From: a virus
DNA length: 59,982 nt
Direction: 5' to 3' (one strand)
Virus record (IMG/VR): IMGVR_UViG_3300035698_017647
Coordinates: 1-59,982 of that record
Part shown: piece by piece, positions 1 through 59,982 of the stretch
How positions within the stretch are numbered: position 1 is the stretch's first letter
Layout: the number at the start of each line of letters is the position of its first letter
Notes under the pieces: generated by a model
The model's database searches: none
Told to the model about the DNA's origin: nothing
The model's input: the letters and a program-made list of their open reading frames with translations, nothing else
Made by a program: the position numbers and the translations under genes

Positions 1-2
1 TA

Positions 3-293
3 TACTTCTTGACTCTAAGCAAATCTTCGGACAAGAATGACAGAGATAATAGCTCTATGACTATTATGCATGATCCTCATGCAAAGAGTGATAAGGCTAG
101 ACAGATTGCGAAGTACTTCAAATTGTACTCCCCAAAGGGTATTACTGAAGGTTGTATGCTATCCATTACCCAGATGACTGGGAAAGGTGACGACCAACAA
201 AAGGTTGAACACGTTATTCCTATGGCTGGTGATGAATGCTTTGTACTCAGAACTTTAGTTCAAACAGCTATTAGTAGCTCATTAAACTGGTAA
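3..293 (+). CDS. Hypothetical protein, 5' end outside window
   Basis: The frame is open from the left edge (codons begin at base 3), so this is the C-terminal part of a longer protein; the first possible internal start is a TTG at 9. At least 97 residues are visible, hydrophilic at first (several Asp, Lys, Ser) and then mixed, ending in SSSLNW. I do not recognise a domain. It is followed after 44 bases by a gene with a good Shine-Dalgarno (AAAGGA), so it is probably co-transcribed with the rightward block. Confidence 0.7.
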   Translation, partial: YFLTLSKSSDKNDRDNSSMTIMHDPHAKSDKARQIAKYFKLYSPKGITEGCMLSITQMTGKGDDQQKVEHVIPMAGDECFVLRTLVQTAISSSLNW

Positions 294-337
294 GAGACAA
301 CCAGTAACCCAATCTTTGAACCACAAAAGGAAATTAG

Positions 338-922
338 ATGAAAGAAAGAGAACTCGCTCAGAGGTTACTAGCCGTTGAGGAGCTTTGTACTACTGCATTG
401 AACAGTGGAAGACCAATGCTTACGTATGATTTTGATCTACTCAATCAGATCAAGGCTATAGCAGTGGACAAGGATAATATCTCTAGTATTGCAGGGAAAG
501 ATATTAAACCTCTGCAACATGTAATTATATCATGTGGTGTATCCAAACGTGATACAAGGATTGCTATTGGAATAGTCATTGAATACAAAGATGAAAATTC
601 AATTGAATTCTTTCGTGGTGTACCTAACTCTAATACCCTCGATAAAGGTGGATACGATGCCATCTACTTTGGATTAACTCAGCTAATGTCCCTGAAGAAC
701 AATCCTGCTTGTCCAATCGAGGTTAGATGCAGTAACCAAATGGTTGTTGAGCAACTTAATAATAGAATGAAAATAGAATCAGAGGTCCTTAAAAGGAAGA
801 GAGATTCTATTCTTGAACTACACAACAGTCTTCCAGTTACTGTCTCTGTAATCTGGAGACCAGAAAACAGTACCATCAGTCTAGCTGCTGCAGAAGCAGC
901 ATCCCGCCAAGCATTCCGCTAA
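338..922 (+). CDS. RNase H-like fold protein with degenerate active site
   Basis: 194 residues. Residues about 60-190 follow the pattern of the RVT_3 / RNase HI-like family: a first strand pair (IISCGVSK, IAIGIVIEYK), a helix where the family has AEYxAL (here GGYDAIYFGL), a strand with the family's DSxLVVxQ (here CSNQMVVEQL), and a final strand plus helix like RxxNxxADxLA (here RPENSTISLAAAEA). The acidic catalytic residues expected at the first strand, the DS position and the final AD position are replaced by other residues. From this I infer a non-catalytic nucleic-acid-binding or structural role. The start has AAAGGA upstream. The fold is my pattern match, not a search result. Confidence 0.75.
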   Translation: MKERELAQRLLAVEELCTTALNSGRPMLTYDFDLLNQIKAIAVDKDNISSIAGKDIKPLQHVIISCGVSKRDTRIAIGIVIEYKDENSIEFFRGVPNSNTLDKGGYDAIYFGLTQLMSLKNNPACPIEVRCSNQMVVEQLNNRMKIESEVLKRKRDSILELHNSLPVTVSVIWRPENSTISLAAAEAASRQAFR

Positions 923-946
923 ACCTTTTCCCTCTTCGGAGAAAAA

Positions 947-1570
947 ATGAGCGATTACGAACTCGATGATGACGAGATTCAACAGATGTATGAAAACGAC
1001 CCTGATTCCCTCAGTCCTGAGGACGTCTTCACAATGGTCATGCTCAACAAAAAAGACATGAAAAAAGTGTGGGTCCAACTAGAAGATAAGGATGGGGATA
1101 AGATCGAGCTTGCTGACATGATGGAAGAACTGATCAATTATATGAAAGATAAGATGTCTGAAGAATCAGGCAATCAAATCACTGATCAAATCATGCCATT
1201 AATGACCCAGGCTGTAGTTAGTGGTCTTGGTAGAATGCTTGGTATCCAGGCAACATCCTTCTTTCTTACAGACCCTACTACTCGTATCGCTCTAGTCTAT
1301 ATGATGATGGTTTCATTCATTTTGTATAAGATGGTACAAGTCAAAGGATTGACTATCAATACAGTGGAAGAAGAGGTAGATCAAGAAGAGATCGCAGAGA
1401 TCGAACGTAAGTCTGAAGCTAGTAGAATCGCCAACATGAGTGCAATGCTAGGGATGGACCCACGCGAAGCTTTGAATAAGATGATTGATAATGGTGACCT
1501 GACAGAAGAGGACCTCAAAGATCTGTTAGGTAATGCTAGAAAGCAGAAAAAAGATGAGCCAGAAGACTGA
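947..1570 (+). CDS. Hypothetical acidic protein with one membrane segment
   Basis: 207 residues. The N-terminal 100 residues are strongly acidic. Residues about 113-132 are hydrophobic and rich in Met, Leu, Val and Ile (core ALVYMMMVSFILYKM) and could form one membrane helix, followed by a charged C-terminal tail with many Glu, Asp and Lys that looks helical. No signal peptide is seen. It starts after TCGGAGAAAAA, a usable ribosome site, and its end overlaps the next gene's start. I do not recognise a family; a membrane-associated phage protein is an inference. Confidence 0.8.
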   Translation: MSDYELDDDEIQQMYENDPDSLSPEDVFTMVMLNKKDMKKVWVQLEDKDGDKIELADMMEELINYMKDKMSEESGNQITDQIMPLMTQAVVSGLGRMLGIQATSFFLTDPTTRIALVYMMMVSFILYKMVQVKGLTINTVEEEVDQEEIAEIERKSEASRIANMSAMLGMDPREALNKMIDNGDLTEEDLKDLLGNARKQKKDEPED

Positions 1571-2111
1571 TAATCCACTAGGTATATTTGGAAAAGACTA
1601 TCTTGTTAATACAAGTGCCCATGCAGGCATCTATCTTAAACCTCATGAATTTACTTTGGAACTTTATCCAGCAGGATATACTCAAAAATCAAACAAAAAT
1701 AAACATAGTAGACAGAAAACCTTACGTGCTTTATGGGAAATAGCTGTTGTTCTGAAAACAGAAAACCAACTATTTCCTTTTGAAACAATTCAACATAATA
1801 TTTGCTTGATACATGATAAGGATAATTCTAGAGATAAACATGCTATGCACGTCATCTTAGAATCTCCTTTTCAAGGAAATCTTCTTCAATCTTTAGATGG
1901 ATGTGATCTAGGATATGTACCTAAAAGAATCTCATCATCTATTCATACTAATACTCGTATGATTACAGAAGGTCGTATCTTCAAAGTACGTGCTAACTGG
2001 CACAAAAAATATTACACGGCTAAAGTTATTTTGAGTTACAACACCAATAAATCATCTTTCTCAGACTTTAGTTCTAATGTAAGATTCTCAGACATGATGA
2101 GTGAGATTTAA
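1554..2111 (+). CDS. HIRAN-domain protein
   Basis: About 185 residues from the ATG at 1554; an in-frame ATG at 1533 would add seven residues. Residues about 85-130 fit the HIRAN pattern: a strand with HNICLIHDKDN, then DKHAMHVI (family: D-x-x-A-hhh-V) and GCDLGYVPKRIS (family: hGYhPxxhA). HIRAN domains bind 3' DNA ends and usually sit on helicases such as HLTF or on nucleases; here the domain is nearly alone. The N-terminal 60 residues are basic and unassigned. The gene overlaps its upstream neighbour by 17 bases and shares TAATG with the next gene, suggesting translational coupling. A DNA-end or stalled-fork binding role is inferred. Confidence 0.8.
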   Translation: MSQKTDNPLGIFGKDYLVNTSAHAGIYLKPHEFTLELYPAGYTQKSNKNKHSRQKTLRALWEIAVVLKTENQLFPFETIQHNICLIHDKDNSRDKHAMHVILESPFQGNLLQSLDGCDLGYVPKRISSSIHTNTRMITEGRIFKVRANWHKKYYTAKVILSYNTNKSSFSDFSSNVRFSDMMSEI

Positions 2112-2746
2112 TGTTCAAAGCATTTGTACATGGCATTGATGCTAACCAACACGACTTAGTCATCAAGATGCTTTCCTTCCTGACCGACGATAAAGTAGAA
2201 GTAGTTGACTTAAGAAGTTTTGACATTGAATACAAAGAAACTGATGTGGTTCTAGTCTACGGACAAAAGGCACAGCGTATGCTTAAAGACGCTATTTGTC
2301 TAATGAAAATAGAATTTCCTGAACCACTCAAATTGGACGCGATCTTTGGTGAGAAAGAAGACCGTGAGCAGGCATGGACAAAGCTCATGCAGCTCAAAAG
2401 GACACTTGTAAATAGTGATATGGAAGCCATACCTACTACTACGGCTAGTAAGCCGACTGGAAAGACGCTAAAACTAACTGAAGAGCTTCCTTCTAAACTC
2501 ACTGCAGCCAGTGTAGAAAAATTAGAAAGACAACAAAGAGATCAAGGTATATCCCACTGGTTAGGTTATACAAAATCTGGAAAATCATTCCGGGTTACCA
2601 TTGAACCTGAGACAGATACAGCTGATATCAATATAACATTTGCTGAACTGTATGCAGTGACGGGACTAAAGGAGGATTTTCGAGCAAAGGAGCTTGAATT
2701 TGTCTATAAACTCCCTGATTCTACTGGGAAAACTACTACTAAGTGA
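2111..2746 (+). CDS. Hypothetical protein, unassigned
   Basis: 211 residues beginning in TAATG overlap with the HIRAN gene. An N-terminal alpha/beta region (about 1-100) contains alternating hydrophobic strands such as DVVLVYGQKAQ. It is followed by a Thr/Lys-rich linker (about 108-135) and a C-terminal basic region with a WLGYTKSGKSFRV stretch. Two domains joined by a flexible linker is the simplest reading. I do not recognise a family. Confidence 0.8.
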   Translation: MFKAFVHGIDANQHDLVIKMLSFLTDDKVEVVDLRSFDIEYKETDVVLVYGQKAQRMLKDAICLMKIEFPEPLKLDAIFGEKEDREQAWTKLMQLKRTLVNSDMEAIPTTTASKPTGKTLKLTEELPSKLTAASVEKLERQQRDQGISHWLGYTKSGKSFRVTIEPETDTADINITFAELYAVTGLKEDFRAKELEFVYKLPDSTGKTTTK

Positions 2747-2780
2747 AGTTGTTACTCAGACAATCAAACAAGGAATAATA

Positions 2781-2837
2781 ATGTTGGACACAAGACTAGA
2801 AGCCTATGTTCAGCATTTGAAAACAAGAGGAGATTAA
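2781..2837 (+). CDS. Possible 18-residue leader ORF
   Basis: In the 93-base gap before the AAA ATPase there is an ATG at 2781 with AAGGAATAATA just upstream and 18 codons ending in TAA at 2835-2837, three bases before the ATPase ATG. It may be a leader peptide for translational coupling or a chance ORF; the ribosome site is the only support. Confidence 0.3.
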   Translation: MLDTRLEAYVQHLKTRGD

Positions 2838-2839
2838 AT

Positions 2840-4291
2840 ATGACTAAACAAGTTGTCCAAACGGTCGACATAGAGCAAGGGTCTCGCTACGAAGATTCGT
2901 TAGACGAACTTGCTGCTCTCATCAAAGCCCGCGTTCCAATTATCTGGGTCGTTACCCACGAAGAAAGTAGATTTATTTTAGACTTTAAACAGCGTATCGC
3001 AAAGCCTCATCATCGTCAAATGTGGATATGGAGTTCTTACCAAGGACTCATCAGAATAAATAACAAGATGGGAATTGGAAAGGCTGAGGGTGAAGAAAAG
3101 GATACTCACGCCGCACAAAAAGCTTTGACTCGCATTGCTGAGATGCCTAAAACAAAAGGAGAAGAGAAGGGTATTTGTTATATCATGCGTGATATGCATA
3201 TCGTTCTCGAGGGTAAGATTGTTCGTCAAATGCGTGATATGTTTGAGCATCTAATTGGACATGGTAAAACTCTCATTATTGTTGCACCAATGATGGCACA
3301 TGGTGCTGGTGGTACATCAGCCGGTCTGCCTCCAACCATGGAAAAACAAATTTCTGTAGTTCATTATGAATTACCAAACTTTGAACGCATTAAAGCTCGC
3401 TCAGCTGATATTCTTACTCAGATGGGAACTGGTTTAAAACAGCCAGACAACAATATTGTTCTTTCTTATACTGACCATGAAATGACTACATTTGCTAAGG
3501 CATTACGCGGTCTGACCCTCCTAGAAGTAGACAATGCTGTAGCAACAAGCATGACTCACTTGAAAAAACTCCACGTAAAAAAGCTTATTAACGAGAAGAA
3601 ACAAATCATTGCACGTTCAGATATTCTAGAATTCGTTGACACAGATGTCAATTTAGAAGACGTCGGTGGATTAGACTTAGCTAAGGAATACCTACTTAAG
3701 TATACTAATGCACAGTCTGATGCAGCCAAGGAATTTGGGGTTGAGCCATTAAAAGGTGTTATTCTTACCGGAATTCCAGGAACAGGAAAATCTTTATTCT
3801 CCAAAGTAATTGGTAAGTTGTGGAATGAACCCCTACTTAGATTAGATATAGGTCGTGTAATGGGTAGTCTAGTAGGTCAGTCTGAAGGTAAGATGAGAGA
3901 GGTCATCCGCCTTGTTGAAGCTATAAGTCCTTGCGTTACCGGAGATACGGAAATTCTACTCGGGAATGGGAATACATACACAGCTAAGAGATTACATGAA
4001 TTACTGACGGGTAGTAATCCATGGGACGCTGAATCAATGTATGCTGTCACAGTTAATGAAGATGGAACTAGGGTGCCTACAAAAATCCATACAATAATCA
4101 GAAAAGATGGTAGTAACAAGCGCATGTTGAGGATTACGTTGGAAAACAATCGTTCAATTACTGTCACAGAGAACCATAAGTTTCTAGTAAAAGACACAGA
4201 TAATTACTTCGATGGTAAAGAATTTTTCAAGTGGGTGGAAGCAAAGGATCTTACAAAAGAAGATGACTTAGTGGAACTTGACAGTGTGTGA
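2840..4291 (+). CDS. Ycf46-like AAA ATPase, N-terminal half with N-intein
   Basis: 483 residues. Residues 1-364 are extein. The N-terminal region has the Ycf46-type opening (ALIKARVPIIWVVTHEESR, then WIWSSYQGLIRI), followed by an AAA module with Walker A GIPGTGKS at residues 311-318 and a pore-loop-like GSLVGQSEGKMR. The extein stops at AISP, immediately before Walker B. From Cys365 the protein is an N-intein (CVTGDTEILL; later TENH), and it ends with a TGA at 4289-4291. The rest of the ATPase is encoded from 4347. A ribosome site, AGAGGAGA, precedes the ATG. Ycf46 proteins are AAA ATPases of unknown function in cyanobacteria and algal plastids. Trans-splicing of the two halves is inferred from intact intein motifs. 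Confidence 0.9.
   Translation: MTKQVVQTVDIEQGSRYEDSLDELAALIKARVPIIWVVTHEESRFILDFKQRIAKPHHRQMWIWSSYQGLIRINNKMGIGKAEGEEKDTHAAQKALTRIAEMPKTKGEEKGICYIMRDMHIVLEGKIVRQMRDMFEHLIGHGKTLIIVAPMMAHGAGGTSAGLPPTMEKQISVVHYELPNFERIKARSADILTQMGTGLKQPDNNIVLSYTDHEMTTFAKALRGLTLLEVDNAVATSMTHLKKLHVKKLINEKKQIIARSDILEFVDTDVNLEDVGGLDLAKEYLLKYTNAQSDAAKEFGVEPLKGVILTGIPGTGKSLFSKVIGKLWNEPLLRLDIGRVMGSLVGQSEGKMREVIRLVEAISPCVTGDTEILLGNGNTYTAKRLHELLTGSNPWDAESMYAVTVNEDGTRVPTKIHTIIRKDGSNKRMLRITLENNRSITVTENHKFLVKDTDNYFDGKEFFKWVEAKDLTKEDDLVELDSV
3932..4288 (+). mobile_element. Split intein, N-terminal half
   Basis: 119 residues. It begins at Cys with CVTGDTEILL (intein block A), and block B is visible as RSITVTENHKFLV with its T-x-x-H. 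No endonuclease domain lies in frame; translation stops right after the splicing core. The matching C-intein is at 4347-4451. Confidence 0.88.
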
Positions 4292-4357
4292 ACACACGGA
4301 ATTACTCTTTGTAGATCTTGTCATCTAAAACATCATAGGAAGAAACATGAAGATTAA
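4292..4357 (+). pseudogene. Remnant of an HNH endonuclease between intein halves
   Basis: Directly after the TGA that ends the N-intein, the same frame continues for 21 codons and then meets TAA. It reads THGITLCRSCHLKHH and then RKKHED. LC-x-x-CH-x-x-HH is the typical C-terminal end of an HNH nuclease (final His region of HNH). The upstream catalytic part is missing. I interpret this as a fossil of the homing endonuclease that once sat between the N- and C-intein parts of a continuous intein. The C-intein ATG (4347) lies inside it in another frame. Confidence 0.65.
4337..4342 (+). promoter_or_regulatory. Ribosome binding site for the split-off C-intein gene
   Basis: AGGAAG lies four bases before the ATG at 4347. 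It supports independent translation of the C-intein plus C-extein polypeptide, rather than readthrough from the N-half, which is in a different frame. The site is made of bases from the HNH remnant. Confidence 0.55.
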
Positions 4358-4451
4358 AACAATAGAAGAAGTTCCTTCAGAGAAGTGGGTCTATGATCCA
4401 GTTTGTAGTAGACCAAATACGTACATTAGTAATGGACTAGTGAGTCACAAT
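4347..4451 (+). mobile_element. Split intein, C-terminal half
   Basis: 35 residues. Block F is visible as WVYDPVCS and block G as NGLVSHN followed by extein Cys at 4452-4454. The short length matches natural C-inteins. It pairs with the N-half at 3932-4288, only 58 bases away. Confidence 0.88.
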
Positions 4452-5144
4452 TGTGTCCTCTGGATGGATGAAGTTGAAAAAGCATTATCTGGTACAAAGA
4501 GTTCTAACCTTAGTGATGGTGGTACGATGAGCCGTGTGTTTGGTACGCTACTCCATGCTATGCAGGATAGAATGGAGGGTGTAACAATCATTGCTACTTC
4601 GAATGATATTTCAGCTCTGCCTCCTGAGTTCATTCGTAGATTTAACGATGTATTCTTTGTTGATTTACCAGGACCTGATGAGCGATGGGAAATCTTCGAT
4701 ATTCATCTTCGTAAACGTAAACGTAACATTAAAAATTTCACCAAGCATAAACAGACTTTGTTAAATGCATCCGTGGATTATACAGGAGCTGAAATTGAGA
4801 AAGCTATTAAGCATGCCATCGCTGCTGCATTCCATGCTGGACATAAAGATGTAAATGGTAAAGACCTTCTTGCCGCCTTGGAAAATACCAAACCAATCTC
4901 TATAACAATGAAGGATCAAATCAAGAAGATTAAGGATAAGGCACGAGGCCGATTCCTCTATGCAAGTAGTTGGGCAGAAGCAAATAGTACTAGTAGACAA
5001 GTCACCTCAAAAAGTGGTAAAAAGCTTGATGTAAATGAAGCTCTTGATGACTTGGATGAATTAGTTAAGACCAAGAAAGAAAAGAATAAGAATGAAATCG
5101 ATAGTCGAGATAATCGCTTTGATTCTATTCTTGACGAAGACTAA
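4347..5144 (+). CDS. Ycf46-like AAA ATPase, C-terminal half with C-intein
   Basis: 265 residues. Residues 1-35 are a C-intein ending NGLVSHN, followed by the +1 Cys. The extein resumes as CVLWMDEVEKAL, which is the Walker B motif (hhhhDE), then sensor-1 (TIIATSN) and the arginine-finger region PPEFIRRFND, as in AAA proteins. The C-terminal 60 residues are a charged, Lys/Glu/Asp-rich tail. Joined to the N-half it would give a continuous protein of about 594 residues in which the junction reads AISP then CVLWMDE. Both halves are needed for ATP hydrolysis, since Walker A is on one and Walker B on the other. The next genes are the DUF1257 and DUF2997-like partners. Confidence 0.9.
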   Translation: MKIKTIEEVPSEKWVYDPVCSRPNTYISNGLVSHNCVLWMDEVEKALSGTKSSNLSDGGTMSRVFGTLLHAMQDRMEGVTIIATSNDISALPPEFIRRFNDVFFVDLPGPDERWEIFDIHLRKRKRNIKNFTKHKQTLLNASVDYTGAEIEKAIKHAIAAAFHAGHKDVNGKDLLAALENTKPISITMKDQIKKIKDKARGRFLYASSWAEANSTSRQVTSKSGKKLDVNEALDDLDELVKTKKEKNKNEIDSRDNRFDSILDED

Positions 5145-5170
5145 TTAGTTAACAAAAACAAGGAGATAAG

Positions 5171-5569
5171 ATGAGTCATTGGACGACCTGCAAGACAAAC
5201 ATTAGAGAAAAAGATGCACTGAAGAAAGCTTTAGACCGACTGGAATTTAAGTATTCGACAGATAGTAATCAGTCTGTTACTCAGGCTGGTACAACATCTA
5301 AAACAGAAATTAAACTCGACCAAGCAGTTGGGTTTACCCGCGAGAAAGATGGTACGTTTGCCATGGTAGGTGATTTTTATTATTCTACCAACCCAAAGTT
5401 GAAACAATACTATTACAATAAAGACAAATTCTCTACTGACCTTCAGACTGCCTATGCAATCGAGGAAAGTATTCTTCGTCTCGAAGAACAGCAATTCTCA
5501 TGTATTGAAAACGAAGAAGGTGTAATCGGCAAAGACAATCTCATCCACATGACCTTTGAAAGATTATAA
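5171..5569 (+). CDS. DUF1257 (Ycf35-like) protein
   Basis: 132 residues. The start MSHWTTCKTNIREKDALKKA matches the strongly conserved opening of the DUF1257/Ycf35 family (MSHF-x-x-I-K-T-x-I), and the mid-part has the family's YxxNPKLKQYY-type stretch. Ycf35 is a plastid and cyanobacterial protein of unknown function that also occurs in other bacteria and phages. Here it sits just after the Ycf46-like ATPase and before a DUF2997-like gene. The ribosome site is AAGGAG. Function is unknown; partnership with the ATPase is inferred from adjacency. Confidence 0.88.
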   Translation: MSHWTTCKTNIREKDALKKALDRLEFKYSTDSNQSVTQAGTTSKTEIKLDQAVGFTREKDGTFAMVGDFYYSTNPKLKQYYYNKDKFSTDLQTAYAIEESILRLEEQQFSCIENEEGVIGKDNLIHMTFERL

Positions 5570-5763
5570 TGAAACTGAAAAAAAGGATACGTAAGCTAAT
5601 AGAAGTTTTGGATCAAAAACATGAAGTCGAGCCTGAAAGCTGTGTTGTCAATGCACTGTTCGATTCTCTTCGCTGGAAATCAGATGATGAAATCAGTGAC
5701 CTATGGGACTGTTTAGACCCAGACGTAAAACTAGTTCTTAAAACTCTCACAAGTAAGGAGTAA
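5569..5763 (+). CDS. Small hypothetical protein in the Ycf46/DUF1257 module
   Basis: 64 residues, overlapping the DUF1257 stop by one base (TAATG). The N-terminus is basic (KLKKRIRKL) and the rest acidic and helical, with two Trp. I do not recognise it. Its tight coupling between DUF1257 and the DUF2997-like gene suggests it belongs to the same functional unit. Confidence 0.8.
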   Translation: MKLKKRIRKLIEVLDQKHEVEPESCVVNALFDSLRWKSDDEISDLWDCLDPDVKLVLKTLTSKE

Positions 5764-5765
5764 TC

Positions 5766-5951
5766 ATGGCACTTGTATATGTAACAATCGACCCAAAGAC
5801 AAGTATTCGTAAGTATGAAATCGAAGGCATCGGTGGTGTTGCCTGTGATGAGATCACAGAGAAGCTCATTGAATCCAATGAACAGCTTGACCATCAGTAC
5901 ACCGAAGAGCATGATGAACCACAAGAGCTTCCTGACTATGCTGAAGATTGA
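5766..5951 (+). CDS. DUF2997-like small protein
   Basis: 61 residues. The pattern of a short beta-rich start (VYVTIDPKTSIRKYEIEG), a GIGGVACDEITEKLIE segment with a single conserved Cys, and an acidic Pro-containing C-terminus (ELPDYAED) resembles DUF2997, whose members carry a GFxGxxCxxxT motif and often neighbour DUF1257 genes. It follows AAGGAGTAATC, a strong ribosome site. The assignment rests on the motif and its neighbours. Confidence 0.75.
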   Translation: MALVYVTIDPKTSIRKYEIEGIGGVACDEITEKLIESNEQLDHQYTEEHDEPQELPDYAED

Positions 5952-5960
5952 AGTTGTTAA

Positions 5961-6971
5961 GTGTTAAACATTCTGAATGTCTCCCCAGAAGCTAGGCTTG
6001 AAGTGAACGCCCTGTTCCTTCAGCCTAGCTTCTGGTGTGCTCGCAACTGCCCTGGTTGCTATGTTAAAGCCCATTATAATGGTGGACCTCAGTCCTATCA
6101 TCTTCCTTACCAAGAGCAAATACAAATATTTACACTCTTTTATGAAGGAATTGTAGCTTGGGCAAACCAAATTACTATTGCTATCGACAACCTTCCTGCC
6201 TATGAAAACAACCCTTTAGTGAGAAGAAGTAGTAGAAATAACCTCATTAGCATGTTTGAAGAGGTTCTATTAGCTTTAAGTACGGATAGTCTAATAGAAC
6301 ACCCAGAGGTTCATCTTACTTTCCGGAGTCTAGACACTCTTCTGGACTATATGAATATCAGTCATGGACGATGGTCAGAGTTAAAAAATATAAATATGAT
6401 AACTCTGAGCAATATAACAGAGAAGGATATTGTTAGTCTTGGTAAACAAAAGTCACTTTTAGGATACGTTCCTCTCAATTATAATCACATGTGTCAACCA
6501 AATGTGACATCTACTAACGTGAACAAGTATGTAAAACACTTGATTAAGGTAGGTGAAGTAGTAGATAGCATCTATATGGTACTATTTAAGAAACCTTTAG
6601 GAATGCCAAGCAACTCTGAAGAAGATGAAGCCAACCTTTCTGGGTCACTGAGATACATTCAAACAATGAAAGAAAGACTACCTCAACACATTAGTGATAA
6701 GATTCATATTGACGGATGTATTGAAGATGCTCAGAATTTTCTGCAGACAGGTTTTGGATGTAGTTCCAATTGTTCTCGTTTCCAGGTGTGGCCAGATGGG
6801 TCAGTGTCTGGATGTGCATATGCATGGAAATCTAATACTCCAGAAGCAAAGACAGCAGAAGATGTACTCACTAATATTAGATTAGCTAGAGGTTTCTATG
6901 ATTTCGAACAATGTAACCTTCCCAGGCTTCTCGATCATATCCAACGACGACCCACTGGTATATACCGCTAA
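5961..6971 (+). CDS. Radical SAM protein with SPASM-like C-terminus
   Basis: 336 residues from a GTG start. Residues about 25-34 contain CARNCPGCYV, the C-x3-C-x2-C motif that binds the radical-SAM 4Fe-4S cluster. Near residues 270-290, CSSNCSRFQVWPDGSVSGC resembles the cysteine-bearing end of SPASM/Twitch proteins (F-x-hxxDGxhxxC), which hold further Fe-S clusters and often modify peptides. The middle has the alternating strands of a partial TIM barrel. The substrate is unknown. It follows the Ycf46/DUF1257/DUF2997 genes with a nine-base gap and could act with them. Translation may be affected by the stem-loop just after the start codon. Confidence 0.85.
   Translation: MLNILNVSPEARLEVNALFLQPSFWCARNCPGCYVKAHYNGGPQSYHLPYQEQIQIFTLFYEGIVAWANQITIAIDNLPAYENNPLVRRSSRNNLISMFEEVLLALSTDSLIEHPEVHLTFRSLDTLLDYMNISHGRWSELKNINMITLSNITEKDIVSLGKQKSLLGYVPLNYNHMCQPNVTSTNVNKYVKHLIKVGEVVDSIYMVLFKKPLGMPSNSEEDEANLSGSLRYIQTMKERLPQHISDKIHIDGCIEDAQNFLQTGFGCSSNCSRFQVWPDGSVSGCAYAWKSNTPEAKTAEDVLTNIRLARGFYDFEQCNLPRLLDHIQRRPTGIYR
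5985..6035 (+). other. 14-bp perfect inverted repeat at start of radical SAM gene
   Basis: CCAGAAGCTAGGCT at 5985-5998 is perfectly repeated in inverse as AGCCTAGCTTCTGG at 6022-6035. The stem can extend by about five more pairs (TGAAG with CTTCA) past a mismatch or bulge. The loop is short. It begins 24 bases into the coding region and has no following T-run, so it is not a classical terminator; mRNA structure affecting early translation or RNA processing is one possibility. Confidence 0.7.
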
Positions 6972-7224
6972 ATATGATATAGGAGATAAATTCCTACTTG
7001 TTTTGAACGATACGTTTTCAGAAGAAATATGTAGTAAACTAGAAGGTAAACAGGTTATATTAAAGATTCAAGGATATATCACAACACCCACCGAGAAAGC
7101 TATGTTCTACAGTGTTCAAGAAATCAGTGCAGAAAAAGAAACCTACTGGCTTCTGAAAGAAGCTGACCTAGATAGCTTTGTCTACTTGGCAGATAGTGAA
7201 AGGTTCGTGCTAATCGATGTCTGA
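6898..7224 (+). CDS. Hypothetical protein, unassigned
   Basis: 108 residues if translation begins at the ATG at 6898, which overlaps the radical SAM gene by 74 bases; no later ATG lies near its end, though a CTG at 6952 exists. It is strand-rich (KFLLVLNDTF, VILKIQGYI), suggesting a small beta-barrel or sandwich. It overlaps the next gene by eight bases. I do not recognise a family. Confidence 0.65.
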   Translation: MISNNVTFPGFSIISNDDPLVYTAKYDIGDKFLLVLNDTFSEEICSKLEGKQVILKIQGYITTPTEKAMFYSVQEISAEKETYWLLKEADLDSFVYLADSERFVLIDV

Positions 7225-7552
7225 ATACTTTAATAGAGATGGAGATGTAATTCCCAAGGATGAATGGAAAGCCCTCCAAAAAGATCCAAACTATGTTCTA
7301 GTAGACAAGGATACTATTATAAGTTCAGTGATTGATATAGAAATCATTACTAGATGGAGAGGAACCGCCGTCCAATATGGTCCCAATGGACCATTAATTT
7401 TCTATACTACCGTAAAAGAAGGAAAAGAATTTTCCTTCTCTAACTATGCAACACTTGGAGAAGCACAGAGAGGTCATGACAACTTGGTGGAAACCAACAC
7501 GGATGACTACGCTAATATCTCACGTTGGAAACAAATAGCACAGGAATTTTAA
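7217..7552 (+). CDS. Hypothetical protein, unassigned
   Basis: 111 residues, starting inside the previous gene's end (ATGTCTGA). It is mixed alpha/beta with WRGTAVQYGPNGPLIFYTT in the middle. No recognisable motif, signal peptide or membrane helix is seen. It precedes the next gene with AAGGAATAAT. Confidence 0.75.
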   Translation: MSEYFNRDGDVIPKDEWKALQKDPNYVLVDKDTIISSVIDIEIITRWRGTAVQYGPNGPLIFYTTVKEGKEFSFSNYATLGEAQRGHDNLVETNTDDYANISRWKQIAQEF

Positions 7553-7561
7553 AGGAATAAT

Positions 7562-8146
7562 ATGATAGAACTAACACCAAAAGCCCAGGCCGAACAGCTA
7601 CTGGCCGAGATCAACAAGGGTAAGAAAGTACACGAATATTTCACCGAGCAGATGAGGAACGACATGCTCATCAGTGGTGAACCCATGGTTCACTGGGAGA
7701 AGAAGTTCAAGATTCACGTTCCAACACAAGATTTATCACCAGCTATAGCAAGACAGGTTGGCATGAACATAATGATTCTTAACGAAGAAGCTACCTTTCT
7801 ATGGAATACAGCTATGGCTCGGTCTCAAATGATTAAGCATGGTAGTGAAGCTATTTTCCTAGGTAAATTCAATATGCTAGTCCAACAGTATAAGGAGCTA
7901 AAGAAACGTCTACCTGCCAAAGATACACTGACAAACCTAGCTAGGATAGATAACTTGAACGTAGAAGCTGCACAAACTCTAGCAGATATCGAAGTTAAGT
8001 TCTGGAAAAGCATTCTGGACCATCTTGGACGTTGCCAAAGCATCCTGAAAAATGCTAGTCTAATGATCTCAACAGAAATGAAACACTCCAGCCTCGAAAG
8101 AGACATGGATTCACGTGAACGAAAAATGGACGGCCAAGGAGGCTAA
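7562..8146 (+). CDS. Hypothetical helical protein
   Basis: 194 residues with a strongly helical, Lys/Glu/Leu/Met-rich sequence and a coiled-coil-like stretch at about residues 95-175 (YKELKKRLPAKDTL onward). No catalytic motif or membrane segment is visible. It is well preceded by AAGGAATAAT. Its stop is separated from the next ATG by a single base. Function unknown. Confidence 0.8.
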   Translation: MIELTPKAQAEQLLAEINKGKKVHEYFTEQMRNDMLISGEPMVHWEKKFKIHVPTQDLSPAIARQVGMNIMILNEEATFLWNTAMARSQMIKHGSEAIFLGKFNMLVQQYKELKKRLPAKDTLTNLARIDNLNVEAAQTLADIEVKFWKSILDHLGRCQSILKNASLMISTEMKHSSLERDMDSRERKMDGQGG

Positions 8147-8147
8147 T

Positions 8148-8486
8148 ATGGAACCAAAAGAAGAAGAGGTAATCGAAAAGACTGAGACAGAAGAGGCACC
8201 TGTACCAAAGGTGGACCTTAATACCCTCAACGTAGGATATGTAGTTGGTATCGATAAATCAGGTAACTTCGTATTTGAACTAATTGGAGAAAATGTAGGG
8301 CTAGTACAGATATTAGGACTCAATACACTTGCAACAGCAAGAGTTAATACAATCCATCAAAAACAACTTATGTTTGGAGATGCCCTCACCGACCAAGTTG
8401 GTCAAGGCCTTCGTATCTTGAATCAAAAACTCGATCAACTTAATGCTTCGATACAAAAGCCTGTGAATAATAAGATCGAAGACTAA
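8148..8486 (+). CDS. Hypothetical small acidic protein
   Basis: 112 residues from the ATG at 8148, chosen over an upstream GTG (8115) because AAGGAGG lies at 8136-8142, a near-ideal distance. The acidic Glu/Pro-rich start (about 1-25) is followed by a strand-rich region (NVGYVVGIDKSGNFVFELIG) and a C-terminal helix. The family is not recognised. It lies just before nrdJ. Confidence 0.78.
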   Translation: MEPKEEEVIEKTETEEAPVPKVDLNTLNVGYVVGIDKSGNFVFELIGENVGLVQILGLNTLATARVNTIHQKQLMFGDALTDQVGQGLRILNQKLDQLNASIQKPVNNKIED

Positions 8487-8494
8487 GGAATATA

Positions 8495-11400
8495 GTGGCA
8501 CCCTTTCATTTATCGGATAGTTTTATTGAAAACTATAAAAAACAAACTCCTGACTTTGGACCAATTGGATTTATAACATACAAAACCAAGTATGCTAGAC
8601 CTATTGAGGGAGAGAATCGTACAGAAGAATGGTGGGAGACTGTACAACGTGTTGTAGAAGGAACGTATAACATTCAGAAAGAGCATTGTGAAAAGCTCCG
8701 TCTCTATTGGAATGGAAGAAAGGCTCAGCACTCTGCACAAGAGATGTATGAGCTAATTTTTTCTTTCAAGTTCCTTCCTCCAGGACGAGGGTTGTGGATG
8801 ATGGGCACCGAGTGTGTTGCTAAGCGTGGTTCTGCTGCCTTGAATAATTGCGCATTTATATCTACTAAAAACATACACTTAGACTTCGCTGACCCCTTTT
8901 GTTTCCTTATGGATATGTCCATGCTGGGAGTAGGTGTTGGAGGAGACACCAAGGGTGCAACAAAGATGAAGGTAAAGGAACCCAGACAGGGTGACTATAC
9001 CTTTGTAGTAGATGACAGTCGAGAAGGTTGGGTAGAATTAACAAGAACATTCATAGATGCTTTCACTGGTAAGGGTTCTATTCCTAAAGAGGTAGACTAC
9101 AATAGAGTAAGACCCGAAGGTGCTCTGCTGAAAACCTTTGGTGGAGTAGCGTCAGGTCCCGGTCCTCTCATCCAACTAATGACAGACATTCAGGAGATTC
9201 TCGAACCACTAGTTGGTGAAGATATTACTAGTACAGCTATTGTTGATTTATTTAATGCTATCGCACGGTGTGTGGTGTCGGGGAATGTCCGCCGCTCTGC
9301 TACTATTATGCTAGGACAGTATGACGACACGAAGTTCCTAGACCTGAAGGATGCAACTAAGAGTAAGCGCCATGAGTTCCTGTGTAGTCAGGAAGGATGG
9401 CGATGGGCATCTAATAATTCCATCTTTGCTAAGATTGGGATGGACTACAATGGTCCGTCTGCACGTACCAAGAAAACAGGTGAAATAGGCTACTTCTGGT
9501 TAGACACAGCTCGAACCAGAGGACGAATGGCTGACCCACCCAACGAACTAGACATGTTAGTAGAGGGATGTAACCCTTGTGTTACTGCAGATACATGGAT
9601 TCATACACCTTATGGTCCTAGACAGGTAAAAGAATTAGTTGGACAAGAATTCTACGCCCAATGCGATGGACAGATTGAATACGCCAACAAGGGATTCTTT
9701 AAAACCAAGGAGAATACACAAGTCTTTAAGCTTCATACCAAGCAAGGCTATTCTGTTAGACTAACAGAAGATCACGAAATAAAAGTACAGAGCCGTGTAG
9801 GTCCATACACTGGGGACGGCTGGATTAAAGCTAAAGATTTGGTGGCTGGACGTGACTACATATACTTATCTGAATGTTGTCTTTCCGGTAGCTGGGAAGG
9901 TGAAGGAAAAAGAGGAGAAGGATATCTATTAGGACTCCTTACTGGAGACGGTACTATCAAAAAGAACAAGGCCGTATTATCTGTTTGGTCTAAAGGTAAT
10001 CCTGGCTACCAGGGAATCCTTGATGAAGTGCTAGAAGCGGTAAAGGATATGCCTGCTAGATCTGACTTCCAAGGATGGACTTCCATTCCGGATAGAGAAG
10101 AATATAGGCTTAGTTTAGTCCACATTGATGGGCTGTGTAACAAATACGATCTTGGAAGAGACAAACAGATCTCTCCTAAAATAGAAAGGGCGTCTCGTCA
10201 GTTCTATCAAGGATTTCTCTGTGGCTTCTTTGATGCAGACGGCTCTGTTCAAGGAACTCAGACTAAGGGTGTAAGTATCAGATTAGGTCAAGCTGACCTG
10301 TCTAGACTTGAAGCAGTACAGCGAATGCTCTTACGAATGAACATCGTTTCAACAATATATAAGAATAGAAAGGAGGCTGGAGAATCCCTTCTTCCAGACG
10401 GCAAAGGTGGACAAAAACTGTATCCAACTAAGGCTATGCATGAGCTAGTTATCTCAGGTGAAAGCATGACCACTTTCAATGAACTAGTTGGATTCGCAGA
10501 CACTCATAAACAAAATCTTCTAACAGAAAAGCTCGGTGCCTATAAACGTAAACTTAATAAAGACAAGTATTTTGCAGAGTTTACAGAGCTTGTTCCAGAT
10601 GGAACTGAAGATGTTTATGATGCTACAGTCGAAGAGATGCATTGTTTTGATGCTAACGGACTTATTGTCCATAACTGTAGTGAGCAGTCCCTCGAGTCAT
10701 ACGAGCTATGTTGTCTAGTAGAAACATTTCCGGCACGTCATGATAACTACAGTGACTATGAGCGAACCCTCAAATTTGCCTACCTTTACGCAAAAACTGT
10801 TACCCTACTGCCAACTCATAACGCCAGAACAAATGCTGTTATGCTACGGAATAGGAGAATCGGTACTAGTCAGTCTGGAATCGCCCAGTCGTTTCGAAGG
10901 CATGGTATTAGAGAACATTATTCCTGGTGCGATAGAGGTTACTCGTATCTTAGAAGCTTGGACCGTGTTTATTCTAGATGGCTATGTACTCCTGAATCCA
11001 ATAAAATCACGAGCGTCAAACCCTCTGGTACAGTATCGCTTCTCTGTGGAGCTACTCCTGGAGTTCATTTCCCCATCTCCGAGTACTACTGGAGAGTCCA
11101 ACGATTCCAATCTAATTCTCCCTTCGTCGAACCGCTTCGCAGAGCTGGATATCGAATAGAGAAGGCCGAAGGACACAACACTGTTTGTGTCTACTTCCCT
11201 GTGAAAGAGAGAGACTTCTTCCGTAGCAGTGAGGATGCCTCTATGTGGGAGAAATTAGAAATCACTGCCCAGATGCAGCACTGGTGGGCCGACAATCAAG
11301 TGTCTGTAACAATTACATTCAAACCAGAGGAGGCTGCGGACATTCCCCTAGCCTTACAGCTATATGAGACACGACTGAAGTCAGTAAGCTTCATGCCCCT

Positions 11401-11596
11401 GACAACCTTAGATGAATATAAGAAGATGGGATATGAACATCCTCCCTATCAATCAATGACTAAAAAGGAGTATGAGGCTGCTAAGAAGAAACTAAAGCCA
11501 ATCAAGATAAAAACAAACGCAACAGATGGTTTCAAGAAACTATTCTGTGACGGAGATACTTGCGAGCTTCCAAATATAGATGAACGAAAGGTATAA
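8495..11596 (+). CDS. nrdJ: Class II ribonucleotide reductase (NrdJ) with intein
   Basis: 1033 residues, of which 366 (residues 362-727) are an intein; the spliced enzyme is about 667 residues, close to monomeric adenosylcobalamin-dependent ribonucleoside-triphosphate reductases. Visible motifs: ALNNCAFISTKN (first redox cysteine region), ATIMLGQ, NP/CSEQSL (active-site loop carrying the radical cysteine), VKPSGTVSLLCGATPGVH, and a C-terminal CDGDTC pair for thiol exchange. It reduces ribonucleotides for phage DNA synthesis, using B12 and needing no small subunit; none is seen nearby. The start is GTG at 8495 with AAGGA upstream. The intein sits exactly between NP and the catalytic Cys. Confidence 0.93.
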   Translation: MAPFHLSDSFIENYKKQTPDFGPIGFITYKTKYARPIEGENRTEEWWETVQRVVEGTYNIQKEHCEKLRLYWNGRKAQHSAQEMYELIFSFKFLPPGRGLWMMGTECVAKRGSAALNNCAFISTKNIHLDFADPFCFLMDMSMLGVGVGGDTKGATKMKVKEPRQGDYTFVVDDSREGWVELTRTFIDAFTGKGSIPKEVDYNRVRPEGALLKTFGGVASGPGPLIQLMTDIQEILEPLVGEDITSTAIVDLFNAIARCVVSGNVRRSATIMLGQYDDTKFLDLKDATKSKRHEFLCSQEGWRWASNNSIFAKIGMDYNGPSARTKKTGEIGYFWLDTARTRGRMADPPNELDMLVEGCNPCVTADTWIHTPYGPRQVKELVGQEFYAQCDGQIEYANKGFFKTKENTQVFKLHTKQGYSVRLTEDHEIKVQSRVGPYTGDGWIKAKDLVAGRDYIYLSECCLSGSWEGEGKRGEGYLLGLLTGDGTIKKNKAVLSVWSKGNPGYQGILDEVLEAVKDMPARSDFQGWTSIPDREEYRLSLVHIDGLCNKYDLGRDKQISPKIERASRQFYQGFLCGFFDADGSVQGTQTKGVSIRLGQADLSRLEAVQRMLLRMNIVSTIYKNRKEAGESLLPDGKGGQKLYPTKAMHELVISGESMTTFNELVGFADTHKQNLLTEKLGAYKRKLNKDKYFAEFTELVPDGTEDVYDATVEEMHCFDANGLIVHNCSEQSLESYELCCLVETFPARHDNYSDYERTLKFAYLYAKTVTLLPTHNARTNAVMLRNRRIGTSQSGIAQSFRRHGIREHYSWCDRGYSYLRSLDRVYSRWLCTPESNKITSVKPSGTVSLLCGATPGVHFPISEYYWRVQRFQSNSPFVEPLRRAGYRIEKAEGHNTVCVYFPVKERDFFRSSEDASMWEKLEITAQMQHWWADNQVSVTITFKPEEAADIPLALQLYETRLKSVSFMPLTTLDEYKKMGYEHPPYQSMTKKEYEAAKKKLKPIKIKTNATDGFKKLFCDGDTCELPNIDERKV
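9578..10675 (+). mobile_element. LAGLIDADG intein in NrdJ
   Basis: 366 residues, from CVTADTWIHT (block A) to FDANGLIVHN (block G), followed by +1 Cys. Block B appears as VRLTEDHEI. Two LAGLIDADG-type motifs, YLLGLLTGDGTI and FLCGFFDADGS, mark a homing endonuclease that appears intact. The +1 nucleophile is the extein Cys that should carry the NrdJ thiyl radical, so an unspliced enzyme cannot work. Confidence 0.93.
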
Positions 11597-11909
11597 CAGA
11601 GACCATCACTACGGTACCATCTCCTTTCATCTATCGGATTTTCACCCGACTAGCCAACAGTGCCGCTACTTGGCATTGAAGGTATTGGAACAAGCAGTTA
11701 GAGAATACTGTTCACTGTTTAAATCAGAAGTACCCAGTGAACACTCCATATGGGAACTAGCACGAGACTTTTTATTTGATGACAACTATCGTTTCATGTG
11801 GGGAGAACTTGAAGTCTCTCTGGAAGAGTTCCTGGATATGATTGACCTAGATATAAGCTGGGTCAGAACACAAACCCAGCGAAAGTTTAAACGAGGTAAG
11901 AATGGCTAA
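11580..11909 (+). CDS. Hypothetical acidic protein
   Basis: 109 residues, overlapping the end of nrdJ by 17 bases and the start of recA by eight, so translationally coupled to both. Rich in Asp, Glu, Trp and Tyr, helical, with a basic C-terminal tail (QRKFKRGKNG). No family recognised. Confidence 0.75.
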   Translation: MNERYNRDHHYGTISFHLSDFHPTSQQCRYLALKVLEQAVREYCSLFKSEVPSEHSIWELARDFLFDDNYRFMWGELEVSLEEFLDMIDLDISWVRTQTQRKFKRGKNG

Positions 11910-12894
11910 TGAAGATGAGAATAGAGATAAAGCAACACAACTAGCACTAGATGCAATCAAGGAAGCTTTCGGTGCTGGTGCAGTAATGTTTGGTCCAGAC
12001 CAGGTGATTCCCAACGTAGAATTCATTTCATCAGGATGTATGGGTATCGATAAGGTTCTAGGTGGCGGTTGGGGGAAGGGTAGAATTGCTGAAATATTTG
12101 GTCCAGAATCCAGCGGAAAGACCACGTTGTGTCTCCATGCTATTGCTGCAGCTCAGAAGAGGGGTGAGCAAGCAGTCTTCATCGACGTAGAGCATGCGTT
12201 TGACCCTACCTATGCAGAAGCATTAGGTATTAACATTGAGAAGCTCATGATTAGTCAGCCCAACTCTGGTGAAGAAGCTCTCCGAATCGCAGAAACACTA
12301 GCCCCTGTCGTAGACTTAATTATCATTGACTCCGTGTCAGCACTACTACCTCAAGCAGAAATTGACAAGGAGATTGGTGATGCAACTGTAGGACGACAAG
12401 CAGGACTGATGTCAGCAGGGATGCGTAAGCTAGCTCCCAAGTGTAGCAAATGTAATTGTACTCTTATTTTCGTTAATCAAATTCGAATGAAGATTGGTGT
12501 AATGTTCGGCAGTCCTGAAACTACAAGTGGTGGTCAGGCTCTCAAATTCTATTCCTCACAACGTGTAGATATCCGCCGTAAAGATGCTGTTAAAGATGGT
12601 ACTGACCTGATTGGTAATAAAACTAAGGTCAGAGTTATTAAGAACAAGCTTGCTAAACCTTTCAGAGAAGTCTTTGTAATCATCAAGTATGGAGAAGGCA
12701 TCGACCTCGTTGCTGACCTACTCGAAATGTCAGTAGAGGCAGGCTTCACAAAGAAGGCAGGCTCCTGGTACTCTCGAGGAGAACAGAGACTAGGTCAAGG
12801 AGCTACTGGAGTAGGCAACTTTCTCAAAGAGAATCCTGACATTCTTAACACAATGTGGAGAGAACTTGCTCCAGCAAAGGCCGAAGATGCCTAA
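11902..12894 (+). CDS. recA: RecA recombinase
   Basis: 330 residues, slightly shorter than bacterial RecA (about 350). Walker A GPESSGKT is at residues 67-74; QAVFIDVEHAFDP follows (the family's FIDAEHALDP), Walker B LIIIDSVSALLP, loop L1/L2 regions GDATVGRQAGLMS and ETTSGGQALKFYSS, and the conserved VFVNQIR-like IFVNQIRMKIG. It forms filaments on single-stranded DNA and promotes strand exchange in recombination-dependent replication and repair. It is closer to bacterial RecA than to T4 UvsX in these motifs. It overlaps the genes on both sides. Confidence 0.95.
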   Translation: MANEDENRDKATQLALDAIKEAFGAGAVMFGPDQVIPNVEFISSGCMGIDKVLGGGWGKGRIAEIFGPESSGKTTLCLHAIAAAQKRGEQAVFIDVEHAFDPTYAEALGINIEKLMISQPNSGEEALRIAETLAPVVDLIIIDSVSALLPQAEIDKEIGDATVGRQAGLMSAGMRKLAPKCSKCNCTLIFVNQIRMKIGVMFGSPETTSGGQALKFYSSQRVDIRRKDAVKDGTDLIGNKTKVRVIKNKLAKPFREVFVIIKYGEGIDLVADLLEMSVEAGFTKKAGSWYSRGEQRLGQGATGVGNFLKENPDILNTMWRELAPAKAEDA

Positions 12895-13195
12895 ACCACC
12901 ACTAAGACTAGTTAATCTCGAAGAACGTGTCCGTCTCGAAGAGACAGATAGAATCAAAGAACAACTCAAGTGGTTAGACGAAATGCGTAAGACTCTTGAG
13001 GAAGGTAGAATTAATCAATTACAAATCTGCTATGATGAGAAGTTTGTAAAACCAGACGAAGATGGTGATGAAGGTAAGACCCACTCTCTATCTTGGAATA
13101 TCACAGATAACATAGATCAAGCAGTTGGATACGCTGAACGCTACAAGCAGCACATGGTATTCATGGCTGAAATGGACGAGGAAGAAGATTGGTAA
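12887..13195 (+). CDS. Hypothetical acidic protein after recA
   Basis: 102 residues from the ATG at 12887 that overlaps the recA stop; a TTG at 12866 is a weaker alternative. Helical, charged, with an acidic end (EMDEEEDW). It could be a small recombination accessory protein from its position, but no motif supports this. Confidence 0.7.
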   Translation: MPKPPLRLVNLEERVRLEETDRIKEQLKWLDEMRKTLEEGRINQLQICYDEKFVKPDEDGDEGKTHSLSWNITDNIDQAVGYAERYKQHMVFMAEMDEEEDW

Positions 13196-13503
13196 TGAAG
13201 AGAACACTCAAGGTAATCCCATTCGTAGACAAAGAAAAGGTTAGAAACCTGGCCATCGTCCGTATCACTAAGGATCCCAAGAAGAATAATCCCGGCCACG
13301 ACACTGACTTTAAGCTCATGGTTTCAGGAAAAGATGGCAAGTGGATGGCACCAGGGGAAATGACCGAAAATGATATGATGTTTTTAGCTATCAATATTTT
13401 ATTTACGACTACACTTCCTGAACAATATATTAAACAGTTGGATGATATCCCAGAAGATAAAGCAACCGAATCCAGGTGGGAGGCAGTAGCAGATGACCTT
13501 TAG
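13195..13503 (+). CDS. Hypothetical protein
   Basis: 102 residues starting at the ATG in TAATG shared with the previous stop. The strand-rich N-terminus (KVRNLAIVRITKDP) is followed by a helical C-terminal half. It overlaps the next gene by 11 bases. Not recognised. Confidence 0.75.
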   Translation: MKRTLKVIPFVDKEKVRNLAIVRITKDPKKNNPGHDTDFKLMVSGKDGKWMAPGEMTENDMMFLAINILFTTTLPEQYIKQLDDIPEDKATESRWEAVADDL

Positions 13504-14182
13504 AAAAGAACACCCAAGCTTTGGGATGATAAAATTTAGCCGTATTCAAGGCAATCCAGGCAAAATGTTTGGTTCTGAACTACCACAACACGGTCACTTC
13601 ATTGAGCTGGCCATCTTACCAGGTAAACGATATCGTTCTTGCAACACTACAAACTATATGGGAGATCACAGACGAGGGTTAATTAGTGTATGGCTAAGTA
13701 CTGCCCAATTTGCTGATCTGATTACCAATATGAATGTTGGCGACGGAGTGCCATGTACTGTTAGTCGCTTCAACGGTGAACTAGTGGAGCGCGTCCCTTC
13801 TGACGAACAAACAAACGCTGAGAGAATTGAATCCGACTTCAAAGAAAAGGTGGGAAGTCTTATTCAATCTCTGACTGAGGAGTCTAACAAGGCACAAGAA
13901 CTTCTTCTCAAGAAGGGTGCCATGTCAATGAAAGCAAGAAGAGAAGTTGTTGAACATCTAGAACGAATCCACAGAGAAATTGGCAGCAATATTCCATTTG
14001 TTTTACGTTGTTTCCAAGAGGCAACAGAGAAGACATCTACACATGCCAAAGCAGAGCTTGATGCAATGATAACTCAGGCTATACAGAGTACTGGTCTCAA
14101 AGCTCTAGCAGAGGGTTCTTTCAACGAAGAGGATACAAAACGTTTACTACTTGCTCCAGAAGACAAAGGTTCTGATGAGTAA
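13493..14182 (+). CDS. Hypothetical protein with OB-like N-terminus and helical C-terminus
   Basis: 229 residues. The first 100 residues alternate strands and glycine turns (PSFGMIKFSRIQGNPG, HFIELAIL, GLISVWLS); the rest is helical with charged coiled-coil character (about 105-205). The position just upstream of the polymerase and the fold pattern would suit a nucleic-acid-binding accessory protein, but this is inference. It ends eight bases inside the polymerase start. Confidence 0.75.
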   Translation: MTFRKEHPSFGMIKFSRIQGNPGKMFGSELPQHGHFIELAILPGKRYRSCNTTNYMGDHRRGLISVWLSTAQFADLITNMNVGDGVPCTVSRFNGELVERVPSDEQTNAERIESDFKEKVGSLIQSLTEESNKAQELLLKKGAMSMKARREVVEHLERIHREIGSNIPFVLRCFQEATEKTSTHAKAELDAMITQAIQSTGLKALAEGSFNEEDTKRLLLAPEDKGSDE

Positions 14183-15149
14183 GAAAGATTTTGTTCATCT
14201 CCATGTCCACACCGAGTATTCATTACTAGATGGAATTAATAAGGTTGATAAGCTGTGCCAACACGTCAAGGACTCTGGTATGAAGGCATGTGCCATCACT
14301 GACCATGGTGTTATGGGTGGTATCGTTGAATTCTACAAGGCAGCTACCAAGGTAGGTATTAAACCTATTCTAGGTGTTGAAGCCTATGTTACATGGGATG
14401 AAGATGGTCTGGAGAATACAAATAAGACTAGAGATAATGCCCACCTCGTCATGCTTGCCCAGTCCGAACACGGACTCAATAACATTATTAGTCTCACCAA
14501 CAAGGCGTTTCTGAACAACTTCTATTATAAACCACGGGTATCGGTGAACAACCTAGGAGACCATAACACTAATGACATTATTGCTACTTCTGCTTGCTTG
14601 GGTGGGGTTATCTGTAAAGCTGGTATACGCGACGAAGAAACCAAGACGTTTAAAGATCCAGAAGGTATATGCCAAAGCAGATTAGAAATGTTTGCAAAGC
14701 TATTCCCAGGGAGGTTCTATGCAGAGGTGCAAGACTTTCCTAAATCATGGGCACAAGTAGCATACAATGAATGGCTCATTAAGGCTGCTCGAGAGATGAA
14801 TATTCCTCTAATCATTACGTGTGATGCTCACTTCCTGACCAAGGATGATTTTGAGACACATCGTCTCATTATGTCAAAGAATACTGGAAAGTTTCTCAAT
14901 GAATATGATGCCGACGATGATGGTCTGTTCTACTATCCTGAACACTGTATTCGTACGTCGGAAGACATGTATGAAGCAGCTTGCAAGATGGGTGTAGAAG
15001 AAGCATTCTCAAACACGAAAGAGATAGCCAAGCAGTGTAACGTAGAGCTTACACTGGGAGAGTATAAGTTCCCGCATTTTGACATCGCAGCGGAGAGCGA
15101 CTATCAGGAATTCCTTGAATGGCAAAAAAACAATACAAATATCCAATAA
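14175..15149 (+). CDS. dnaE: DNA polymerase III alpha, PHP-domain fragment
   Basis: 324 residues from the ATG at 14175. This is the N-terminal PHP domain of DnaE as a separate polypeptide. The metal-ligand signatures appear intact: HLHVHTEYS (HxH), AITDHGVMGG (DH), ILGVEAYV (E), DNAHLVML (H), TSACLGG and ITCDAHFL (DxH). In bacteria such intact PHP domains can have 3'-5' proofreading exonuclease activity. The frame stops soon after HFDIAAESDYQEFLEW, exactly where a normal DnaE would continue into the palm/thumb region. The next DnaE segment is encoded from 15388, after a small unrelated ORF. Noncovalent assembly with the other fragments is inferred. Confidence 0.9.
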   Translation: MSKKDFVHLHVHTEYSLLDGINKVDKLCQHVKDSGMKACAITDHGVMGGIVEFYKAATKVGIKPILGVEAYVTWDEDGLENTNKTRDNAHLVMLAQSEHGLNNIISLTNKAFLNNFYYKPRVSVNNLGDHNTNDIIATSACLGGVICKAGIRDEETKTFKDPEGICQSRLEMFAKLFPGRFYAEVQDFPKSWAQVAYNEWLIKAAREMNIPLIITCDAHFLTKDDFETHRLIMSKNTGKFLNEYDADDDGLFYYPEHCIRTSEDMYEAACKMGVEEAFSNTKEIAKQCNVELTLGEYKFPHFDIAAESDYQEFLEWQKNNTNIQ

Positions 15150-15391
15150 ACGTTCTTCTTGGAGAAGAAGACCTGGTTTTCTTAGACGGAAAACTTCTGA
15201 TTCCCTTCAAACATTATACGTATGAATCAGATCAATATGGCACAGCGTTGTTATTTAACCATACTTTTATTGAAGGTGATTACCTCCAAATTATTATTGG
15301 TGGAACATCTAGATTTATCTTTGAATTTCAAGACGGAAACTTTATTGATAAGTCAGGAGATAAACCAGGCGGACTAAAAGGACGAGTATGA
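15119..15391 (+). CDS. 90-residue protein lodged between DnaE fragments
   Basis: 90 residues. Its ATG overlaps the end of the PHP fragment by 31 bases, and its TGA overlaps the next ATG (ATGA at 15388-15391), so it is translationally coupled on both sides. It is beta-rich: EEDLVFLDGKLLIPFKHYTY then FIEGDYLQIIIGG. This recalls the small beta modules (hhhNGhhLxxGxDYxhxxxxhxF, GDxhxh) common in phage structural proteins. It could equally be a polymerase-bridging subunit. No homology to DnaE is seen. Confidence 0.75.
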   Translation: MAKKQYKYPINVLLGEEDLVFLDGKLLIPFKHYTYESDQYGTALLFNHTFIEGDYLQIIIGGTSRFIFEFQDGNFIDKSGDKPGGLKGRV

Positions 15392-15795
15392 ATCAACTCG
15401 ACAAATTCTTTGTATTCAAGTGCGAGAAAGGCCTCGAGAGTAGAGGCCTAGCAGGTAAGCCTGAGTATGAAGAGAGACTTAAATTTGAGATGGATACCAT
15501 CCTTCGAATGGGATTTCCATCCTATTTCCTTATCGTTCAGGACTTTATTAATTGGGCTAAGAGGAACAATATCTATGTAGGTGGTGGTCGAGGCTCAGCT
15601 GCTGGCTGTCTTGCTTCCTACTGTATGAACATTACGAATCTAGATCCAATCAAATGGAACCTATTGTTCGAGAGATTTCTCAATCCAGATAGAATGGGTA
15701 CTCCAGATATAACTACAACAGAATTATCAATCCAAGAATTTAGTAAAAAGATACTACCTTCTATTGACAGAGATATAGATATAGACTATTATTAA
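15388..15795 (+). CDS. dnaE: DNA polymerase III alpha, first palm fragment
   Basis: 135 residues continuing DnaE: YEERLKFEMDTILRMGFPSY, FLIVQDFINWAKRNN, then VGGGRGSAAG (family GPGRGSxxG) and LLFERFLNPDRMGTPD. A normal DnaE would go almost at once into PDxDxDF with two catalytic Asp. Here the frame instead continues about 30 residues and stops at TAA, three bases before a LAGLIDADG gene. The catalytic Asp pair is on the next fragment (16550-19081). Neither intein ends nor enough noncoding space for a group I ribozyme are visible at the break, so separate polypeptides are a serious possibility. Confidence 0.85.
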   Translation: MNQLDKFFVFKCEKGLESRGLAGKPEYEERLKFEMDTILRMGFPSYFLIVQDFINWAKRNNIYVGGGRGSAAGCLASYCMNITNLDPIKWNLLFERFLNPDRMGTPDITTTELSIQEFSKKILPSIDRDIDIDYY

Positions 15796-15798
15796 TAG

Positions 15799-16584
15799 AT
15801 GACAAAAGAAATATCTCAACTATACCTACAAGGAAAATCTGGACCAGAGATATCTAAATTGCTTAATATAAAAGTACATCAAGTATACTATCAATTAGAA
15901 TTAGCCAGTATTTCTCGTAGAACAAATAAAGAAAACTACCAAATAATACTAGCTAATTCCTTCAAAAATATAGAAACAGAAGTAGAAGCATATTTATTAG
16001 GAATTTTACTAACAGACGGTCAAGTCCAGCACAATAGACATTCATCTAAATTACTGCGTCTCGACCTTGTCGAAAAAGACAGGTTCCCCTTAGAACTATT
16101 GCAAGATTATCTTGGATTAAGAAATCGTATCAAAATATATAAACGTTCTAAACCAAATCAAGATGTAGCACGTATAGTTATTCCATCAGACATATTATGT
16201 AACAATCTTGCAAAGTTTGGAGTAGTGCCAAATAAAACTTTTGACACTACATTTCCAAACATTTGTAACAGTTTATATAAACATTTTATACGCGGCTGCT
16301 CAGATGGAGACGGTTGTTTTACTGGATATCATTGGAAACTAACTGGAACAGCTTCTTTATTAGTTAGTATACAAGAAGTTTTAATGAGAGAATTAGAATT
16401 CAATAAAACTAAGCTACAAACACGACATAAAGATAGAAACAATAATATTAGATCACTGGAATATGGTGGTCGAAAACAGTTGGCAAAATTATATCATTAT
16501 TTGTATGATGATACAAAAATATTTTTAAAAAGAAAAGAGTTGAAAGCATATGAGATCGCTGAAAGATATTTGTATACAAGATAG
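15799..16584 (+). CDS. LAGLIDADG homing endonuclease inside dnaE
   Basis: 261 residues. An N-terminal helix-turn-helix-like segment (QGKSGPEISKLLNIKVHQVY) precedes two LAGLIDADG motifs, YLLGILLTDGQV and FIRGCSDGDGCF, giving a two-motif single-chain nuclease. The gene is visibly more AT-rich than its neighbours, as expected for a recent mobile arrival. It lies between two DnaE fragments, and its end overlaps the start of the second by 35 bases. It presumably cuts intervening-less dnaE alleles. Whether it lies in a self-splicing intron or is a free-standing insertion is unresolved. Confidence 0.88.
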   Translation: MTKEISQLYLQGKSGPEISKLLNIKVHQVYYQLELASISRRTNKENYQIILANSFKNIETEVEAYLLGILLTDGQVQHNRHSSKLLRLDLVEKDRFPLELLQDYLGLRNRIKIYKRSKPNQDVARIVIPSDILCNNLAKFGVVPNKTFDTTFPNICNSLYKHFIRGCSDGDGCFTGYHWKLTGTASLLVSIQEVLMRELEFNKTKLQTRHKDRNNNIRSLEYGGRKQLAKLYHYLYDDTKIFLKRKELKAYEIAERYLYTR

Positions 16585-19081
16585 GAAGTCATTTCATACC
16601 TCGGCAACAGTCGAATGGAATGGTCTATCTGATACTCAGAAGAAATATATAATGTATTTAATGCGGTCCAAGAAAAAATATAACAACCCAAGTAATTCTC
16701 ATCTACTTTTTAGTCTAGGAATAACAGATCAGACACCACAAGGAAATGTAAAACGATCAGGTGGCGGTGGTTTGTGTGACATCGACGTGGACTTTGAGAA
16801 GAGGAAGCGTGATCTAGTTATAGACTATGTAGCAGAGAGGTATGGCGCCAATAAAGTAGCTCACATAGGTACATATGGAACCATGAAGGCCCGCTCTTCT
16901 ATTAAAGACGTATGCCGTACTCTCGGTGAACCCCTCATTATGGGGGAAAAGATTTGTAAGCTACTCCTAGCTCCTATCCATGGTAAAGACCAGACTCTTA
17001 CAGATTCTATTGAGAAGGTGGAAGCAATTGCCAAGATGTACAAGTCTGATACACCTGAAGGTACTGTACTGAGATGGGCTAAAAAAGTAGAAGGTCTCAA
17101 TAAAAGTATTGGTGTTCATGCTTGTGGCATTGTTATATCTCCTCATTCCTTGTTGAATACTGTCCCTATGTTCAAGGGCGGAAACAACAATAATAAGGTT
17201 ACCACCCAGCTCGAGATGAATAATATTGAGGACCTGGGGTTTGTTAAATTTGACTTCCTCGGAGTCGAAGCTCTCGATAAGATGCATGCCTGTGTAGACA
17301 TCATAAAGGAGATGCACGGGATAGACATAGACGTTGACAATATTGACCTTGAAGATGAGAAAGTTTTCTCCAATCTCCGTTCAGGAGACTCAGTAGGTAT
17401 CTTCCAGCTTGAAGCTAGTGCAGGAATGAAGGACCTTCTAGTCCAAATCCGCCCGACCTCTGTGGAAGACCTCGTAGCTCTTGTAGCAATTTATCGTCCT
17501 GGACCGCTTGGAAGTAGTTATAAACAAACCTATCTCGATGTTCGTGCAGGACTGCGTGAACCAGAGTATCTTGTACCTGAATTGGAACCTATTCTTAAAA
17601 GAACTGATGGATGGCTTATCTATCAAGAACAGGTTATGGAGATAGCTAAGACACTGGCTGGATACACTGGTGGTGAAGCTGATGAGCTTCGCAAGGCTAT
17701 GGGTAAGAAGAAAACCAAGCTCATGAAGAAGCATGAGCCCAAGTTTCTCAAGGGGTGGACTGACAGTAATTTATCTGAACAGACAGGAAAGCAGTTGTGG
17801 AAAGACATGTTAGCGTTTTCTGCGTATGCATTCAACCGCTCACATGCGGCAGCATATGCAATGATTACGTATCAGACAGCCTTTCTGAAGACACACTATC
17901 CCACAGAATATCTCTGTGCAGTCATGTTGTGCGTCGGTAAAGAAAACAAGGACCATTTAATCAAGTGTCTCACTGAATGCAAACGTCTTGGCATCCAAGT
18001 TCTCCCTCCAGACATTAATGAGAGCAAGGACTCCTTTGGTGTGACAGGAGAGAAGCAGATTAGATTTGGGTTAGCTCCTATCAAAAACATTGGCAAGGGA
18101 GCAGATACAGTACTCGAAGAGCGTAAGATTGGTGGAGTGTTTACAAGCCTGCGGAACTTCTGTGAGCGAGTAAACATGGGGACCATCAATCGACAGAAGT
18201 TGGAATCGTTCATTCAAGCCGGGTGTTTCGACCAGTTTGGCCAGAACCGGGCGACAGCATTGGGTGCGGTTGAACGAATCTGGCAATATAGAGAACAAAT
18301 GAAGAGATATGAAAGTAAAGTAGAGACGTATAAGAAAAAGAAGATAAAAGAAGAAGACAGATTGAAAGAGATAGAGCTTGGACTAACAAAGAAGAAACCT
18401 TTTAAGTCCTGGGCTCTACCAGAAGAACCTCAGTGGCCTGAAATTGTGGAAATGGATGAATTAATTGATGCCGATGTCCACAACATGGAACATGAGTTAC
18501 TGGGGTTCTTCGTCTCCTCACATCCTCTAGATAATATGACTGAAATACCAGATAGAATGCATTCGATTCAAGAGATGTTGGACATGACTAATGACCAACA
18601 AGTTTCTTTCGCTTGTGTAGTGACATCTCTCAAAGAGATCACTACTAAAACGAAGAAGGAGAAGATGGGGTTTGCGCTGGTGGAAGATCTTACTGGTAGC
18701 ATTGAAATAACTGTCTTCTCCAGGGTTTTTAAAAGAGTTAGTCATCTCTTGGAGGAGACACGACCCATCAAAATCAGCGGAAGTTTGGATGTAACTGAAG
18801 CTGATGAGGGTGATAGAACTACTAAGGTAAGAGTTAAAAACATCACTTTATTAGATCTTAATATTAAATGTAGTACACCGGAAAAATTAAGTGTATGCAT
18901 TGCTGCATCAAGAACCAAAGACCTCGTAGAACTTCTAGACAAACATGCAGGAGATCTTCATGAAGTGAAAGTAGCAGTAATGCTACAGGACGGTACCAAG
19001 ATTAGGTATCCGAGCGCGTTCATTGGAAACAATAAGGGTGTATTTATGAAAGAGGTTGCGAAATGGACAACGATAAACTAA
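16550..19081 (+). CDS. dnaE: DNA polymerase III alpha, catalytic fragment
   Basis: 843 residues if it starts at the ATG at 16550; its first residues overlap the endonuclease gene in another frame, and DnaE-like sequence begins after about residue 15. CDIDVDFEKRKRD carries two of the catalytic Asp, and VKFDFLGVEALDK the third. HIGTYGTM, HACGIVISPHS, IYRPGPLGS, YQEQVMEIAKTLAGY and NRSHAAAYAMITYQTAFLK are DnaE palm and fingers signatures. A helix-hairpin-helix region (FGLAPIKNIG) and an OB-fold near the C-terminus follow. It synthesises phage DNA with the two upstream fragments. Confidence 0.92.
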   Translation: MRSLKDICIQDRKSFHTSATVEWNGLSDTQKKYIMYLMRSKKKYNNPSNSHLLFSLGITDQTPQGNVKRSGGGGLCDIDVDFEKRKRDLVIDYVAERYGANKVAHIGTYGTMKARSSIKDVCRTLGEPLIMGEKICKLLLAPIHGKDQTLTDSIEKVEAIAKMYKSDTPEGTVLRWAKKVEGLNKSIGVHACGIVISPHSLLNTVPMFKGGNNNNKVTTQLEMNNIEDLGFVKFDFLGVEALDKMHACVDIIKEMHGIDIDVDNIDLEDEKVFSNLRSGDSVGIFQLEASAGMKDLLVQIRPTSVEDLVALVAIYRPGPLGSSYKQTYLDVRAGLREPEYLVPELEPILKRTDGWLIYQEQVMEIAKTLAGYTGGEADELRKAMGKKKTKLMKKHEPKFLKGWTDSNLSEQTGKQLWKDMLAFSAYAFNRSHAAAYAMITYQTAFLKTHYPTEYLCAVMLCVGKENKDHLIKCLTECKRLGIQVLPPDINESKDSFGVTGEKQIRFGLAPIKNIGKGADTVLEERKIGGVFTSLRNFCERVNMGTINRQKLESFIQAGCFDQFGQNRATALGAVERIWQYREQMKRYESKVETYKKKKIKEEDRLKEIELGLTKKKPFKSWALPEEPQWPEIVEMDELIDADVHNMEHELLGFFVSSHPLDNMTEIPDRMHSIQEMLDMTNDQQVSFACVVTSLKEITTKTKKEKMGFALVEDLTGSIEITVFSRVFKRVSHLLEETRPIKISGSLDVTEADEGDRTTKVRVKNITLLDLNIKCSTPEKLSVCIAASRTKDLVELLDKHAGDLHEVKVAVMLQDGTKIRYPSAFIGNNKGVFMKEVAKWTTIN

Positions 19082-19218
19082 TAGCTTTTGGAGCAGGAGT
19101 AGGAATAGGAGTACTGTCAATTTATGCAATCGTACAATTATTCCCCTTTATAATGTTAGGTGGTGTAGGATATATAATATATTCGAATTTAAGTAATCAG
19201 GAGAAAGACGATGAATAA
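19063..19218 (+). CDS. Small two-helix membrane protein
   Basis: 51 residues. The ATG at 19063 overlaps the dnaE end by 19 bases and the TAA overlaps the next start by eight. Two hydrophobic segments (about 6-24 and 27-40, containing FGAGVGIGVLSIYAIVQLF and IMLGGVGYIIY) are followed by a charged tail (NQEKDDE). It has a GxGxG-type helix-packing pattern. Role unknown; tight coupling on both sides supports a real gene. Confidence 0.65.
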   Translation: MDNDKLIAFGAGVGIGVLSIYAIVQLFPFIMLGGVGYIIYSNLSNQEKDDE

Positions 19219-20746
19219 AACTTGTATAACATGCATGAAAGTATTTCCTAATACGATCGAACATTTCCATTCTGATGGAAAAGGTGGCTTGAGAGCAGAT
19301 TGCAAGTCTTGTAGGTCTGCCAGAAGGCATGGCCACTGTATAGAAATAGAGGAAGTTGAACCCAGCGTCAAGTTGGCACGTTCTGAGACTTACATTGTAA
19401 CCTATGCTCAAAATGCTACACCTGTACATGAAGGATTCTTGTCTTCCATTAGACAGTTTGCCAAACACAATGATGCGCAAATCGTTGTATTAGCAGGAAG
19501 ATACAAAAACCCAACTTCTGTATGGACACAAAATTTAGAGCACGAAAATTGGTGGGCAGATGCAATCACTCCATATATTTTCAATGGAGTCCATGAAATC
19601 AACAAAAACCTATCTATCTTTGCAAATATATCTATTCAGCCTACCGCTATCAGACCACTGTCTGGGTTTGAGGTATTTGTAGAACACCAGTCTGGCATCT
19701 TTGGTCATCCAAAAATTGAGCTGAAAACAATTGCAACAGACAAAAGAGCCTGGCCTAGAATTTTGACAACCACAGGTGCCATTACCCTGCCAAACTACAC
19801 GGATTCCAAGGCAGGAAAGAAGGGAGAGGGACATCATACTCTAGGTGCAATCATAGTAGAAGTCAGCGGAAAACGTTTCTATTTGAGACACATTCAAGCT
19901 CAAAAAGATGGTAGTTTCCAGGACCTTGACAAGCTTTACAGGCCCAATGAAGTACTAGAGAACCAAAAAGTTACAGCAGTAATCTGCGGCGATCTTCATA
20001 TAGCCCATCAAGATGAAGCTACATCAAATGCCACGTTCTTTAACGAAGACTCTGTCATCAATGTATTGAAGCCAGAAACAATTGTCTATCATGATATTCT
20101 GGATATGCAGTCTAGACCAAAATATAGATGGAATGATCTTCGCTTAAGATACGAGCGTCATTTTGGTAAGGTAAATAACTCTGTGGCAAATGAGCTATAC
20201 AACACCATGGCTTACTTGAATAAGGCTACACCGCCATATGCAAAAGCATACATTGTGTCTAGCAATCATGACGACCACCTAATGCAATGGCTTAACACGG
20301 CCAACATTAAGGATGATCCAGAAAATGCACTAGTGTTTCACGAATTGTGGTATACACTACTACAAAAATATCATGCAGAGGGTGCATTTGAAGTTTCACC
20401 ACTCGAAGTGTGGTTTAATAAGCATTTCGAGCACCACAAGTTTAAATTTCTAGGAGAAAACGATAGTTTGTTAATCGCAAATCACGCCTGTAGTTTTCAC
20501 GGACATGTTGGAACTAATGGAACTAGAGGTTCGATAGGAACCTATGCAAAACTAGGCGTGAAGACAGTTATTGGCCATTCACATACACCAGGCATACAAG
20601 ATCATTGTATGCAGGTAGGAGTTACAGCAGCATTGGATCAAGAATATAATCATCTTCCAAGTTCATGGTTTCATGCTCATGGAGTATTATATCCTGATGG
20701 TTCAAGAACACTCATTCACATTGTGGATGGAAAATGGAAGAATTAA
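19211..20746 (+). CDS. Calcineurin-like metallophosphoesterase with zinc finger (T5 A1-like)
   Basis: 511 residues. An N-terminal zinc-binding motif (CITCMKVF to CKSC, about residues 5-33) precedes a long middle region. The C-terminal half has metallophosphoesterase signatures in order: VICGDLHIAH (D-x-H), YHDILDMQ, VSSNHDDHLMQW (family GNHD), LIANHACSFHG and VIGHSHTPG (GHTH). These metal ligands look intact. The architecture brings to mind the T5 pre-early A1 protein, involved in host DNA degradation, but I cannot confirm homology. A nuclease or phosphodiesterase is inferred. It is preceded by GGAGAAAGACG. Confidence 0.82.
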   Translation: MNKTCITCMKVFPNTIEHFHSDGKGGLRADCKSCRSARRHGHCIEIEEVEPSVKLARSETYIVTYAQNATPVHEGFLSSIRQFAKHNDAQIVVLAGRYKNPTSVWTQNLEHENWWADAITPYIFNGVHEINKNLSIFANISIQPTAIRPLSGFEVFVEHQSGIFGHPKIELKTIATDKRAWPRILTTTGAITLPNYTDSKAGKKGEGHHTLGAIIVEVSGKRFYLRHIQAQKDGSFQDLDKLYRPNEVLENQKVTAVICGDLHIAHQDEATSNATFFNEDSVINVLKPETIVYHDILDMQSRPKYRWNDLRLRYERHFGKVNNSVANELYNTMAYLNKATPPYAKAYIVSSNHDDHLMQWLNTANIKDDPENALVFHELWYTLLQKYHAEGAFEVSPLEVWFNKHFEHHKFKFLGENDSLLIANHACSFHGHVGTNGTRGSIGTYAKLGVKTVIGHSHTPGIQDHCMQVGVTAALDQEYNHLPSSWFHAHGVLYPDGSRTLIHIVDGKWKN

Positions 20747-20757
20747 GATGAAATATA

Positions 20758-21444
20758 GTGCAAACACATTTAACAATTAAATCAAAAAACTCTAAAACAG
20801 GACCGATTCCGGTCAGTACTACATCGGAGGATACATGTCCAAAAACATGTCCATGGTTTGGAAAAGGTTGTTATGCTAACTCAGGTCCACTACGACTACA
20901 CTGGAAGAAGGTTTCATCCGGTAGTCGAGGCGGTGGGTACACAGAATTCCTTACAAAAGTTAGATCGATGGCTCCGGGTCAATTGTGGAGACACAATCAG
21001 GCAGGAGATCTCCCTGGAACCAGATCTAGCATTAGCAACAGGTCGTTGGCGCGTCTCGTCTCTGCCTCGGCTCATACCAGAGGCTTTACGTACACTCATA
21101 AACCAGTCGAGGGAGACTCCCCCACTGCAGTCCGTAATAGAGTCGCAATCGCTAGAGGAAATACCCCAGGATTCGTTATCAACCTTTCTGCCGATGGATT
21201 GGGGCACGCCGATACGCTCATTGCCCTTGGAATCGCTCCTGTTACTACTATACTTCCCTCTACCTTCAAAGGAAAAAGCTTCACCACTCCAGGAGGGAAC
21301 AAAGGAATCGTCTGCCCAGCTGTCATCAGAGACACCACATGTGCAGACTGCAGCCTCTGTGCGATCCATGATAGAAGCTACCTTATTGGGTTTCCCGCCC
21401 ATGGAAGTTCAAAGAGAAGAGTCGACGCTGTTCTCAATGAGTGA
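20758..21444 (+). CDS. Cysteine-rich phage-conserved protein, unknown function
   Basis: 228 residues from a GTG start. It shows a conserved-looking CPKTCPWFGKGCYANSGPLR block near the N-terminus, QLWRHNQAGDLPG in the middle, and near the C-terminus ICPAVIRDTTCADCSLC. Proteins with this CxxxCPxxxxxCYA / RxNxxGDxP / CPA layout are common in phages and plasmids, but their activity is unknown. The Cys clusters suggest metal or Fe-S binding. It ends in an eight-base overlap with the next gene. A 162-codon antisense frame and a second sense frame lie across it; I treat both as shadows. Confidence 0.82.
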   Translation: MQTHLTIKSKNSKTGPIPVSTTSEDTCPKTCPWFGKGCYANSGPLRLHWKKVSSGSRGGGYTEFLTKVRSMAPGQLWRHNQAGDLPGTRSSISNRSLARLVSASAHTRGFTYTHKPVEGDSPTAVRNRVAIARGNTPGFVINLSADGLGHADTLIALGIAPVTTILPSTFKGKSFTTPGGNKGIVCPAVIRDTTCADCSLCAIHDRSYLIGFPAHGSSKRRVDAVLNE

Positions 21445-21778
21445 GCAGACAGTGGAGCCTTATCCGGCGATTGATCATGGTAGTCTACAAGGATTGGCCG
21501 ATGAAGATCACGTAACAGAGATAGTTTTCCCTGACGACAGACCTGATCGAAGGATTTGGGTATGTGGTGAGTGTAGAAGCCCTCATGTTACTACCAATGC
21601 AGTTGTCTGGATGAACACAGAGGAAGTAGTCACCAATGAAGGTAGTGATTTCTTCTGTGACAATTGTGACTGTGAGACCTGGGTAGAATTACTAATAATC
21701 CCTGCATATGAGCAGGGAGAAGCTATTCTTGAGGCTGAGAGAAGAATGCCAAACCAAGAGGAGACAGATGAGAATTGA
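21437..21778 (+). CDS. Zinc-ribbon protein
   Basis: 113 residues from the ATG at 21437, which overlaps the previous stop (ATGAGTGA). The C-terminal half has two Cys pairs, CGEC and CDNCDC, about 35 residues apart, a likely zinc ribbon. The same frame is open far upstream over the previous gene, but that part reads as Ser/Pro-rich shadow. It overlaps the next start (ATGAGAATTGA). Confidence 0.75.
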   Translation: MSEQTVEPYPAIDHGSLQGLADEDHVTEIVFPDDRPDRRIWVCGECRSPHVTTNAVVWMNTEEVVTNEGSDFFCDNCDCETWVELLIIPAYEQGEAILEAERRMPNQEETDEN

Positions 21779-22454
21779 GAATACAGAAGTATATGGCTTT
21801 AGGGCAAGTTTTCGTGGAATGAGAAACCCTCTTAATTCCTGGGAAAAAAGCGATAGTAAATTTGGTATTAGATATGATCCTGATGAAACCTTATGGAAGA
21901 ACCATCCTAAATTTGGACAAATCATTACTCCAGAAGTTCCACATATTGGTAGTGCCGATTTAAAACTAGCATGTAAACTCATTAAGGCAGGGCCAGCCCA
22001 TCGTAAATTCCTACGTCAAATCGGCATATGGTTTGATATAACAGTTCCCATATTTATCTATTCAGAGTTTGATACGTACAAAGTGGCTACAGTGAGGAAT
22101 TCCTGTTCGACCATGCATACACTGGGATTGAGGGACTTGGTTCAAGAGGACTTCGAGCTTGGGTGTGACGCAGACTACCTGAAGAAACTTAATCTATACG
22201 GAGAGCAATTTAGACATGCAAAAGCAGCTAAAGACAAGCAAGCTATGAATGAAATCAAGCATCATTACAAAAATGCTCTTCCTGCTGGGTTCCTCCAGAG
22301 AGCTACGTTCACTATGAACTATGAGACTGCTCTGTCTATGTACTTCCAGAGAAAAAATCACCGTCTTCCAGAGTGGAATGCAAAAAAACCAGGTAGCATC
22401 TGTGCTTGGATAGAATCTCTACCCTATATGAAAGAGTTTATTGAGGCTAAGTAA
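21768..22454 (+). CDS. Phage protein with possible ThyX-like fold
   Basis: 228 residues from the ATG at 21768, chosen because it overlaps the previous stop; upstream sequence reads as shadow. The layout faintly recalls flavin-dependent thymidylate synthase: a helix then KFLRQIGIWFDITVPIFIY, VATVRNSCSTMHTLG near the place of the ThyX RHRxxSxN motif, and later LPAGFLQRATFTMNY with YFQRKNHRLPEW. The classic RHR motif is not present, so this is weak. If real it would fit with the dCMP deaminase and nrdJ nearby in dTTP supply. Otherwise unassigned. Confidence 0.8.
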   Translation: MRIENTEVYGFRASFRGMRNPLNSWEKSDSKFGIRYDPDETLWKNHPKFGQIITPEVPHIGSADLKLACKLIKAGPAHRKFLRQIGIWFDITVPIFIYSEFDTYKVATVRNSCSTMHTLGLRDLVQEDFELGCDADYLKKLNLYGEQFRHAKAAKDKQAMNEIKHHYKNALPAGFLQRATFTMNYETALSMYFQRKNHRLPEWNAKKPGSICAWIESLPYMKEFIEAK

Positions 22455-22678
22455 TGGTCTTCACTAACCTTCCTCCAACCTATGGTGAAGGACTGTTCGA
22501 ATGGTGTAAAGAACAGAATAAATCACACAAAAGCTTTTGGTTGTGTCGCCCGCCTGGTCAGTGTATGCGTGGTGCTTCTGTCAAGGTTCATTACAGATTC
22601 AACGAAAAGTATCTCGTTGGCTATGTTTATCAATGTAGATTTTGTGGCAAGATAAGTCCAATAGATGGTAACATATGA
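22454..22678 (+). CDS. Small zinc-binding protein
   Basis: 74 residues, starting on the last base of the previous stop (TAATG). It has several Cys, including a C-terminal CRFC (VYQCRFCGKIS), with Trp-rich N-terminal sequence. A small metal-binding protein. It overlaps the deaminase start by four bases (ATGA). Confidence 0.72.
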   Translation: MVFTNLPPTYGEGLFEWCKEQNKSHKSFWLCRPPGQCMRGASVKVHYRFNEKYLVGYVYQCRFCGKISPIDGNI

Positions 22679-23319
22679 CAGATGAAGAGATTGCAGCGAA
22701 GATCCGCACGATCAAGATTCATGAAACAATAGGTCGTTTCCGTGAAAATCCTAAATTAGCACTAGAAACGGTTGAGAAGTTAAAAAAGGAAAAACTAATG
22801 CTACCACCAAGAAAAGATCGAACCACATGGAACGACAGTCACATGCTGTCTGCCATCATGGCATCATGGCGTAGTCCTGACCCTAACACCCAAGTAGGGT
22901 CAGCCATAATAGATACAAAAAATTGTCTCATAGGTACAGGGTACAATGCCCCGCCGCGAGGTGTTGATGTTGATTCTGTTCCATGGGACAGGGATAAAGA
23001 AGACCCGTTAGACAACAAGTATGCCTGGGTTGTCCATGCAGAGAAGAATGCGATTGTCAACGCAACTAGCTCTGTTGAAGGGTGTACTCTCTACGTGACA
23101 CTCTACCCATGTAATGAATGTGCTACTCACATCATTCAAAAAGGAATCACAAAGGTAATCTATCTGACCAATCCATATAAAGATGTCTGGTTTACAAAAG
23201 CTGCAACCAGCCTTTTAATGGCCGCAGGTGTGTATACTCAACAGTTTGTATGGGATAATCCAGAGGTTGTGATAGGAAAACTAGAACAGCTATGCTCGTC
23301 CATCAGAAAAACACTATAG
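22675..23319 (+). CDS. Deoxycytidylate (dCMP) deaminase
   Basis: 214 residues. The zinc-dependent deaminase core is at about residues 55-180: DPNTQVGSAIID, VVHAEKNAI (HAE with catalytic Glu) and LYVTLYPCNECATHII (PCxxC zinc ligands). The family is ComEB/dCMP deaminase, making dUMP for dTTP synthesis. The N-terminal 50 residues are an extra helical extension. It overlaps neighbours at both ends, in a nucleotide-metabolism neighbourhood. Confidence 0.93.
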   Translation: MTDEEIAAKIRTIKIHETIGRFRENPKLALETVEKLKKEKLMLPPRKDRTTWNDSHMLSAIMASWRSPDPNTQVGSAIIDTKNCLIGTGYNAPPRGVDVDSVPWDRDKEDPLDNKYAWVVHAEKNAIVNATSSVEGCTLYVTLYPCNECATHIIQKGITKVIYLTNPYKDVWFTKAATSLLMAAGVYTQQFVWDNPEVVIGKLEQLCSSIRKTL

Positions 23320-23678
23320 CTGAATCTCTCATTGATGCTCTAACTGTTGATGTCTTCTGGAGAAACAAGAAATATCCAGCAAAGAAGATAGCTCTGAATC
23401 AAGGTATTTTGCCTGATTGGTTAACAGATCATAGTGTACGAGGTATAGTACAACATATGGACTTGATGTTTAACCTGACCATGAACGACTCCACCTTATA
23501 TGAAAGGCTGGACTATCAACCTAAGTTAGGTACCTATGTCAATGTGATCATCACTTCAAGATCTGGAGAACAATCAGCTATCAAAGACGCCTCGGTAATC
23601 GAGTGTATAGAAACAAACCTCACTGTTCTAGGTGGGATTTTTGCGTTAGAAAATACGACTACTTATCTGGAGGATTAA
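23292..23678 (+). CDS. Hypothetical protein
   Basis: 128 residues, starting 28 bases inside the dCMP deaminase. Mixed alpha/beta; the C-terminal half has strands such as GTYVNVIITSRSG and LTVLGGIFAL. No motif recognised. Confidence 0.72.
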   Translation: MLVHQKNTIAESLIDALTVDVFWRNKKYPAKKIALNQGILPDWLTDHSVRGIVQHMDLMFNLTMNDSTLYERLDYQPKLGTYVNVIITSRSGEQSAIKDASVIECIETNLTVLGGIFALENTTTYLED

Positions 23679-23684
23679 TTTTCA

Positions 23685-24545
23685 ATGAGCGACAACTATA
23701 CTGGTGTCCGCGTAATGGATGTTGGACCTGATATTATTGATCAGATCTACAAAGACAAGAAGGCTCCTCTTTCTTCCTTGGATGAAAGAATTTCTCGCCA
23801 TCTTTCTCAGAATGAGTATTGTGTTCTAAAATACAACAGTCAATCTGTGCTAGCTAGGGTTAATGGTGAGATGCTTGTAAAACTCTACACCGACATGGCT
23901 CCTTCTGGCATTAATCCTATCAATAAAGAACAAACCATGGCCTTGGATGCCCTACTTGATGATGACATCAAGGTAGTAATCCTCACTGGCCGTGCTGGTA
24001 CAGGAAAGACCCTGCTTACCCTGGCAGCTGGGTTGTCCAAGATTGAAGGTGGACAATATTCTCGATTCATCCTAAGTAAGCCTATGTCTCAGCTGGGAGA
24101 CCGCCCAATGGGTATTCTTCCTGGTGAAGTAGACGATAAATTCGGTCCCTTCCTAGATAACTATCTAGATAACATTGAACATCTGCTACATGGCAAGTAT
24201 AAGAATGTTCAAGACCTAATCAGTCAGTATAGAATGGACTTCAAACCACTTCAGCTTATTCAAGGCTCTAGCTGGGCTAATGCATTCGTCATCGTTGATG
24301 AGTGTCAAGTCCTAGACTATGACGAGATGGCTATGCTTGGAACCCGTGTGGGTGAAGGCAGCAAGATAGTTATCCTTGGAGACATGAGGCAGAGGGTTGA
24401 AAAAATTGAAGTCGATAGAACTGGTATGTTCAAATTCGTGAATAGCACCATGAGCAAGGAAGCCCCTTTTGTGGCCTCAATGGAGCTGATCAAGTGTGTC
24501 CGAAGCAAAGTCGCAGAATTGTTTTGCAATATCTTTGAAAGATAA
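23685..24545 (+). CDS. PhoH-like P-loop ATPase
   Basis: 286 residues. Walker A GRAGTGKT is near residue 102, followed by FILSKPMSQLGDRPMGILPG (the PhoH signature of Rxxx-hGxxhGfLPG), Walker B VIVDECQVLD, and IVILGDMRQ (sensor region, GDxxQ). PhoH proteins are ATPases related to RNA helicases, common in large phages with poorly known roles in nucleotide stress or RNA processing. The start is ATG with a weak ribosome site. Confidence 0.92.
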   Translation: MSDNYTGVRVMDVGPDIIDQIYKDKKAPLSSLDERISRHLSQNEYCVLKYNSQSVLARVNGEMLVKLYTDMAPSGINPINKEQTMALDALLDDDIKVVILTGRAGTGKTLLTLAAGLSKIEGGQYSRFILSKPMSQLGDRPMGILPGEVDDKFGPFLDNYLDNIEHLLHGKYKNVQDLISQYRMDFKPLQLIQGSSWANAFVIVDECQVLDYDEMAMLGTRVGEGSKIVILGDMRQRVEKIEVDRTGMFKFVNSTMSKEAPFVASMELIKCVRSKVAELFCNIFER

Positions 24546-24547
24546 CC

Positions 24548-24796
24548 ATGTCGATCGAATCTAGAGCAGTCCGACTTAAAATACCTTGTGGTAGACACTT
24601 GCCTACTACAGAATATCAAGTTGGCGATATTTTTATCACCCTATCAAATGATTTTACCTGGCGTTGTCTTGAAACAGGTCATTGGATAGCAGTAGAGAAA
24701 GCAGAGCTTACGCTGGACTATTATGAAACAATTCCCAAGATTGTCCTTTTGGACGAACTGGACAACAGATGGATGAAAGTAGCACAAGAAATATGA
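24548..24796 (+). CDS. Small hypothetical protein
   Basis: 82 residues, starting three bases after the PhoH-like gene and overlapping the next start by four bases (ATGA). Strand-rich with WRCLETGHWIAVEKAEL in the middle. No motif recognised. Confidence 0.7.
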   Translation: MSIESRAVRLKIPCGRHLPTTEYQVGDIFITLSNDFTWRCLETGHWIAVEKAELTLDYYETIPKIVLLDELDNRWMKVAQEI

Positions 24797-25419
24797 CGCC
24801 TCCTTGTTTCTCTAGTCTAGTAGACCTGAACCATTATCTCACTACAGAAGGATGCCGCCGATGTGACCTTGGATTCCAGAAAGGAATCAATGGCTGTTGT
24901 GTCTCTAGAGGACCTGTAAATGCTCCCTGTATGATTATAGGAGAGGCCCCAGGTAAGAATGAGGATAGTACAGGAAAACCCTTCACAGGACCCGCTGGAC
25001 GTCTCCTGAGCGACATATGGAGGTCTGTAGGGATGAACATCAACAAGTGGTATCTAACCAATGTGGTACTTTGTAGGCCAATTGCCCCATCAGGGTCTGG
25101 CAAGCAAAATTTGACCCCAAAGATAGAGCAAAAGAAGCTATGTAACCCCTATTTGTGGCAACAAATACAGATGTTGAATCCAGCTATGATTGTCACATTG
25201 GGAACACATGCAACTGCTGCTCTAGTTAAGAAGTCTACTGTCAGGATCAGAGACTATCGAGGTAAACTTATTAGAAGTGGAAGATTTTCCGTTTTCCCTA
25301 TGATTCACCCAGCTGCACTCTTACATTCAAAAAGAGATCCACATCAATATCAGACATATCGTCATCAGATGTGGACAGATGTAAACAAATTGAAGTCTAT
25401 TCTACAGGAGAGATTATGA
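24793..25419 (+). CDS. Uracil-DNA glycosylase, family 4-like
   Basis: 208 residues from the ATG at 24793, sharing ATGA with the previous stop. CRRC near the N-terminus, with later Cys, would hold the 4Fe-4S cluster of family 4/5 enzymes. MIIGEAPGKNEDSTGKPFTG is motif 1 and VFPMIHPAALL (HPA) is motif 2. It removes uracil from DNA, fitting a phage that makes dUMP through a deaminase. It overlaps the next gene by four bases. Confidence 0.9.
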   Translation: MTPPCFSSLVDLNHYLTTEGCRRCDLGFQKGINGCCVSRGPVNAPCMIIGEAPGKNEDSTGKPFTGPAGRLLSDIWRSVGMNINKWYLTNVVLCRPIAPSGSGKQNLTPKIEQKKLCNPYLWQQIQMLNPAMIVTLGTHATAALVKKSTVRIRDYRGKLIRSGRFSVFPMIHPAALLHSKRDPHQYQTYRHQMWTDVNKLKSILQERL

Positions 25420-25670
25420 GTAAAGAAGATTTTAATATCCTTCCACGACATCATTATAAGTGGAACGAGGTGGTATTATCAGGTGTTCCATATTTAGCTA
25501 AATATTCATGTAGTTATTGCCATGGTTCAGGTATTGCAGGTAAACACCTGAACACGAAAACAGCAGCAACAGATCCAGATACAGGCAAACTAGTATACGT
25601 CAATAAGACGGATATTCGGTGCTTATGCCTAATATCTTTACCAGAAGAGGAGAAAACAGATGAGAAATAA
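25416..25670 (+). CDS. Small protein with CxxCxGxG motif
   Basis: 84 residues from the ATG at 25416 (ATGA with the previous stop). CSYCHGSGIAGK is a DnaJ-like zinc motif repeat unit, and a second Cys pair (RCLCL) lies near the C-terminus, so a single zinc site is likely. Function unknown. It overlaps the next gene by 11 bases. Confidence 0.72.
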   Translation: MSKEDFNILPRHHYKWNEVVLSGVPYLAKYSCSYCHGSGIAGKHLNTKTAATDPDTGKLVYVNKTDIRCLCLISLPEEEKTDEK

Positions 25671-26166
25671 TCCAGAAACAACTGATGTAGAAAAAATGGC
25701 AGAAGATGGAACTCCAGAGGTCGTAAAACTAGTCTTGAAAAACCGTAAGTTAGGTCAAGCTAATCTTGAACAACAAGTAGAGAATATAGGAAATACTATT
25801 CAAAGAGTTAGAGATGAATTGGGTGGAGAACCGTTGTTTATTCGAAAGAACGACAAGGATAACATTGTTTTCTCTCTCGAAAATGCTCTACGTGAAATCG
25901 AGAAGGGACTTCAAGCAACCCTAACCTCAGTAGAGGCTAATAATAGTCTTATTGATATGATGATTAATGACATGGGTGGAACAGTACATAATCTAGATCA
26001 GACTCAAAAAGGTCTAGTTGAAGCAGGAGCAAAGCTCCAAACACTATTGACTTTGTTAGACGAGAAGGGAATTATCTCAGAGCCTGAAATGAAAGCTACG
26101 TTTGAGAAACTCGTGAAAACAAAACAAGCTGAGGTTGCAGCAGAAAAGGCTACTTCTCAGTCGTAA
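25660..26166 (+). CDS. Coiled-coil hypothetical protein
   Basis: 168 residues, helical throughout with heptad-like spacing (about 30-130) and few aromatic residues. The last gene of the rightward block; its end overlaps the end of the leftward gene by 17 bases. No terminator hairpin is evident at the convergence. Function unknown. Confidence 0.75.
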   Translation: MRNNPETTDVEKMAEDGTPEVVKLVLKNRKLGQANLEQQVENIGNTIQRVRDELGGEPLFIRKNDKDNIVFSLENALREIEKGLQATLTSVEANNSLIDMMINDMGGTVHNLDQTQKGLVEAGAKLQTLLTLLDEKGIISEPEMKATFEKLVKTKQAEVAAEKATSQS

Positions 26167-26371
26167 TTTCAATGAATTTACCAATGGTGTAGGAAATATT
26201 TGTGATATTCTGTTCCATTCGTAATACATTCGCAAGACATTCGGCTATCTCGGCAATGGGTTTCAAATGTAGATTCTCAATGCCAGGTAGTCGGACCTTG
26301 CGGGTCTCTTCTGTCATAACATATCCTTTGTCCTGTGTTACTAAGTCATCTTGAGTTTTTGGCTTAACCAT
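26150..26371 (-). CDS. Small hypothetical protein
   Basis: 73 residues, the last gene of the leftward block, converging with the rightward block. The start follows AAGGAGAAAAA. A basic, flexible N-terminus is followed by a helical C-terminal half (PIAEIAECLANVLRMEQNI). Not recognised. Confidence 0.7.
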   Translation of the reverse strand: MVKPKTQDDLVTQDKGYVMTEETRKVRLPGIENLHLKPIAEIAECLANVLRMEQNITNISYTIGKFIEITTEK

Positions 26372-26389
26372 TTTTTCTCCTTGTTTGAG

Positions 26390-27082
26390 CTACTCAGCTA
26401 AAATCTTAAGTTTGGTAATTGTTTGTATCAATTGTTTTGACACAACATGTCGATGCTTCTGTACCATATGTGCTATCTCTACAATACTCTTTTCCATCTT
26501 ATATTTCAAGAACAACAAATATCTCTCGTAAGGGGTTAGTCTGTCAAGAGGAAACATTCCCGAACCGTGTATTAACCACTGAAGATCCAGGCACAATTCT
26601 ACTTCCACTATAGTCTCGTCCAAGTTGTTGAATACGGGAGTATGATCGTGACTCACTCCTAATATTTCTCTCCGATACCATGTCGTCATCCCGTATACTG
26701 AACATTGGAGCAAATAGTCTCTCAATGAGGTCTTTCTTTTCTTCTGCAGAAATTTCTTTTTGTAATGAAGCCACAGACATGTCAGCTCCTGTATTACATC
26801 CTCCCTCTCCACGGTAAAGGTAGTCCAACAACTGTTTTCTAGTTGGAGGAGTGTTGTCATCAGGGTAGTCAAGTGAGAAGGTAATTCCGATATACTCTGC
26901 TGTCTCTGGTGACATAAGGATGGTATTTGGTTGGATCCCTTGAGACGTGATCTGTTGATATACATCAAACAGGTCGTCGATTGTAAGAGGTCCGTTAGTA
27001 GATAAGGTGGTGTCTGGTATATCAGCCATATTAGATCCACAATTCTGTTGAAGTCATTCTGATATTTCTCTACAGGATTCAT
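26390..27082 (-). CDS. Sigma-70-like factor, start uncertain
   Basis: 230 residues if it begins at 27082, where ATGA overlaps the upstream stop. The C-terminal half resembles a small sigma factor: EREDVIQELTCLWL (region 2-like DhxQE), later a Trp/Arg pair YRREILG, and a region-4 helix-turn-helix, ERYLLFLKYKMEKSIVEIAH with HVVSKQLIQTITKLK. Residues about 25-90 are Ser/Thr/Gln-rich with almost no acids, like shadow sequence, and overlap a plausible frame at 26544-27029. An internal start at 26860 (156 residues) is possible. A phage sigma for late genes is inferred. Confidence 0.5.
   Translation of the reverse strand: MNPVEKYQNDFNRIVDLIWLIYQTPPYLLTDLLQSTTCLMYINRSRLKGSNQIPSLCHQRQQSISELPSHLTTLMTTLLQLENSCWTTFTVEREDVIQELTCLWLHYKKKFLQKKRKTSLRDYLLQCSVYGMTTWYRREILGVSHDHTPVFNNLDETIVEVELCLDLQWLIHGSGMFPLDRLTPYERYLLFLKYKMEKSIVEIAHMVQKHRHVVSKQLIQTITKLKILAE
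26544..27029 (-). CDS. Possible protein overlapping the sigma-like frame
   Basis: 161 residues with balanced, acid-rich composition. The beginning (SPETAEYIGITF, LSTNGPLTIDDLFDVY) reads like a real globular protein and faintly resembles capsid-type sequences, where a PxTILMSPET-like stretch follows a helix. It lies wholly within the longer sigma-like frame in another register. One of the two is wrong, or the two genes overlap for several hundred bases, or a frameshift links the opening of the 27082 frame to this one. The end (SGSRIVPGSSVVNTRF) is less convincing. Confidence 0.45.
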   Translation of the reverse strand: MADIPDTTLSTNGPLTIDDLFDVYQQITSQGIQPNTILMSPETAEYIGITFSLDYPDDNTPPTRKQLLDYLYRGEGGCNTGADMSVASLQKEISAEEKKDLIERLFAPMFSIRDDDMVSERNIRSESRSYSRIQQLGRDYSGSRIVPGSSVVNTRFGNVSS

Positions 27083-27693
27083 TCCCAGTTATCTATAGTA
27101 TTTTTATGCTTTTTGTTCATCTGTGTCATGTAGCCAATCACTGGAACCCCAATCTTCTTGAAGTATTGGTCGGCCTTTGTGCCTGGTGACCCAACGATTG
27201 CTCTGAGCTTCTTGAACTCAGCAGGATAATACTTTCTCATTCTATTTATTGCTGTCCTACCCTGACTAGTCAGAAAACCCTTTACTTCGAGCCAGAGTCC
27301 GGTTTTCCCGTATCGGAAATCTGGACAGTAGGACATGGTTCCATGTCTGATATCTGGATGTGGTGGCACACCCCAAAATGGAAACACTTCAGGTTCGTAC
27401 TCCCAGGTTTTACCAGTGTGGGTAAGCCACCTTGCTGTGTTGGCTTCCCATCCTGATCTAAAGAAGCATGGCAATCCTTTGGCGTTGAGAATATCGGGTC
27501 TCTTTCCAATTTTTGTACCCTTCTTGTTAATCTTCGGGACGATTTTGCCATCAAATTCATCAAGCTTTCTTTTGACTGCTGATCTAGATTTAGCCAAATA
27601 GAGACTAAGTTCGTTGATAGTCCTTTCTTCACGTTTCTCCTTTAGATAGTCTAGTTCACAGGAAGACCATACAATTTTTGATCTAGCCCACAT
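27079..27693 (-). CDS. PD-(D/E)XK nuclease with N-terminal HTH
   Basis: 204 residues. Residues about 8-50 look like a Myb/HTH-type DNA-binding unit (INELSLYLAKSRSAVKRKLD). The nuclease region has CFFRSGWEANTARWL, WEYEPEVFPF, SYCPDFRYG and LWLEVKGFL, which fits the T7 endonuclease I-like arrangement (E...PDF...ExK). Glu in the first helix, Asp in PDF and EVK are the expected catalytic residues. A structure-specific or homing-type endonuclease is inferred. The stop overlaps the next start by four bases. Confidence 0.8.
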   Translation of the reverse strand: MWARSKIVWSSCELDYLKEKREERTINELSLYLAKSRSAVKRKLDEFDGKIVPKINKKGTKIGKRPDILNAKGLPCFFRSGWEANTARWLTHTGKTWEYEPEVFPFWGVPPHPDIRHGTMSYCPDFRYGKTGLWLEVKGFLTSQGRTAINRMRKYYPAEFKKLRAIVGSPGTKADQYFKKIGVPVIGYMTQMNKKHKNTIDNWE

Positions 27694-27694
27694 C

Positions 27695-28348
27695 TCAGAA
27701 TTTCAGTGTACCGATACCTGTAACAGATACCCACTTCTGACCAAGAAAATTATTGAGCAATGATTCCTTTATATAATCGAACTCATCTATTAATAGGTGG
27801 ATTTTAGAATAGTCTAGACCACGAGGAAGCTCGATCTTGCTGCCCGTAAAAACATAGTCTAGAACTGAATTCGTCTTCCACAAGTTAGCCATCGCATTGA
27901 ATGGGGCAACCAACATGAGTGCTTGATCTGGATGTGCTTCAGCAAGTACCTCAGCAAATTCAATAAGAGCAGTTGTCTTACCAGACTGGCGAGGACTAGC
28001 AACAAATACACCTCCTATCTCTTTCCACCATCCTGACTGGGTAAAAAATTCTTTAAATTCAGTACGAGTTGTCTTATACTTTTCTGCCAAAACATGACGT
28101 CTAACTAGATCAGAAGCGATAGGACTAAGTAGCTCTTTCTCTTCTGTCCCTTCAGGCGCTGTGTAGATATCCTTATCTTCTTCATCCACAAGAACGGCTA
28201 CTTCCTCATAAAAATGGATAGCTTCTATTCCATTCAACCCGTAGTGACCAGATCCGTCTCCAGGACCTCTGATCTTAGAGTAATGTTTTCCTTTGTAGAA
28301 AAACTCGTCTCCTATATTCACGTCTTTAAAAAATCTCATTCTCATCAT
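27695..28348 (-). CDS. P-loop ATPase, terminase/helicase-like
   Basis: 217 residues from the ATG at 28348 (ATGA with the previous stop). An N-terminal small beta module (VNIGDEFFYKGKHYSKIRG), common in phage proteins, precedes Walker A ASPRQSGKTTALIEFAEV and Walker B KIHLLIDEFDYI. It ends near GQKWVSVTGIGTLKF. It has the start of a terminase large-subunit or helicase ATPase core but not the full length, so it may be a short NTPase. Role uncertain. Confidence 0.75.
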   Translation of the reverse strand: MMRMRFFKDVNIGDEFFYKGKHYSKIRGPGDGSGHYGLNGIEAIHFYEEVAVLVDEEDKDIYTAPEGTEEKELLSPIASDLVRRHVLAEKYKTTRTEFKEFFTQSGWWKEIGGVFVASPRQSGKTTALIEFAEVLAEAHPDQALMLVAPFNAMANLWKTNSVLDYVFTGSKIELPRGLDYSKIHLLIDEFDYIKESLLNNFLGQKWVSVTGIGTLKF

Positions 28349-28656
28349 GCTGTATCTCTCCAATCCTTCAAAGCTTGTTGTGACAGTCTACCGAAATTAC
28401 AGTCGACGTGTCCTGCATAGAAACCAGCCGCTTTAAGCTTGGTCTGCATATAACCTGCTATCTTTAGACGTAGTTTGTCAAGATTAAGTAGAACACCTGG
28501 ACATGTCTTTCTGAGCTTACGTGAACCTTTATACATAAACCAACCTGTACCTTTTAGTTCTCTGTGACCTACTACACGGTCAGGAGCTAAGCCTAGAGAG
28601 AGACAAATATCTCCGCATCGACGTTGCAATGTCATCATCATTAGTTCAGATGGCAT
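28345..28656 (-). CDS. Endolysin C-terminal part, downstream of in-frame TGA
   Basis: 103 residues from an ATG at 28656 with no ribosome site. The frame is the same as the upstream endolysin and is open back to the TGA at 28705-28707, so conceptual readthrough gives one enzyme. It carries amidase features VVGHRELKGTGW and TCPG (metal ligands and catalytic region of amidase_2), then a peptidoglycan-binding (PG_binding_1-like) helix set, KLKAAGFYAGHVDCNFG. Without readthrough or reassociation the upstream product lacks the last zinc ligands. Confidence 0.72.
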   Translation of the reverse strand: MPSELMMMTLQRRCGDICLSLGLAPDRVVGHRELKGTGWFMYKGSRKLRKTCPGVLLNLDKLRLKIAGYMQTKLKAAGFYAGHVDCNFGRLSQQALKDWRDTA

Positions 28657-28704
28657 ATAATTGGTAATTTTATCTTTTTCTTCGGCCTTGTAATAGAGAG
28701 CAAT

Positions 28705-30138
28705 TCAAATGGAGTTCTTGTTGTGATTCCCCGCATGCCATGCCTCTTCTTTCCAATCTAATGTAGAATAGAGCTTACCATCTAGTGTAATTCCTTCATG
28801 ATAAGTAATGGCTGGACAATTATGAGTAGAAATACTGTTAACAATATACGCCTCTTCTTGATCAACTGTTAAATTACAAATAAGACCACTGTAATCAATA
28901 CAATTAATTTCTTTAATAGGAAATAAGAGATAATTGTCTGCTATAAACCCTAATGAATAAGTGGGATTTTTTCTAAAAGAAACAATCCATTCTTGTTTAC
29001 AAGATACTTGTCTTCCTTGAATAAAGCTTTTTCTTTCAGGTCTTCCTTTTAATTTAGAAGGAATATGTCCTTGCCTAGCAAATAAAACAAACATCTGATG
29101 AGACAATGTTTCTGAAACAGTAGATATTCTTACATCTTGATTTGTCTCACTACCATCTCCACGTATATATCCAGTTAAAAGAGCAAGTTGTTGATCAACT
29201 GGAGCCTTCATAAAGTTTTCTCTCAAACATTTATTATAAGCTCGATCACCACCTACTATCCACTGTAATACTTCGATAAAGAATTTTTTAGATATAGTCA
29301 ACTCTGCTACACTGTCTCTTATTCTATAATGAGTAGCATATCCGTGAGCATTAGCGATTGCAGCCACTTCTTCTAAATAATGTAACTCTTCAAAAGCGTT
29401 AAATGCTAAAGAGACACTGTTTGTATGTTTATTATACCAACCTTCTGCGAGATACCAGCCACATATATACAAAAGATCGTTAGACCAAGGCATCTGTATC
29501 TGTTCATCTTTATTCCCCAAGTATAAAGCACTAAAATCTCCCACTTTTAATTTTGACGCAGGTATCCATTCTAACTGATCAATAATATCTTGTGAAGATA
29601 TATTGTCTCCTGCACACACAGGTCTTCTAGTTAATCTATCCTTATGGTAAGACATTGTTTTACATGCATAAGAAGTACAGAAGTGTTTCTTCTGTGACAT
29701 ATTACATTTAGGAGCATTCCAAACTAAGAATGGATGTTCACGTGTTGCGATAACAGGTCCACTATTTTCTAATGCAAAATGCAGCTCATATACTTTTTCA
29801 TTAATATCTCTCTGATGTACATCAGTTACTTTAACTGCATTATTAGTAGTAGGACCAACTACATAATCGCCAATTTGAATATCTTCTATGTTTCGATATC
29901 CGTCAGTTGTAAAAATTCTACTACCAGGTACTAAACATCCTGTATTACTAATATGATTATATACTCTCTCGCCATTGATGATAAAAAATGGAGTGATGTC
30001 ATACTTAGCTAGCCATTGAGGCGTAGTCTTACGATTAGTTGTATGGATAACAATTTGATTAATAGCCGACACTGAACGTTGTATATATTTCTTTGTTGGA
30101 TGCCTTACTAATTTATCAACAATATTAATAATTCTCAT
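28705..30138 (-). CDS. Endolysin (amidase_2) N-terminal part with intein
   Basis: 477 residues. The extein begins with INQIVIHTTNRKTTPQW (the amidase IxxHHT region) and resumes after the intein as CPAITYHEGITLDG, then AWHAGNHNKNSI, then TGA. Amidases continue with GI after NxxSI, so GGA to TGA is the simplest change. An intein of 373 residues sits at residues 68-440. The amidase cleaves the MurNAc-L-Ala bond of peptidoglycan at lysis. The start overlaps the previous stop (ATGA). Confidence 0.85.
   Translation of the reverse strand: MRIINIVDKLVRHPTKKYIQRSVSAINQIVIHTTNRKTTPQWLAKYDITPFFIINGERVYNHISNTGCLVPGSRIFTTDGYRNIEDIQIGDYVVGPTTNNAVKVTDVHQRDINEKVYELHFALENSGPVIATREHPFLVWNAPKCNMSQKKHFCTSYACKTMSYHKDRLTRRPVCAGDNISSQDIIDQLEWIPASKLKVGDFSALYLGNKDEQIQMPWSNDLLYICGWYLAEGWYNKHTNSVSLAFNAFEELHYLEEVAAIANAHGYATHYRIRDSVAELTISKKFFIEVLQWIVGGDRAYNKCLRENFMKAPVDQQLALLTGYIRGDGSETNQDVRISTVSETLSHQMFVLFARQGHIPSKLKGRPERKSFIQGRQVSCKQEWIVSFRKNPTYSLGFIADNYLLFPIKEINCIDYSGLICNLTVDQEEAYIVNSISTHNCPAITYHEGITLDGKLYSTLDWKEEAWHAGNHNKNSI
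28819..29937 (-). mobile_element. LAGLIDADG intein in endolysin
   Basis: 373 residues. It begins CLVPGSRIFTTDG (block A), has block B IATREHPFLV and ends NSISTHN before +1 Cys. Endonuclease motifs are YICGWYLAEGWYN and LLTGYIRGDGSE. The sequence is AT-rich. Motifs look intact, so splicing is expected even though the host gene carries a TGA downstream. Confidence 0.9.
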
Positions 30139-30752
30139 AATTTCTTTTCCTTTCGTTTCTGATACTGTTCCTTACGGTACTGTTTAGCTCGTTCGAGCTG
30201 TTCTTTGTGAGCATCTGATTTGAGATGTTCCTGTCGTTTCTGCTTCTGCAGCTCCCGCTGTTTATCTCTTGCCATCTCCTGGCATGTAGGAATTTCATTC
30301 TTGTCTGACTGATTTTCAAGTTGCCAAACAGTTAGTTCCTTCCTTGCTTCATCTAGTTTATCAAAAATCAGCTGTGCCGTCACATGTTTCTCTTCTTTGT
30401 AGGAGATAACGATATACATATATCCAGCAGCGAGCGCTGCTTCTTTCTTCTTTTCGTCTCTACGTCTACCCTCATGAAAAGCCTGGATAGCTTCTTCCAT
30501 TGGAGCACCAAACGTCTGTACTTTGTAATGTTGGATGCCGTGACATTCAATAACAATATTCAGCTTTGGAATTACCCAATCGAAACGATGCGAGCCATGC
30601 TCATATGACTGATTGACTCGGTTGACATGATACTCCTGGAACGTAACTAGATTGCAGAAGTTCTTGTTATTTCTGAGTAGATCACCAACAGCTCGGTGTA
30701 GACGAGAGGCATTCTTACGATAGGCCCACTTGAATCTACTATCTTTCGCCAT
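30135..30752 (-). CDS. Restriction-fold nuclease, possibly homing
   Basis: 205 residues. About residues 15-130 contain LHRAVGDLLR, SHRFDWVIPKLNIVIECHG, then QHY and EAALAAGYMYIVISYKEE. The D-W-V-I-P...hxIECHGxQHY pattern fits the PD-(D/E)XK/Vsr-like superfamily seen in phage homing and repair nucleases. The C-terminal 60 residues are a basic Lys/Gln/Glu helix. It adjoins the intein-bearing endolysin (ATGA overlap). A free-standing mobile nuclease is possible. Confidence 0.75.
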   Translation of the reverse strand: MAKDSRFKWAYRKNASRLHRAVGDLLRNNKNFCNLVTFQEYHVNRVNQSYEHGSHRFDWVIPKLNIVIECHGIQHYKVQTFGAPMEEAIQAFHEGRRRDEKKKEAALAAGYMYIVISYKEEKHVTAQLIFDKLDEARKELTVWQLENQSDKNEIPTCQEMARDKQRELQKQKRQEHLKSDAHKEQLERAKQYRKEQYQKRKEKKL

Positions 30753-30945
30753 CTGGATCCTCTTCGCTGTAGCCGTCAGTCAAGTCCTCAAAAATTAGGT
30801 CTTTAATTTGTTTTATCCAACCTTTACTAGTGTGTAAGTCACCAAAATGCTCTTTGATTATCTTCTCCAGTTCTTCCTCTCTGATAGTCTCAGGAGACTT
30901 GATATCTAGAGTTTCACAGATAGCTTCGATGAATCTATTAGCCAT
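30739..30945 (-). CDS. Small acidic hypothetical protein
   Basis: 68 residues, acidic and helical (EEELEKIIKEHFGDL), overlapping its neighbours by 14 and 40 bases. No motif recognised. Confidence 0.65.
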   Translation of the reverse strand: MANRFIEAICETLDIKSPETIREEELEKIIKEHFGDLHTSKGWIKQIKDLIFEDLTDGYSEEDPDGER

Positions 30946-31259
30946 GAGAGTCTTCCTATATCGTTAAGATGATGAAAGACTTTCACCATGTCCGTTATCT
31001 TTTGTTCTTCTGCAAATTTTGCTAAATCAAAAGCTAATGCATCGTCTTCAATAAACTTGCTGTGAGCATAGACATCTTTTGTGAAGTCTACACTAGTAAG
31101 GACGACCTCTTCTATGAAAAGATGTCCCTCCTTAGGGCCATGTCTACAGTACATCGCTACGAATTCACGAAATCCCATACTTATGGTCCCTAAGTGGAGC
31201 ATATGGCTATTGCCACCTGGCATAGGAAAAATGTCAGAGTTCTTCAGACGAAATTTCAT
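30906..31259 (-). CDS. Hypothetical protein
   Basis: 117 residues, mixed alpha/beta, with HMLHLGTISMGFREFVAMYC and EGHLFIEEVVLTSVDF. It overlaps the preceding gene by 26 bases and the following by 40. Not recognised. Confidence 0.7.
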   Translation of the reverse strand: MKFRLKNSDIFPMPGGNSHMLHLGTISMGFREFVAMYCRHGPKEGHLFIEEVVLTSVDFTKDVYAHSKFIEDDALAFDLAKFAEEQKITDMVKVFHHLNDIGRLSWLIDSSKLSVKL

Positions 31260-31629
31260 TAGAAACGTTCTCTGGCTGATCCTTTTTGTTGAGTCTAATA
31301 TCTCTCTTACCTTCTAAGGTGTCGAGAAGCTCATTGTAACCACCATCAATCACATCCCTATTGTTACGCATGACTCGTGGTTCCACGATAGTCTTACAAT
31401 TGATACATCGAAGCATGATATATCCAGAGTTGTTGTGTTGAGTTGGTACCTTCTGTCCAAGAATCAAATTATGGTCAGCCTTGTATTTATTAATTTCAAT
31501 CTGCTCGAAAAACTGTGAATTACATGTTCTACATGTCACACACTCGAGGTCGTGTTTTCTCATCTCTTCTTGCAACTTTCTTTGCTGCGCTTCTAAATCA
31601 GAGTACGTCTGAAGTGTCTGTATTGGCAT
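31234..31629 (-). CDS. Zinc-ribbon protein
   Basis: 131 residues. Two CxxC pairs, CRTC (about residue 33) and CINC (about residue 75), fit a zinc ribbon with a long insertion; an N-terminal coiled coil of about 25 residues precedes it. The C-terminus is acidic. Possibly DNA-binding; not assigned. Confidence 0.72.
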   Translation of the reverse strand: MPIQTLQTYSDLEAQQRKLQEEMRKHDLECVTCRTCNSQFFEQIEINKYKADHNLILGQKVPTQHNNSGYIMLRCINCKTIVEPRVMRNNRDVIDGGYNELLDTLEGKRDIRLNKKDQPENVSNEISSEEL

Positions 31630-31744
31630 CGTCTTCTTCTCCTTCTTCCTCTTTAGGTTCGACCTTCTCGGTCATTTCTGGTTCTTCGTCTTCATCCTTG
31701 AGGACTCCAACTAGTTTTCCTGAGCTATCTTTTAATTTCAACAA
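31598..31744 (-). CDS. 48-residue acidic protein
   Basis: Starts at TTG (31744) with AAAGGAGG at 31753-31760, an excellent ribosome site eight bases upstream, and overlaps its neighbours by 20 and 32 bases. The product is extremely acidic in its second half (many Glu/Asp). Function unknown. The ribosome site is the main evidence. Confidence 0.55.
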   Translation of the reverse strand: MLKLKDSSGKLVGVLKDEDEEPEMTEKVEPKEEEGEEDDANTDTSDVL

Positions 31745-31874
31745 TATATTTTCCTCCTTTTGAAATGTTCTCTTTAGCCCATCTACACTGACCAGCTAAT
31801 CCATCTTTCTTAGATTTATTTTTATGAAACATGTTTATTGGTAAATGCTTTTTACATTTGGTACAAAATTTCAT
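31725..31874 (-). CDS. 49-residue zinc-finger protein
   Basis: The ATG at 31874 sits in TAATG with the upstream gene. The N-terminal CTKCKKHLPINMF resembles the finger that opens the metallophosphoesterase at 19211, followed by a basic stretch and a third Cys (QCRW) where the usual last CxxC has become CRW. It may be a stand-alone or decaying finger of the same family. Confidence 0.6.
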   Translation of the reverse strand: MKFCTKCKKHLPINMFHKNKSKKDGLAGQCRWAKENISKGGKYIVEIKR

Positions 31875-32584
31875 TAGATTATACACCTCCTGCGGAAAGG
31901 ACAATCATTGCAATGATCAGAAACTGAAGGGTAATTCACTTTCCTGTGAATCAGTGTCGCTATATCTGACACCATCTTCTTGGTTCTCTGATGACCCTTC
32001 TCGTTGATTTGAACAAGCGACTGTTCAAATCCACCAAGGGGACCTATCGACAACCTCTGAAAGTTTACTTCTTTACACTTTAGTTCACGTGCCACTAGCC
32101 AAGCTTGTATCCTTACCTCAATATCATTATATAGCTGCAACGGTTGTTGAGCAATACTGTTAACACTTAATATTGTTGGCGTTTCTTCCAACTTAATAAT
32201 AGGTATCTCTGACCAGATTACAGCATGCTCTACTGAGCGGCTAATAGATAGACCTGGGTAGGCTAGGACGTTCTCAGGGAGGAGAATCTCGTCGTACCAC
32301 CTGCGAAGGAACATCAGTATGTGTTCAGAGGTAGACTTCCCTTTTTTAAAGCTGTCTGGATCGTGAATGTCTACATTCTTAAATACCCTACTATCTACCC
32401 ATGTCAACACACTCCTCCACTTTGGCTTAAATGAAGTTTCAGTAGCTTGAATATAACTCTTTCTAAGTACCTCATTAGAAATAGAAACCTCCCTACTCTC
32501 GTTAGAAAGAAGGGAGGAATCATCCATGAAATAATAGCGTAGGCAGCGCGAAGCTATCTTAATTTGTTTGGAACTTAGTCTCAC
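31874..32584 (-). CDS. PD-(D/E)XK-like Fe-S protein (Cas4/RecB-like ends)
   Basis: 236 residues. The opening LSSKQIKIASRCLRYYFMD fits PDDEXK_1/Cas4 proteins, where the first Cys binds Fe-S, and the end HCNDCPFRRRC fits the C-terminal three-Cys cluster. The central catalytic D...ExK strands are not evident, so the nuclease may be inactive or very divergent. It overlaps its neighbour by four bases. A sister with an intact core is at 37140. Confidence 0.68.
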   Translation of the reverse strand: MRLSSKQIKIASRCLRYYFMDDSSLLSNESREVSISNEVLRKSYIQATETSFKPKWRSVLTWVDSRVFKNVDIHDPDSFKKGKSTSEHILMFLRRWYDEILLPENVLAYPGLSISRSVEHAVIWSEIPIIKLEETPTILSVNSIAQQPLQLYNDIEVRIQAWLVARELKCKEVNFQRLSIGPLGGFEQSLVQINEKGHQRTKKMVSDIATLIHRKVNYPSVSDHCNDCPFRRRCII

Positions 32585-33108
32585 TCTGTTTTGCCGATAG
32601 TTTCACTCGTCTGTGTGTTCACGGTAATTTTAACAAAGTTCACTTTCTTGTTTTTAATTAGTGTTTGTAACATTCTCTGATCTTTAGATAATCTAGCACT
32701 TCGTCCTGTCTTGATGTCAACAAAGTCAACGCGGCCTTCACTTGTATCAGTCGGAAATAAAATACACATAAAATCGACGATGTTCCCCAGAGGTATAATT
32801 CTATCATACTGAGCTTCTAATTCTATATACCCAATCAACTCGCCGAGTGCTCCCTTTCTAGTGTTTATACTTGACTGTATCGAGTGCAGAACCTTGTTAG
32901 GTAGAGCCTTGATAGCTTCCTCAAGAGGTCGTGTATCAATTACTTCAACAGGACGTGATTCCATTTGAATCATAGGATTGTCCAGCTTTTCTTTAATCAC
33001 TTTCCATCTTATCTCCCCACTCGCTTTTAACTTGAGTAGAAAAACGATCATTCCAATTCCAGAGAGAATAATTATTGCTCCTAGTATTCCTAACCCTATC
33101 TCTATCAT
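32581..33108 (-). CDS. Membrane-anchored nuclease, Endonuc_Holl-like
   Basis: 175 residues. Residues about 4-26 are a hydrophobic membrane helix (GILGAIIILSGIGMIVFLL). The C-terminal region matches the archaeal Holliday-junction-resolvase-related family: LGNIVDFMCILF (Asp), then VDFVDIKTGRSARLSKDQR with D-h-K, and NKKVNFVKI. D...D-x-K are candidate catalytic residues. A membrane-tethered DNA nuclease is unusual. It overlaps both neighbours by four bases. Confidence 0.75.
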   Translation of the reverse strand: MIEIGLGILGAIIILSGIGMIVFLLKLKASGEIRWKVIKEKLDNPMIQMESRPVEVIDTRPLEEAIKALPNKVLHSIQSSINTRKGALGELIGYIELEAQYDRIIPLGNIVDFMCILFPTDTSEGRVDFVDIKTGRSARLSKDQRMLQTLIKNKKVNFVKITVNTQTSETIGKTE

Positions 33109-34088
33109 AGTACTGCTCCTACAAACAAGCTAAGAGCCCACCCTTCTGGGAAGAAGCTCACTGTTGGTCCTACCCACACGTTACTAAACAATGGAAGATT
33201 TTGTCCTGCATTCCATAGCACAGGTGTGATACCCACACCTGGTTGATCAGATAAGTCTAGAGAGATACGTAGGGCTCTCCAGTCCAAATCGTTGACTGTC
33301 TTTCCATATCCGAATGGGGAAAAGCCAATAGATCCGCCGACTAGGGCTTGAGGTGGAAATAGTAGTCCACCTAATACACCAATATCTACATGAGGAGTCC
33401 ACCAGAACCATTGTTCATCAACAGGTTTGGTGACAACAACTTTGTAGTCAATCACCTCAAGCTGCTGACCATGCTTACCATTAGGATTTACTTCCCACAT
33501 TGTAGCATAATGGTTGATAGCTCCTGAAGGAGTATGAGTCTCAGCCAATTGGATATCAAACCTGAGCTTCATGATGTAATCGAACTCCCACTTCACATCA
33601 CGTGTCCAGTTGGGATATGATGACATCTTGGCACGAATTTTGATATGATAATCTTCATATCCACCTATTACATGTTCAATTGGCACCATAGTCTTCTTAG
33701 TAACAGCCTCATAATAGAGACCACGAACCAGAATTAATTCTTTGGGAACCTCAATAAGAATATTCCTGTAAGTGGTGACAATCTTGACACCAGGCTCCCT
33801 CAGTTTCAACATCTCATACTTGACTGCCAACTCACTATAGCGAGTGATAGTTGCATTACGTTGACGAACCTCTTCTTGTATAGTCTTCTTCAACTTAGTA
33901 ATGTACTTCTGAGCATCACCAAACTCGGTCTTGGCACGACCAAGATCGAGATCAGCTTGCATTAGATGTTCATTCAGTTGGCTATTAGAAGATTGAAGGT
34001 CAGATTTATCACACGCTGCTTTCGCTAATAGACCCAGGCAGAGGAATAAAGCGACCATTAATAAATACATGAGTCGTTTCTTTTTCAT
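33105..34088 (-). CDS. Exported coiled-coil protein
   Basis: 327 residues from the ATG at 34088, with AAAAAGGAG upstream; a longer frame is shadow. The start is a signal peptide: KKKR, then a hydrophobic run (MYLLMVALFLCLGLLAKA) and AACDKS, close to a cleavage site. A coiled coil spans about residues 30-90. The C-terminal part alternates Gly and hydrophobic strands (GVLGGLLFPPQ, LFVGAVL). A periplasmic or outer-envelope role such as a spanin-like or receptor-blocking protein is only a guess. Confidence 0.72.
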   Translation of the reverse strand: MKKKRLMYLLMVALFLCLGLLAKAACDKSDLQSSNSQLNEHLMQADLDLGRAKTEFGDAQKYITKLKKTIQEEVRQRNATITRYSELAVKYEMLKLREPGVKIVTTYRNILIEVPKELILVRGLYYEAVTKKTMVPIEHVIGGYEDYHIKIRAKMSSYPNWTRDVKWEFDYIMKLRFDIQLAETHTPSGAINHYATMWEVNPNGKHGQQLEVIDYKVVVTKPVDEQWFWWTPHVDIGVLGGLLFPPQALVGGSIGFSPFGYGKTVNDLDWRALRISLDLSDQPGVGITPVLWNAGQNLPLFSNVWVGPTVSFFPEGWALSLFVGAVL

Positions 34089-34182
34089 TAATCTTCTCCT
34101 TTTTGAATGTACGTATCCAGTTTTTCTGAACTTCTTTATCTGAAACAAGTTGTTTCCTTCTGCTATCACCTTTACCAGCCAT
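34009..34182 (-). CDS. Small phage-conserved MGKGxxRR protein
   Basis: 57 residues. The opening MAGKGDSRRKQLVSDKEVQK, then NWIRTF, fits a small family frequent in phages (G-K-G-x-x-x-R, SxxxFxxNWDxIF). It starts 11 bases inside the previous gene and overlaps the exported protein's coding start by 80 bases in another frame. The conserved pattern outweighs the overlap. Confidence 0.65.
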   Translation of the reverse strand: MAGKGDSRRKQLVSDKEVQKNWIRTFKKEKINEKETTHVFINGRFIPLPGSISESSV

Positions 34183-34363
34183 TATTCTTCTCCACCATTG
34201 TTCTCAGTTCCTTAATGGTATGCTCGTATTTCTTTGTCAGATAGAGAGCGAAGTAGTTGTCGTTTCGACAAACGTTCTCTGGTCCATCGAAAGGAGGAAC
34301 TCCATCAAGCCTTTTCAGATCCGTTCTAAGTTCTGGAATATTTATCCATTTGTCAGTCATCAC
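34172..34363 (-). CDS. Small hypothetical protein
   Basis: 63 residues. ATGATG at 34363/34360 overlaps the previous stop. A hydrophilic, Asp/Lys-rich helix region with NYFALYLTKKYEHTIKEL. Not recognised. Confidence 0.65.
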   Translation of the reverse strand: MMTDKWINIPELRTDLKRLDGVPPFDGPENVCRNDNYFALYLTKKYEHTIKELRTMVEKNNGW

Positions 34364-34509
34364 TCACTCTCCACGACTGGGAAGAAGCAGGTGAAGAAGA
34401 AGTCTTCATAGCCCTCTATCTCCTCCTGCGTCAACCCCATTGCTTCAAGATCTAACTTGTCTTTAGCCAGATCAGTTGCTGCTTCCAAATACATTAGCAT
34501 ATTCCACAT
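34360..34509 (-). CDS. Small acidic hypothetical protein
   Basis: 49 residues from the ATG at 34509, two bases after the primase stop, with AGGAG seven bases upstream; a 61-residue version starting inside the primase is less likely. Acidic helix with a hydrophobic end (DFFFTCFFPVVES). Function unknown. Confidence 0.6.
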   Translation of the reverse strand: MWNMLMYLEAATDLAKDKLDLEAMGLTQEEIEGYEDFFFTCFFPVVESE

Positions 34510-34510
34510 C

Positions 34511-37123
34511 TTATGCTCCTGATTGACGGACGCCGGCTTCTCCACCTAATGCATTATAAATGTCCCACATTTTTTGTGCTTCTTCTGGAATATCTTTATT
34601 CAATCCTAGCTCTTTGGCTAGTCTAAATGCTACTGTAACAGGCTTATGACCATTAGACATAATAGTTTTAGATAACTCAGTGAATAATTCTTTGTGTTCA
34701 TCATTACTAACACCTATCTTTTCTTTTTCTGTCTGCTTATAAAATTCTACAGTAGCTGCTGGAACCTGATTAAAACGAGAAGATGCAGGATAGAACATAA
34801 AGTGAAGTCTATCTTTAAATGAAGTAATCTTATTCTTGGAAATTTCCAGCTCAAGAACCGGAAGCTTTTTTCCATCCTTTCCACGATGAACAGCTGTTGC
34901 AGTAGCACCCAACTCATGAGATTCATTATAGACATGAGCAATTAAACTGGCTTCATATTCAATCTGTCCTGTTTCTAACAAGTCACTATTCTCAGGACGT
35001 TTACCCTTATCAATCTTTCTGTATTCAACTGTACATATTACACAACAATGATTTCTGGTTGCTAATCCCTTCATCAGAATGGCAATTTGTTTTAGCCTTA
35101 CTCGTTCATCTCCCTTAGCATTCTGAAAATCTGGCAATTTATGAAGATTGTCTAGAACGTAAACAATGTTTCTACCTGGATACTTTTCTTTGTAGCGTCT
35201 AATCAGATTATCGGCAAAGGACAGCGACATCCCATCGTTTGCATCCTTAATAATTAGACGACCTCGCTTGGCCATATCTAAAACCTGTGAGTAGCCATCA
35301 TCTCTGTCTGCTATAATAGTATTTTCAACTCCAGTATCCTTCTCAGCATACTTGGGATTCATAATCTGATTCAATTCTAATTCAGACGAATCAACAGCTA
35401 GTGCTACAAATTTAGGAAGTACCTGCTCGAACGTATCGTCAATTGTGTGATAAATAACTAGAGCATCGTTTTCCTTCTCATGTCTAGCAATTTCCCATGC
35501 CAACTTACACATCAAAGAAGTCTTGCCACTATTAGCTTTGCCACCAAAGCAGAGGAAAACATCTTTCTTCCATTGACCTGCTAATGCAGCTTGCAGTTCA
35601 GTCATAGAATTGCCAAGAACGAATCCGCTAAACGAACCGTCAAGACCTTCTTCAGATTCTTTTTGACTTCTAATTCTCGAGACCATTGCTTCTTCAGAGA
35701 AAGAATCTTCCTCATATTTACGAGACAGGTCAAAGAGGGTTAGGTCAGCTTCTCTCAGATGATGTTGAATATTGTCAGGATCTAGCTTGATATTACGAGT
35801 AAGCTTATCTCCTACCTCTTGGATATCTCTACTCTTTTCAGCATCATTCACATTCTGAAGACGATTAAGCTCATTCTGAATAGTTTTCAGGGTAAAGCCA
35901 GTAGCTCTAGCTAGCTCATCACACATCTTCTCTTGCTTGATATAGGACCTCTCGTTGACGATGAGAGGAATCATACTCTCACACATTCTCTCTGGGTCAG
36001 CATCACCACCGAAGCGATCCAATCTCCATTCAAAGGCAGAATACTTCTTTAGTTTCTTAAACTTGGCAACACCATCTTTGCGGATAATGTCATCAGGGTC
36101 CATATCTTCAGGGATAGTAGCTATCTTGATAGACAGGTCTTTGTGACCTGCCAAAACAGTGTCCAGTAGTCTAGCAACAGCTTCCTGGCCTTGTTCATCA
36201 CCGTCGAGACAAAGAACTAGGTCATAGATGTTACGATCCTTGAGGACATGAATATGGTCTGTGGTTAGAGCATTGCCGCCAATAGCAGCGCAATTCCAAA
36301 GTCCATGCTCAACTGCAGTAGCCACATCAGCATACCCTTCGAAGATATAGAGTGGAACTTGCTTCTTACCACGCTTTTTAAGAAAGCGATCAAGCCCGAA
36401 GAGGCGTTTGGACTTCTGGTAAATATTGCACTTGACACCAGTGCTTCGTTGATTGACATATTTGGCGCCTCCATTTTCTTTGTTATATAGTAGATCGCGA
36501 GATCCAAAACCTACTGGACTTCCATGCTCATCACGGATAGTGAATACTAGTCTCTCTGTTCCAAAGATGGTATCCCTGTTCAGGTCTACCTCTGCCAGAA
36601 ACTTCTGGGTGTATCCCATAGCCCTGAGTTTATCCTTGAACTCCTTGAAGTCAGATATATATCCAATACCAAGGTTACTGCAGGTCTCTGAGGACCATCC
36701 TCTAGCCTTAATAGCCTTCTTGTATACCTTATGGTCTGTACCACTAGCTACAAGTTCACCTGCCATACGGTAGGCTCTGATAGTATCTAGTCTGTAAAGG
36801 TCTTCTTCAGTTGGTTGTTCATGCTTGAGAGGTACTTCGTACTTCTCGCACAGATAGGCTAGAGTTTCAGTAATGAACTCAGGACCTGTCTCTGGCTTAT
36901 CTTCTAGAACAGCACAAGCATTAAGGATGGTTCCAGTTGCTCCACATGAAAAGCAGTGGTAGGCCTCACCGTTTCTGGTGAGGCCACAGGAAGGGTTTTT
37001 GTCATCGTGATTAGGGTTCAAGCACTTGAAGTTCTGTGCTGTATCGATCCCGTGTTCTTCCAAATAAAGCTTAAGCTTGGGCATTAGAAGCTGGACGGCC
37101 TCATCATAGTTTTGGACTCGCAT
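34511..37123 (-). CDS. DNA primase-helicase
   Basis: 870 residues. CHC2 zinc finger: C34, H39, C57, C60 within CLNPNH and YHCFSCGATG. TOPRIM primase core at about 255-345: YIFEGYADVATAVEHG (E) and VLCLDGDEQGQEA (DxD). The C-terminal RecA-fold helicase of the DnaB/T7 gp4 type has Walker A GGKANSGKTS at about 525 and NIVYVLDNLHKLP as Walker B. A linker of about 130 residues connects them. It unwinds and primes the phage fork, probably with the split DnaE. Confidence 0.93.
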   Translation of the reverse strand: MRVQNYDEAVQLLMPKLKLYLEEHGIDTAQNFKCLNPNHDDKNPSCGLTRNGEAYHCFSCGATGTILNACAVLEDKPETGPEFITETLAYLCEKYEVPLKHEQPTEEDLYRLDTIRAYRMAGELVASGTDHKVYKKAIKARGWSSETCSNLGIGYISDFKEFKDKLRAMGYTQKFLAEVDLNRDTIFGTERLVFTIRDEHGSPVGFGSRDLLYNKENGGAKYVNQRSTGVKCNIYQKSKRLFGLDRFLKKRGKKQVPLYIFEGYADVATAVEHGLWNCAAIGGNALTTDHIHVLKDRNIYDLVLCLDGDEQGQEAVARLLDTVLAGHKDLSIKIATIPEDMDPDDIIRKDGVAKFKKLKKYSAFEWRLDRFGGDADPERMCESMIPLIVNERSYIKQEKMCDELARATGFTLKTIQNELNRLQNVNDAEKSRDIQEVGDKLTRNIKLDPDNIQHHLREADLTLFDLSRKYEEDSFSEEAMVSRIRSQKESEEGLDGSFSGFVLGNSMTELQAALAGQWKKDVFLCFGGKANSGKTSLMCKLAWEIARHEKENDALVIYHTIDDTFEQVLPKFVALAVDSSELELNQIMNPKYAEKDTGVENTIIADRDDGYSQVLDMAKRGRLIIKDANDGMSLSFADNLIRRYKEKYPGRNIVYVLDNLHKLPDFQNAKGDERVRLKQIAILMKGLATRNHCCVICTVEYRKIDKGKRPENSDLLETGQIEYEASLIAHVYNESHELGATATAVHRGKDGKKLPVLELEISKNKITSFKDRLHFMFYPASSRFNQVPAATVEFYKQTEKEKIGVSNDEHKELFTELSKTIMSNGHKPVTVAFRLAKELGLNKDIPEEAQKMWDIYNALGGEAGVRQSGA

Positions 37124-37139
37124 TATTTTGTTCCTGTCT

Positions 37140-38048
37140 TTAGGCCAATAGGCCCTGTTTTAGATATGACAAACCTTGGTTACAGAATGGTAATCCGGCA
37201 CAGTAATTACAACGTCTGACCTTAGGTGGTCGTCTTTCAATGAAGCCAGCAATCTTCTTAGCCTTTTGATATGCTAACGCTTCCTCATGAGTATCAAGTA
37301 CGCGGCTTGCTCTCTTTGCGTTTCGTTTATACACTGCGAACTTTTCATCTCCAGCCCACAGTTCCTTTTTGTTACACGCAGTAAGCTGATCATCAGCTTT
37401 CAATTTATCTGCCTCTACTAATTCAAGTCGTTCACGAATGTAAGCTTCTGTCTCATCCAGAGACATCAGTTGGATCTTATATCCAGGCTTCACTCTTTGC
37501 TGAGGATAATCTTTGTCCTGTCGTGCTTTGGCTCCAGACCAATCAGTGAAGAAGAAGTCAATGAATCCAACATCGTTAATTGCTTCATCACCACGTTCGT
37601 CTGCCAACAACCATCTATAGATAGACATCTGTCTTTCATAGTCTACGTCTTTCCCTCCGTAGATATAAGACCATACGGACGTCGTCTTGATATCGCGGAG
37701 AGTGAACTTACCATCCTTGTCACAGGTGAGAACATCAAACTTGCCTGACACCGTGTAGGTCACAGGTCCAACAGTCAGCTCTCGCTTGGTTCGGATTTCT
37801 TTCTCCACACCCTTGCTCTCAATGCGTTCTAGGGAGTCATGAATGGCAGAGCCAACCTTGGATGCAACTAGATCATTGACGTCTTGTGCTAGTTCATCTT
37901 GGTGACGTTGACCAAGTAGGTAGGACCTGGTGGGTTTCATCAATGTAGTGGCAGAGAGGGTGTAGGGGTCAGGATTGTGGTCATAGTCATCATGCTGCAA
38001 CCAATCCGCAATGTATTGCGGAAAGCGATACTTATTAGTGTATTTCAT
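37140..38048 (-). CDS. PD-(D/E)XK exonuclease, Cas4/RecB-like
   Basis: 302 residues. The nuclease core is clear: VGSAIHDSLE (His), YTVSGKFDVLTCD (Asp) and FTLRDIKTTSVW (D-x-K), followed by YERQMSIYRWLL (QhxxY). C-terminal RRCNYCAGLPFC would complete an Fe-S site. Such proteins act as single-strand exonucleases in phage recombination. It follows the primase and is preceded by AAAGAGATTA. Confidence 0.86.
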   Translation of the reverse strand: MKYTNKYRFPQYIADWLQHDDYDHNPDPYTLSATTLMKPTRSYLLGQRHQDELAQDVNDLVASKVGSAIHDSLERIESKGVEKEIRTKRELTVGPVTYTVSGKFDVLTCDKDGKFTLRDIKTTSVWSYIYGGKDVDYERQMSIYRWLLADERGDEAINDVGFIDFFFTDWSGAKARQDKDYPQQRVKPGYKIQLMSLDETEAYIRERLELVEADKLKADDQLTACNKKELWAGDEKFAVYKRNAKRASRVLDTHEEALAYQKAKKIAGFIERRPPKVRRCNYCAGLPFCNQGLSYLKQGLLA

Positions 38049-38058
38049 TAATCTCTTT

Positions 38059-38268
38059 CTATGCTGATTCGAGCACTGCTACTTTGCTCTCCAGAGTAGT
38101 CACTCTGTTTTGAAGGTCTGTAATTTCTGCTTGACGAACATTAACCATTGCTTTCATCATGGCTTTTGGTGCTACATTGTTGAAAGCAAGCTGAATCTCA
38201 TTTAACTTTTCTTCAATAACAAGAAATCTATTCTCGACTTCTGTTCTTTCAGTTGTTGACATCGCCAT
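38059..38268 (-). CDS. Small coiled-coil protein
   Basis: 69 residues from the ATG at 38268, eight bases after AAGGAGG; an internal ATG at 38262 is possible. Two heptad stretches (about 8-30 and 45-68, LQNRVTTLESKVAVL) form a coiled coil. It belongs to the small membrane-protein cluster at 38.2-38.9 kb. Confidence 0.72.
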   Translation of the reverse strand: MAMSTTERTEVENRFLVIEEKLNEIQLAFNNVAPKAMMKAMVNVRQAEITDLQNRVTTLESKVAVLESA

Positions 38269-38527
38269 CTTTGGTACCTCCTTCTAAAGTGGTGTCTTCA
38301 CCTTTTAGAGTCAAGCTCTCTTTTTTACCAATGGCCCATTTTCCTGCAACATTACCACCTGAATAGATGAAGAGAGTACCAAGTACAGCAGTGATAAGTT
38401 CAGAATAGAGTGCTGCAAAGGCTGGTGCAATACCTGCAATTCCAAATCCTGCCAACAGAATGACTAGGCAAATAATCGCTAGCTTGAACTTGCGTCCTGC
38501 TGCTAGTGTTTCTTTAATAGCTTCCAT
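38249..38527 (-). CDS. Holin-like two-helix membrane protein
   Basis: 92 residues. Hydrophobic segments at about 15-38 (LAIICLVILLAGFGIAGIAP) and 42-60 (ITAVLGTLFIYSGGNVAG), then a charged C-terminus. Such a layout is holin-like, but there is no direct evidence. It overlaps a coiled-coil gene and is coupled to the next gene upstream (one-base overlap). Confidence 0.7.
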   Translation of the reverse strand: MEAIKETLAAGRKFKLAIICLVILLAGFGIAGIAPAFAALYSELITAVLGTLFIYSGGNVAGKWAIGKKESLTLKGEDTTLEGGTKDGDVNN

Positions 38528-38922
38528 TATTTTCTCCTGTTCATTACAGCCTTCACATCAGTTTTGATCTCAGCAACATCTGCTCTAATTTCATTAAGTA
38601 GTTGATCTACAGCAGCTTGTTTAATTTGTACACTCATCAAATCATTACGAAGAGTAATTCTTTCGAGTTCAGACTTTGCACATTGAGCAATATGGCTTTC
38701 TTGTACTGCATCAATTTGCTGTTCTAATTGACTAATCTTACCTTGGGTAAGTCCCCAGGTAATTCCCATGCCTACAACTACGACGATTAGAGCAATGATA
38801 CTCTGTAACCATCTGATATATTTACTTGATTTATCAACAGTATCGTCGAGTGAAGGCTTAGCTTGTTGAACGAGCAAGATTTTCTCAAGCTCTTCAATCT
38901 TCTGTTCCAGATGTTCGGACAT
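38527..38922 (-). CDS. Membrane protein with flanking coiled coils
   Basis: 131 residues. A coiled coil (1-30), one membrane helix (about 42-62, SIIALIVVVVGMGITWGL) and a second coiled coil (65-125). Not a recognised family; it may oligomerise in the inner membrane with the neighbouring holin-like protein. The first gene after a 115-base gap. Confidence 0.72.
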   Translation of the reverse strand: MSEHLEQKIEELEKILLVQQAKPSLDDTVDKSSKYIRWLQSIIALIVVVVGMGITWGLTQGKISQLEQQIDAVQESHIAQCAKSELERITLRNDLMSVQIKQAAVDQLLNEIRADVAEIKTDVKAVMNRRK

Positions 38923-39037
38923 TCTACCAAGTCTCCTGAATTATATTAGTGTTCTACTTCTGATTTCTCAACGAAGCACAGTGGTGCTAAGTTTAGAGTA
39001 CCATGATTCAGGAAGATTTTCTATGAAGACAAGAAGC

Positions 39038-40009
39038 CTATTCGGCTAAGTTAGCGATATCATGGTCAACCATTTCTTTTACTAGGTCAACAAAAGAAGT
39101 TTCTGGTATCCATCCAAGGATTTCTCGTGCTTTTGATGCATCTCCGATGAGTACGTTGACCTCAGTAGGACGATAGAATCTAGGATCGATCTCCACATAC
39201 TCCTGATAGTTACCTAACCCTCCGTACTCAAAGGCTACTTTGCAGAGATCTTTAATAGAATGGGTACGACCTGTTGCCAGTACGAAGTCGTCAGGAGTGT
39301 GATGTTGGAGCATCATCCACATTCCTTCTACATAGTCTCGAGCGTGTCCCCAGTCTCTCTTAGCCTCTAGATTGCCTAGATAGAGCTTCTTCTGCTTACC
39401 AGCTTTGATGTTAGCAACAGCTAGTGAAACCTTACGAGTTACAAAGTTGGAACCTCTTCTTGGACTTTCGTGATTAAACAGGATACCAATAGAACAGAAC
39501 ATTTTGTATGATTCTCGATAGTTGGTAGTAATCCAATGTCCATAGAGCTTGGCTACACCATAGGGACTACGAGGATAGAAGAGACTTCTTTCGTTGGTAG
39601 CTTCAAAGATTCTACCTCCAAATAGCTCTGAGGTTGATGCCTGATAGAATCTAGTGTGGAATCCTGACTCCCTGATAGCCTCAAGACAATTGAGTACGCC
39701 TATACCTGTACACTGTGCTGTGTAGACAGGTTGGGTGAATGATGTTCCTACGTGTGACTGAGCTGCTAAATTGTAGAATTCATTAGGTTTTGCTATCTTA
39801 CAGAGAGCAGTTAGACTAGGGATATCGAGTAGATCGCCCTCGACCACCTCGAAGTTCTTTTCATTCTCCAGATGAGCTGAGCATCCCAGACTGTTGGATG
39901 CACTGCGGCGCTTCATTCCATAGACTTTATATTCTTTCTCAAGTAAAAATTCAGCTAGGTAGCTGCCATCTTGGCCAGTGACTCCGGTAATTACTGCTGT
40001 TTTGTCCAT
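39038..40009 (-). CDS. gmd: GDP-mannose 4,6-dehydratase
   Basis: 323 residues of the extended short-chain dehydrogenase family. ITGVTGQDGSYLAEFL is the nucleotide-binding G-x-x-G-x-x-G, followed by YNLAAQSHVGTSF, STSELFG (catalytic Ser/Thr region) and SPYGVAKLYGHW (catalytic Y-x-x-x-K), then NHESPRRGSNFVTRK and KRDWGHARDYVEGMW. It makes GDP-4-keto-6-deoxymannose, the precursor of fucose, rhamnose and perosamine. No partner reductase or aminotransferase is seen in the window. It ends the glycan cluster. Confidence 0.95.
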   Translation of the reverse strand: MDKTAVITGVTGQDGSYLAEFLLEKEYKVYGMKRRSASNSLGCSAHLENEKNFEVVEGDLLDIPSLTALCKIAKPNEFYNLAAQSHVGTSFTQPVYTAQCTGIGVLNCLEAIRESGFHTRFYQASTSELFGGRIFEATNERSLFYPRSPYGVAKLYGHWITTNYRESYKMFCSIGILFNHESPRRGSNFVTRKVSLAVANIKAGKQKKLYLGNLEAKRDWGHARDYVEGMWMMLQHHTPDDFVLATGRTHSIKDLCKVAFEYGGLGNYQEYVEIDPRFYRPTEVNVLIGDASKAREILGWIPETSFVDLVKEMVDHDIANLAE

Positions 40010-40020
40010 TGTATTCCTTT

Positions 40021-40734
40021 TTATGTTAATATGATCAACTCTTTGTTGTTAACTATATCCTGCTGTGACTTAATGTGATTATACAGCTGAGTATCTAATT
40101 GACTAACATCATGCAATGCATCAATGATCTCTTGTGGAACATTACTAATATGTGGTCGTCTAGTGCCATGATCAAAATGCATGGTTCTATTTCTAGTTGT
40201 TGCATTTGGATTCCATTGCCAATGGAATTTTAAGGACAACAAGTTCCAATATTTATCTAGGTCATCTGTGCAACAGATGAAAGAGAAGAAATTATCAATG
40301 TTGTGTTTAGCTTGTTCTAAACTTTCAATATCATCATTAGAAAGTGTACTAGAATTATTGCCAGATATGAATGCAGTAGCAGTATTTGTTGTATAGGTTT
40401 TTCCAAACGTTATAATCTCTGATTCCAATGCCTTGATATTTCCAAAATCAAGATGTCTACCTCCAATCCATGCGTTTTGAAAGAAGTACGATAGTGCTCG
40501 ATGTGCAGGATCCCTGACGACAGAGAGATAGACACAAGGAGCATTGATTTGGTTATGAACACCAAAAGCTTTATGACCATAAACAAAATCACCTACTTGA
40601 ATTCCAGATATATTTAAAGAGGTATCAGTAAATGTTTTAAAACGACTATGAGGATAGTTGTTTCCCTTTTTTATACTTCCAAAGAAAGAGGTTCCGCCTG
40701 ACTTGGCTACATGTATAAAAATAGGAACATACAT
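40021..40734 (-). CDS. Sulfotransferase family protein (first copy)
   Basis: 237 residues. PIFIHVAKSGGTSFFGSI has the 5'-phosphosulfate-binding K-S-G-G-T-S motif, and YLSVVRDPAHRALSYFF has the 3'-phosphate-binding R-D-P...S motif of PAPS-dependent sulfotransferases (heparan 2-O/Sulfotransfer_2 type). Paralogue of 41645-42352. Acceptor unknown; a sugar on a phage or host glycan is inferred from context. PAPS would come from the host. Confidence 0.82.
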   Translation of the reverse strand: MYVPIFIHVAKSGGTSFFGSIKKGNNYPHSRFKTFTDTSLNISGIQVGDFVYGHKAFGVHNQINAPCVYLSVVRDPAHRALSYFFQNAWIGGRHLDFGNIKALESEIITFGKTYTTNTATAFISGNNSSTLSNDDIESLEQAKHNIDNFFSFICCTDDLDKYWNLLSLKFHWQWNPNATTRNRTMHFDHGTRRPHISNVPQEIIDALHDVSQLDTQLYNHIKSQQDIVNNKELIILT

Positions 40735-40737
40735 TAT

Positions 40738-41652
40738 TTACTCCTTTAGATAATATTTATTGAACATATCCATAATGAGATTAACTGTCTCTCCAGTAAC
40801 ATGTCTTCTATCTGTTTCATAGCTTTCTGGGTAGAACTCTTTAACTATTTCATAGCTAGGCCAATAGCGAACCGATAATGGACCTTGATACTCTCTAACT
40901 ACTTCATCAACTGATGATCTCAGAACAGATTTAGACACACTATCAGCTGTAATGCAAGACACTGGTCTAAATGTAGCTACTAAGGTTACAGGAGAAAGTG
41001 TGAAAATGACAGTAGCTGATGGTCTATGTTTTCCAATAAGAGAAAGTATTTTTGTCAGATTGTCTTTGTTTTCAGCAAAGGTACTGACCCGGAATCCATG
41101 TTCATCAGGATCAAACACAGCTCCTGGTATAGCTTTCCAGAATACATCTCCTGTTTTCTTATGATACCATACTTCCGAAAGACCAAGGGTAATGATGAAG
41201 ACATCTGTATTGTCCAGAAGTTCTTTTGTTTCTAGTCTAGTTCTATCAAGTGCTCTCTCAAGTACTTCAGGATCTTTAAACCAAATATCCTCACTGAATT
41301 TTCTGTTTTCATATGCCCATTCAAACTGTTGTCTAATGGTATGTGTGGTTACCATACCAGATCCATGTCTCAAGATATAAGTTTCTGAATGTTCTTCACA
41401 TGGAGCATAACCTCTATACTGTAAATAGGCTAGTATATGCCATGCAAAACAACTACCAAAAACAGTTATTTTGTGTTGCTTAGTTATAAATGGAGCATCT
41501 GGTGTCCATCCTGGAAGGATAAACTTTTCTACAATGTTCTTACGAGATTGTTCATCATAGTCTCCTCTCTCAGGATTAGGATAAAAATTGCAGATATCTC
41601 CTCTGTGCCATGTAGACCTACGATATGTTTTAATATTGTCTTTTTTATTCAT
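40738..41652 (-). CDS. GSCFA-family protein
   Basis: 304 residues. ITVFGSCFAWHILAYLQY has the GSCFA motif; later VFIITLGLSEVWY and PSATVIFTLSPVTL fit this SGNH-hydrolase-like family. SGNH-like proteins include esterases and acyltransferases, but this family's role is unknown. Its catalytic Ser is in GSC. It sits between two sulfotransferase genes, an association suggesting glycan modification. Confidence 0.85.
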   Translation of the reverse strand: MNKKDNIKTYRRSTWHRGDICNFYPNPERGDYDEQSRKNIVEKFILPGWTPDAPFITKQHKITVFGSCFAWHILAYLQYRGYAPCEEHSETYILRHGSGMVTTHTIRQQFEWAYENRKFSEDIWFKDPEVLERALDRTRLETKELLDNTDVFIITLGLSEVWYHKKTGDVFWKAIPGAVFDPDEHGFRVSTFAENKDNLTKILSLIGKHRPSATVIFTLSPVTLVATFRPVSCITADSVSKSVLRSSVDEVVREYQGPLSVRYWPSYEIVKEFYPESYETDRRHVTGETVNLIMDMFNKYYLKE

Positions 41653-42352
41653 GGTTGATAATAATTATATCCCTGTTGTTAATTTCATCAGAATGAAGAT
41701 CAATGTAATCGTACAATTCTATGTCAATTTTATGTATCTCTTGCAATCTTAATTTAATTCTATCTGGAACATCTTTCAACTTAGGTCTTCTAGTTCGGTG
41801 ATCAATGTGTCTATATGACATTTTTATTTCTTCATTCTCAGACCATTGCCAATTGAAACGTCTAGACAATAAGTCCCAATATTCATCCAATCTTTTTGTT
41901 GTACAAATAAATGAAAAAGAATTTTCTATATTTCCTTTAGCTATTTCTAAATGTTTTTGATTCACTATTTGTTTTCCTTTCATTGGAAGTCCACACAACA
42001 TTTTAGTCGAAGAGATTGTATGATCAAATCTACATATTTCATCTTCATATTTTTCTAACTTGTTAAAGTCTAATATCTCTTTGTTGATATGCTTCCTTTG
42101 AAAGAAATGAGACAAGACTCTGTCTATGGGATTTCTTGCAATAGAAAGATAAGCACAAGGAGCGTTTAGCTGTTTATGAACACCAAAATGTAAATGACCA
42201 GCTAAAAATTTTACTTTTTCAAAATCCTTCATTTTACTATTCCAGTTAACTATCTCTGAATGAGTATAATTATTTCCTCCAATAACACTGTGAACTAGAG
42301 ATGTTCCACCGGATTTAGGGATATGAATAAAAATTGGTATAAAGTTATTCAT
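41645..42352 (-). CDS. Sulfotransferase family protein (second copy)
   Basis: 235 residues, similar throughout to the 40021 gene: PIFIHIPKSGGTSLVHSVI (5'-PSB loop) and YLSIARNPIDRVLSHFF (3'-PB), although the Asp of the usual R-D-P is Asn here. The paralogues flank the GSCFA gene, and tandem duplication is likely. It overlaps both neighbours by eight bases. Target unknown. Confidence 0.8.
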   Translation of the reverse strand: MNNFIPIFIHIPKSGGTSLVHSVIGGNNYTHSEIVNWNSKMKDFEKVKFLAGHLHFGVHKQLNAPCAYLSIARNPIDRVLSHFFQRKHINKEILDFNKLEKYEDEICRFDHTISSTKMLCGLPMKGKQIVNQKHLEIAKGNIENSFSFICTTKRLDEYWDLLSRRFNWQWSENEEIKMSYRHIDHRTRRPKLKDVPDRIKLRLQEIHKIDIELYDYIDLHSDEINNRDIIIINHE

Positions 42353-43214
42353 AATTCAATTCAGCTAACTCTTTTCCAGCTATCTTTTGAAAGATTTCTT
42401 TCTCTTGATCTGTCCATGAATGCCAACGTTGGTGTACATTTTCTCCTGAACCAAAAGAACTATGTTGACGCTGGATATTCTTCTTTATAGTTAAATCAAA
42501 TGCTCTCTGTACAAAACCTATATCTACTTCTAGTCCAGCAAATTTATACATATCATTCATTGTACCAGCACAGTCTGATATAAAATCTTCGAATCTAATC
42601 ATTTTAAAGTTAGGTAGAGCAGTCTGACAATCAAGAGCTAGTCGTGCTCTGTTCCTGAATGACTTACAGAGAACCTGAAAATAATCATCGGGATTTTTGT
42701 TATGCTTATCCTGTTCAATACCCCCAGGAATGTTACGCAGAGACTCAATTTGATTACGTCCATCTCTCATCATGTAGATGAAACGCCAATCATCTCCAGG
42801 AAGATTTGCTAGTTCGTCTGGACCAAACCTCACAGGAGTTTCTACACCATAAGGTGTAGGTACTTCAAGATGATTTTTTACATCTCCCCACCAGTCTCCT
42901 ATATGAACATGCCAAGAAAAGAAATCAAAAGGAGGATTAGTAGCAAGAGAGGATTCGACATTTGAAGCAAAATAGTTTTCGCAAGGACAAACCTTAGACG
43001 GTACGGTAGGTAACCAAATGCAATGCTGACTTCCTTCCCAATCGTCTACTTTTACTGTGTCAGGATCTGAAACTTCAGGATTGATTAAAGGCTTCCCACC
43101 AACTATGTCTCTAGTCTTCAGACTAGCGAAGAAACTTACTTGTCTTCTTCCACTAACAAAATTCCAAAGATTTGTCCCCGCTCTAAAGTTTAGAATAAAG
43201 AGGATTTTTCTCAT
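42345..43214 (-). CDS. Sulfotransferase-like protein (Sulfotransfer_1/3 type)
   Basis: 289 residues. A different sulfotransferase-type protein: the opening RKILFILNFRAGTNLWNFV occupies the PAPS loop but is degenerate (no K-S/T-G-S/T-T), whereas FIYMMRDGRNQIESL is a good 3'-phosphate motif and RQHSSFGSGENVHQRWHSW plus EIFQKIAGKELAELNY match the C-terminal part. A divergent sulfotransferase is likely; activity is less sure. Confidence 0.7.
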   Translation of the reverse strand: MRKILFILNFRAGTNLWNFVSGRRQVSFFASLKTRDIVGGKPLINPEVSDPDTVKVDDWEGSQHCIWLPTVPSKVCPCENYFASNVESSLATNPPFDFFSWHVHIGDWWGDVKNHLEVPTPYGVETPVRFGPDELANLPGDDWRFIYMMRDGRNQIESLRNIPGGIEQDKHNKNPDDYFQVLCKSFRNRARLALDCQTALPNFKMIRFEDFISDCAGTMNDMYKFAGLEVDIGFVQRAFDLTIKKNIQRQHSSFGSGENVHQRWHSWTDQEKEIFQKIAGKELAELNYE

Positions 43215-43978
43215 AACAATCTCCTATTTTTATAGACAAAATGAGTTACTTCTCCTGGAGAACAATACTCTTTTTCAAATTCTTCTGTTACATTTACAAA
43301 ATGATTTTTCAATAAAGGAAGAAGATCTTCATGAGTAACTTTTTCCTCTTTATTTAGAGTGTGTAGCTCTCCGGAAATAATATCTATCTTGCGTAAAATT
43401 CTCTCTGGTACATCTTTAAAAACATCCCACTCAGCACCTTCGACATCTATCTTAAGAAAATGACATCTTTCTATTTCGTTATCATCAAATATTTTTTTAA
43501 GTGAAATTGTTTTCACTGTTATTGCATCTCCGCTCTCATAAAGTGTAGTGATTTCATCTTGAGGAATTACTCCACCGATAAACTGATGACAAGTCCCGTG
43601 GTCACTAACACAAGAAGTATAATATGCTGAAACATCTTTATCGTCAGAATTAGCAATTGCACGATGATATACAACTGCACTGCTTTGAAAATTATTGATA
43701 GCAATATTTTGTTTCATTAACTCTACATTCTCTGGGATAACTTCAACACTAAAAACTCGACAAGATCTACTAATCATAGCCAGTGTAGCTGATCCTATGT
43801 GGGCTCCTAAATCAACACATACATCTCCTTGACCAATTCCATGCTCTTCTAATTTATACTCATCTTGTTCTAAACAAGAAATTAATGCTCCTCCATCACT
43901 AGTTCCTTCTCTATAGAATCCAATAATAGGTTTGTCCCATGGAGTAGGAAAAGTATGTTGTTTAACTTCTAGTATCAT
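43211..43978 (-). CDS. FkbM-family methyltransferase
   Basis: 255 residues. DVCVDLGAHIGSATLAMISR is the SAM-binding loop (GxhGxxT-type), VFSVEVIPENVELMKQNI the acidic loop, and HFLKIDVEGAEWDVFKD the FkbM KIDVEGxE signature. Family members O-methylate sugars or peptides. It overlaps both neighbours by four bases in the glycan operon. The substrate is probably a hydroxyl of the glycan made here. Confidence 0.88.
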   Translation of the reverse strand: MILEVKQHTFPTPWDKPIIGFYREGTSDGGALISCLEQDEYKLEEHGIGQGDVCVDLGAHIGSATLAMISRSCRVFSVEVIPENVELMKQNIAINNFQSSAVVYHRAIANSDDKDVSAYYTSCVSDHGTCHQFIGGVIPQDEITTLYESGDAITVKTISLKKIFDDNEIERCHFLKIDVEGAEWDVFKDVPERILRKIDIISGELHTLNKEEKVTHEDLLPLLKNHFVNVTEEFEKEYCSPGEVTHFVYKNRRLL

Positions 43979-45012
43979 CGTAAATTCTCCAAGAATTTTT
44001 TAATTGATATGAACTCTTGATCAAAGTCCACTACGTTTTTGAATCTTTGATACGCTAGTGCTGACCATTGTTCATATTCATCTCTAGCTTTTTTCAACAA
44101 GTCTGTTACTTGCGGAATCGATTTGTTATTTATATCAATACAGTTGACATCACTTTCATACAACAAGTCTGCGGTAAAATCCTTTTGATAACTACAGTTG
44201 ACTACCATAGGTGTACCAGTAGCATATGCATAGTGAATGTTATATCCATATCCCTCATCTTCTGATTTAACATGCCACAAGAAGGGTATGTCTTGAAATT
44301 TCTTGGCCATATTCTTTAGACTAGCGAACTCTGGAGATGTTCCATCTCTATTCCCTGCACCGTAAGCGAGGAATTCCCAGTCAGGCATTGCCTTCTCAAG
44401 TTCAAAGAATAGGTCTGGCTTATTCATAAAGTGTTGAAAATTAATAACTCTTTCCAGGTTCTTTGTAGAAGCAGGCTGAAAGATGTCGAGATCAAATTCT
44501 TGATGATAGTATACTTGATGGACATTTTTAGGGAGCAGTAGTTGTCTAGCTGAAGACAAACAGTTCTTAATATTTCTGTCTTCAAGAGGCCAATTGTTAC
44601 CTGCCTGAAAGATATGCTTAGCTTGAGGTTGGAACAGAGACAGTAATTTATTGAAGGGTTCTATATGATTAGGAAAACTAGATAGAATGATATCAAATTT
44701 CTCCTCTTTGAATCTCTCTAGAGTAATCAGTCTATAGTCTATGTCTGGTCTGAGAGGATCAGGAGCCGAAAATATACCTGGTTCAATCTCTGTAGTATGC
44801 TTTGTGAGACCGTGAATCTCCTCTACCATAATACGACTCTCAACAGGTAGGTATTGTAAAGCAGTTACTTCAGCATCAAAGACCTTCCAGTATCCTTCAG
44901 TCCACCAATCTATCCCTACAGGTTGATACAGTTCCCAGCCCAATCTCTCTTCAAACAATTTGTATAGAGAGTAAAATAAATCTCCATGATGACTATCAGC
45001 AAGGACACGCAT
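43975..45012 (-). CDS. Glycosyltransferase, GT4-like (tandem copy A)
   Basis: 345 residues. Similar in order to the next gene: MRVLADSHHGDLFYSLYKLF at the start, FDIILSSFPNHIEPFN, and AKHIFQAGNNW, then the late HYAYATGTPMVVNCSYQ, resembling the nucleotide-binding end of GT-B glycosyltransferases, though a standard EX7E is not evident. Duplication of a glycosyltransferase-like gene is inferred. Donor and acceptor unknown. Confidence 0.72.
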   Translation of the reverse strand: MRVLADSHHGDLFYSLYKLFEERLGWELYQPVGIDWWTEGYWKVFDAEVTALQYLPVESRIMVEEIHGLTKHTTEIEPGIFSAPDPLRPDIDYRLITLERFKEEKFDIILSSFPNHIEPFNKLLSLFQPQAKHIFQAGNNWPLEDRNIKNCLSSARQLLLPKNVHQVYYHQEFDLDIFQPASTKNLERVINFQHFMNKPDLFFELEKAMPDWEFLAYGAGNRDGTSPEFASLKNMAKKFQDIPFLWHVKSEDEGYGYNIHYAYATGTPMVVNCSYQKDFTADLLYESDVNCIDINNKSIPQVTDLLKKARDEYEQWSALAYQRFKNVVDFDQEFISIKKFLENLR

Positions 45013-46055
45013 TATCTCAACCTTTCTAGAAATCTTCTAATATCCTGTTCTTCTTGTTCAAAATCTACTACATCCTCAAATCTTTGATGAGCACGTTCAC
45101 ACATTGCGATGTGTTCTTCTGGCTGAGAATAATGCTGAAGTAGCTCAGCTACGTCTGCTGTAGAACGTATGCTAGTATCGATACATGTCACCTTATCTTC
45201 GAATAGCTTATTGGCATTACAACTTGAATAGTGCTTTTTAAAAATAAGAGCTGGACGACCACAAGCATATGAACTGAATATTGAATGTCCAAAACCATCT
45301 CCACCTGGCTTGTAGTGCCATGTCCAGGCTGATCGATCCATTGCATCTGCAACCGCTTGACCACCTTCCAGATTATCCTGCATTGCTGCTCCATAGGTAA
45401 CCCCTGTCCATCCTGGTAGGAGTGAGACTAGATTATCTAGTAGCTGAGGATTTTTCATGTAATGAATGTAGGAACGAATAATGTTATGAAAAGTAGGAGG
45501 ACGATATTGAAAGATATCAAGATCAATTTCCTGATGATAGAAAACTGCGTTTGTATTTGTATCAAATGGAGCAGTTGAAGCTAAGATATTATTCACTCCC
45601 TGTGGATGGCCCCAGCTATTTCCTACCTGAAAGATATGTTTAGCCTGAGGTTGGAACTGTTGAATCAACCGATTGTACGGTTGAATGTGTGCAGGAATAG
45701 AAGAGAGAACTATATCAAATTTCATGTCTTTGAACTTATCAAGTCTAATAGCACGGTGCTGTGATCCGAATGTAAGATCTTGGATATAGTAGATACCATC
45801 TTCTACTTTGTAATGAAGATTTTTTCTTTCTACTTCAGGTAGAGGCACTCCATGTACATCGTGAGGTATCTTTGTTCCTTGATGTAGACCAAGGAACTGT
45901 GCAATGGTATTAGGATGCTCATAGACATGCCAGAAGCCTTCATGTGCCCATTCTGGACCTATAGGACGATACATCTTCCATCCTAATCTCTTTTCAAATA
46001 AAAGGTGGAGTGAATAATACAGAGCTTGATTATGAAAGTCGACCAATATATTCAT
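45012..46055 (-). CDS. Glycosyltransferase, GT4-like (tandem copy B)
   Basis: 347 residues, paralogue of the gene at 43975: MNILVDFHNQALYYSLHLLF, FDIVLSSIPAHIQPYN, AKHIFQVGNSWG, FSSYACGRPALIFKKHY, and a shared DFEQEEQDIRRFLERLR end. Two copies in tandem, one base apart (stop and start share a base), suggest successive sugars or alternative acceptors. Confidence 0.72.
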   Translation of the reverse strand: MNILVDFHNQALYYSLHLLFEKRLGWKMYRPIGPEWAHEGFWHVYEHPNTIAQFLGLHQGTKIPHDVHGVPLPEVERKNLHYKVEDGIYYIQDLTFGSQHRAIRLDKFKDMKFDIVLSSIPAHIQPYNRLIQQFQPQAKHIFQVGNSWGHPQGVNNILASTAPFDTNTNAVFYHQEIDLDIFQYRPPTFHNIIRSYIHYMKNPQLLDNLVSLLPGWTGVTYGAAMQDNLEGGQAVADAMDRSAWTWHYKPGGDGFGHSIFSSYACGRPALIFKKHYSSCNANKLFEDKVTCIDTSIRSTADVAELLQHYSQPEEHIAMCERAHQRFEDVVDFEQEEQDIRRFLERLR

Positions 46056-46072
46056 GGTGTTTTCCTTAGTTT

Positions 46073-46741
46073 CTATTTGATATGTTTAGCTACTTCCCAT
46101 TCAGGATCTAGTTTTTGGAATAGAGTGAAGCCTCTTGGTGTTGGAAGATGTATGATTTGAACTTCTCCCTTGTCTACATACTTTGACAGACCATTCTTTT
46201 CACTCTTCCAGTAACCATAAGGCCAGTCATACATTTCATGATATGTTTGACCTGTATGTCCCATCTGTTGAGAGAAGTCGTGGATTGCTACAAATCCACC
46301 AAGCTTTACTTGAGGCCAAAAATAATTGAATTCGTCAAACCTGTATTGAGGCTCAGAGTCTAGGAATAGAAAATCGATTGATTGGTCTATCTTCAGATTG
46401 AGAGATTCTATCAAATGCTCTTTGACATAGTCTCTCAATTCAAGATCATTCCATAGACTAATAGCTTGATTGAGTAGAGACTGAATAACTTCACAAGTAT
46501 AGATCTTACCTTTTTGATTAATCTTGAGTGCTTCAGCCATGTAGGCACTAGAGATACCAAGGTGAGTTCCAGTTTCTACAATGAGTTCAGGTTTTAAAGC
46601 TCTCGTCAAACCATACAAAAATTCACCTATCTCTATTTCGACTCCTCCTGTGTTAAACATCTCGAAGCTGTTACCTGCATGATACTCAGGTTCCTTGTTC
46701 AGTAACGTGGTTTTGTTGATAAGATAATCTGTAATGTGCAT
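46073..46741 (-). CDS. SAM-dependent methyltransferase (Methyltransf_24-like)
   Basis: 222 residues. ELIVETGTHLGISSAYMAEA is the SAM loop, KIYTCEVIQS the acidic turn, and IDFLFLDSEPQYRF plus GGFVAIHDFSQ the post-motif strands. It resembles the small-molecule and sugar O-methyltransferase class related to CmcI. The acceptor is likely a sugar of the local glycan. Confidence 0.8.
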   Translation of the reverse strand: MHITDYLINKTTLLNKEPEYHAGNSFEMFNTGGVEIEIGEFLYGLTRALKPELIVETGTHLGISSAYMAEALKINQKGKIYTCEVIQSLLNQAISLWNDLELRDYVKEHLIESLNLKIDQSIDFLFLDSEPQYRFDEFNYFWPQVKLGGFVAIHDFSQQMGHTGQTYHEMYDWPYGYWKSEKNGLSKYVDKGEVQIIHLPTPRGFTLFQKLDPEWEVAKHIK

Positions 46742-46742
46742 A

Positions 46743-47990
46743 TTATTCTCCTTCTATTTTTCTATATTCGTGTAAGACAGGACCATAAAATTCATCAACT
46801 CTGTTACATACACGAATAAAAACTTCCTTGTCTACTTTCTTCCACTTTAGAACTTTATTTATATTGTCTATATAAATTTTTCGCAAGTCAGGATCATCTA
46901 TAATCTTAGTAATATGGTTAAAAATACAAACCATTGTACCCCAAAAATTACCATTCGATGAATTGAAAAACGAATTGTACATATCATTAACATTAGCTAT
47001 TGCAAATCTTGGATGATCTAAAGACTTGAAGGCTAACGATGTCATGTATCCATGTCCTAAATGAAAATAAGGAGCTACTACCTGTTTATATTTTTTGATT
47101 TCTTTCTTATTCTCGGGGTCTTTTATATCCTCAAAGCAATCAAAATTAAACATGGCTGTATGTCCAACACAAAGCTTCTCTTTATGTCTAAAAAGCTTAC
47201 CATCTTTCTCAACTATACCAGCATGCTTAATTCCTACCTTGGCCATTGCAGTCCAAAAATCTGTTTCTATTCGGCCTCCAATTCTTATTACTTCGTCTAA
47301 ATAGCTTTCACATTGAACTGGTACTTCATACTCTAGATAGGTAGCTATTTGTCTGAGAGTAAGTGTATTGAGAGAGAAGTATGAATATTCTGGAATACCT
47401 TGTGTTTTAAACAAAGGATTTTGGACAAACTCTTTCAACACTTCTCTAAAGAAACTTGTTTTGATAAAAGAAACACAATCTCCTTCACCTCTAGATCCCC
47501 ACAGGTCTACATCTTCAACATCCGGAAGATGTTTACCACCAATCATAGCTGTTGCGCGCCAATGATTGTTTGAAGACAATATGTTAACATCTGGATTTTC
47601 AGTTAGAAAATTATTGATGGTTCTCAACCAATCCATAGAAAGGAAACCGTCATGATCACATCTTGCAATATAATCATACTTGTCTTGGTTGCCTGTTAAA
47701 TATCCTACACAAGCCATCATGGGATTATCTGCAATAGGCTGACATGGATTGTTGAATGTTTTACAATGAGGTAACATCTCTTTCAAAACATTTGGATCAA
47801 ATCCGTTATTTTGAATAATGAAATCCCAGTTATTTAAATCTGGACAATCTTTAGCTCTTCTAATAAAGTTCTGCCAAGCTAACAAAAGAATTATGTCTAC
47901 ATTGTTAGATACAATATCGTACCTGCTATTTGATGCTGGCTTACATGCGAAACAAGAGTTATAACTATCAATTATTAGAAGTATTTTCAT
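46743..47990 (-). CDS. GT-A-type glycosyltransferase-like protein
   Basis: 415 residues. DKYDYIARCDHDGFLSMDWL contains a D-x-D (DHDG) metal motif in the usual GT-A position, with TINNFLTENPDVNILSSN after it and a long C-terminal region. MKILLIIDSYNS opens the fold. It is separated from the next gene by one base. Substrate unknown. Confidence 0.65.
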   Translation of the reverse strand: MKILLIIDSYNSCFACKPASNSRYDIVSNNVDIILLLAWQNFIRRAKDCPDLNNWDFIIQNNGFDPNVLKEMLPHCKTFNNPCQPIADNPMMACVGYLTGNQDKYDYIARCDHDGFLSMDWLRTINNFLTENPDVNILSSNNHWRATAMIGGKHLPDVEDVDLWGSRGEGDCVSFIKTSFFREVLKEFVQNPLFKTQGIPEYSYFSLNTLTLRQIATYLEYEVPVQCESYLDEVIRIGGRIETDFWTAMAKVGIKHAGIVEKDGKLFRHKEKLCVGHTAMFNFDCFEDIKDPENKKEIKKYKQVVAPYFHLGHGYMTSLAFKSLDHPRFAIANVNDMYNSFFNSSNGNFWGTMVCIFNHITKIIDDPDLRKIYIDNINKVLKWKKVDKEVFIRVCNRVDEFYGPVLHEYRKIEGE

Positions 47991-48625
47991 GCTTCCTTAT
48001 GTCCTTTAAAAATAAATGCTATTTGACTATAGAAATGTATGGAGTAGATTGTTTTATCCAGTTCATTAAGAGGCTGACCTACACGAGATCCATACTCATA
48101 TTGCTTATCTGTGTATGAATTAAGGTGATCAACTAGAGTCTTCAAATAATCAATTCCAGTAAGTGGCTGTTCTTTTGGTGCATAAGATAATTTAGGCCAA
48201 TAAGAAGTGAGGAGATCTTCTACAACGTAGACTCCTTGGTCCTTAATTTGAGGCCAGAACTCCTTGAACAAGGTTACTTGTTGGTCACAATAATGACTTG
48301 CATCATCAATGATGATATCCCATGGACCATGTTGTTTAACTTGATTACGGAATTCTTGTTGATCAAGATCTCCCATAATGTACTTAGCTCGTTTTGGTTT
48401 GTATACAAAATTTTGACTATTAGTATCAACCGCAAAAATTTGTGCATTAGGAAATTCTTTTTCCCACATCTCAACTGAGTATCCTTCAAGAATACCAAAT
48501 TCTAATATCTTAATTGGTTCATTTTTTAACTTCTTAAAATACTGCAGGTAATGATTTGCATAATCATTATATGTTTTTTGTTTCCAGTTATGCTGTCGAT
48601 CATGAATCATTGGATGAATTGACAT
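47987..48625 (-). CDS. MycE-like sugar O-methyltransferase
   Basis: 212 residues. PIKILEFGILEGYSVEMWEK (SAM loop), AQIFAVDTNS, WDIIIDDASHYCDQQVTLFK and QGVYVVEDLLTSYWP are characteristic of macrocin/mycinamicin-type sugar O-methyltransferases, whose acidic IDDxSH metal-binding motif is present. It probably methylates a hydroxyl of a deoxysugar. Coupled by ATGA to the next gene. Confidence 0.82.
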   Translation of the reverse strand: MSIHPMIHDRQHNWKQKTYNDYANHYLQYFKKLKNEPIKILEFGILEGYSVEMWEKEFPNAQIFAVDTNSQNFVYKPKRAKYIMGDLDQQEFRNQVKQHGPWDIIIDDASHYCDQQVTLFKEFWPQIKDQGVYVVEDLLTSYWPKLSYAPKEQPLTGIDYLKTLVDHLNSYTDKQYEYGSRVGQPLNELDKTIYSIHFYSQIAFIFKGHKEA

Positions 48626-48634
48626 GTTGATTTC

Positions 48635-49225
48635 CTATTTTTTACAACAAACTGCTATGTAAAAATCGTTGTTTACTATATTGTCTTGTGAAATTTCACC
48701 TGTATTCCAAGCTTGTCCATAAATTTTCACATTATCAAAATAAGATCCTAGTACATTCTTTAAAGTAGAAAAACTCCAACTACTTTTATGAAAATGATTG
48801 TACTTATCTTGTATATCTCTTGGAGTAGATAGAATAAAGATTCCTTGATTACTGAGATATGCAGATGCTATTTTTTCTAGAAGCCCCAACCCTTTTGAAT
48901 AGACTAGATGTTCTATTGCTTCGAACATTACTATGAGATCAAATTTTCCTTCTAACTCTAAGTTCTCTGCGTCTGCTACCTTAAAAATACAGTTAGGATA
49001 TTTCATTTGATCATTTTTAATAACATCTAAATCAATATCTATTCCAATTGTTTGTGCAGCTGGATTTGCTTTCTCTAACATATTAGTACCATAACCACAG
49101 CCACAACAAATATCTAAACATCTATTGGTTAAAAAAGTAGATGCAAATTCATAGCGAGCAATATGATGATTCCGCGTTTCTTCACGGATAGCAGAATCTT
49201 CTGGATCAAATCTTTCTATTACCAT
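48635..49225 (-). CDS. Class I SAM-dependent methyltransferase
   Basis: 196 residues. NRCLDICCGCGYGTNMLEKA (DxGxGxG-type), IGIDIDLDVI, KFDLIVMFEAIEHLVYSKG and GIFILSTPRD match the Methyltransf_11/23 fold. Acceptor unknown; the fourth methyltransferase-type gene of the cluster. Confidence 0.86.
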   Translation of the reverse strand: MVIERFDPEDSAIREETRNHHIARYEFASTFLTNRCLDICCGCGYGTNMLEKANPAAQTIGIDIDLDVIKNDQMKYPNCIFKVADAENLELEGKFDLIVMFEAIEHLVYSKGLGLLEKIASAYLSNQGIFILSTPRDIQDKYNHFHKSSWSFSTLKNVLGSYFDNVKIYGQAWNTGEISQDNIVNNDFYIAVCCKK

Positions 49226-50220
49226 TACAATCCTACCTTAACCTTGTAGCACTCTTTCAATTTGTTAATGAAATTCATATCTAGATTATTGAGTTGTATG
49301 TCTCTGTTGGCTAGATGCTCGTACTCTTCTACAAAATTATCTATCCCTACTATCTCATCTCTTGTTAATTCTAAAGCAAGTTTAGCCCAAGCATGGATCT
49401 GCATTTGATTGACTGAATCAGACAGGTTAGGTACCCATACTCTTTTAGTAGGAGATCTTTCTTTTGAGGTAAAGACAAGACCATCGTCTGTAATCAAATA
49501 ATCCATATACAGAGTATGGTGATGTATCCTATGACAATTTGGAGCAAAGATACCAGTACGTGTCTGGAAATTTTGGTAGTCTACAGTACCACCATCTATC
49601 TCATTGTTTTCAAGAATTCTAAGTCCAAGGGCTCTGAGCTGAATAGACATCCAGACAAAAGTATCTCCTGCCATATTTGCATTACAAGAGAGATTAATTG
49701 GTTCAATAGTACTACCTTGTGGATAAGATTTAGCGACAAAAACCAGATCAGTCTTTCTTAAGTCAGAGACTTTACAGAAGGTAAAGTATGGAGCTAGATT
49801 GAGTCCCGAACAATTATACAATGTCTTCTGTCGGTCTATGATTTCTTGAGAACAACAACCTCTAACAGTACCAATTGCATCACAATTATTATTCAACATT
49901 CTATCATATTTGGCAGGTATGAAATCTTTGTTTAGGATTAATGTATCTTCCTCTAGAAATAATACATCACCTTCATCTATAGTCTTAACCATTTGAGTTA
50001 AACTACCACCATGATCTACATAATTAGGAGTGTACATCACTTCGGTTTTGTCATGTTGACCGATATAGTCAGTCATGAAATCAACTACTCTTTTCTCTAC
50101 TGGAGAATTGATATGTATGATTAGTTTATCAACAGACTCTTTCCAATGTTTTTCATAACATTTCAAAAATAGAACTGTATTGAATACGTCGCCTCGAGAG
50201 GGCATGATTGCAGTAAGCAT
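49225..50220 (-). CDS. GT-A-like glycosyltransferase
   Basis: 331 residues from the ATG at 50220, which follows AAGGAG eight bases upstream; a frame reaching 50241 is shadow. TAIMPSRGDVFNTVLFLKCY opens like a GT2-type protein, and DEGDVLFLEEDTLILNKDFI has the acidic metal-binding stretch. Donor unknown. Confidence 0.65.
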   Translation of the reverse strand: MLTAIMPSRGDVFNTVLFLKCYEKHWKESVDKLIIHINSPVEKRVVDFMTDYIGQHDKTEVMYTPNYVDHGGSLTQMVKTIDEGDVLFLEEDTLILNKDFIPAKYDRMLNNNCDAIGTVRGCCSQEIIDRQKTLYNCSGLNLAPYFTFCKVSDLRKTDLVFVAKSYPQGSTIEPINLSCNANMAGDTFVWMSIQLRALGLRILENNEIDGGTVDYQNFQTRTGIFAPNCHRIHHHTLYMDYLITDDGLVFTSKERSPTKRVWVPNLSDSVNQMQIHAWAKLALELTRDEIVGIDNFVEEYEHLANRDIQLNNLDMNFINKLKECYKVKVGL

Positions 50221-50225
50221 GTTTA

Positions 50226-51131
50226 TTACTCCTTGTACCAATCTACTGTAAGTTTAAGATACTCATCAAAATCATAATTAAGATTGAAGCCTAGCTTTTT
50301 AATCTTATCTGAATTGACTGCATATCGAGAATCATGTGCTTTTCTATCTGGAACAATTTCTACGAATGATTCATCTCTTCCACAAAGATGAAGAAGTTTA
50401 TCTGTGATTGTCCTGTTAGACTGATGTTGGTCTGCTCCAACATTATAATCTTCTCCTGGTGTTCCTTGTTTAGATAGAAGATAAAGTGCTTTAGCCATAT
50501 CTTCAACAGATAACCAATCTCTTTCAAAATGAGTAGATGCCATTAGAGGAACTGTTTCTCCTTTGAGTAACTTAGTGGTAAAGCATGGGATTAGCTTTTC
50601 AGGATCTTGCCGTGGTCCATAGTTGTTTACTGGGAATGTAGAAATAACTGGCAAGCCATGAGTAGTTGAGTAGCTCTTACCCACCCAATACTGAGATACT
50701 TTTGAACAGGGATAGGGTGAAGTAGGTCTAAATTTATCTCCCTCTTGTGCTTCCCCTGAGGGAATAGCACCATAGGCTTCATCAGTAATCTGATTGATTA
50801 CAGGTATCTGATACTTGAGAGCTAGTTCCATTATGTTCCTAGTACCCAACACGTTGGTTTCCCAAAAGACTTTATCGCCAGCAATGCTTCTGTCAACATG
50901 ACTCATAGCAGCAAGATGGATGATATACGTAATATGATACTTTTGAAAAATAGTTTTTAAGAGATCACTGTTCCTAATATCTGCTTGTTCAAAACAAACA
51001 TCAGCTCCTTTAAGATTATCTATGTTTGATCCTTCAACTAAGGAATCAACAACAACTATGTTCTCCTTGTTGAAAAGATAATGACAAAGATTAGAACCAA
51101 TGAATCCTGCTCCACCTGTAATTAGATACAT
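50226..51131 (-). CDS. rmlB: dTDP-glucose 4,6-dehydratase
   Basis: 301 residues from the ATG at 51131. ITGGAGFIGSNLCHYL is the NAD-binding motif; HLAAMSHVDRSI, QITDEAYGAI (catalytic TDE) and SPYPCSKVSQYWVG (Tyr is conserved as the YxxxK-type dyad, with Pro-Cys-Ser between Tyr and Lys) follow, then RQDPEKLIPCF and ERDWLSVEDMAKAL. It makes dTDP-4-keto-6-deoxyglucose, coupled to RmlA with a ten-base overlap. RmlC and RmlD are not in the window. Confidence 0.93.
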   Translation of the reverse strand: MYLITGGAGFIGSNLCHYLFNKENIVVVDSLVEGSNIDNLKGADVCFEQADIRNSDLLKTIFQKYHITYIIHLAAMSHVDRSIAGDKVFWETNVLGTRNIMELALKYQIPVINQITDEAYGAIPSGEAQEGDKFRPTSPYPCSKVSQYWVGKSYSTTHGLPVISTFPVNNYGPRQDPEKLIPCFTTKLLKGETVPLMASTHFERDWLSVEDMAKALYLLSKQGTPGEDYNVGADQHQSNRTITDKLLHLCGRDESFVEIVPDRKAHDSRYAVNSDKIKKLGFNLNYDFDEYLKLTVDWYKE

Positions 51132-51829
51132 TTTTTCACTACCCTTTGAGATACTTCTGTCCATGAGGTGAAAGACCCCATATCTGACCAGAAACCTTCG
51201 TAAGATTGATATGTTAACTGATTGGACTTCATGTAGAATTTAAGGATATCAGTAATCTCTAGCTCACCTCTTTCTGAAGGTTCTATCTTTTCCAGGTAAT
51301 CCCAGACATTGTAGTCTAACATGTAGAGGCCAAGAATAGCTAGATTGGATTTAGGTTGTTCCGGCTTTTCTTCGATAGAGATGATTACATTTTTATCTAC
51401 TTCAGCAATGCCAAATTGTCGAGGTGTCTGTGTTTCTTTAAGAAACACTTGTGCTCCTCTTATTTTCCGTGGAATAGAAATCTTTTCTTCAAAATAGTTG
51501 TCTCCCAGAATAACTGTACATGGTTCACCTGGAGCAAGAAATGGTTTGGCTAATTTTAGAGCATCAGCAATACCGCCGTTTCCTTCCTGGTAAGTATAAT
51601 AGAGACGATTAATGTCCCAGTTCTTTCCATTCTTAAGAAGCTCTAGAAACTGTCCTGGACGCTTACCTCCAGTTACTAGGATGATATCTTTGATACCAGC
51701 ATCCACTAAAGTATTTATTGGATATTCAATCATCCTTCTGTTATACACAGGTAGATAATGTTTATTATCATTCTCAGTTAGGGGACTCATTCGTGTACCA
51801 AGTCCACCAGCTAGAACTACACCTTTCAT
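51122..51829 (-). CDS. rmlA: Glucose-1-phosphate thymidylyltransferase
   Basis: 235 residues from the ATG at 51829. MKGVVLAGGLGTRMSPLTEN is the nucleotidyltransferase signature G-G-x-G-T-R, then NKHYLPVYNRRMIEYPINTL, VILGDNYFE (metal Asp) and SIEEKPEQPKS. It makes dTDP-glucose, feeding RmlB. About 235 residues is shorter than many RmlA (about 290), lacking the C-terminal helical part that forms the allosteric site in bacterial enzymes. Confidence 0.93.
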   Translation of the reverse strand: MKGVVLAGGLGTRMSPLTENDNKHYLPVYNRRMIEYPINTLVDAGIKDIILVTGGKRPGQFLELLKNGKNWDINRLYYTYQEGNGGIADALKLAKPFLAPGEPCTVILGDNYFEEKISIPRKIRGAQVFLKETQTPRQFGIAEVDKNVIISIEEKPEQPKSNLAILGLYMLDYNVWDYLEKIEPSERGELEITDILKFYMKSNQLTYQSYEGFWSDMGSFTSWTEVSQRVVKKCI

Positions 51830-51830
51830 A

Positions 51831-52850
51831 TTAATCTCCCAAAAATGCTTGCCATGATGCTCCAATCATATCTTTACCAAAGTGTCTAATAGCTTCTGCT
51901 CTACCATTCTTTGATATTTCTTTAGCTACTACATCGTTTTCAAACATCGTTTTTATTGCATGCTGTAGTTCAACAGGATTGTCTGAGATGAATCCATTTA
52001 CTCCATTGTTAATTAAGTCCGGTATCTCATACAAGTCATGTCCTATAAAGTTAGTAGAATTGCCATGTTGAGGACCGATTGCCACAATGGGAATACCAGT
52101 CATCCAGGCCTCTATAAAATTGAGAGTATAGCTAGCAGGGTGAGTACCAGTATAGAAGTATGCACGATTGGTCCTCATCTCTTCCTTAAGTTGTTTAAAG
52201 GGAACCTTTCCCATACCCCAAGGCTGCTCATCATTGCCTGGACCAAATAAACATCTATCAAATGGACGTGTAGTTTCTTCAAAGAAATTGTAATTGCAGG
52301 CAGTGTTACGTTGTTTCATCTGTTGAGCAAAGGTAATAACTCTCTTCTTTTCTCCTGTCCAATTCCCATAATCTTCTGGGTCTTTGTAGAATCTAATGAG
52401 AGCATCAATACCAATAAATTCTGGGATATAGTGTTCTCGAGGAGAGTAACGAACAATCTCCAAACCCTTCTTTCTAAAGGGGGCAAGAGTCTGTTCTGTG
52501 CTAGAAATAGATTGTCCAATCGTTCTCCAGATGACACGCTTGTGTTTCATAGCTTCCCAATTAAGTTGAATCCAACGAGGGATATGCATAACGATTACAC
52601 AGTCAAAGTTATCAACAAATTCTTTGGTCAGATAGTTCTTTGCATCTTCTCCTGGATGCTGTCCACCAATAGCATGGAACTGTGTTAACACATCAGGGTC
52701 GTATTGGATATCAATACCTGGACGCATATCATTAGGACTACTTGGATCAATGTATGCACCAGGAGAAAATACTTCATGTCCTAGCTCACTTAATAGTTTG
52801 ACTTCATCAAACTCAAGAATCGAGTGACAGCTCAAGTAGAGAATTTTCAT
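51831..52850 (-). CDS. GT-B-type glycosyltransferase
   Basis: 339 residues. MKILYLSCHSILEFDEVKLL begins a GT-B N-terminal fold; FTGTHPASYTLNFIEAW, AWMTGIPIVAIGPQH and NNGVNGFISDNPVELQHAI form the nucleotide-sugar-binding half (N-F-I-E-A-W substitutes for the second Glu of EX7E). Function: transfer of an unidentified sugar. It abuts rmlA by one base. Confidence 0.76.
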   Translation of the reverse strand: MKILYLSCHSILEFDEVKLLSELGHEVFSPGAYIDPSSPNDMRPGIDIQYDPDVLTQFHAIGGQHPGEDAKNYLTKEFVDNFDCVIVMHIPRWIQLNWEAMKHKRVIWRTIGQSISSTEQTLAPFRKKGLEIVRYSPREHYIPEFIGIDALIRFYKDPEDYGNWTGEKKRVITFAQQMKQRNTACNYNFFEETTRPFDRCLFGPGNDEQPWGMGKVPFKQLKEEMRTNRAYFYTGTHPASYTLNFIEAWMTGIPIVAIGPQHGNSTNFIGHDLYEIPDLINNGVNGFISDNPVELQHAIKTMFENDVVAKEISKNGRAEAIRHFGKDMIGASWQAFLGD

Positions 52851-52855
52851 ACTAC

Positions 52856-53563
52856 TTACTCCTTAATCCAAAGTGTTTGTTGTAAGTCTAGGAGACAAGT
52901 CCATCCATCTCCTGGTAACATAGGCTTCAGCAAGCCTGGTTTTCCTCCACCCTTCAATTGATTGTCATCAATCATTAGTAACGATCCTGACTTCATCTGA
53001 TCCTTCATTGCCATATATTCGTTCACAGTATGCTGTTGACATGGCTCAATGATGTTTGCAAACTCTTCTCTTACTTCTTCTGTAGATTTAGCATTCAAAA
53101 GGACTTGAGCTTTCTCAATGTCAGAATCATATTTTGTCCACATTTCAAAAATAGGATAATCCCAACTGTCTAGATAGAGTAAGTCACAAGAATAATCTTG
53201 TTTCTTTAGAGCTACGACAGAGTCACCAAGAACGAGTCTAACCTCACAAATCTTATCTGGACCTATCCATTCAGATATACAACTTTTAGCCATATTGAGA
53301 TGATCTCGATTGTTATCAATGATAATCAACTCACCACCATAGCGAGCTACATACTCTGCAAAGATGCTGGTTGACATACCTCCACCCAAATCATCTTCCA
53401 ATCTTTGACATCCTGTTTCAATGATTACAGGCTTCTCAATTCTCTGATTGAGAATATTGAGTGCAATTTGAAATGTAGGGTATCTGGAATTACCAGCATA
53501 ATATTTATTGTTGAACCAATTCTTTGAATGGTCAGGCCCTGCAAATAGTAAATTAGTATCCAT
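52856..53563 (-). CDS. Methyltransferase-fold protein
   Basis: 235 residues. EKPVIIETGCQRLEDDLGGG replaces the usual SAM loop and GGELIIIDNNRDHLNMAKSC is the following acidic turn; CDLLYLDSWDYPIF and SGSLLMIDDNQLKGG complete a Rossmann methyltransferase (Methyltransf_24-like). The long Gly loop GGGMST is unusual. Role unknown. Confidence 0.72.
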   Translation of the reverse strand: MDTNLLFAGPDHSKNWFNNKYYAGNSRYPTFQIALNILNQRIEKPVIIETGCQRLEDDLGGGMSTSIFAEYVARYGGELIIIDNNRDHLNMAKSCISEWIGPDKICEVRLVLGDSVVALKKQDYSCDLLYLDSWDYPIFEMWTKYDSDIEKAQVLLNAKSTEEVREEFANIIEPCQQHTVNEYMAMKDQMKSGSLLMIDDNQLKGGGKPGLLKPMLPGDGWTCLLDLQQTLWIKE

Positions 53564-54681
53564 TATTTCAATCCTTTTTTAATCTCTTCAAGACGATCTT
53601 TCATCTTGTTACCTATTTTGCCCCACGATAATTTGCTAACTATCTCGTCGTAACCTTTCTGTCCTGTCTCTTCTGCTAATTTTTTGTTTCCAAACACTGT
53701 ACGCATCTTCTTACGTGCATCCATAATGTCAGGCTGTGCCCAATTCATATCACCTGTATAATTATCCCATGGCATACCATAGACAGGAGTTAGTAGATAG
53801 TCTACTAGGAATTGTGATTTCATAAAATCGGTTGGTCCGCCATATCCTGTGGCAATGACAGGTTTCTTTTCCATCATAGCCTCAGCAAGTGGAATACCAA
53901 ATCCTTCGCAACGATGAAGAGAGATGTAGCAGTCACCCTGTTGGTGGAGAATCTTAATCTGATTCTTAGAAAGTAGAGAAGAAATGAGAAGCACCTTTGG
54001 AAAACTCTTCATCCTCAAGTTTACTTTCACTTCTTTGATAGCTTCTTTAATTTTATTAGACTGAGTATTATCAGTTGGATTAACAAGATATGTCTTTAAT
54101 ACAAGCACAACCTTTTCGTGTGGTTTGAATTCCGTAAAATAAGCCTTCAATAAATCTATAGGATTCTTTCTCTCCATCCATTGAAAAATAGAATAGAATA
54201 CAAAATCATCTTTGCTGATATTAGCTATTACAGCTTCCTCATCTGTCTCATTACATTCTTCTATATTAAATGGATGAGGCATCACAAAAATTGGAATGGT
54301 TACACCAGAGTTTTCAAACACTACCTTATTATACGTAGATGGAACCCATACTTCATCCAATTGATTAATCATTGGTGTCCATTCATATGGCAGAAGGTCT
54401 GTCTCCCATGCACAGTAGCCTATAGTATATTTCCCTTTAGTCTTCACTCGAGAATAATTCTGTGGAGTCATATGAAGAATTTGAATCTGACCAGGAGGAT
54501 TCTTCTTTATCATATTCTGTACTAGAGCACCGAGGCGACCGAGATCAGACCTGTATCCTTCAAACGAGACAGGAATAACATTGACTGTTACGCCTGCTGT
54601 ATCTAGAGCAACTATATGATTTCTAGCTGCTTCTGCATAACCACTACTATCCATACATGCACTGATATATGTGATGTTCAT
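53563..54681 (-). CDS. GT4-like glycosyltransferase
   Basis: 372 residues. NITYISACMDSSGYAEAARN opens like GT4; FYSIFQWMERKNPIDLLKAY and HRCEGFGIPLAEAMMEKKPV (E-x7-E signature), then VIATGYGGPTDF fit the donor-binding half. It probably acts with the next gene; they share a context in which stop and start lie adjacent. Confidence 0.86.
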   Translation of the reverse strand: MNITYISACMDSSGYAEAARNHIVALDTAGVTVNVIPVSFEGYRSDLGRLGALVQNMIKKNPPGQIQILHMTPQNYSRVKTKGKYTIGYCAWETDLLPYEWTPMINQLDEVWVPSTYNKVVFENSGVTIPIFVMPHPFNIEECNETDEEAVIANISKDDFVFYSIFQWMERKNPIDLLKAYFTEFKPHEKVVLVLKTYLVNPTDNTQSNKIKEAIKEVKVNLRMKSFPKVLLISSLLSKNQIKILHQQGDCYISLHRCEGFGIPLAEAMMEKKPVIATGYGGPTDFMKSQFLVDYLLTPVYGMPWDNYTGDMNWAQPDIMDARKKMRTVFGNKKLAEETGQKGYDEIVSKLSWGKIGNKMKDRLEEIKKGLK

Positions 54682-57048
54682 TTAGACCTCTTCGATTACA
54701 ACGCTTGTTTTAGGAACTTGTTTTTCAAGTCTATCAAATAATTTAACCCACTTTTTTGTTACCTCTTTCCAATCATGTTTAACTGCCCACTTGCGAGCTT
54801 CGGCAACAACAGGATTTTTAAACTTCGATCCTTTCTTGTATACCTCAAACATCTTTCTTGTAATGTCAGGAATAATACCCTTGGGACGGAATCCAGAACT
54901 ATCAATCCATAATTGATCGTTACAAGGATAGAGATAACCTCTCTCTGATTTTTCTCCCAATTGCTGAGGCATACTTGTATTGTCAGGAGCCACTACCGGC
55001 GTACCAGCTGCCATAGCCTCTGTAACTGTGTTATGTAAAAGTAATCCGTTCCCTGTAAAAGAGTGACTTTCATCTACACAGATGTCATATACATTAAGAT
55101 CTGCCCTTTGTTCAGAGATAGACCTAATAGGAACAAAGAAGAAGTCCTCAGTTTCTATAAAATGCTGTGCACTCTTCCTCTTAATAGGTGGTAGTTCTAT
55201 ATCTTCATTAGTAAATTTGTTCCACCTATCAATATGTCCAGGAAAAATAATACATGTAAAGATATCGCGATCCTCATTATAAGAGACATTGATTAAAATA
55301 TCATTAGCTGCACATATGGATCTGACCTGATAGGCTAGAGAGGGAGATGTGGTAGAAAGAGATCTGGATCTATGCACAAGTGATCCATCTCCTTCAAATA
55401 AAGACCGTACTAATAGGCCAAGAAGATGGGGGGATCTCATCAGGCAAGCGGGAACATGTGTATTTCTAGCATGATTACCACATAATGTAGACATGGCTTC
55501 CGCAAGTAGCGAGGAACTCGCACGAAGTCTACATTTATTTGCTCCATTAAACTCAACGATAGGCTGAATTCCAAAGGTGTTGGCCAGATAATTCTTAATA
55601 GATTGAGCTATCTGAACTTCATCTGCATGTAAGTCTAGCTCTATCCGGCGACCATTATCGTTAGATCCTTCAGCCAAATACCATCCAATAAAAGATAGTA
55701 GATTTTCATTAAGAAGTATTCTATTTTTGATTTTAACCTGTTTTCCAGTCTTAGGAGAGAATCCCATTTTCTTCCAAATAAAAATATCGTCTTGTTTATA
55801 TGAAGAGAATATGTAATCTGTCAGGTCAAGATATTCAGGCAATGGGTGTCTTTCTTTCGACTTAACTAATGCAACCATATCGTTATCTTTTAGCTTAGTC
55901 ACAGGAACCCAGCCACATGATTGACCCTTGGTTCTAGTTACAAGAAATGGATGCTCTTGTGTAACTCTCACTGCAGGAGAACCCATAGGTTTAATGGTAT
56001 AAATACTGCTTACCTTTCTTTGAGTTGTATCCAAGACAGTTTTGTATAGTCCATCTCTACCTATTACCTGATCTCCAATCTCAATATCTTGTATTTGAAC
56101 TGCGCCAGCAATAGTCTCGATTTGAGTTTCGGGAGCCAAACAAAGACCCCAACCTTCACCAAGATGAGTAGTTAAAAACAAGTCACCTGTATTATATAGT
56201 TGGTTCAATACGTCATCAGGAGCAGGAGCTGCAGGTGAGTAACGAGCAGGAAAAATGACATCTGACATAGTACTCATTCCCAGGTCTTCCATTGTTTTTG
56301 CAAGGTCTGCACCTTGGTCTTTAATCATGGTGTGACAATACATGATGGAATTTGGGACAATCTTTTTGAACTCTTTGAAGGCTAAGAGGGAATATGGAAT
56401 CTGCTTCCTAGTAGAGTTTCTGTTCACCTGAACAACAACAAACATATCAGGATTAACAGAGAAGAAATTCTTCTTGTTCTGAGCATTCTCACCAGGTCCA
56501 AGTGGGCAGAATACATTAGTATCTACACCATGAGGAATCTTCATAATCTTATTCTTCAAATCTGGTTTAGTCTTAAGTGTCTCATCCATACCATGCTTGG
56601 TGTAGCATACAGGAACATCTACAACATCTAATAATCCTGATGCATCAGATTGAACATGACAGTCTACAGGATAGTAATAGATAAAGATTGGTGGTTGTTT
56701 GCCACGCATGATAGCCTTTTCTCGACACTTAGAAATAACCTCTGCCACACTGTGTGTAACAAAGAGGTCATTCAAGATGAAGATAATATCGTAATCATTT
56801 TTCATGATACTTCGTGCAAACATCTGCTGACCATGAGGATCTTTTGGATCCAGTAGTCTAGCAGGTTGCATCTGCCACGGAACCTTCTCACGATCCACAA
56901 AGTCACCATGGAAGTTAATAGCTAAATGATGAATATCATACTTACCAGTAGCGTGTAATGCACTGAGAATGTGTCTGCTGACAACACCAAATCCTGTTCC
57001 AGCGGTCGCCGAATCTGACCACGCCAAAAGACTACGTTTTCTATTCAT
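54682..57048 (-). CDS. GT4 glycosyltransferase with intein
   Basis: 788 residues from the ATG at 57048; 371 belong to an intein (residues 303-673), leaving about 417 extein residues. Extein features: GTGFGVVSRHILSALHATG, KIPHGVDTNVFCP, VVVQVNRNSTRKQIPYSLLA and LFLTTHLGEGWGL before the intein, then TVTEAMAAGTPVVAPDN after it. The EX7E donor-binding motif, E-GWGLTVT-E, is rebuilt only by splicing. The start overlaps the upstream HNH gene by eight bases with GGAGAATAAAC before it. Substrate unknown. Confidence 0.9.
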   Translation of the reverse strand: MNRKRSLLAWSDSATAGTGFGVVSRHILSALHATGKYDIHHLAINFHGDFVDREKVPWQMQPARLLDPKDPHGQQMFARSIMKNDYDIIFILNDLFVTHSVAEVISKCREKAIMRGKQPPIFIYYYPVDCHVQSDASGLLDVVDVPVCYTKHGMDETLKTKPDLKNKIMKIPHGVDTNVFCPLGPGENAQNKKNFFSVNPDMFVVVQVNRNSTRKQIPYSLLAFKEFKKIVPNSIMYCHTMIKDQGADLAKTMEDLGMSTMSDVIFPARYSPAAPAPDDVLNQLYNTGDLFLTTHLGEGWGLCLAPETQIETIAGAVQIQDIEIGDQVIGRDGLYKTVLDTTQRKVSSIYTIKPMGSPAVRVTQEHPFLVTRTKGQSCGWVPVTKLKDNDMVALVKSKERHPLPEYLDLTDYIFSSYKQDDIFIWKKMGFSPKTGKQVKIKNRILLNENLLSFIGWYLAEGSNDNGRRIELDLHADEVQIAQSIKNYLANTFGIQPIVEFNGANKCRLRASSSLLAEAMSTLCGNHARNTHVPACLMRSPHLLGLLVRSLFEGDGSLVHRSRSLSTTSPSLAYQVRSICAANDILINVSYNEDRDIFTCIIFPGHIDRWNKFTNEDIELPPIKRKSAQHFIETEDFFFVPIRSISEQRADLNVYDICVDESHSFTGNGLLLHNTVTEAMAAGTPVVAPDNTSMPQQLGEKSERGYLYPCNDQLWIDSSGFRPKGIIPDITRKMFEVYKKGSKFKNPVVAEARKWAVKHDWKEVTKKWVKLFDRLEKQVPKTSVVIEEV
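55030..56142 (-). mobile_element. LAGLIDADG intein in glycosyltransferase
   Basis: 371 residues. It starts CLAPETQIETIAGAVQIQD (block A), has VTQEHPFLV (block B), endonuclease motifs FIGWYLAEGSND and LLVRSLFEGDGSL, and ends NGLLLHN with Thr as +1 residue. Splicing motifs and endonuclease motifs look intact. Confidence 0.92.
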
Positions 57049-57640
57049 GTTTATTCTCCAACTGTTGTTGTAATTTTTCAATTTTTTGTTTCAATTGTTT
57101 ATTTTCTGCAACAATTAAATGATGTTTTTGAGAATGTTCACCAACAGTGTAAATTTCAAGATTTTCTATACGATTATCATCTTTGATTCCATTAATATGA
57201 TGGACAATCTCATTAGATGTTAAAGGTCTATTTAACGACAGAGCTATAACCGCTCTATGCTCTAGAACTTCAGTTAAATTTTTACGTTTTTTAACACTAG
57301 AACTTCTCATCATAGGTTTTAGAAATTCTATTTCTTCTGTTGTAAATGAAGCTAGTCCTCTAATAATATATCCACCAGAAGTTTTGTGTCGCCCAGCAAC
57401 ACCTGTAGAATTACGTTTACCCAATTCTTGTTTGTGACATTCCCAACATATTTTTTTCTTCCCTTTTCTATACTCCCAAAGACCACACGAATTAACCTCT
57501 CGCCATCTATTACATTTTATACATGTAATTTTAATACGTCTTTGATAATTACGTTTTGCTGAAGGATTGGGTGCTGTATAATGAGAGTCCCAATCTATCT
57601 TTACACCTGATTCCAATATTTCTATCCCTGTGCGCTTCAT
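57041..57640 (-). CDS. HNH homing endonuclease
   Basis: 199 residues. N-terminal zinc-like pairs CIKC and CWEC (about 40-71) precede an HNH_3 core, EHRAVIALSLNRPLTSNEI then VHHINGIKDDNRIENLEIYT. A coiled-coil tail (about 175-199) follows. It is adjacent to and overlaps the intein-bearing GT gene, so it may be a free-standing homing gene invading the glycan cluster. No host-gene fragment is visible beside it. Confidence 0.88.
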   Translation of the reverse strand: MKRTGIEILESGVKIDWDSHYTAPNPSAKRNYQRRIKITCIKCNRWREVNSCGLWEYRKGKKKICWECHKQELGKRNSTGVAGRHKTSGGYIIRGLASFTTEEIEFLKPMMRSSSVKKRKNLTEVLEHRAVIALSLNRPLTSNEIVHHINGIKDDNRIENLEIYTVGEHSQKHHLIVAENKQLKQKIEKLQQQLENKHE

Positions 57641-57698
57641 GTTTAATATATTATGATGGGGTGATTAGCTTGTCAATAGTCGGACCAAGAAAAGATGT

Positions 57699-58787
57699 CT
57701 ACATAATCTCCGTTTCTATTGCAATCGGTTTTGTTCTTTCCAGTAGTTGCAAAATATCAATTCTGCTAGTGTTTTGCAAATGAGACAAACACTTCTCTAC
57801 TATCATATTTGTTGTAAGACGAGCCCAACATGCTTCACCAATTGGACATGGTCTATCCCACCAACATGGACACGGACCTAATCCTTCACCTTCCCATAGT
57901 GCTACTGCTTTCTCATAATGATTTATCCGACTTTGTGGTGGTGTAGGACCAAAGAGACCTACTGTTGGCACACCCATACATCCTGCAAGATGAAGAATAG
58001 ATGAGTCAGGACAAAGAACCATGTCACAATGTGCCATAACTCCTGCAATGCCACGTACATCGAAGTCTTTCAAATGAATACTACCAGGAACATTGTTCCA
58101 TAATACATTAGAAGAGGCATCAGATGAGTGAGTAATAATTACACTTCTCACGCCATTCTTACGATAGAGGTTAACTACTGCTTCCTTGATTCTAGAATGA
58201 ATACCACTTCTGTCTTTAGAAGAAGCAAATGGTTGAACCATCATTATCTTCTCCTTTCTATTGAACGAACGGAGGATGACCTCCCCACTTTCCACTTCCT
58301 CTTTCTGGACATAGTACTTTGGTACTGGGTCGGCTAGTGCTACTCCAGCGTGGGAAGCAAAGAGATCAATCCTGTTAGGGGGAATAGTCCCCTTTTTCTC
58401 ATGAAAGATGGCTGGACAATGTAGATTAACTACAAGGTCAAAATTCAAATCATCGATTAGTTCTCTCTCTATAATATGAGAGATGTCAGGATTATACTTC
58501 AACACCTTTACCAGAGCACCATCTAGATATCTAGTGTTGGTAGCATAGAAAATCTCAACACTGTCAAACATAGATTTGATTGCACGAATGGTTGGTGTAG
58601 TCATGAGTACGTCACCAATACCTTCGCCTCGTACAACACAGATATGTGGATTCTGAGTTTTAATTAGTTGATGTAGTCTAGAGAGTTTGATGGCTGGAGT
58701 GTTTCTTGCAGTGTGACGCTGAGAAGCAGGTCTCATTCTGTTCCAACCAACTACCCCGTCTGGACCGAGGGTAATTTTTTGATTCAT
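57699..58787 (-). CDS. GT9 (heptosyltransferase-like) glycosyltransferase
   Basis: 362 residues. VVRGEGIGDVLMTTPTIRAI matches the GT9 N-terminal motif (G-D-h-hhTxP), LPS-heptosyltransferase style; VLCPDSSILHLAGCMGVPTV, then GLFGPTPPQSR is the conserved D-S/G-...H-LA...TvgLFGxT. A Cys-rich stretch, CPCWWDRPCPIG, is inserted near the end. It transfers a heptose or other sugar, perhaps to LPS core or to a phage glycan. Confidence 0.9.
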   Translation of the reverse strand: MNQKITLGPDGVVGWNRMRPASQRHTARNTPAIKLSRLHQLIKTQNPHICVVRGEGIGDVLMTTPTIRAIKSMFDSVEIFYATNTRYLDGALVKVLKYNPDISHIIERELIDDLNFDLVVNLHCPAIFHEKKGTIPPNRIDLFASHAGVALADPVPKYYVQKEEVESGEVILRSFNRKEKIMMVQPFASSKDRSGIHSRIKEAVVNLYRKNGVRSVIITHSSDASSNVLWNNVPGSIHLKDFDVRGIAGVMAHCDMVLCPDSSILHLAGCMGVPTVGLFGPTPPQSRINHYEKAVALWEGEGLGPCPCWWDRPCPIGEACWARLTTNMIVEKCLSHLQNTSRIDILQLLERTKPIAIETEIM

Positions 58788-58795
58788 ATTTTCCT

Positions 58796-59982
58796 TTAAT
58801 CGTTAGCTAAGGATGCGTATAGCATACAACCACGTGCCACTGCTCTCAGTGGATCCCCCGCAGGTCTGACTTCCTTGATAGTAAGAGGGAAGTCACCTTG
58901 CGCCAAACGTGTCGTAAACGCCTTCACAAAACCTCGTGCTCTTGATGTACCACCAGAGACCACAATAGTAATAGGATCAGTAAACTTAGGAAGATCACTA
59001 GCCCCTGTAAGCCGTGTGGCAAGACAACGAATAGTGTAATCAATAAGGCGCATATAGTAAGAGGATACAGCATCCAAGATCGGATCACCCGATTCTTTAC
59101 CCACTTCAAAATCCCCATTTTCTTTCTCCACTTGGATTACAGTGTCTTTCTGGGCAGTAGACTGAGCAGCCATGCGATCAATCCAGTCACCTGAATTATG
59201 AACAATTCCTCCTGGCGAAGAAAAACAATGTGTTTCTGATGCCATGACAAGATCATAAACATGATCAGCATAAGGAAATTGAATTACAGACTTAATCTTT
59301 CGTTCTATAAAATCCATATCAGTAATAGGTAGATTTTCATCAGAGTTCGTAGACAACAAATGTTTCCAGATGGTATTGTCTACCTGATGTCCAATTTGTA
59401 TTCTATAGATTGTTTTTTTACCTTCAATTTGAACACCTTTACTGTTAATTCCACCTGTTCTAGGTTCTCGAACCGTAAAACTAGTTCTGATTCCAAATCT
59501 TGCTAACAGATCCTGTAATAGTAAGGTTAAATGAACAGATGTGTTTTCAAAAAACATCTTATTGTTATATTTCCATCCATCACTTTCAAACAATCCTTTA
59601 CATATTCCAAGTGCCATCTGATGTGGAATCTTATTAACAGGAATAGAAAATTGCTTTTCTTTCTGATCATTATAACAAAAAGACTGGATAGCTTTTGCGA
59701 TAGTCTTAGAATGAAACATTAACCTGTCACAGTTGTCTTCAGTTGTAATATTTGATGTCTTGTTAAATAGTTCTCTAACTATAGATTTGAAGCTTGTTGC
59801 TTCGTCTTTGTTGGAGTCAAAAGCAACTTGAATTCTTCCATGTTGATCTCTAAGCATCAGACTGCCATCACCTAGAAACCTGCCAAAAAATTCACCAAGT
59901 AATCTAGAAGCAGGCAATTCAATTTTATTTCCATTCTTCGTTCCAAAATAGAAGTTTGATTTTCTATTGATTTCCTTAATGA
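58796..59982 (-). CDS. Actin/Hsp70-fold ATPase with intein, cut by window edge
   Basis: The frame is open to the right edge, so the beginning is outside the window. The C-terminal extein (58796-59194) shows GDWIDRMAAQ (phosphate-binding G-D-W-I-D), a helix-rich middle and ITIVVSGGTSRARGFVKAF (adenosine-binding S-G-G-T-S), ending VRPAGDPLRAVARGCMLY. This resembles ParM/MreB-type or Hsp70-like ATPases. The intein part, 59195 onward, has no visible N-terminus. A filament for DNA positioning is one possibility; a chaperone-type ATPase is another. Confidence 0.8.
   Translation of the reverse strand, partial: IKEINRKSNFYFGTKNGNKIELPASRLLGEFFGRFLGDGSLMLRDQHGRIQVAFDSNKDEATSFKSIVRELFNKTSNITTEDNCDRLMFHSKTIAKAIQSFCYNDQKEKQFSIPVNKIPHQMALGICKGLFESDGWKYNNKMFFENTSVHLTLLLQDLLARFGIRTSFTVREPRTGGINSKGVQIEGKKTIYRIQIGHQVDNTIWKHLLSTNSDENLPITDMDFIERKIKSVIQFPYADHVYDLVMASETHCFSSPGGIVHNSGDWIDRMAAQSTAQKDTVIQVEKENGDFEVGKESGDPILDAVSSYYMRLIDYTIRCLATRLTGASDLPKFTDPITIVVSGGTSRARGFVKAFTTRLAQGDFPLTIKEVRPAGDPLRAVARGCMLYASLAND
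59195..59982 (-). mobile_element. LAGLIDADG intein, C-terminal part, in actin-like ATPase
   Basis: The visible part has LAGLIDADG motifs LLGEFFGRFLGDGSL and ALGICKGLFESDGW and ends VYDLVMASETHCFSSPGGIV, then HN, followed by +1 Ser (SGDWID). The N-terminal splicing block lies outside the window. Confidence 0.9.

What the first reader, a model, noticed from the sequence alone, without database searches (positions are those of the whole stretch)
3932..4454. Split intein caught in the act: an HNH fossil lies between its halves
The Ycf46-like ATPase is encoded as two genes, 58 bases apart, whose ends are an N-intein and a C-intein. In the gap the N-intein frame continues past TGA as THGITLCRSCHLKHH, the C-terminal end of an HNH endonuclease, while the C-half begins at its own ATG with AGGAAG in another frame. 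A simple model is that a continuous HNH intein lost most of its endonuclease, a stop and a new ribosome site arose, and the protein became trans-spliced. Phage split inteins (gp41-1, NrdJ-1, IMPDH-1 types) are known from metagenomes, but a visible endonuclease relic between halves is an informative intermediate.
Basis: partly seen in the sequence, partly recalled or inferred. Interest (0 to 1): 0.85.

Follow-up and report, generated by a model that had tools for sequence, protein, structure and literature searches.

The report
Split intein with endonuclease gene remnant
A phage ATPase is made as two pieces that a split intein should join, and the short gap between the two genes still holds the last 21 codons of a DNA-cutting gene; a related phage has that gene intact at the same place, so this is a decayed form of a known arrangement rather than an intein splitting for the first time.

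Summary
A phage AAA+ ATPase (phrog_8638) is encoded as two genes: 2840-4291 ends in an N-intein (Cys1 at 3932), and 4347-5144 begins with a C-intein (HN|C at 4452). Relatives with 57-69% identity have an empty site (EAMAP|CIxWIDEVEKAL), which fixes the insertion point. The gap frame 4292-4354 (THGITLCRSCHLKHHRKKHED) is the C-terminus of an HNH endonuclease: 32 bits against 14.8 for the next best of 57,664 peptides, and 0 of 20,000 shuffles reach it. A viral contig (L153/L180) has a related split intein at the same site with an intact 293-aa free-standing HNH gene between the halves. Its stop overlaps the C-half start by 11 nt (ATGCAAATTAA); the window shows the same overlap (ATGAAGATTAA) in the same relative frame. 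The window is therefore most likely a "fractured gene" (Dassa et al. 2009) from which about 845 nt of HNH gene were deleted. The surviving 3' end carries the ribosome site of the C-half. Trans-splicing is inferred from intact catalytic residues, not shown. The arrangement is known; the decay state and its matched intact relative are the new part.

The parts
2840..3931 (+). N-extein of the AAA+ ATPase (364 aa, Walker A GIPGTGKS); ends ...VEAISP
   Evidence: Pfam AAA 1-60; phrog_8638 positions 8-367; relatives with empty site L001, L002, L008, L010-L012
3932..4288 (+). N-intein, 119 aa: Cys1 block A (CVTGDTEI), block B TxxH (TENH), ends KEDDLVELDSV
   Evidence: TIGR01445 54.2 bits; alignment to L153 and L015 inteins
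4289..4291 (+). TGA stop of the N-half
   Evidence: sequence; TGA ends 17 of 56 long stop-to-stop frames in the window, so it is an ordinary stop here
4292..4357 (+). HNH endonuclease remnant: THGITLCRSCHLKHHRKKHED plus TAA stop (4355-4357); no start codon
   Evidence: HNH-tail profile 32.3 bits, 0/20,000 shuffles; matches C-terminus of the L153 HNH protein, 0/3000 shuffles
4337..4342 (+). AGGAAG, ribosome-binding-like site of the C-half, lying inside the HNH remnant
   Evidence: sequence, compared with other starts in the window; function inferred
4347..4357 (+). 11-nt overlap ATGAAGATTAA: C-half start codon to the stop of the HNH remnant
   Evidence: same 11-nt overlap (ATGCAAATTAA) in L153
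4347..4451 (+). C-intein, 35 aa: block F VYDPVC, block G NGLVSHN
   Evidence: TIGR01443 15.8 bits, above cut-off 15.6; 21 of 36 identical to the L153 C-intein
4452..5144 (+). C-extein (230 aa plus stop): Cys+1, Walker B VLWMDE, lid
   Evidence: Pfam AAA 56-130; phrog_8638 positions 365-555

Best explanation
The ATPase gene was interrupted at its Walker B motif by an intein, and a free-standing HNH homing endonuclease gene sat between the two intein halves (a fractured gene). The HNH gene ended by overlapping the C-half start codon, and its 3' end held the C-half ribosome site. In this phage a deletion of roughly 845 nt then removed the HNH gene except its last 21 codons, leaving the two halves 55 nt apart. 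The two polypeptides should associate through the intein halves and be ligated by protein trans-splicing to a 594-aa ATPase. Shown by sequence: the intein halves, the empty site in relatives, the HNH remnant, the intact counterpart. Inferred: the deletion event, its size, and the splicing.
For: Empty site in L001, L002, L008, L010-L012. Intein models above cut-offs; catalytic residues Cys1, TxxH, His-Asn, Cys+1 present. HNH tail significant. L153/L180: related split intein at the same site with intact HNH gene (phrog_1271, E 1e-22), N-half stop at 1763-1765, HNH 1795-2676, C-half from 2666, gap 900 nt against 55 nt in the window, same 11-nt overlap and same relative frame. Window, L153 and L015 inteins form one group, support 96/89. 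Relic matches the L153 HNH C-terminus, score 55 against a shuffle maximum of 46 in 3000. Unrelated phages (S16, PM2 uvsW; MIJ3 polB) show the same gene order with other endonucleases.
Against: L153 is a distant relative (N-half 30% identity), so homology of the two HNH genes rests on a 17-residue match plus shared geometry; at DNA level the match is not significant. The shared stop is partly forced, because the conserved Ile-Lys of the C-intein (ATTAAA) gives TAA in that frame. In the tree the continuous mini-intein L015 falls with L153 (90/87), so one fracture is not proven. No reads and no splicing assay.
Confidence: 0.83

Rival explanations
1. One reading: a continuous intein with an in-frame HNH domain lost most of the domain, and a stop, a frameshift and a new start then split it.
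For: Continuous inteins with an in-frame HNH of this kind exist in other genes, for example L171 (NNGITVCVKCHNKIH...VYDLTV...HN|C) and L142. Relic and N-intein share a frame.
Against: None found at this site. The remnant has its own stop 6 residues after the last His, as in free-standing HNH genes, and the same overlap with the C-half start as the intact split locus L153.
Confidence: 0.1
2. Independent fracture: the window and L153 were invaded separately by related HNH genes at the same intein position, and the window copy later decayed.
For: L015, continuous, groups with L153 (90/87) rather than outside both; endonucleases insert at one preferred intein position.
Against: Same relative frame and same 11-nt overlap in both. 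Needs an extra invasion, unless L015 is a re-fused form.
Confidence: 0.3
3. Assembly artefact: the real gene is continuous, or carries the whole HNH gene, and the contig is collapsed.
For: The window is an IMG/VR metagenome record; no reads were available.
Against: Stop, ribosome site and start codon agree with an independent natural split locus. A continuous gene cannot be regained by one base change, since about 845 nt are missing relative to L153.
Confidence: 0.04
4. The two halves are not joined: the ATPase is dead or works as two associated fragments.
For: No splicing assay; the window DnaE is also in pieces without intein blocks.
Against: All splicing residues and ATPase motifs are intact; both intein halves pass the curated cut-offs.
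Confidence: 0.1

Closest known systems
Fractured genes with split inteins (Dassa et al. 2009, Nucleic Acids Res 37:2560; paper not held, title seen in reference lists, content from memory)
   Same: A conserved phage gene broken by a split intein, with a free-standing endonuclease gene between the halves
   Different: Here only 21 codons of the endonuclease remain; the gene is a Ycf46-like AAA+ ATPase; the nuclease is HNH
L153/L180 (IMGVR_UViG_3300035698_031273), same ATPase site
   Same: Related N- and C-intein, HNH gene between them, same overlap with the C-half start
   Different: HNH gene intact (293 aa), gap 900 nt; proteins distant (30% identity in the N-half)
uvsW split intein of Salmonella phage S16 and Proteus phage PM2
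   Same: Split intein with an endonuclease gene overlapping both halves
   Different: Endonuclease is NUMOD3/TnsA-like by Pfam, intact; different host gene
polB split intein of Pseudomonas phage MIJ3 (PMC6892783)
   Same: Published split intein with a nuclease gene between the halves
   Different: The paper calls it HNH; Pfam gave DUF723 and no HNH here; intact
gp41-1, NrdJ-1, IMPDH-1 split inteins
   Same: Phage-type split inteins with a long N-part and a C-part of about 35-40 residues
   Different: Other host genes; not compared by sequence here (lead from memory)

Membership tests
Split intein (class 1) | Block A nucleophile, block B TxxH, C-terminal His-Asn, +1 nucleophile | tested here: met
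   Cys1 at 3932, TENH, SHN, Cys at 4452; TIGR01445 and TIGR01443 above cut-off
Split intein (class 1) | Halves on two separately translated genes, split at the endonuclease position between blocks B and F | tested here: met
   N-half ends after ...DDLVELDSV*, C-half starts MKIKTIEE; aligned to L015, L153, S16
Split intein (class 1) | Insertion in a conserved gene with empty sites in relatives | tested here: met
   L001, L002, L008, L010-L012
Split intein (class 1) | Trans-splicing activity | not testable with these tools
   needs expression of both halves
Fractured gene | Conserved gene broken in two by a split intein | tested here: met
Fractured gene | Complete free-standing endonuclease gene between the halves | tested here: not met
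   only 21 codons and a stop, no start codon; intact in L153. Filed as a derived, decayed form, not as a full member
HNH endonuclease | C-terminal Cys-x2-Cys-His-x3-His element | tested here: met
HNH endonuclease | Complete H-N-H motif | tested here: not met
   first His and Asn elements absent; no Pfam hit for the relic
Continuous HNH intein | HNH in one frame with both intein halves | tested here: not met
   stop at 4289, C-half in another frame; no such intein found at this site

The most novel reading that the evidence does not exclude
One intein family at one ATPase site exists in four architectures: continuous with LAGLIDADG (L105), continuous mini (L015), split with free HNH (L153), split with HNH remnant (window). 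If the tree is right (L015 next to L153), the mini-intein may be a re-fused form, so splitting would be reversible until deletion leaves the halves in different frames. The same HNH family (phrog_1271) also sits out of frame inside continuous TerL inteins (L150, L165, L156 and others), which would give a route to splitting: an HNH gene nested out of frame in an intein, then a stop in the main frame, then endonuclease loss.
Probability: 0.2. Interest if true: 0.7.

Novelty: new variant of a known kind. Interest (0 to 1): 0.5.

Why it matters
How natural split inteins arise, and why some have no endonuclease gene between the halves, is usually inferred from end states. Here one insertion site offers empty, continuous, split-with-nuclease and split-with-remnant forms, so the steps can be ordered and tested. 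It also explains why a remnant persists: the 3' end of the lost gene still supplies the ribosome site for the C-half. The window and L153 inteins are also candidates for trans-splicing tools.

Tried and rejected
Single-protein scans with the N-intein and the C-half found no relatives. tblastn of the 21-aa relic found nothing, and Pfam gave no family for it; a profile of independent HNH tails was needed. DNA-level alignment of the relic to the L153 HNH gene is not better than shuffles; only the peptide match is. A scan of the N-junction gave only L103, the same contig as L015. Of 80 prokaryote loci fetched, the motif check showed no intein at the site. No Rfam family explains the gap or the DnaE break. 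MIJ3 was expected to be an HNH precedent; Pfam did not support HNH there. Readthrough of TGA or another genetic code: rejected, because TGA is a common stop in the window and the frame closes 21 codons later. Structure prediction was not run: it would not separate the models.

Full report
Observation. The window is a 59,982-base virus record. An AAA+ ATPase is encoded by two genes, 2840-4291 and 4347-5144. The first ends in an N-intein that starts at Cys1 (3932), the second starts with a C-intein that ends in His-Asn before Cys at 4452. Curated models agree: TIGR01445 54.2 bits against a cut-off of 24.5, TIGR01443 15.8 against 15.6, and PF14890 46.4 against 35.8 when both halves are read together. 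The two exteins cover phrog_8638 positions 8-367 and 365-555 without a gap, so the joined protein has 594 residues. Relatives of 57-69% identity over the C-extein are uninterrupted (LEAMAP|CIGWIDEVEKALSG and similar), which shows where the intein was inserted: just before Walker B.

The gap. From the N-half TGA to the C-half ATG there are 55 nt. In the N-half frame they read THGITLCRSCHLKHHRKKHED*. To test the HNH claim without circularity, phage HNH genes were found with a query that lacks the tail; ten were read, and a 14-column profile was made from eight of their tails, leaving out one near-copy and one with an insertion. The gap peptide scores 32.3 bits; the next best of 57,664 stop-free 14-mers in all frames of the window scores 14.8; none of 20,000 shuffles of the gap comes near. 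In free-standing phage HNH genes the stop usually follows the last His within 5 to 20 residues or so, though some run longer; in the gap it follows after 6.

An intact counterpart. A pattern for an HNH tail followed by a C-intein, scanned over viral contigs, gave 32 loci, and the same pattern occurs once in the window and in no shuffle. One locus, L153 (IMGVR_UViG_3300035698_031273), is the same kind of ATPase with the intein at the same position (HN|CCLWVDEIEKGLSG). The upstream part was fetched (L180). It has an N-half ending in an N-intein (stop 1763-1765), an HNH gene of 293 aa (1795-2676; phrog_1271, E 1e-22) and a C-half. The HNH stop and the C-half start overlap as ATGCAAATTAA; the window has ATGAAGATTAA, 11 nt in both, with the HNH frame in the same position relative to the C-half. 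The relic peptide matches the end of the L153 HNH protein (HGITLCRSCHLKHHRKK against NGETLCRRCHFLKHIKK), a score that none of 3000 shuffles reaches; the DNA match is not significant.

Interpretation. The simplest reading is that the ancestor was already split, with a free-standing HNH gene between the halves, and that about 845 nt (900 minus 55) were deleted in the window lineage. The part that remains contains the AGGAAG ribosome-like site of the C-half, and in L153 the corresponding site (AAGGTGG) also lies in the HNH gene, which would explain why the end of the gene was spared. The upstream part of the relic (GITLCRSCH) has no such reason to persist, so the deletion may be recent; this is inference.

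Family of the intein. A tree of 14 intein sequences puts window, L153 and L015 together (96/89), with the LAGLIDADG-bearing L105 next (82/91 for the four). L015 is a continuous mini-intein and L105 a continuous LAGLIDADG intein at the same ATPase site. So one intein family occupies this site in four architectures. Within it L015 joins L153 (90/87), which leaves open whether the fracture happened twice or L015 was re-fused. The sequences are short and the branches long, so this point is weak.

Context. The arrangement itself is known. Published phages have split inteins with an endonuclease gene between the halves: MIJ3 polB (PMC6892783), and S16 and PM2 uvsW show the same order in their records. 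The name 'fractured genes' and the idea that such loci link endonuclease invasion to split inteins come from Dassa et al. 2009, which is cited in papers read here but was not itself available; its content is from memory. Notably, by Pfam the MIJ3 nuclease is not HNH (DUF723) and those of S16 and PM2 are NUMOD3/TnsA-like, so HNH is the less usual partner among the cases seen here.

What is not shown. Splicing was not tested; reads were not available; L153 is distant (30% identity in the N-half). The scans covered viral contigs and one pass over genome contigs, not metagenome contigs.

Verdict. Real, correctly located, and partly misread in its history: a decayed fractured gene. New variant of a known kind; interest 0.5.

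Noticed in passing
L150 4126-6831 (frame 0) with 4745-5836 (frame 1); also L143/L149, L144, L146, L154/L163, L155, L156/L159/L167, L158, L162, L165 (gene-strand coordinates): Inteins (terminase large subunit by Pfam in L150 and L165; the C-extein start looks alike in the others) whose HNH gene is encoded in the +1 frame, overlapping the continuous main intein frame by 435-1092 nt; the main frame stays open through it. HNH confirmed by phrog_1271 (L150, L156, L165) or PF01844 (L162); intein by PF14890 in the three scanned (L150, L162, L165). The nearest published case found is the out-of-frame HNH of the ShiLan methylase insertion (PMC11855218), which is not recognised as an intein. This deserves its own study.
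   Followed up: partly
L015 1-3560 (IMGVR_UViG_3300031566_013562): A related ATPase carries two inteins: one at the P-loop, fractured after only 24 N-intein residues with a NUMOD3/TnsA-like gene in between, and a continuous mini-intein at Walker B.
   Followed up: partly
window 14178-19081 (+): DNA polymerase III alpha is in three pieces (PHP 14178-15149, 15388-15795, 16550-19081), with a small ORF at 15119-15391 and a LAGLIDADG gene at 15799-16584 in the breaks; no intein blocks and no Rfam intron found.
   Followed up: partly
window 8495-11596 (+), 28705-30171 (-), 54682-57090 (-), 58796-59980 (-): Four more intein-bearing genes in the same phage: ribonucleotide reductase with a LAGLIDADG intein (Pfam), and, judged by reading the motifs, an amidase-like protein, a glycosyltransferase and an actin-like protein cut by the window end.
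   Followed up: partly
L107 31271-32953 (MIJ3 MIJ3_00154): Annotated and published as an HNH homing endonuclease, but Pfam shows DUF723 and no HNH domain.
   Followed up: partly
L105 140-3109 (reverse strand; IMGVR_UViG_3300028654_000001): A long continuous intein with DGDGFIG/DADGCIG (LAGLIDADG-like) motifs at the same ATPase Walker B site.
   Followed up: partly
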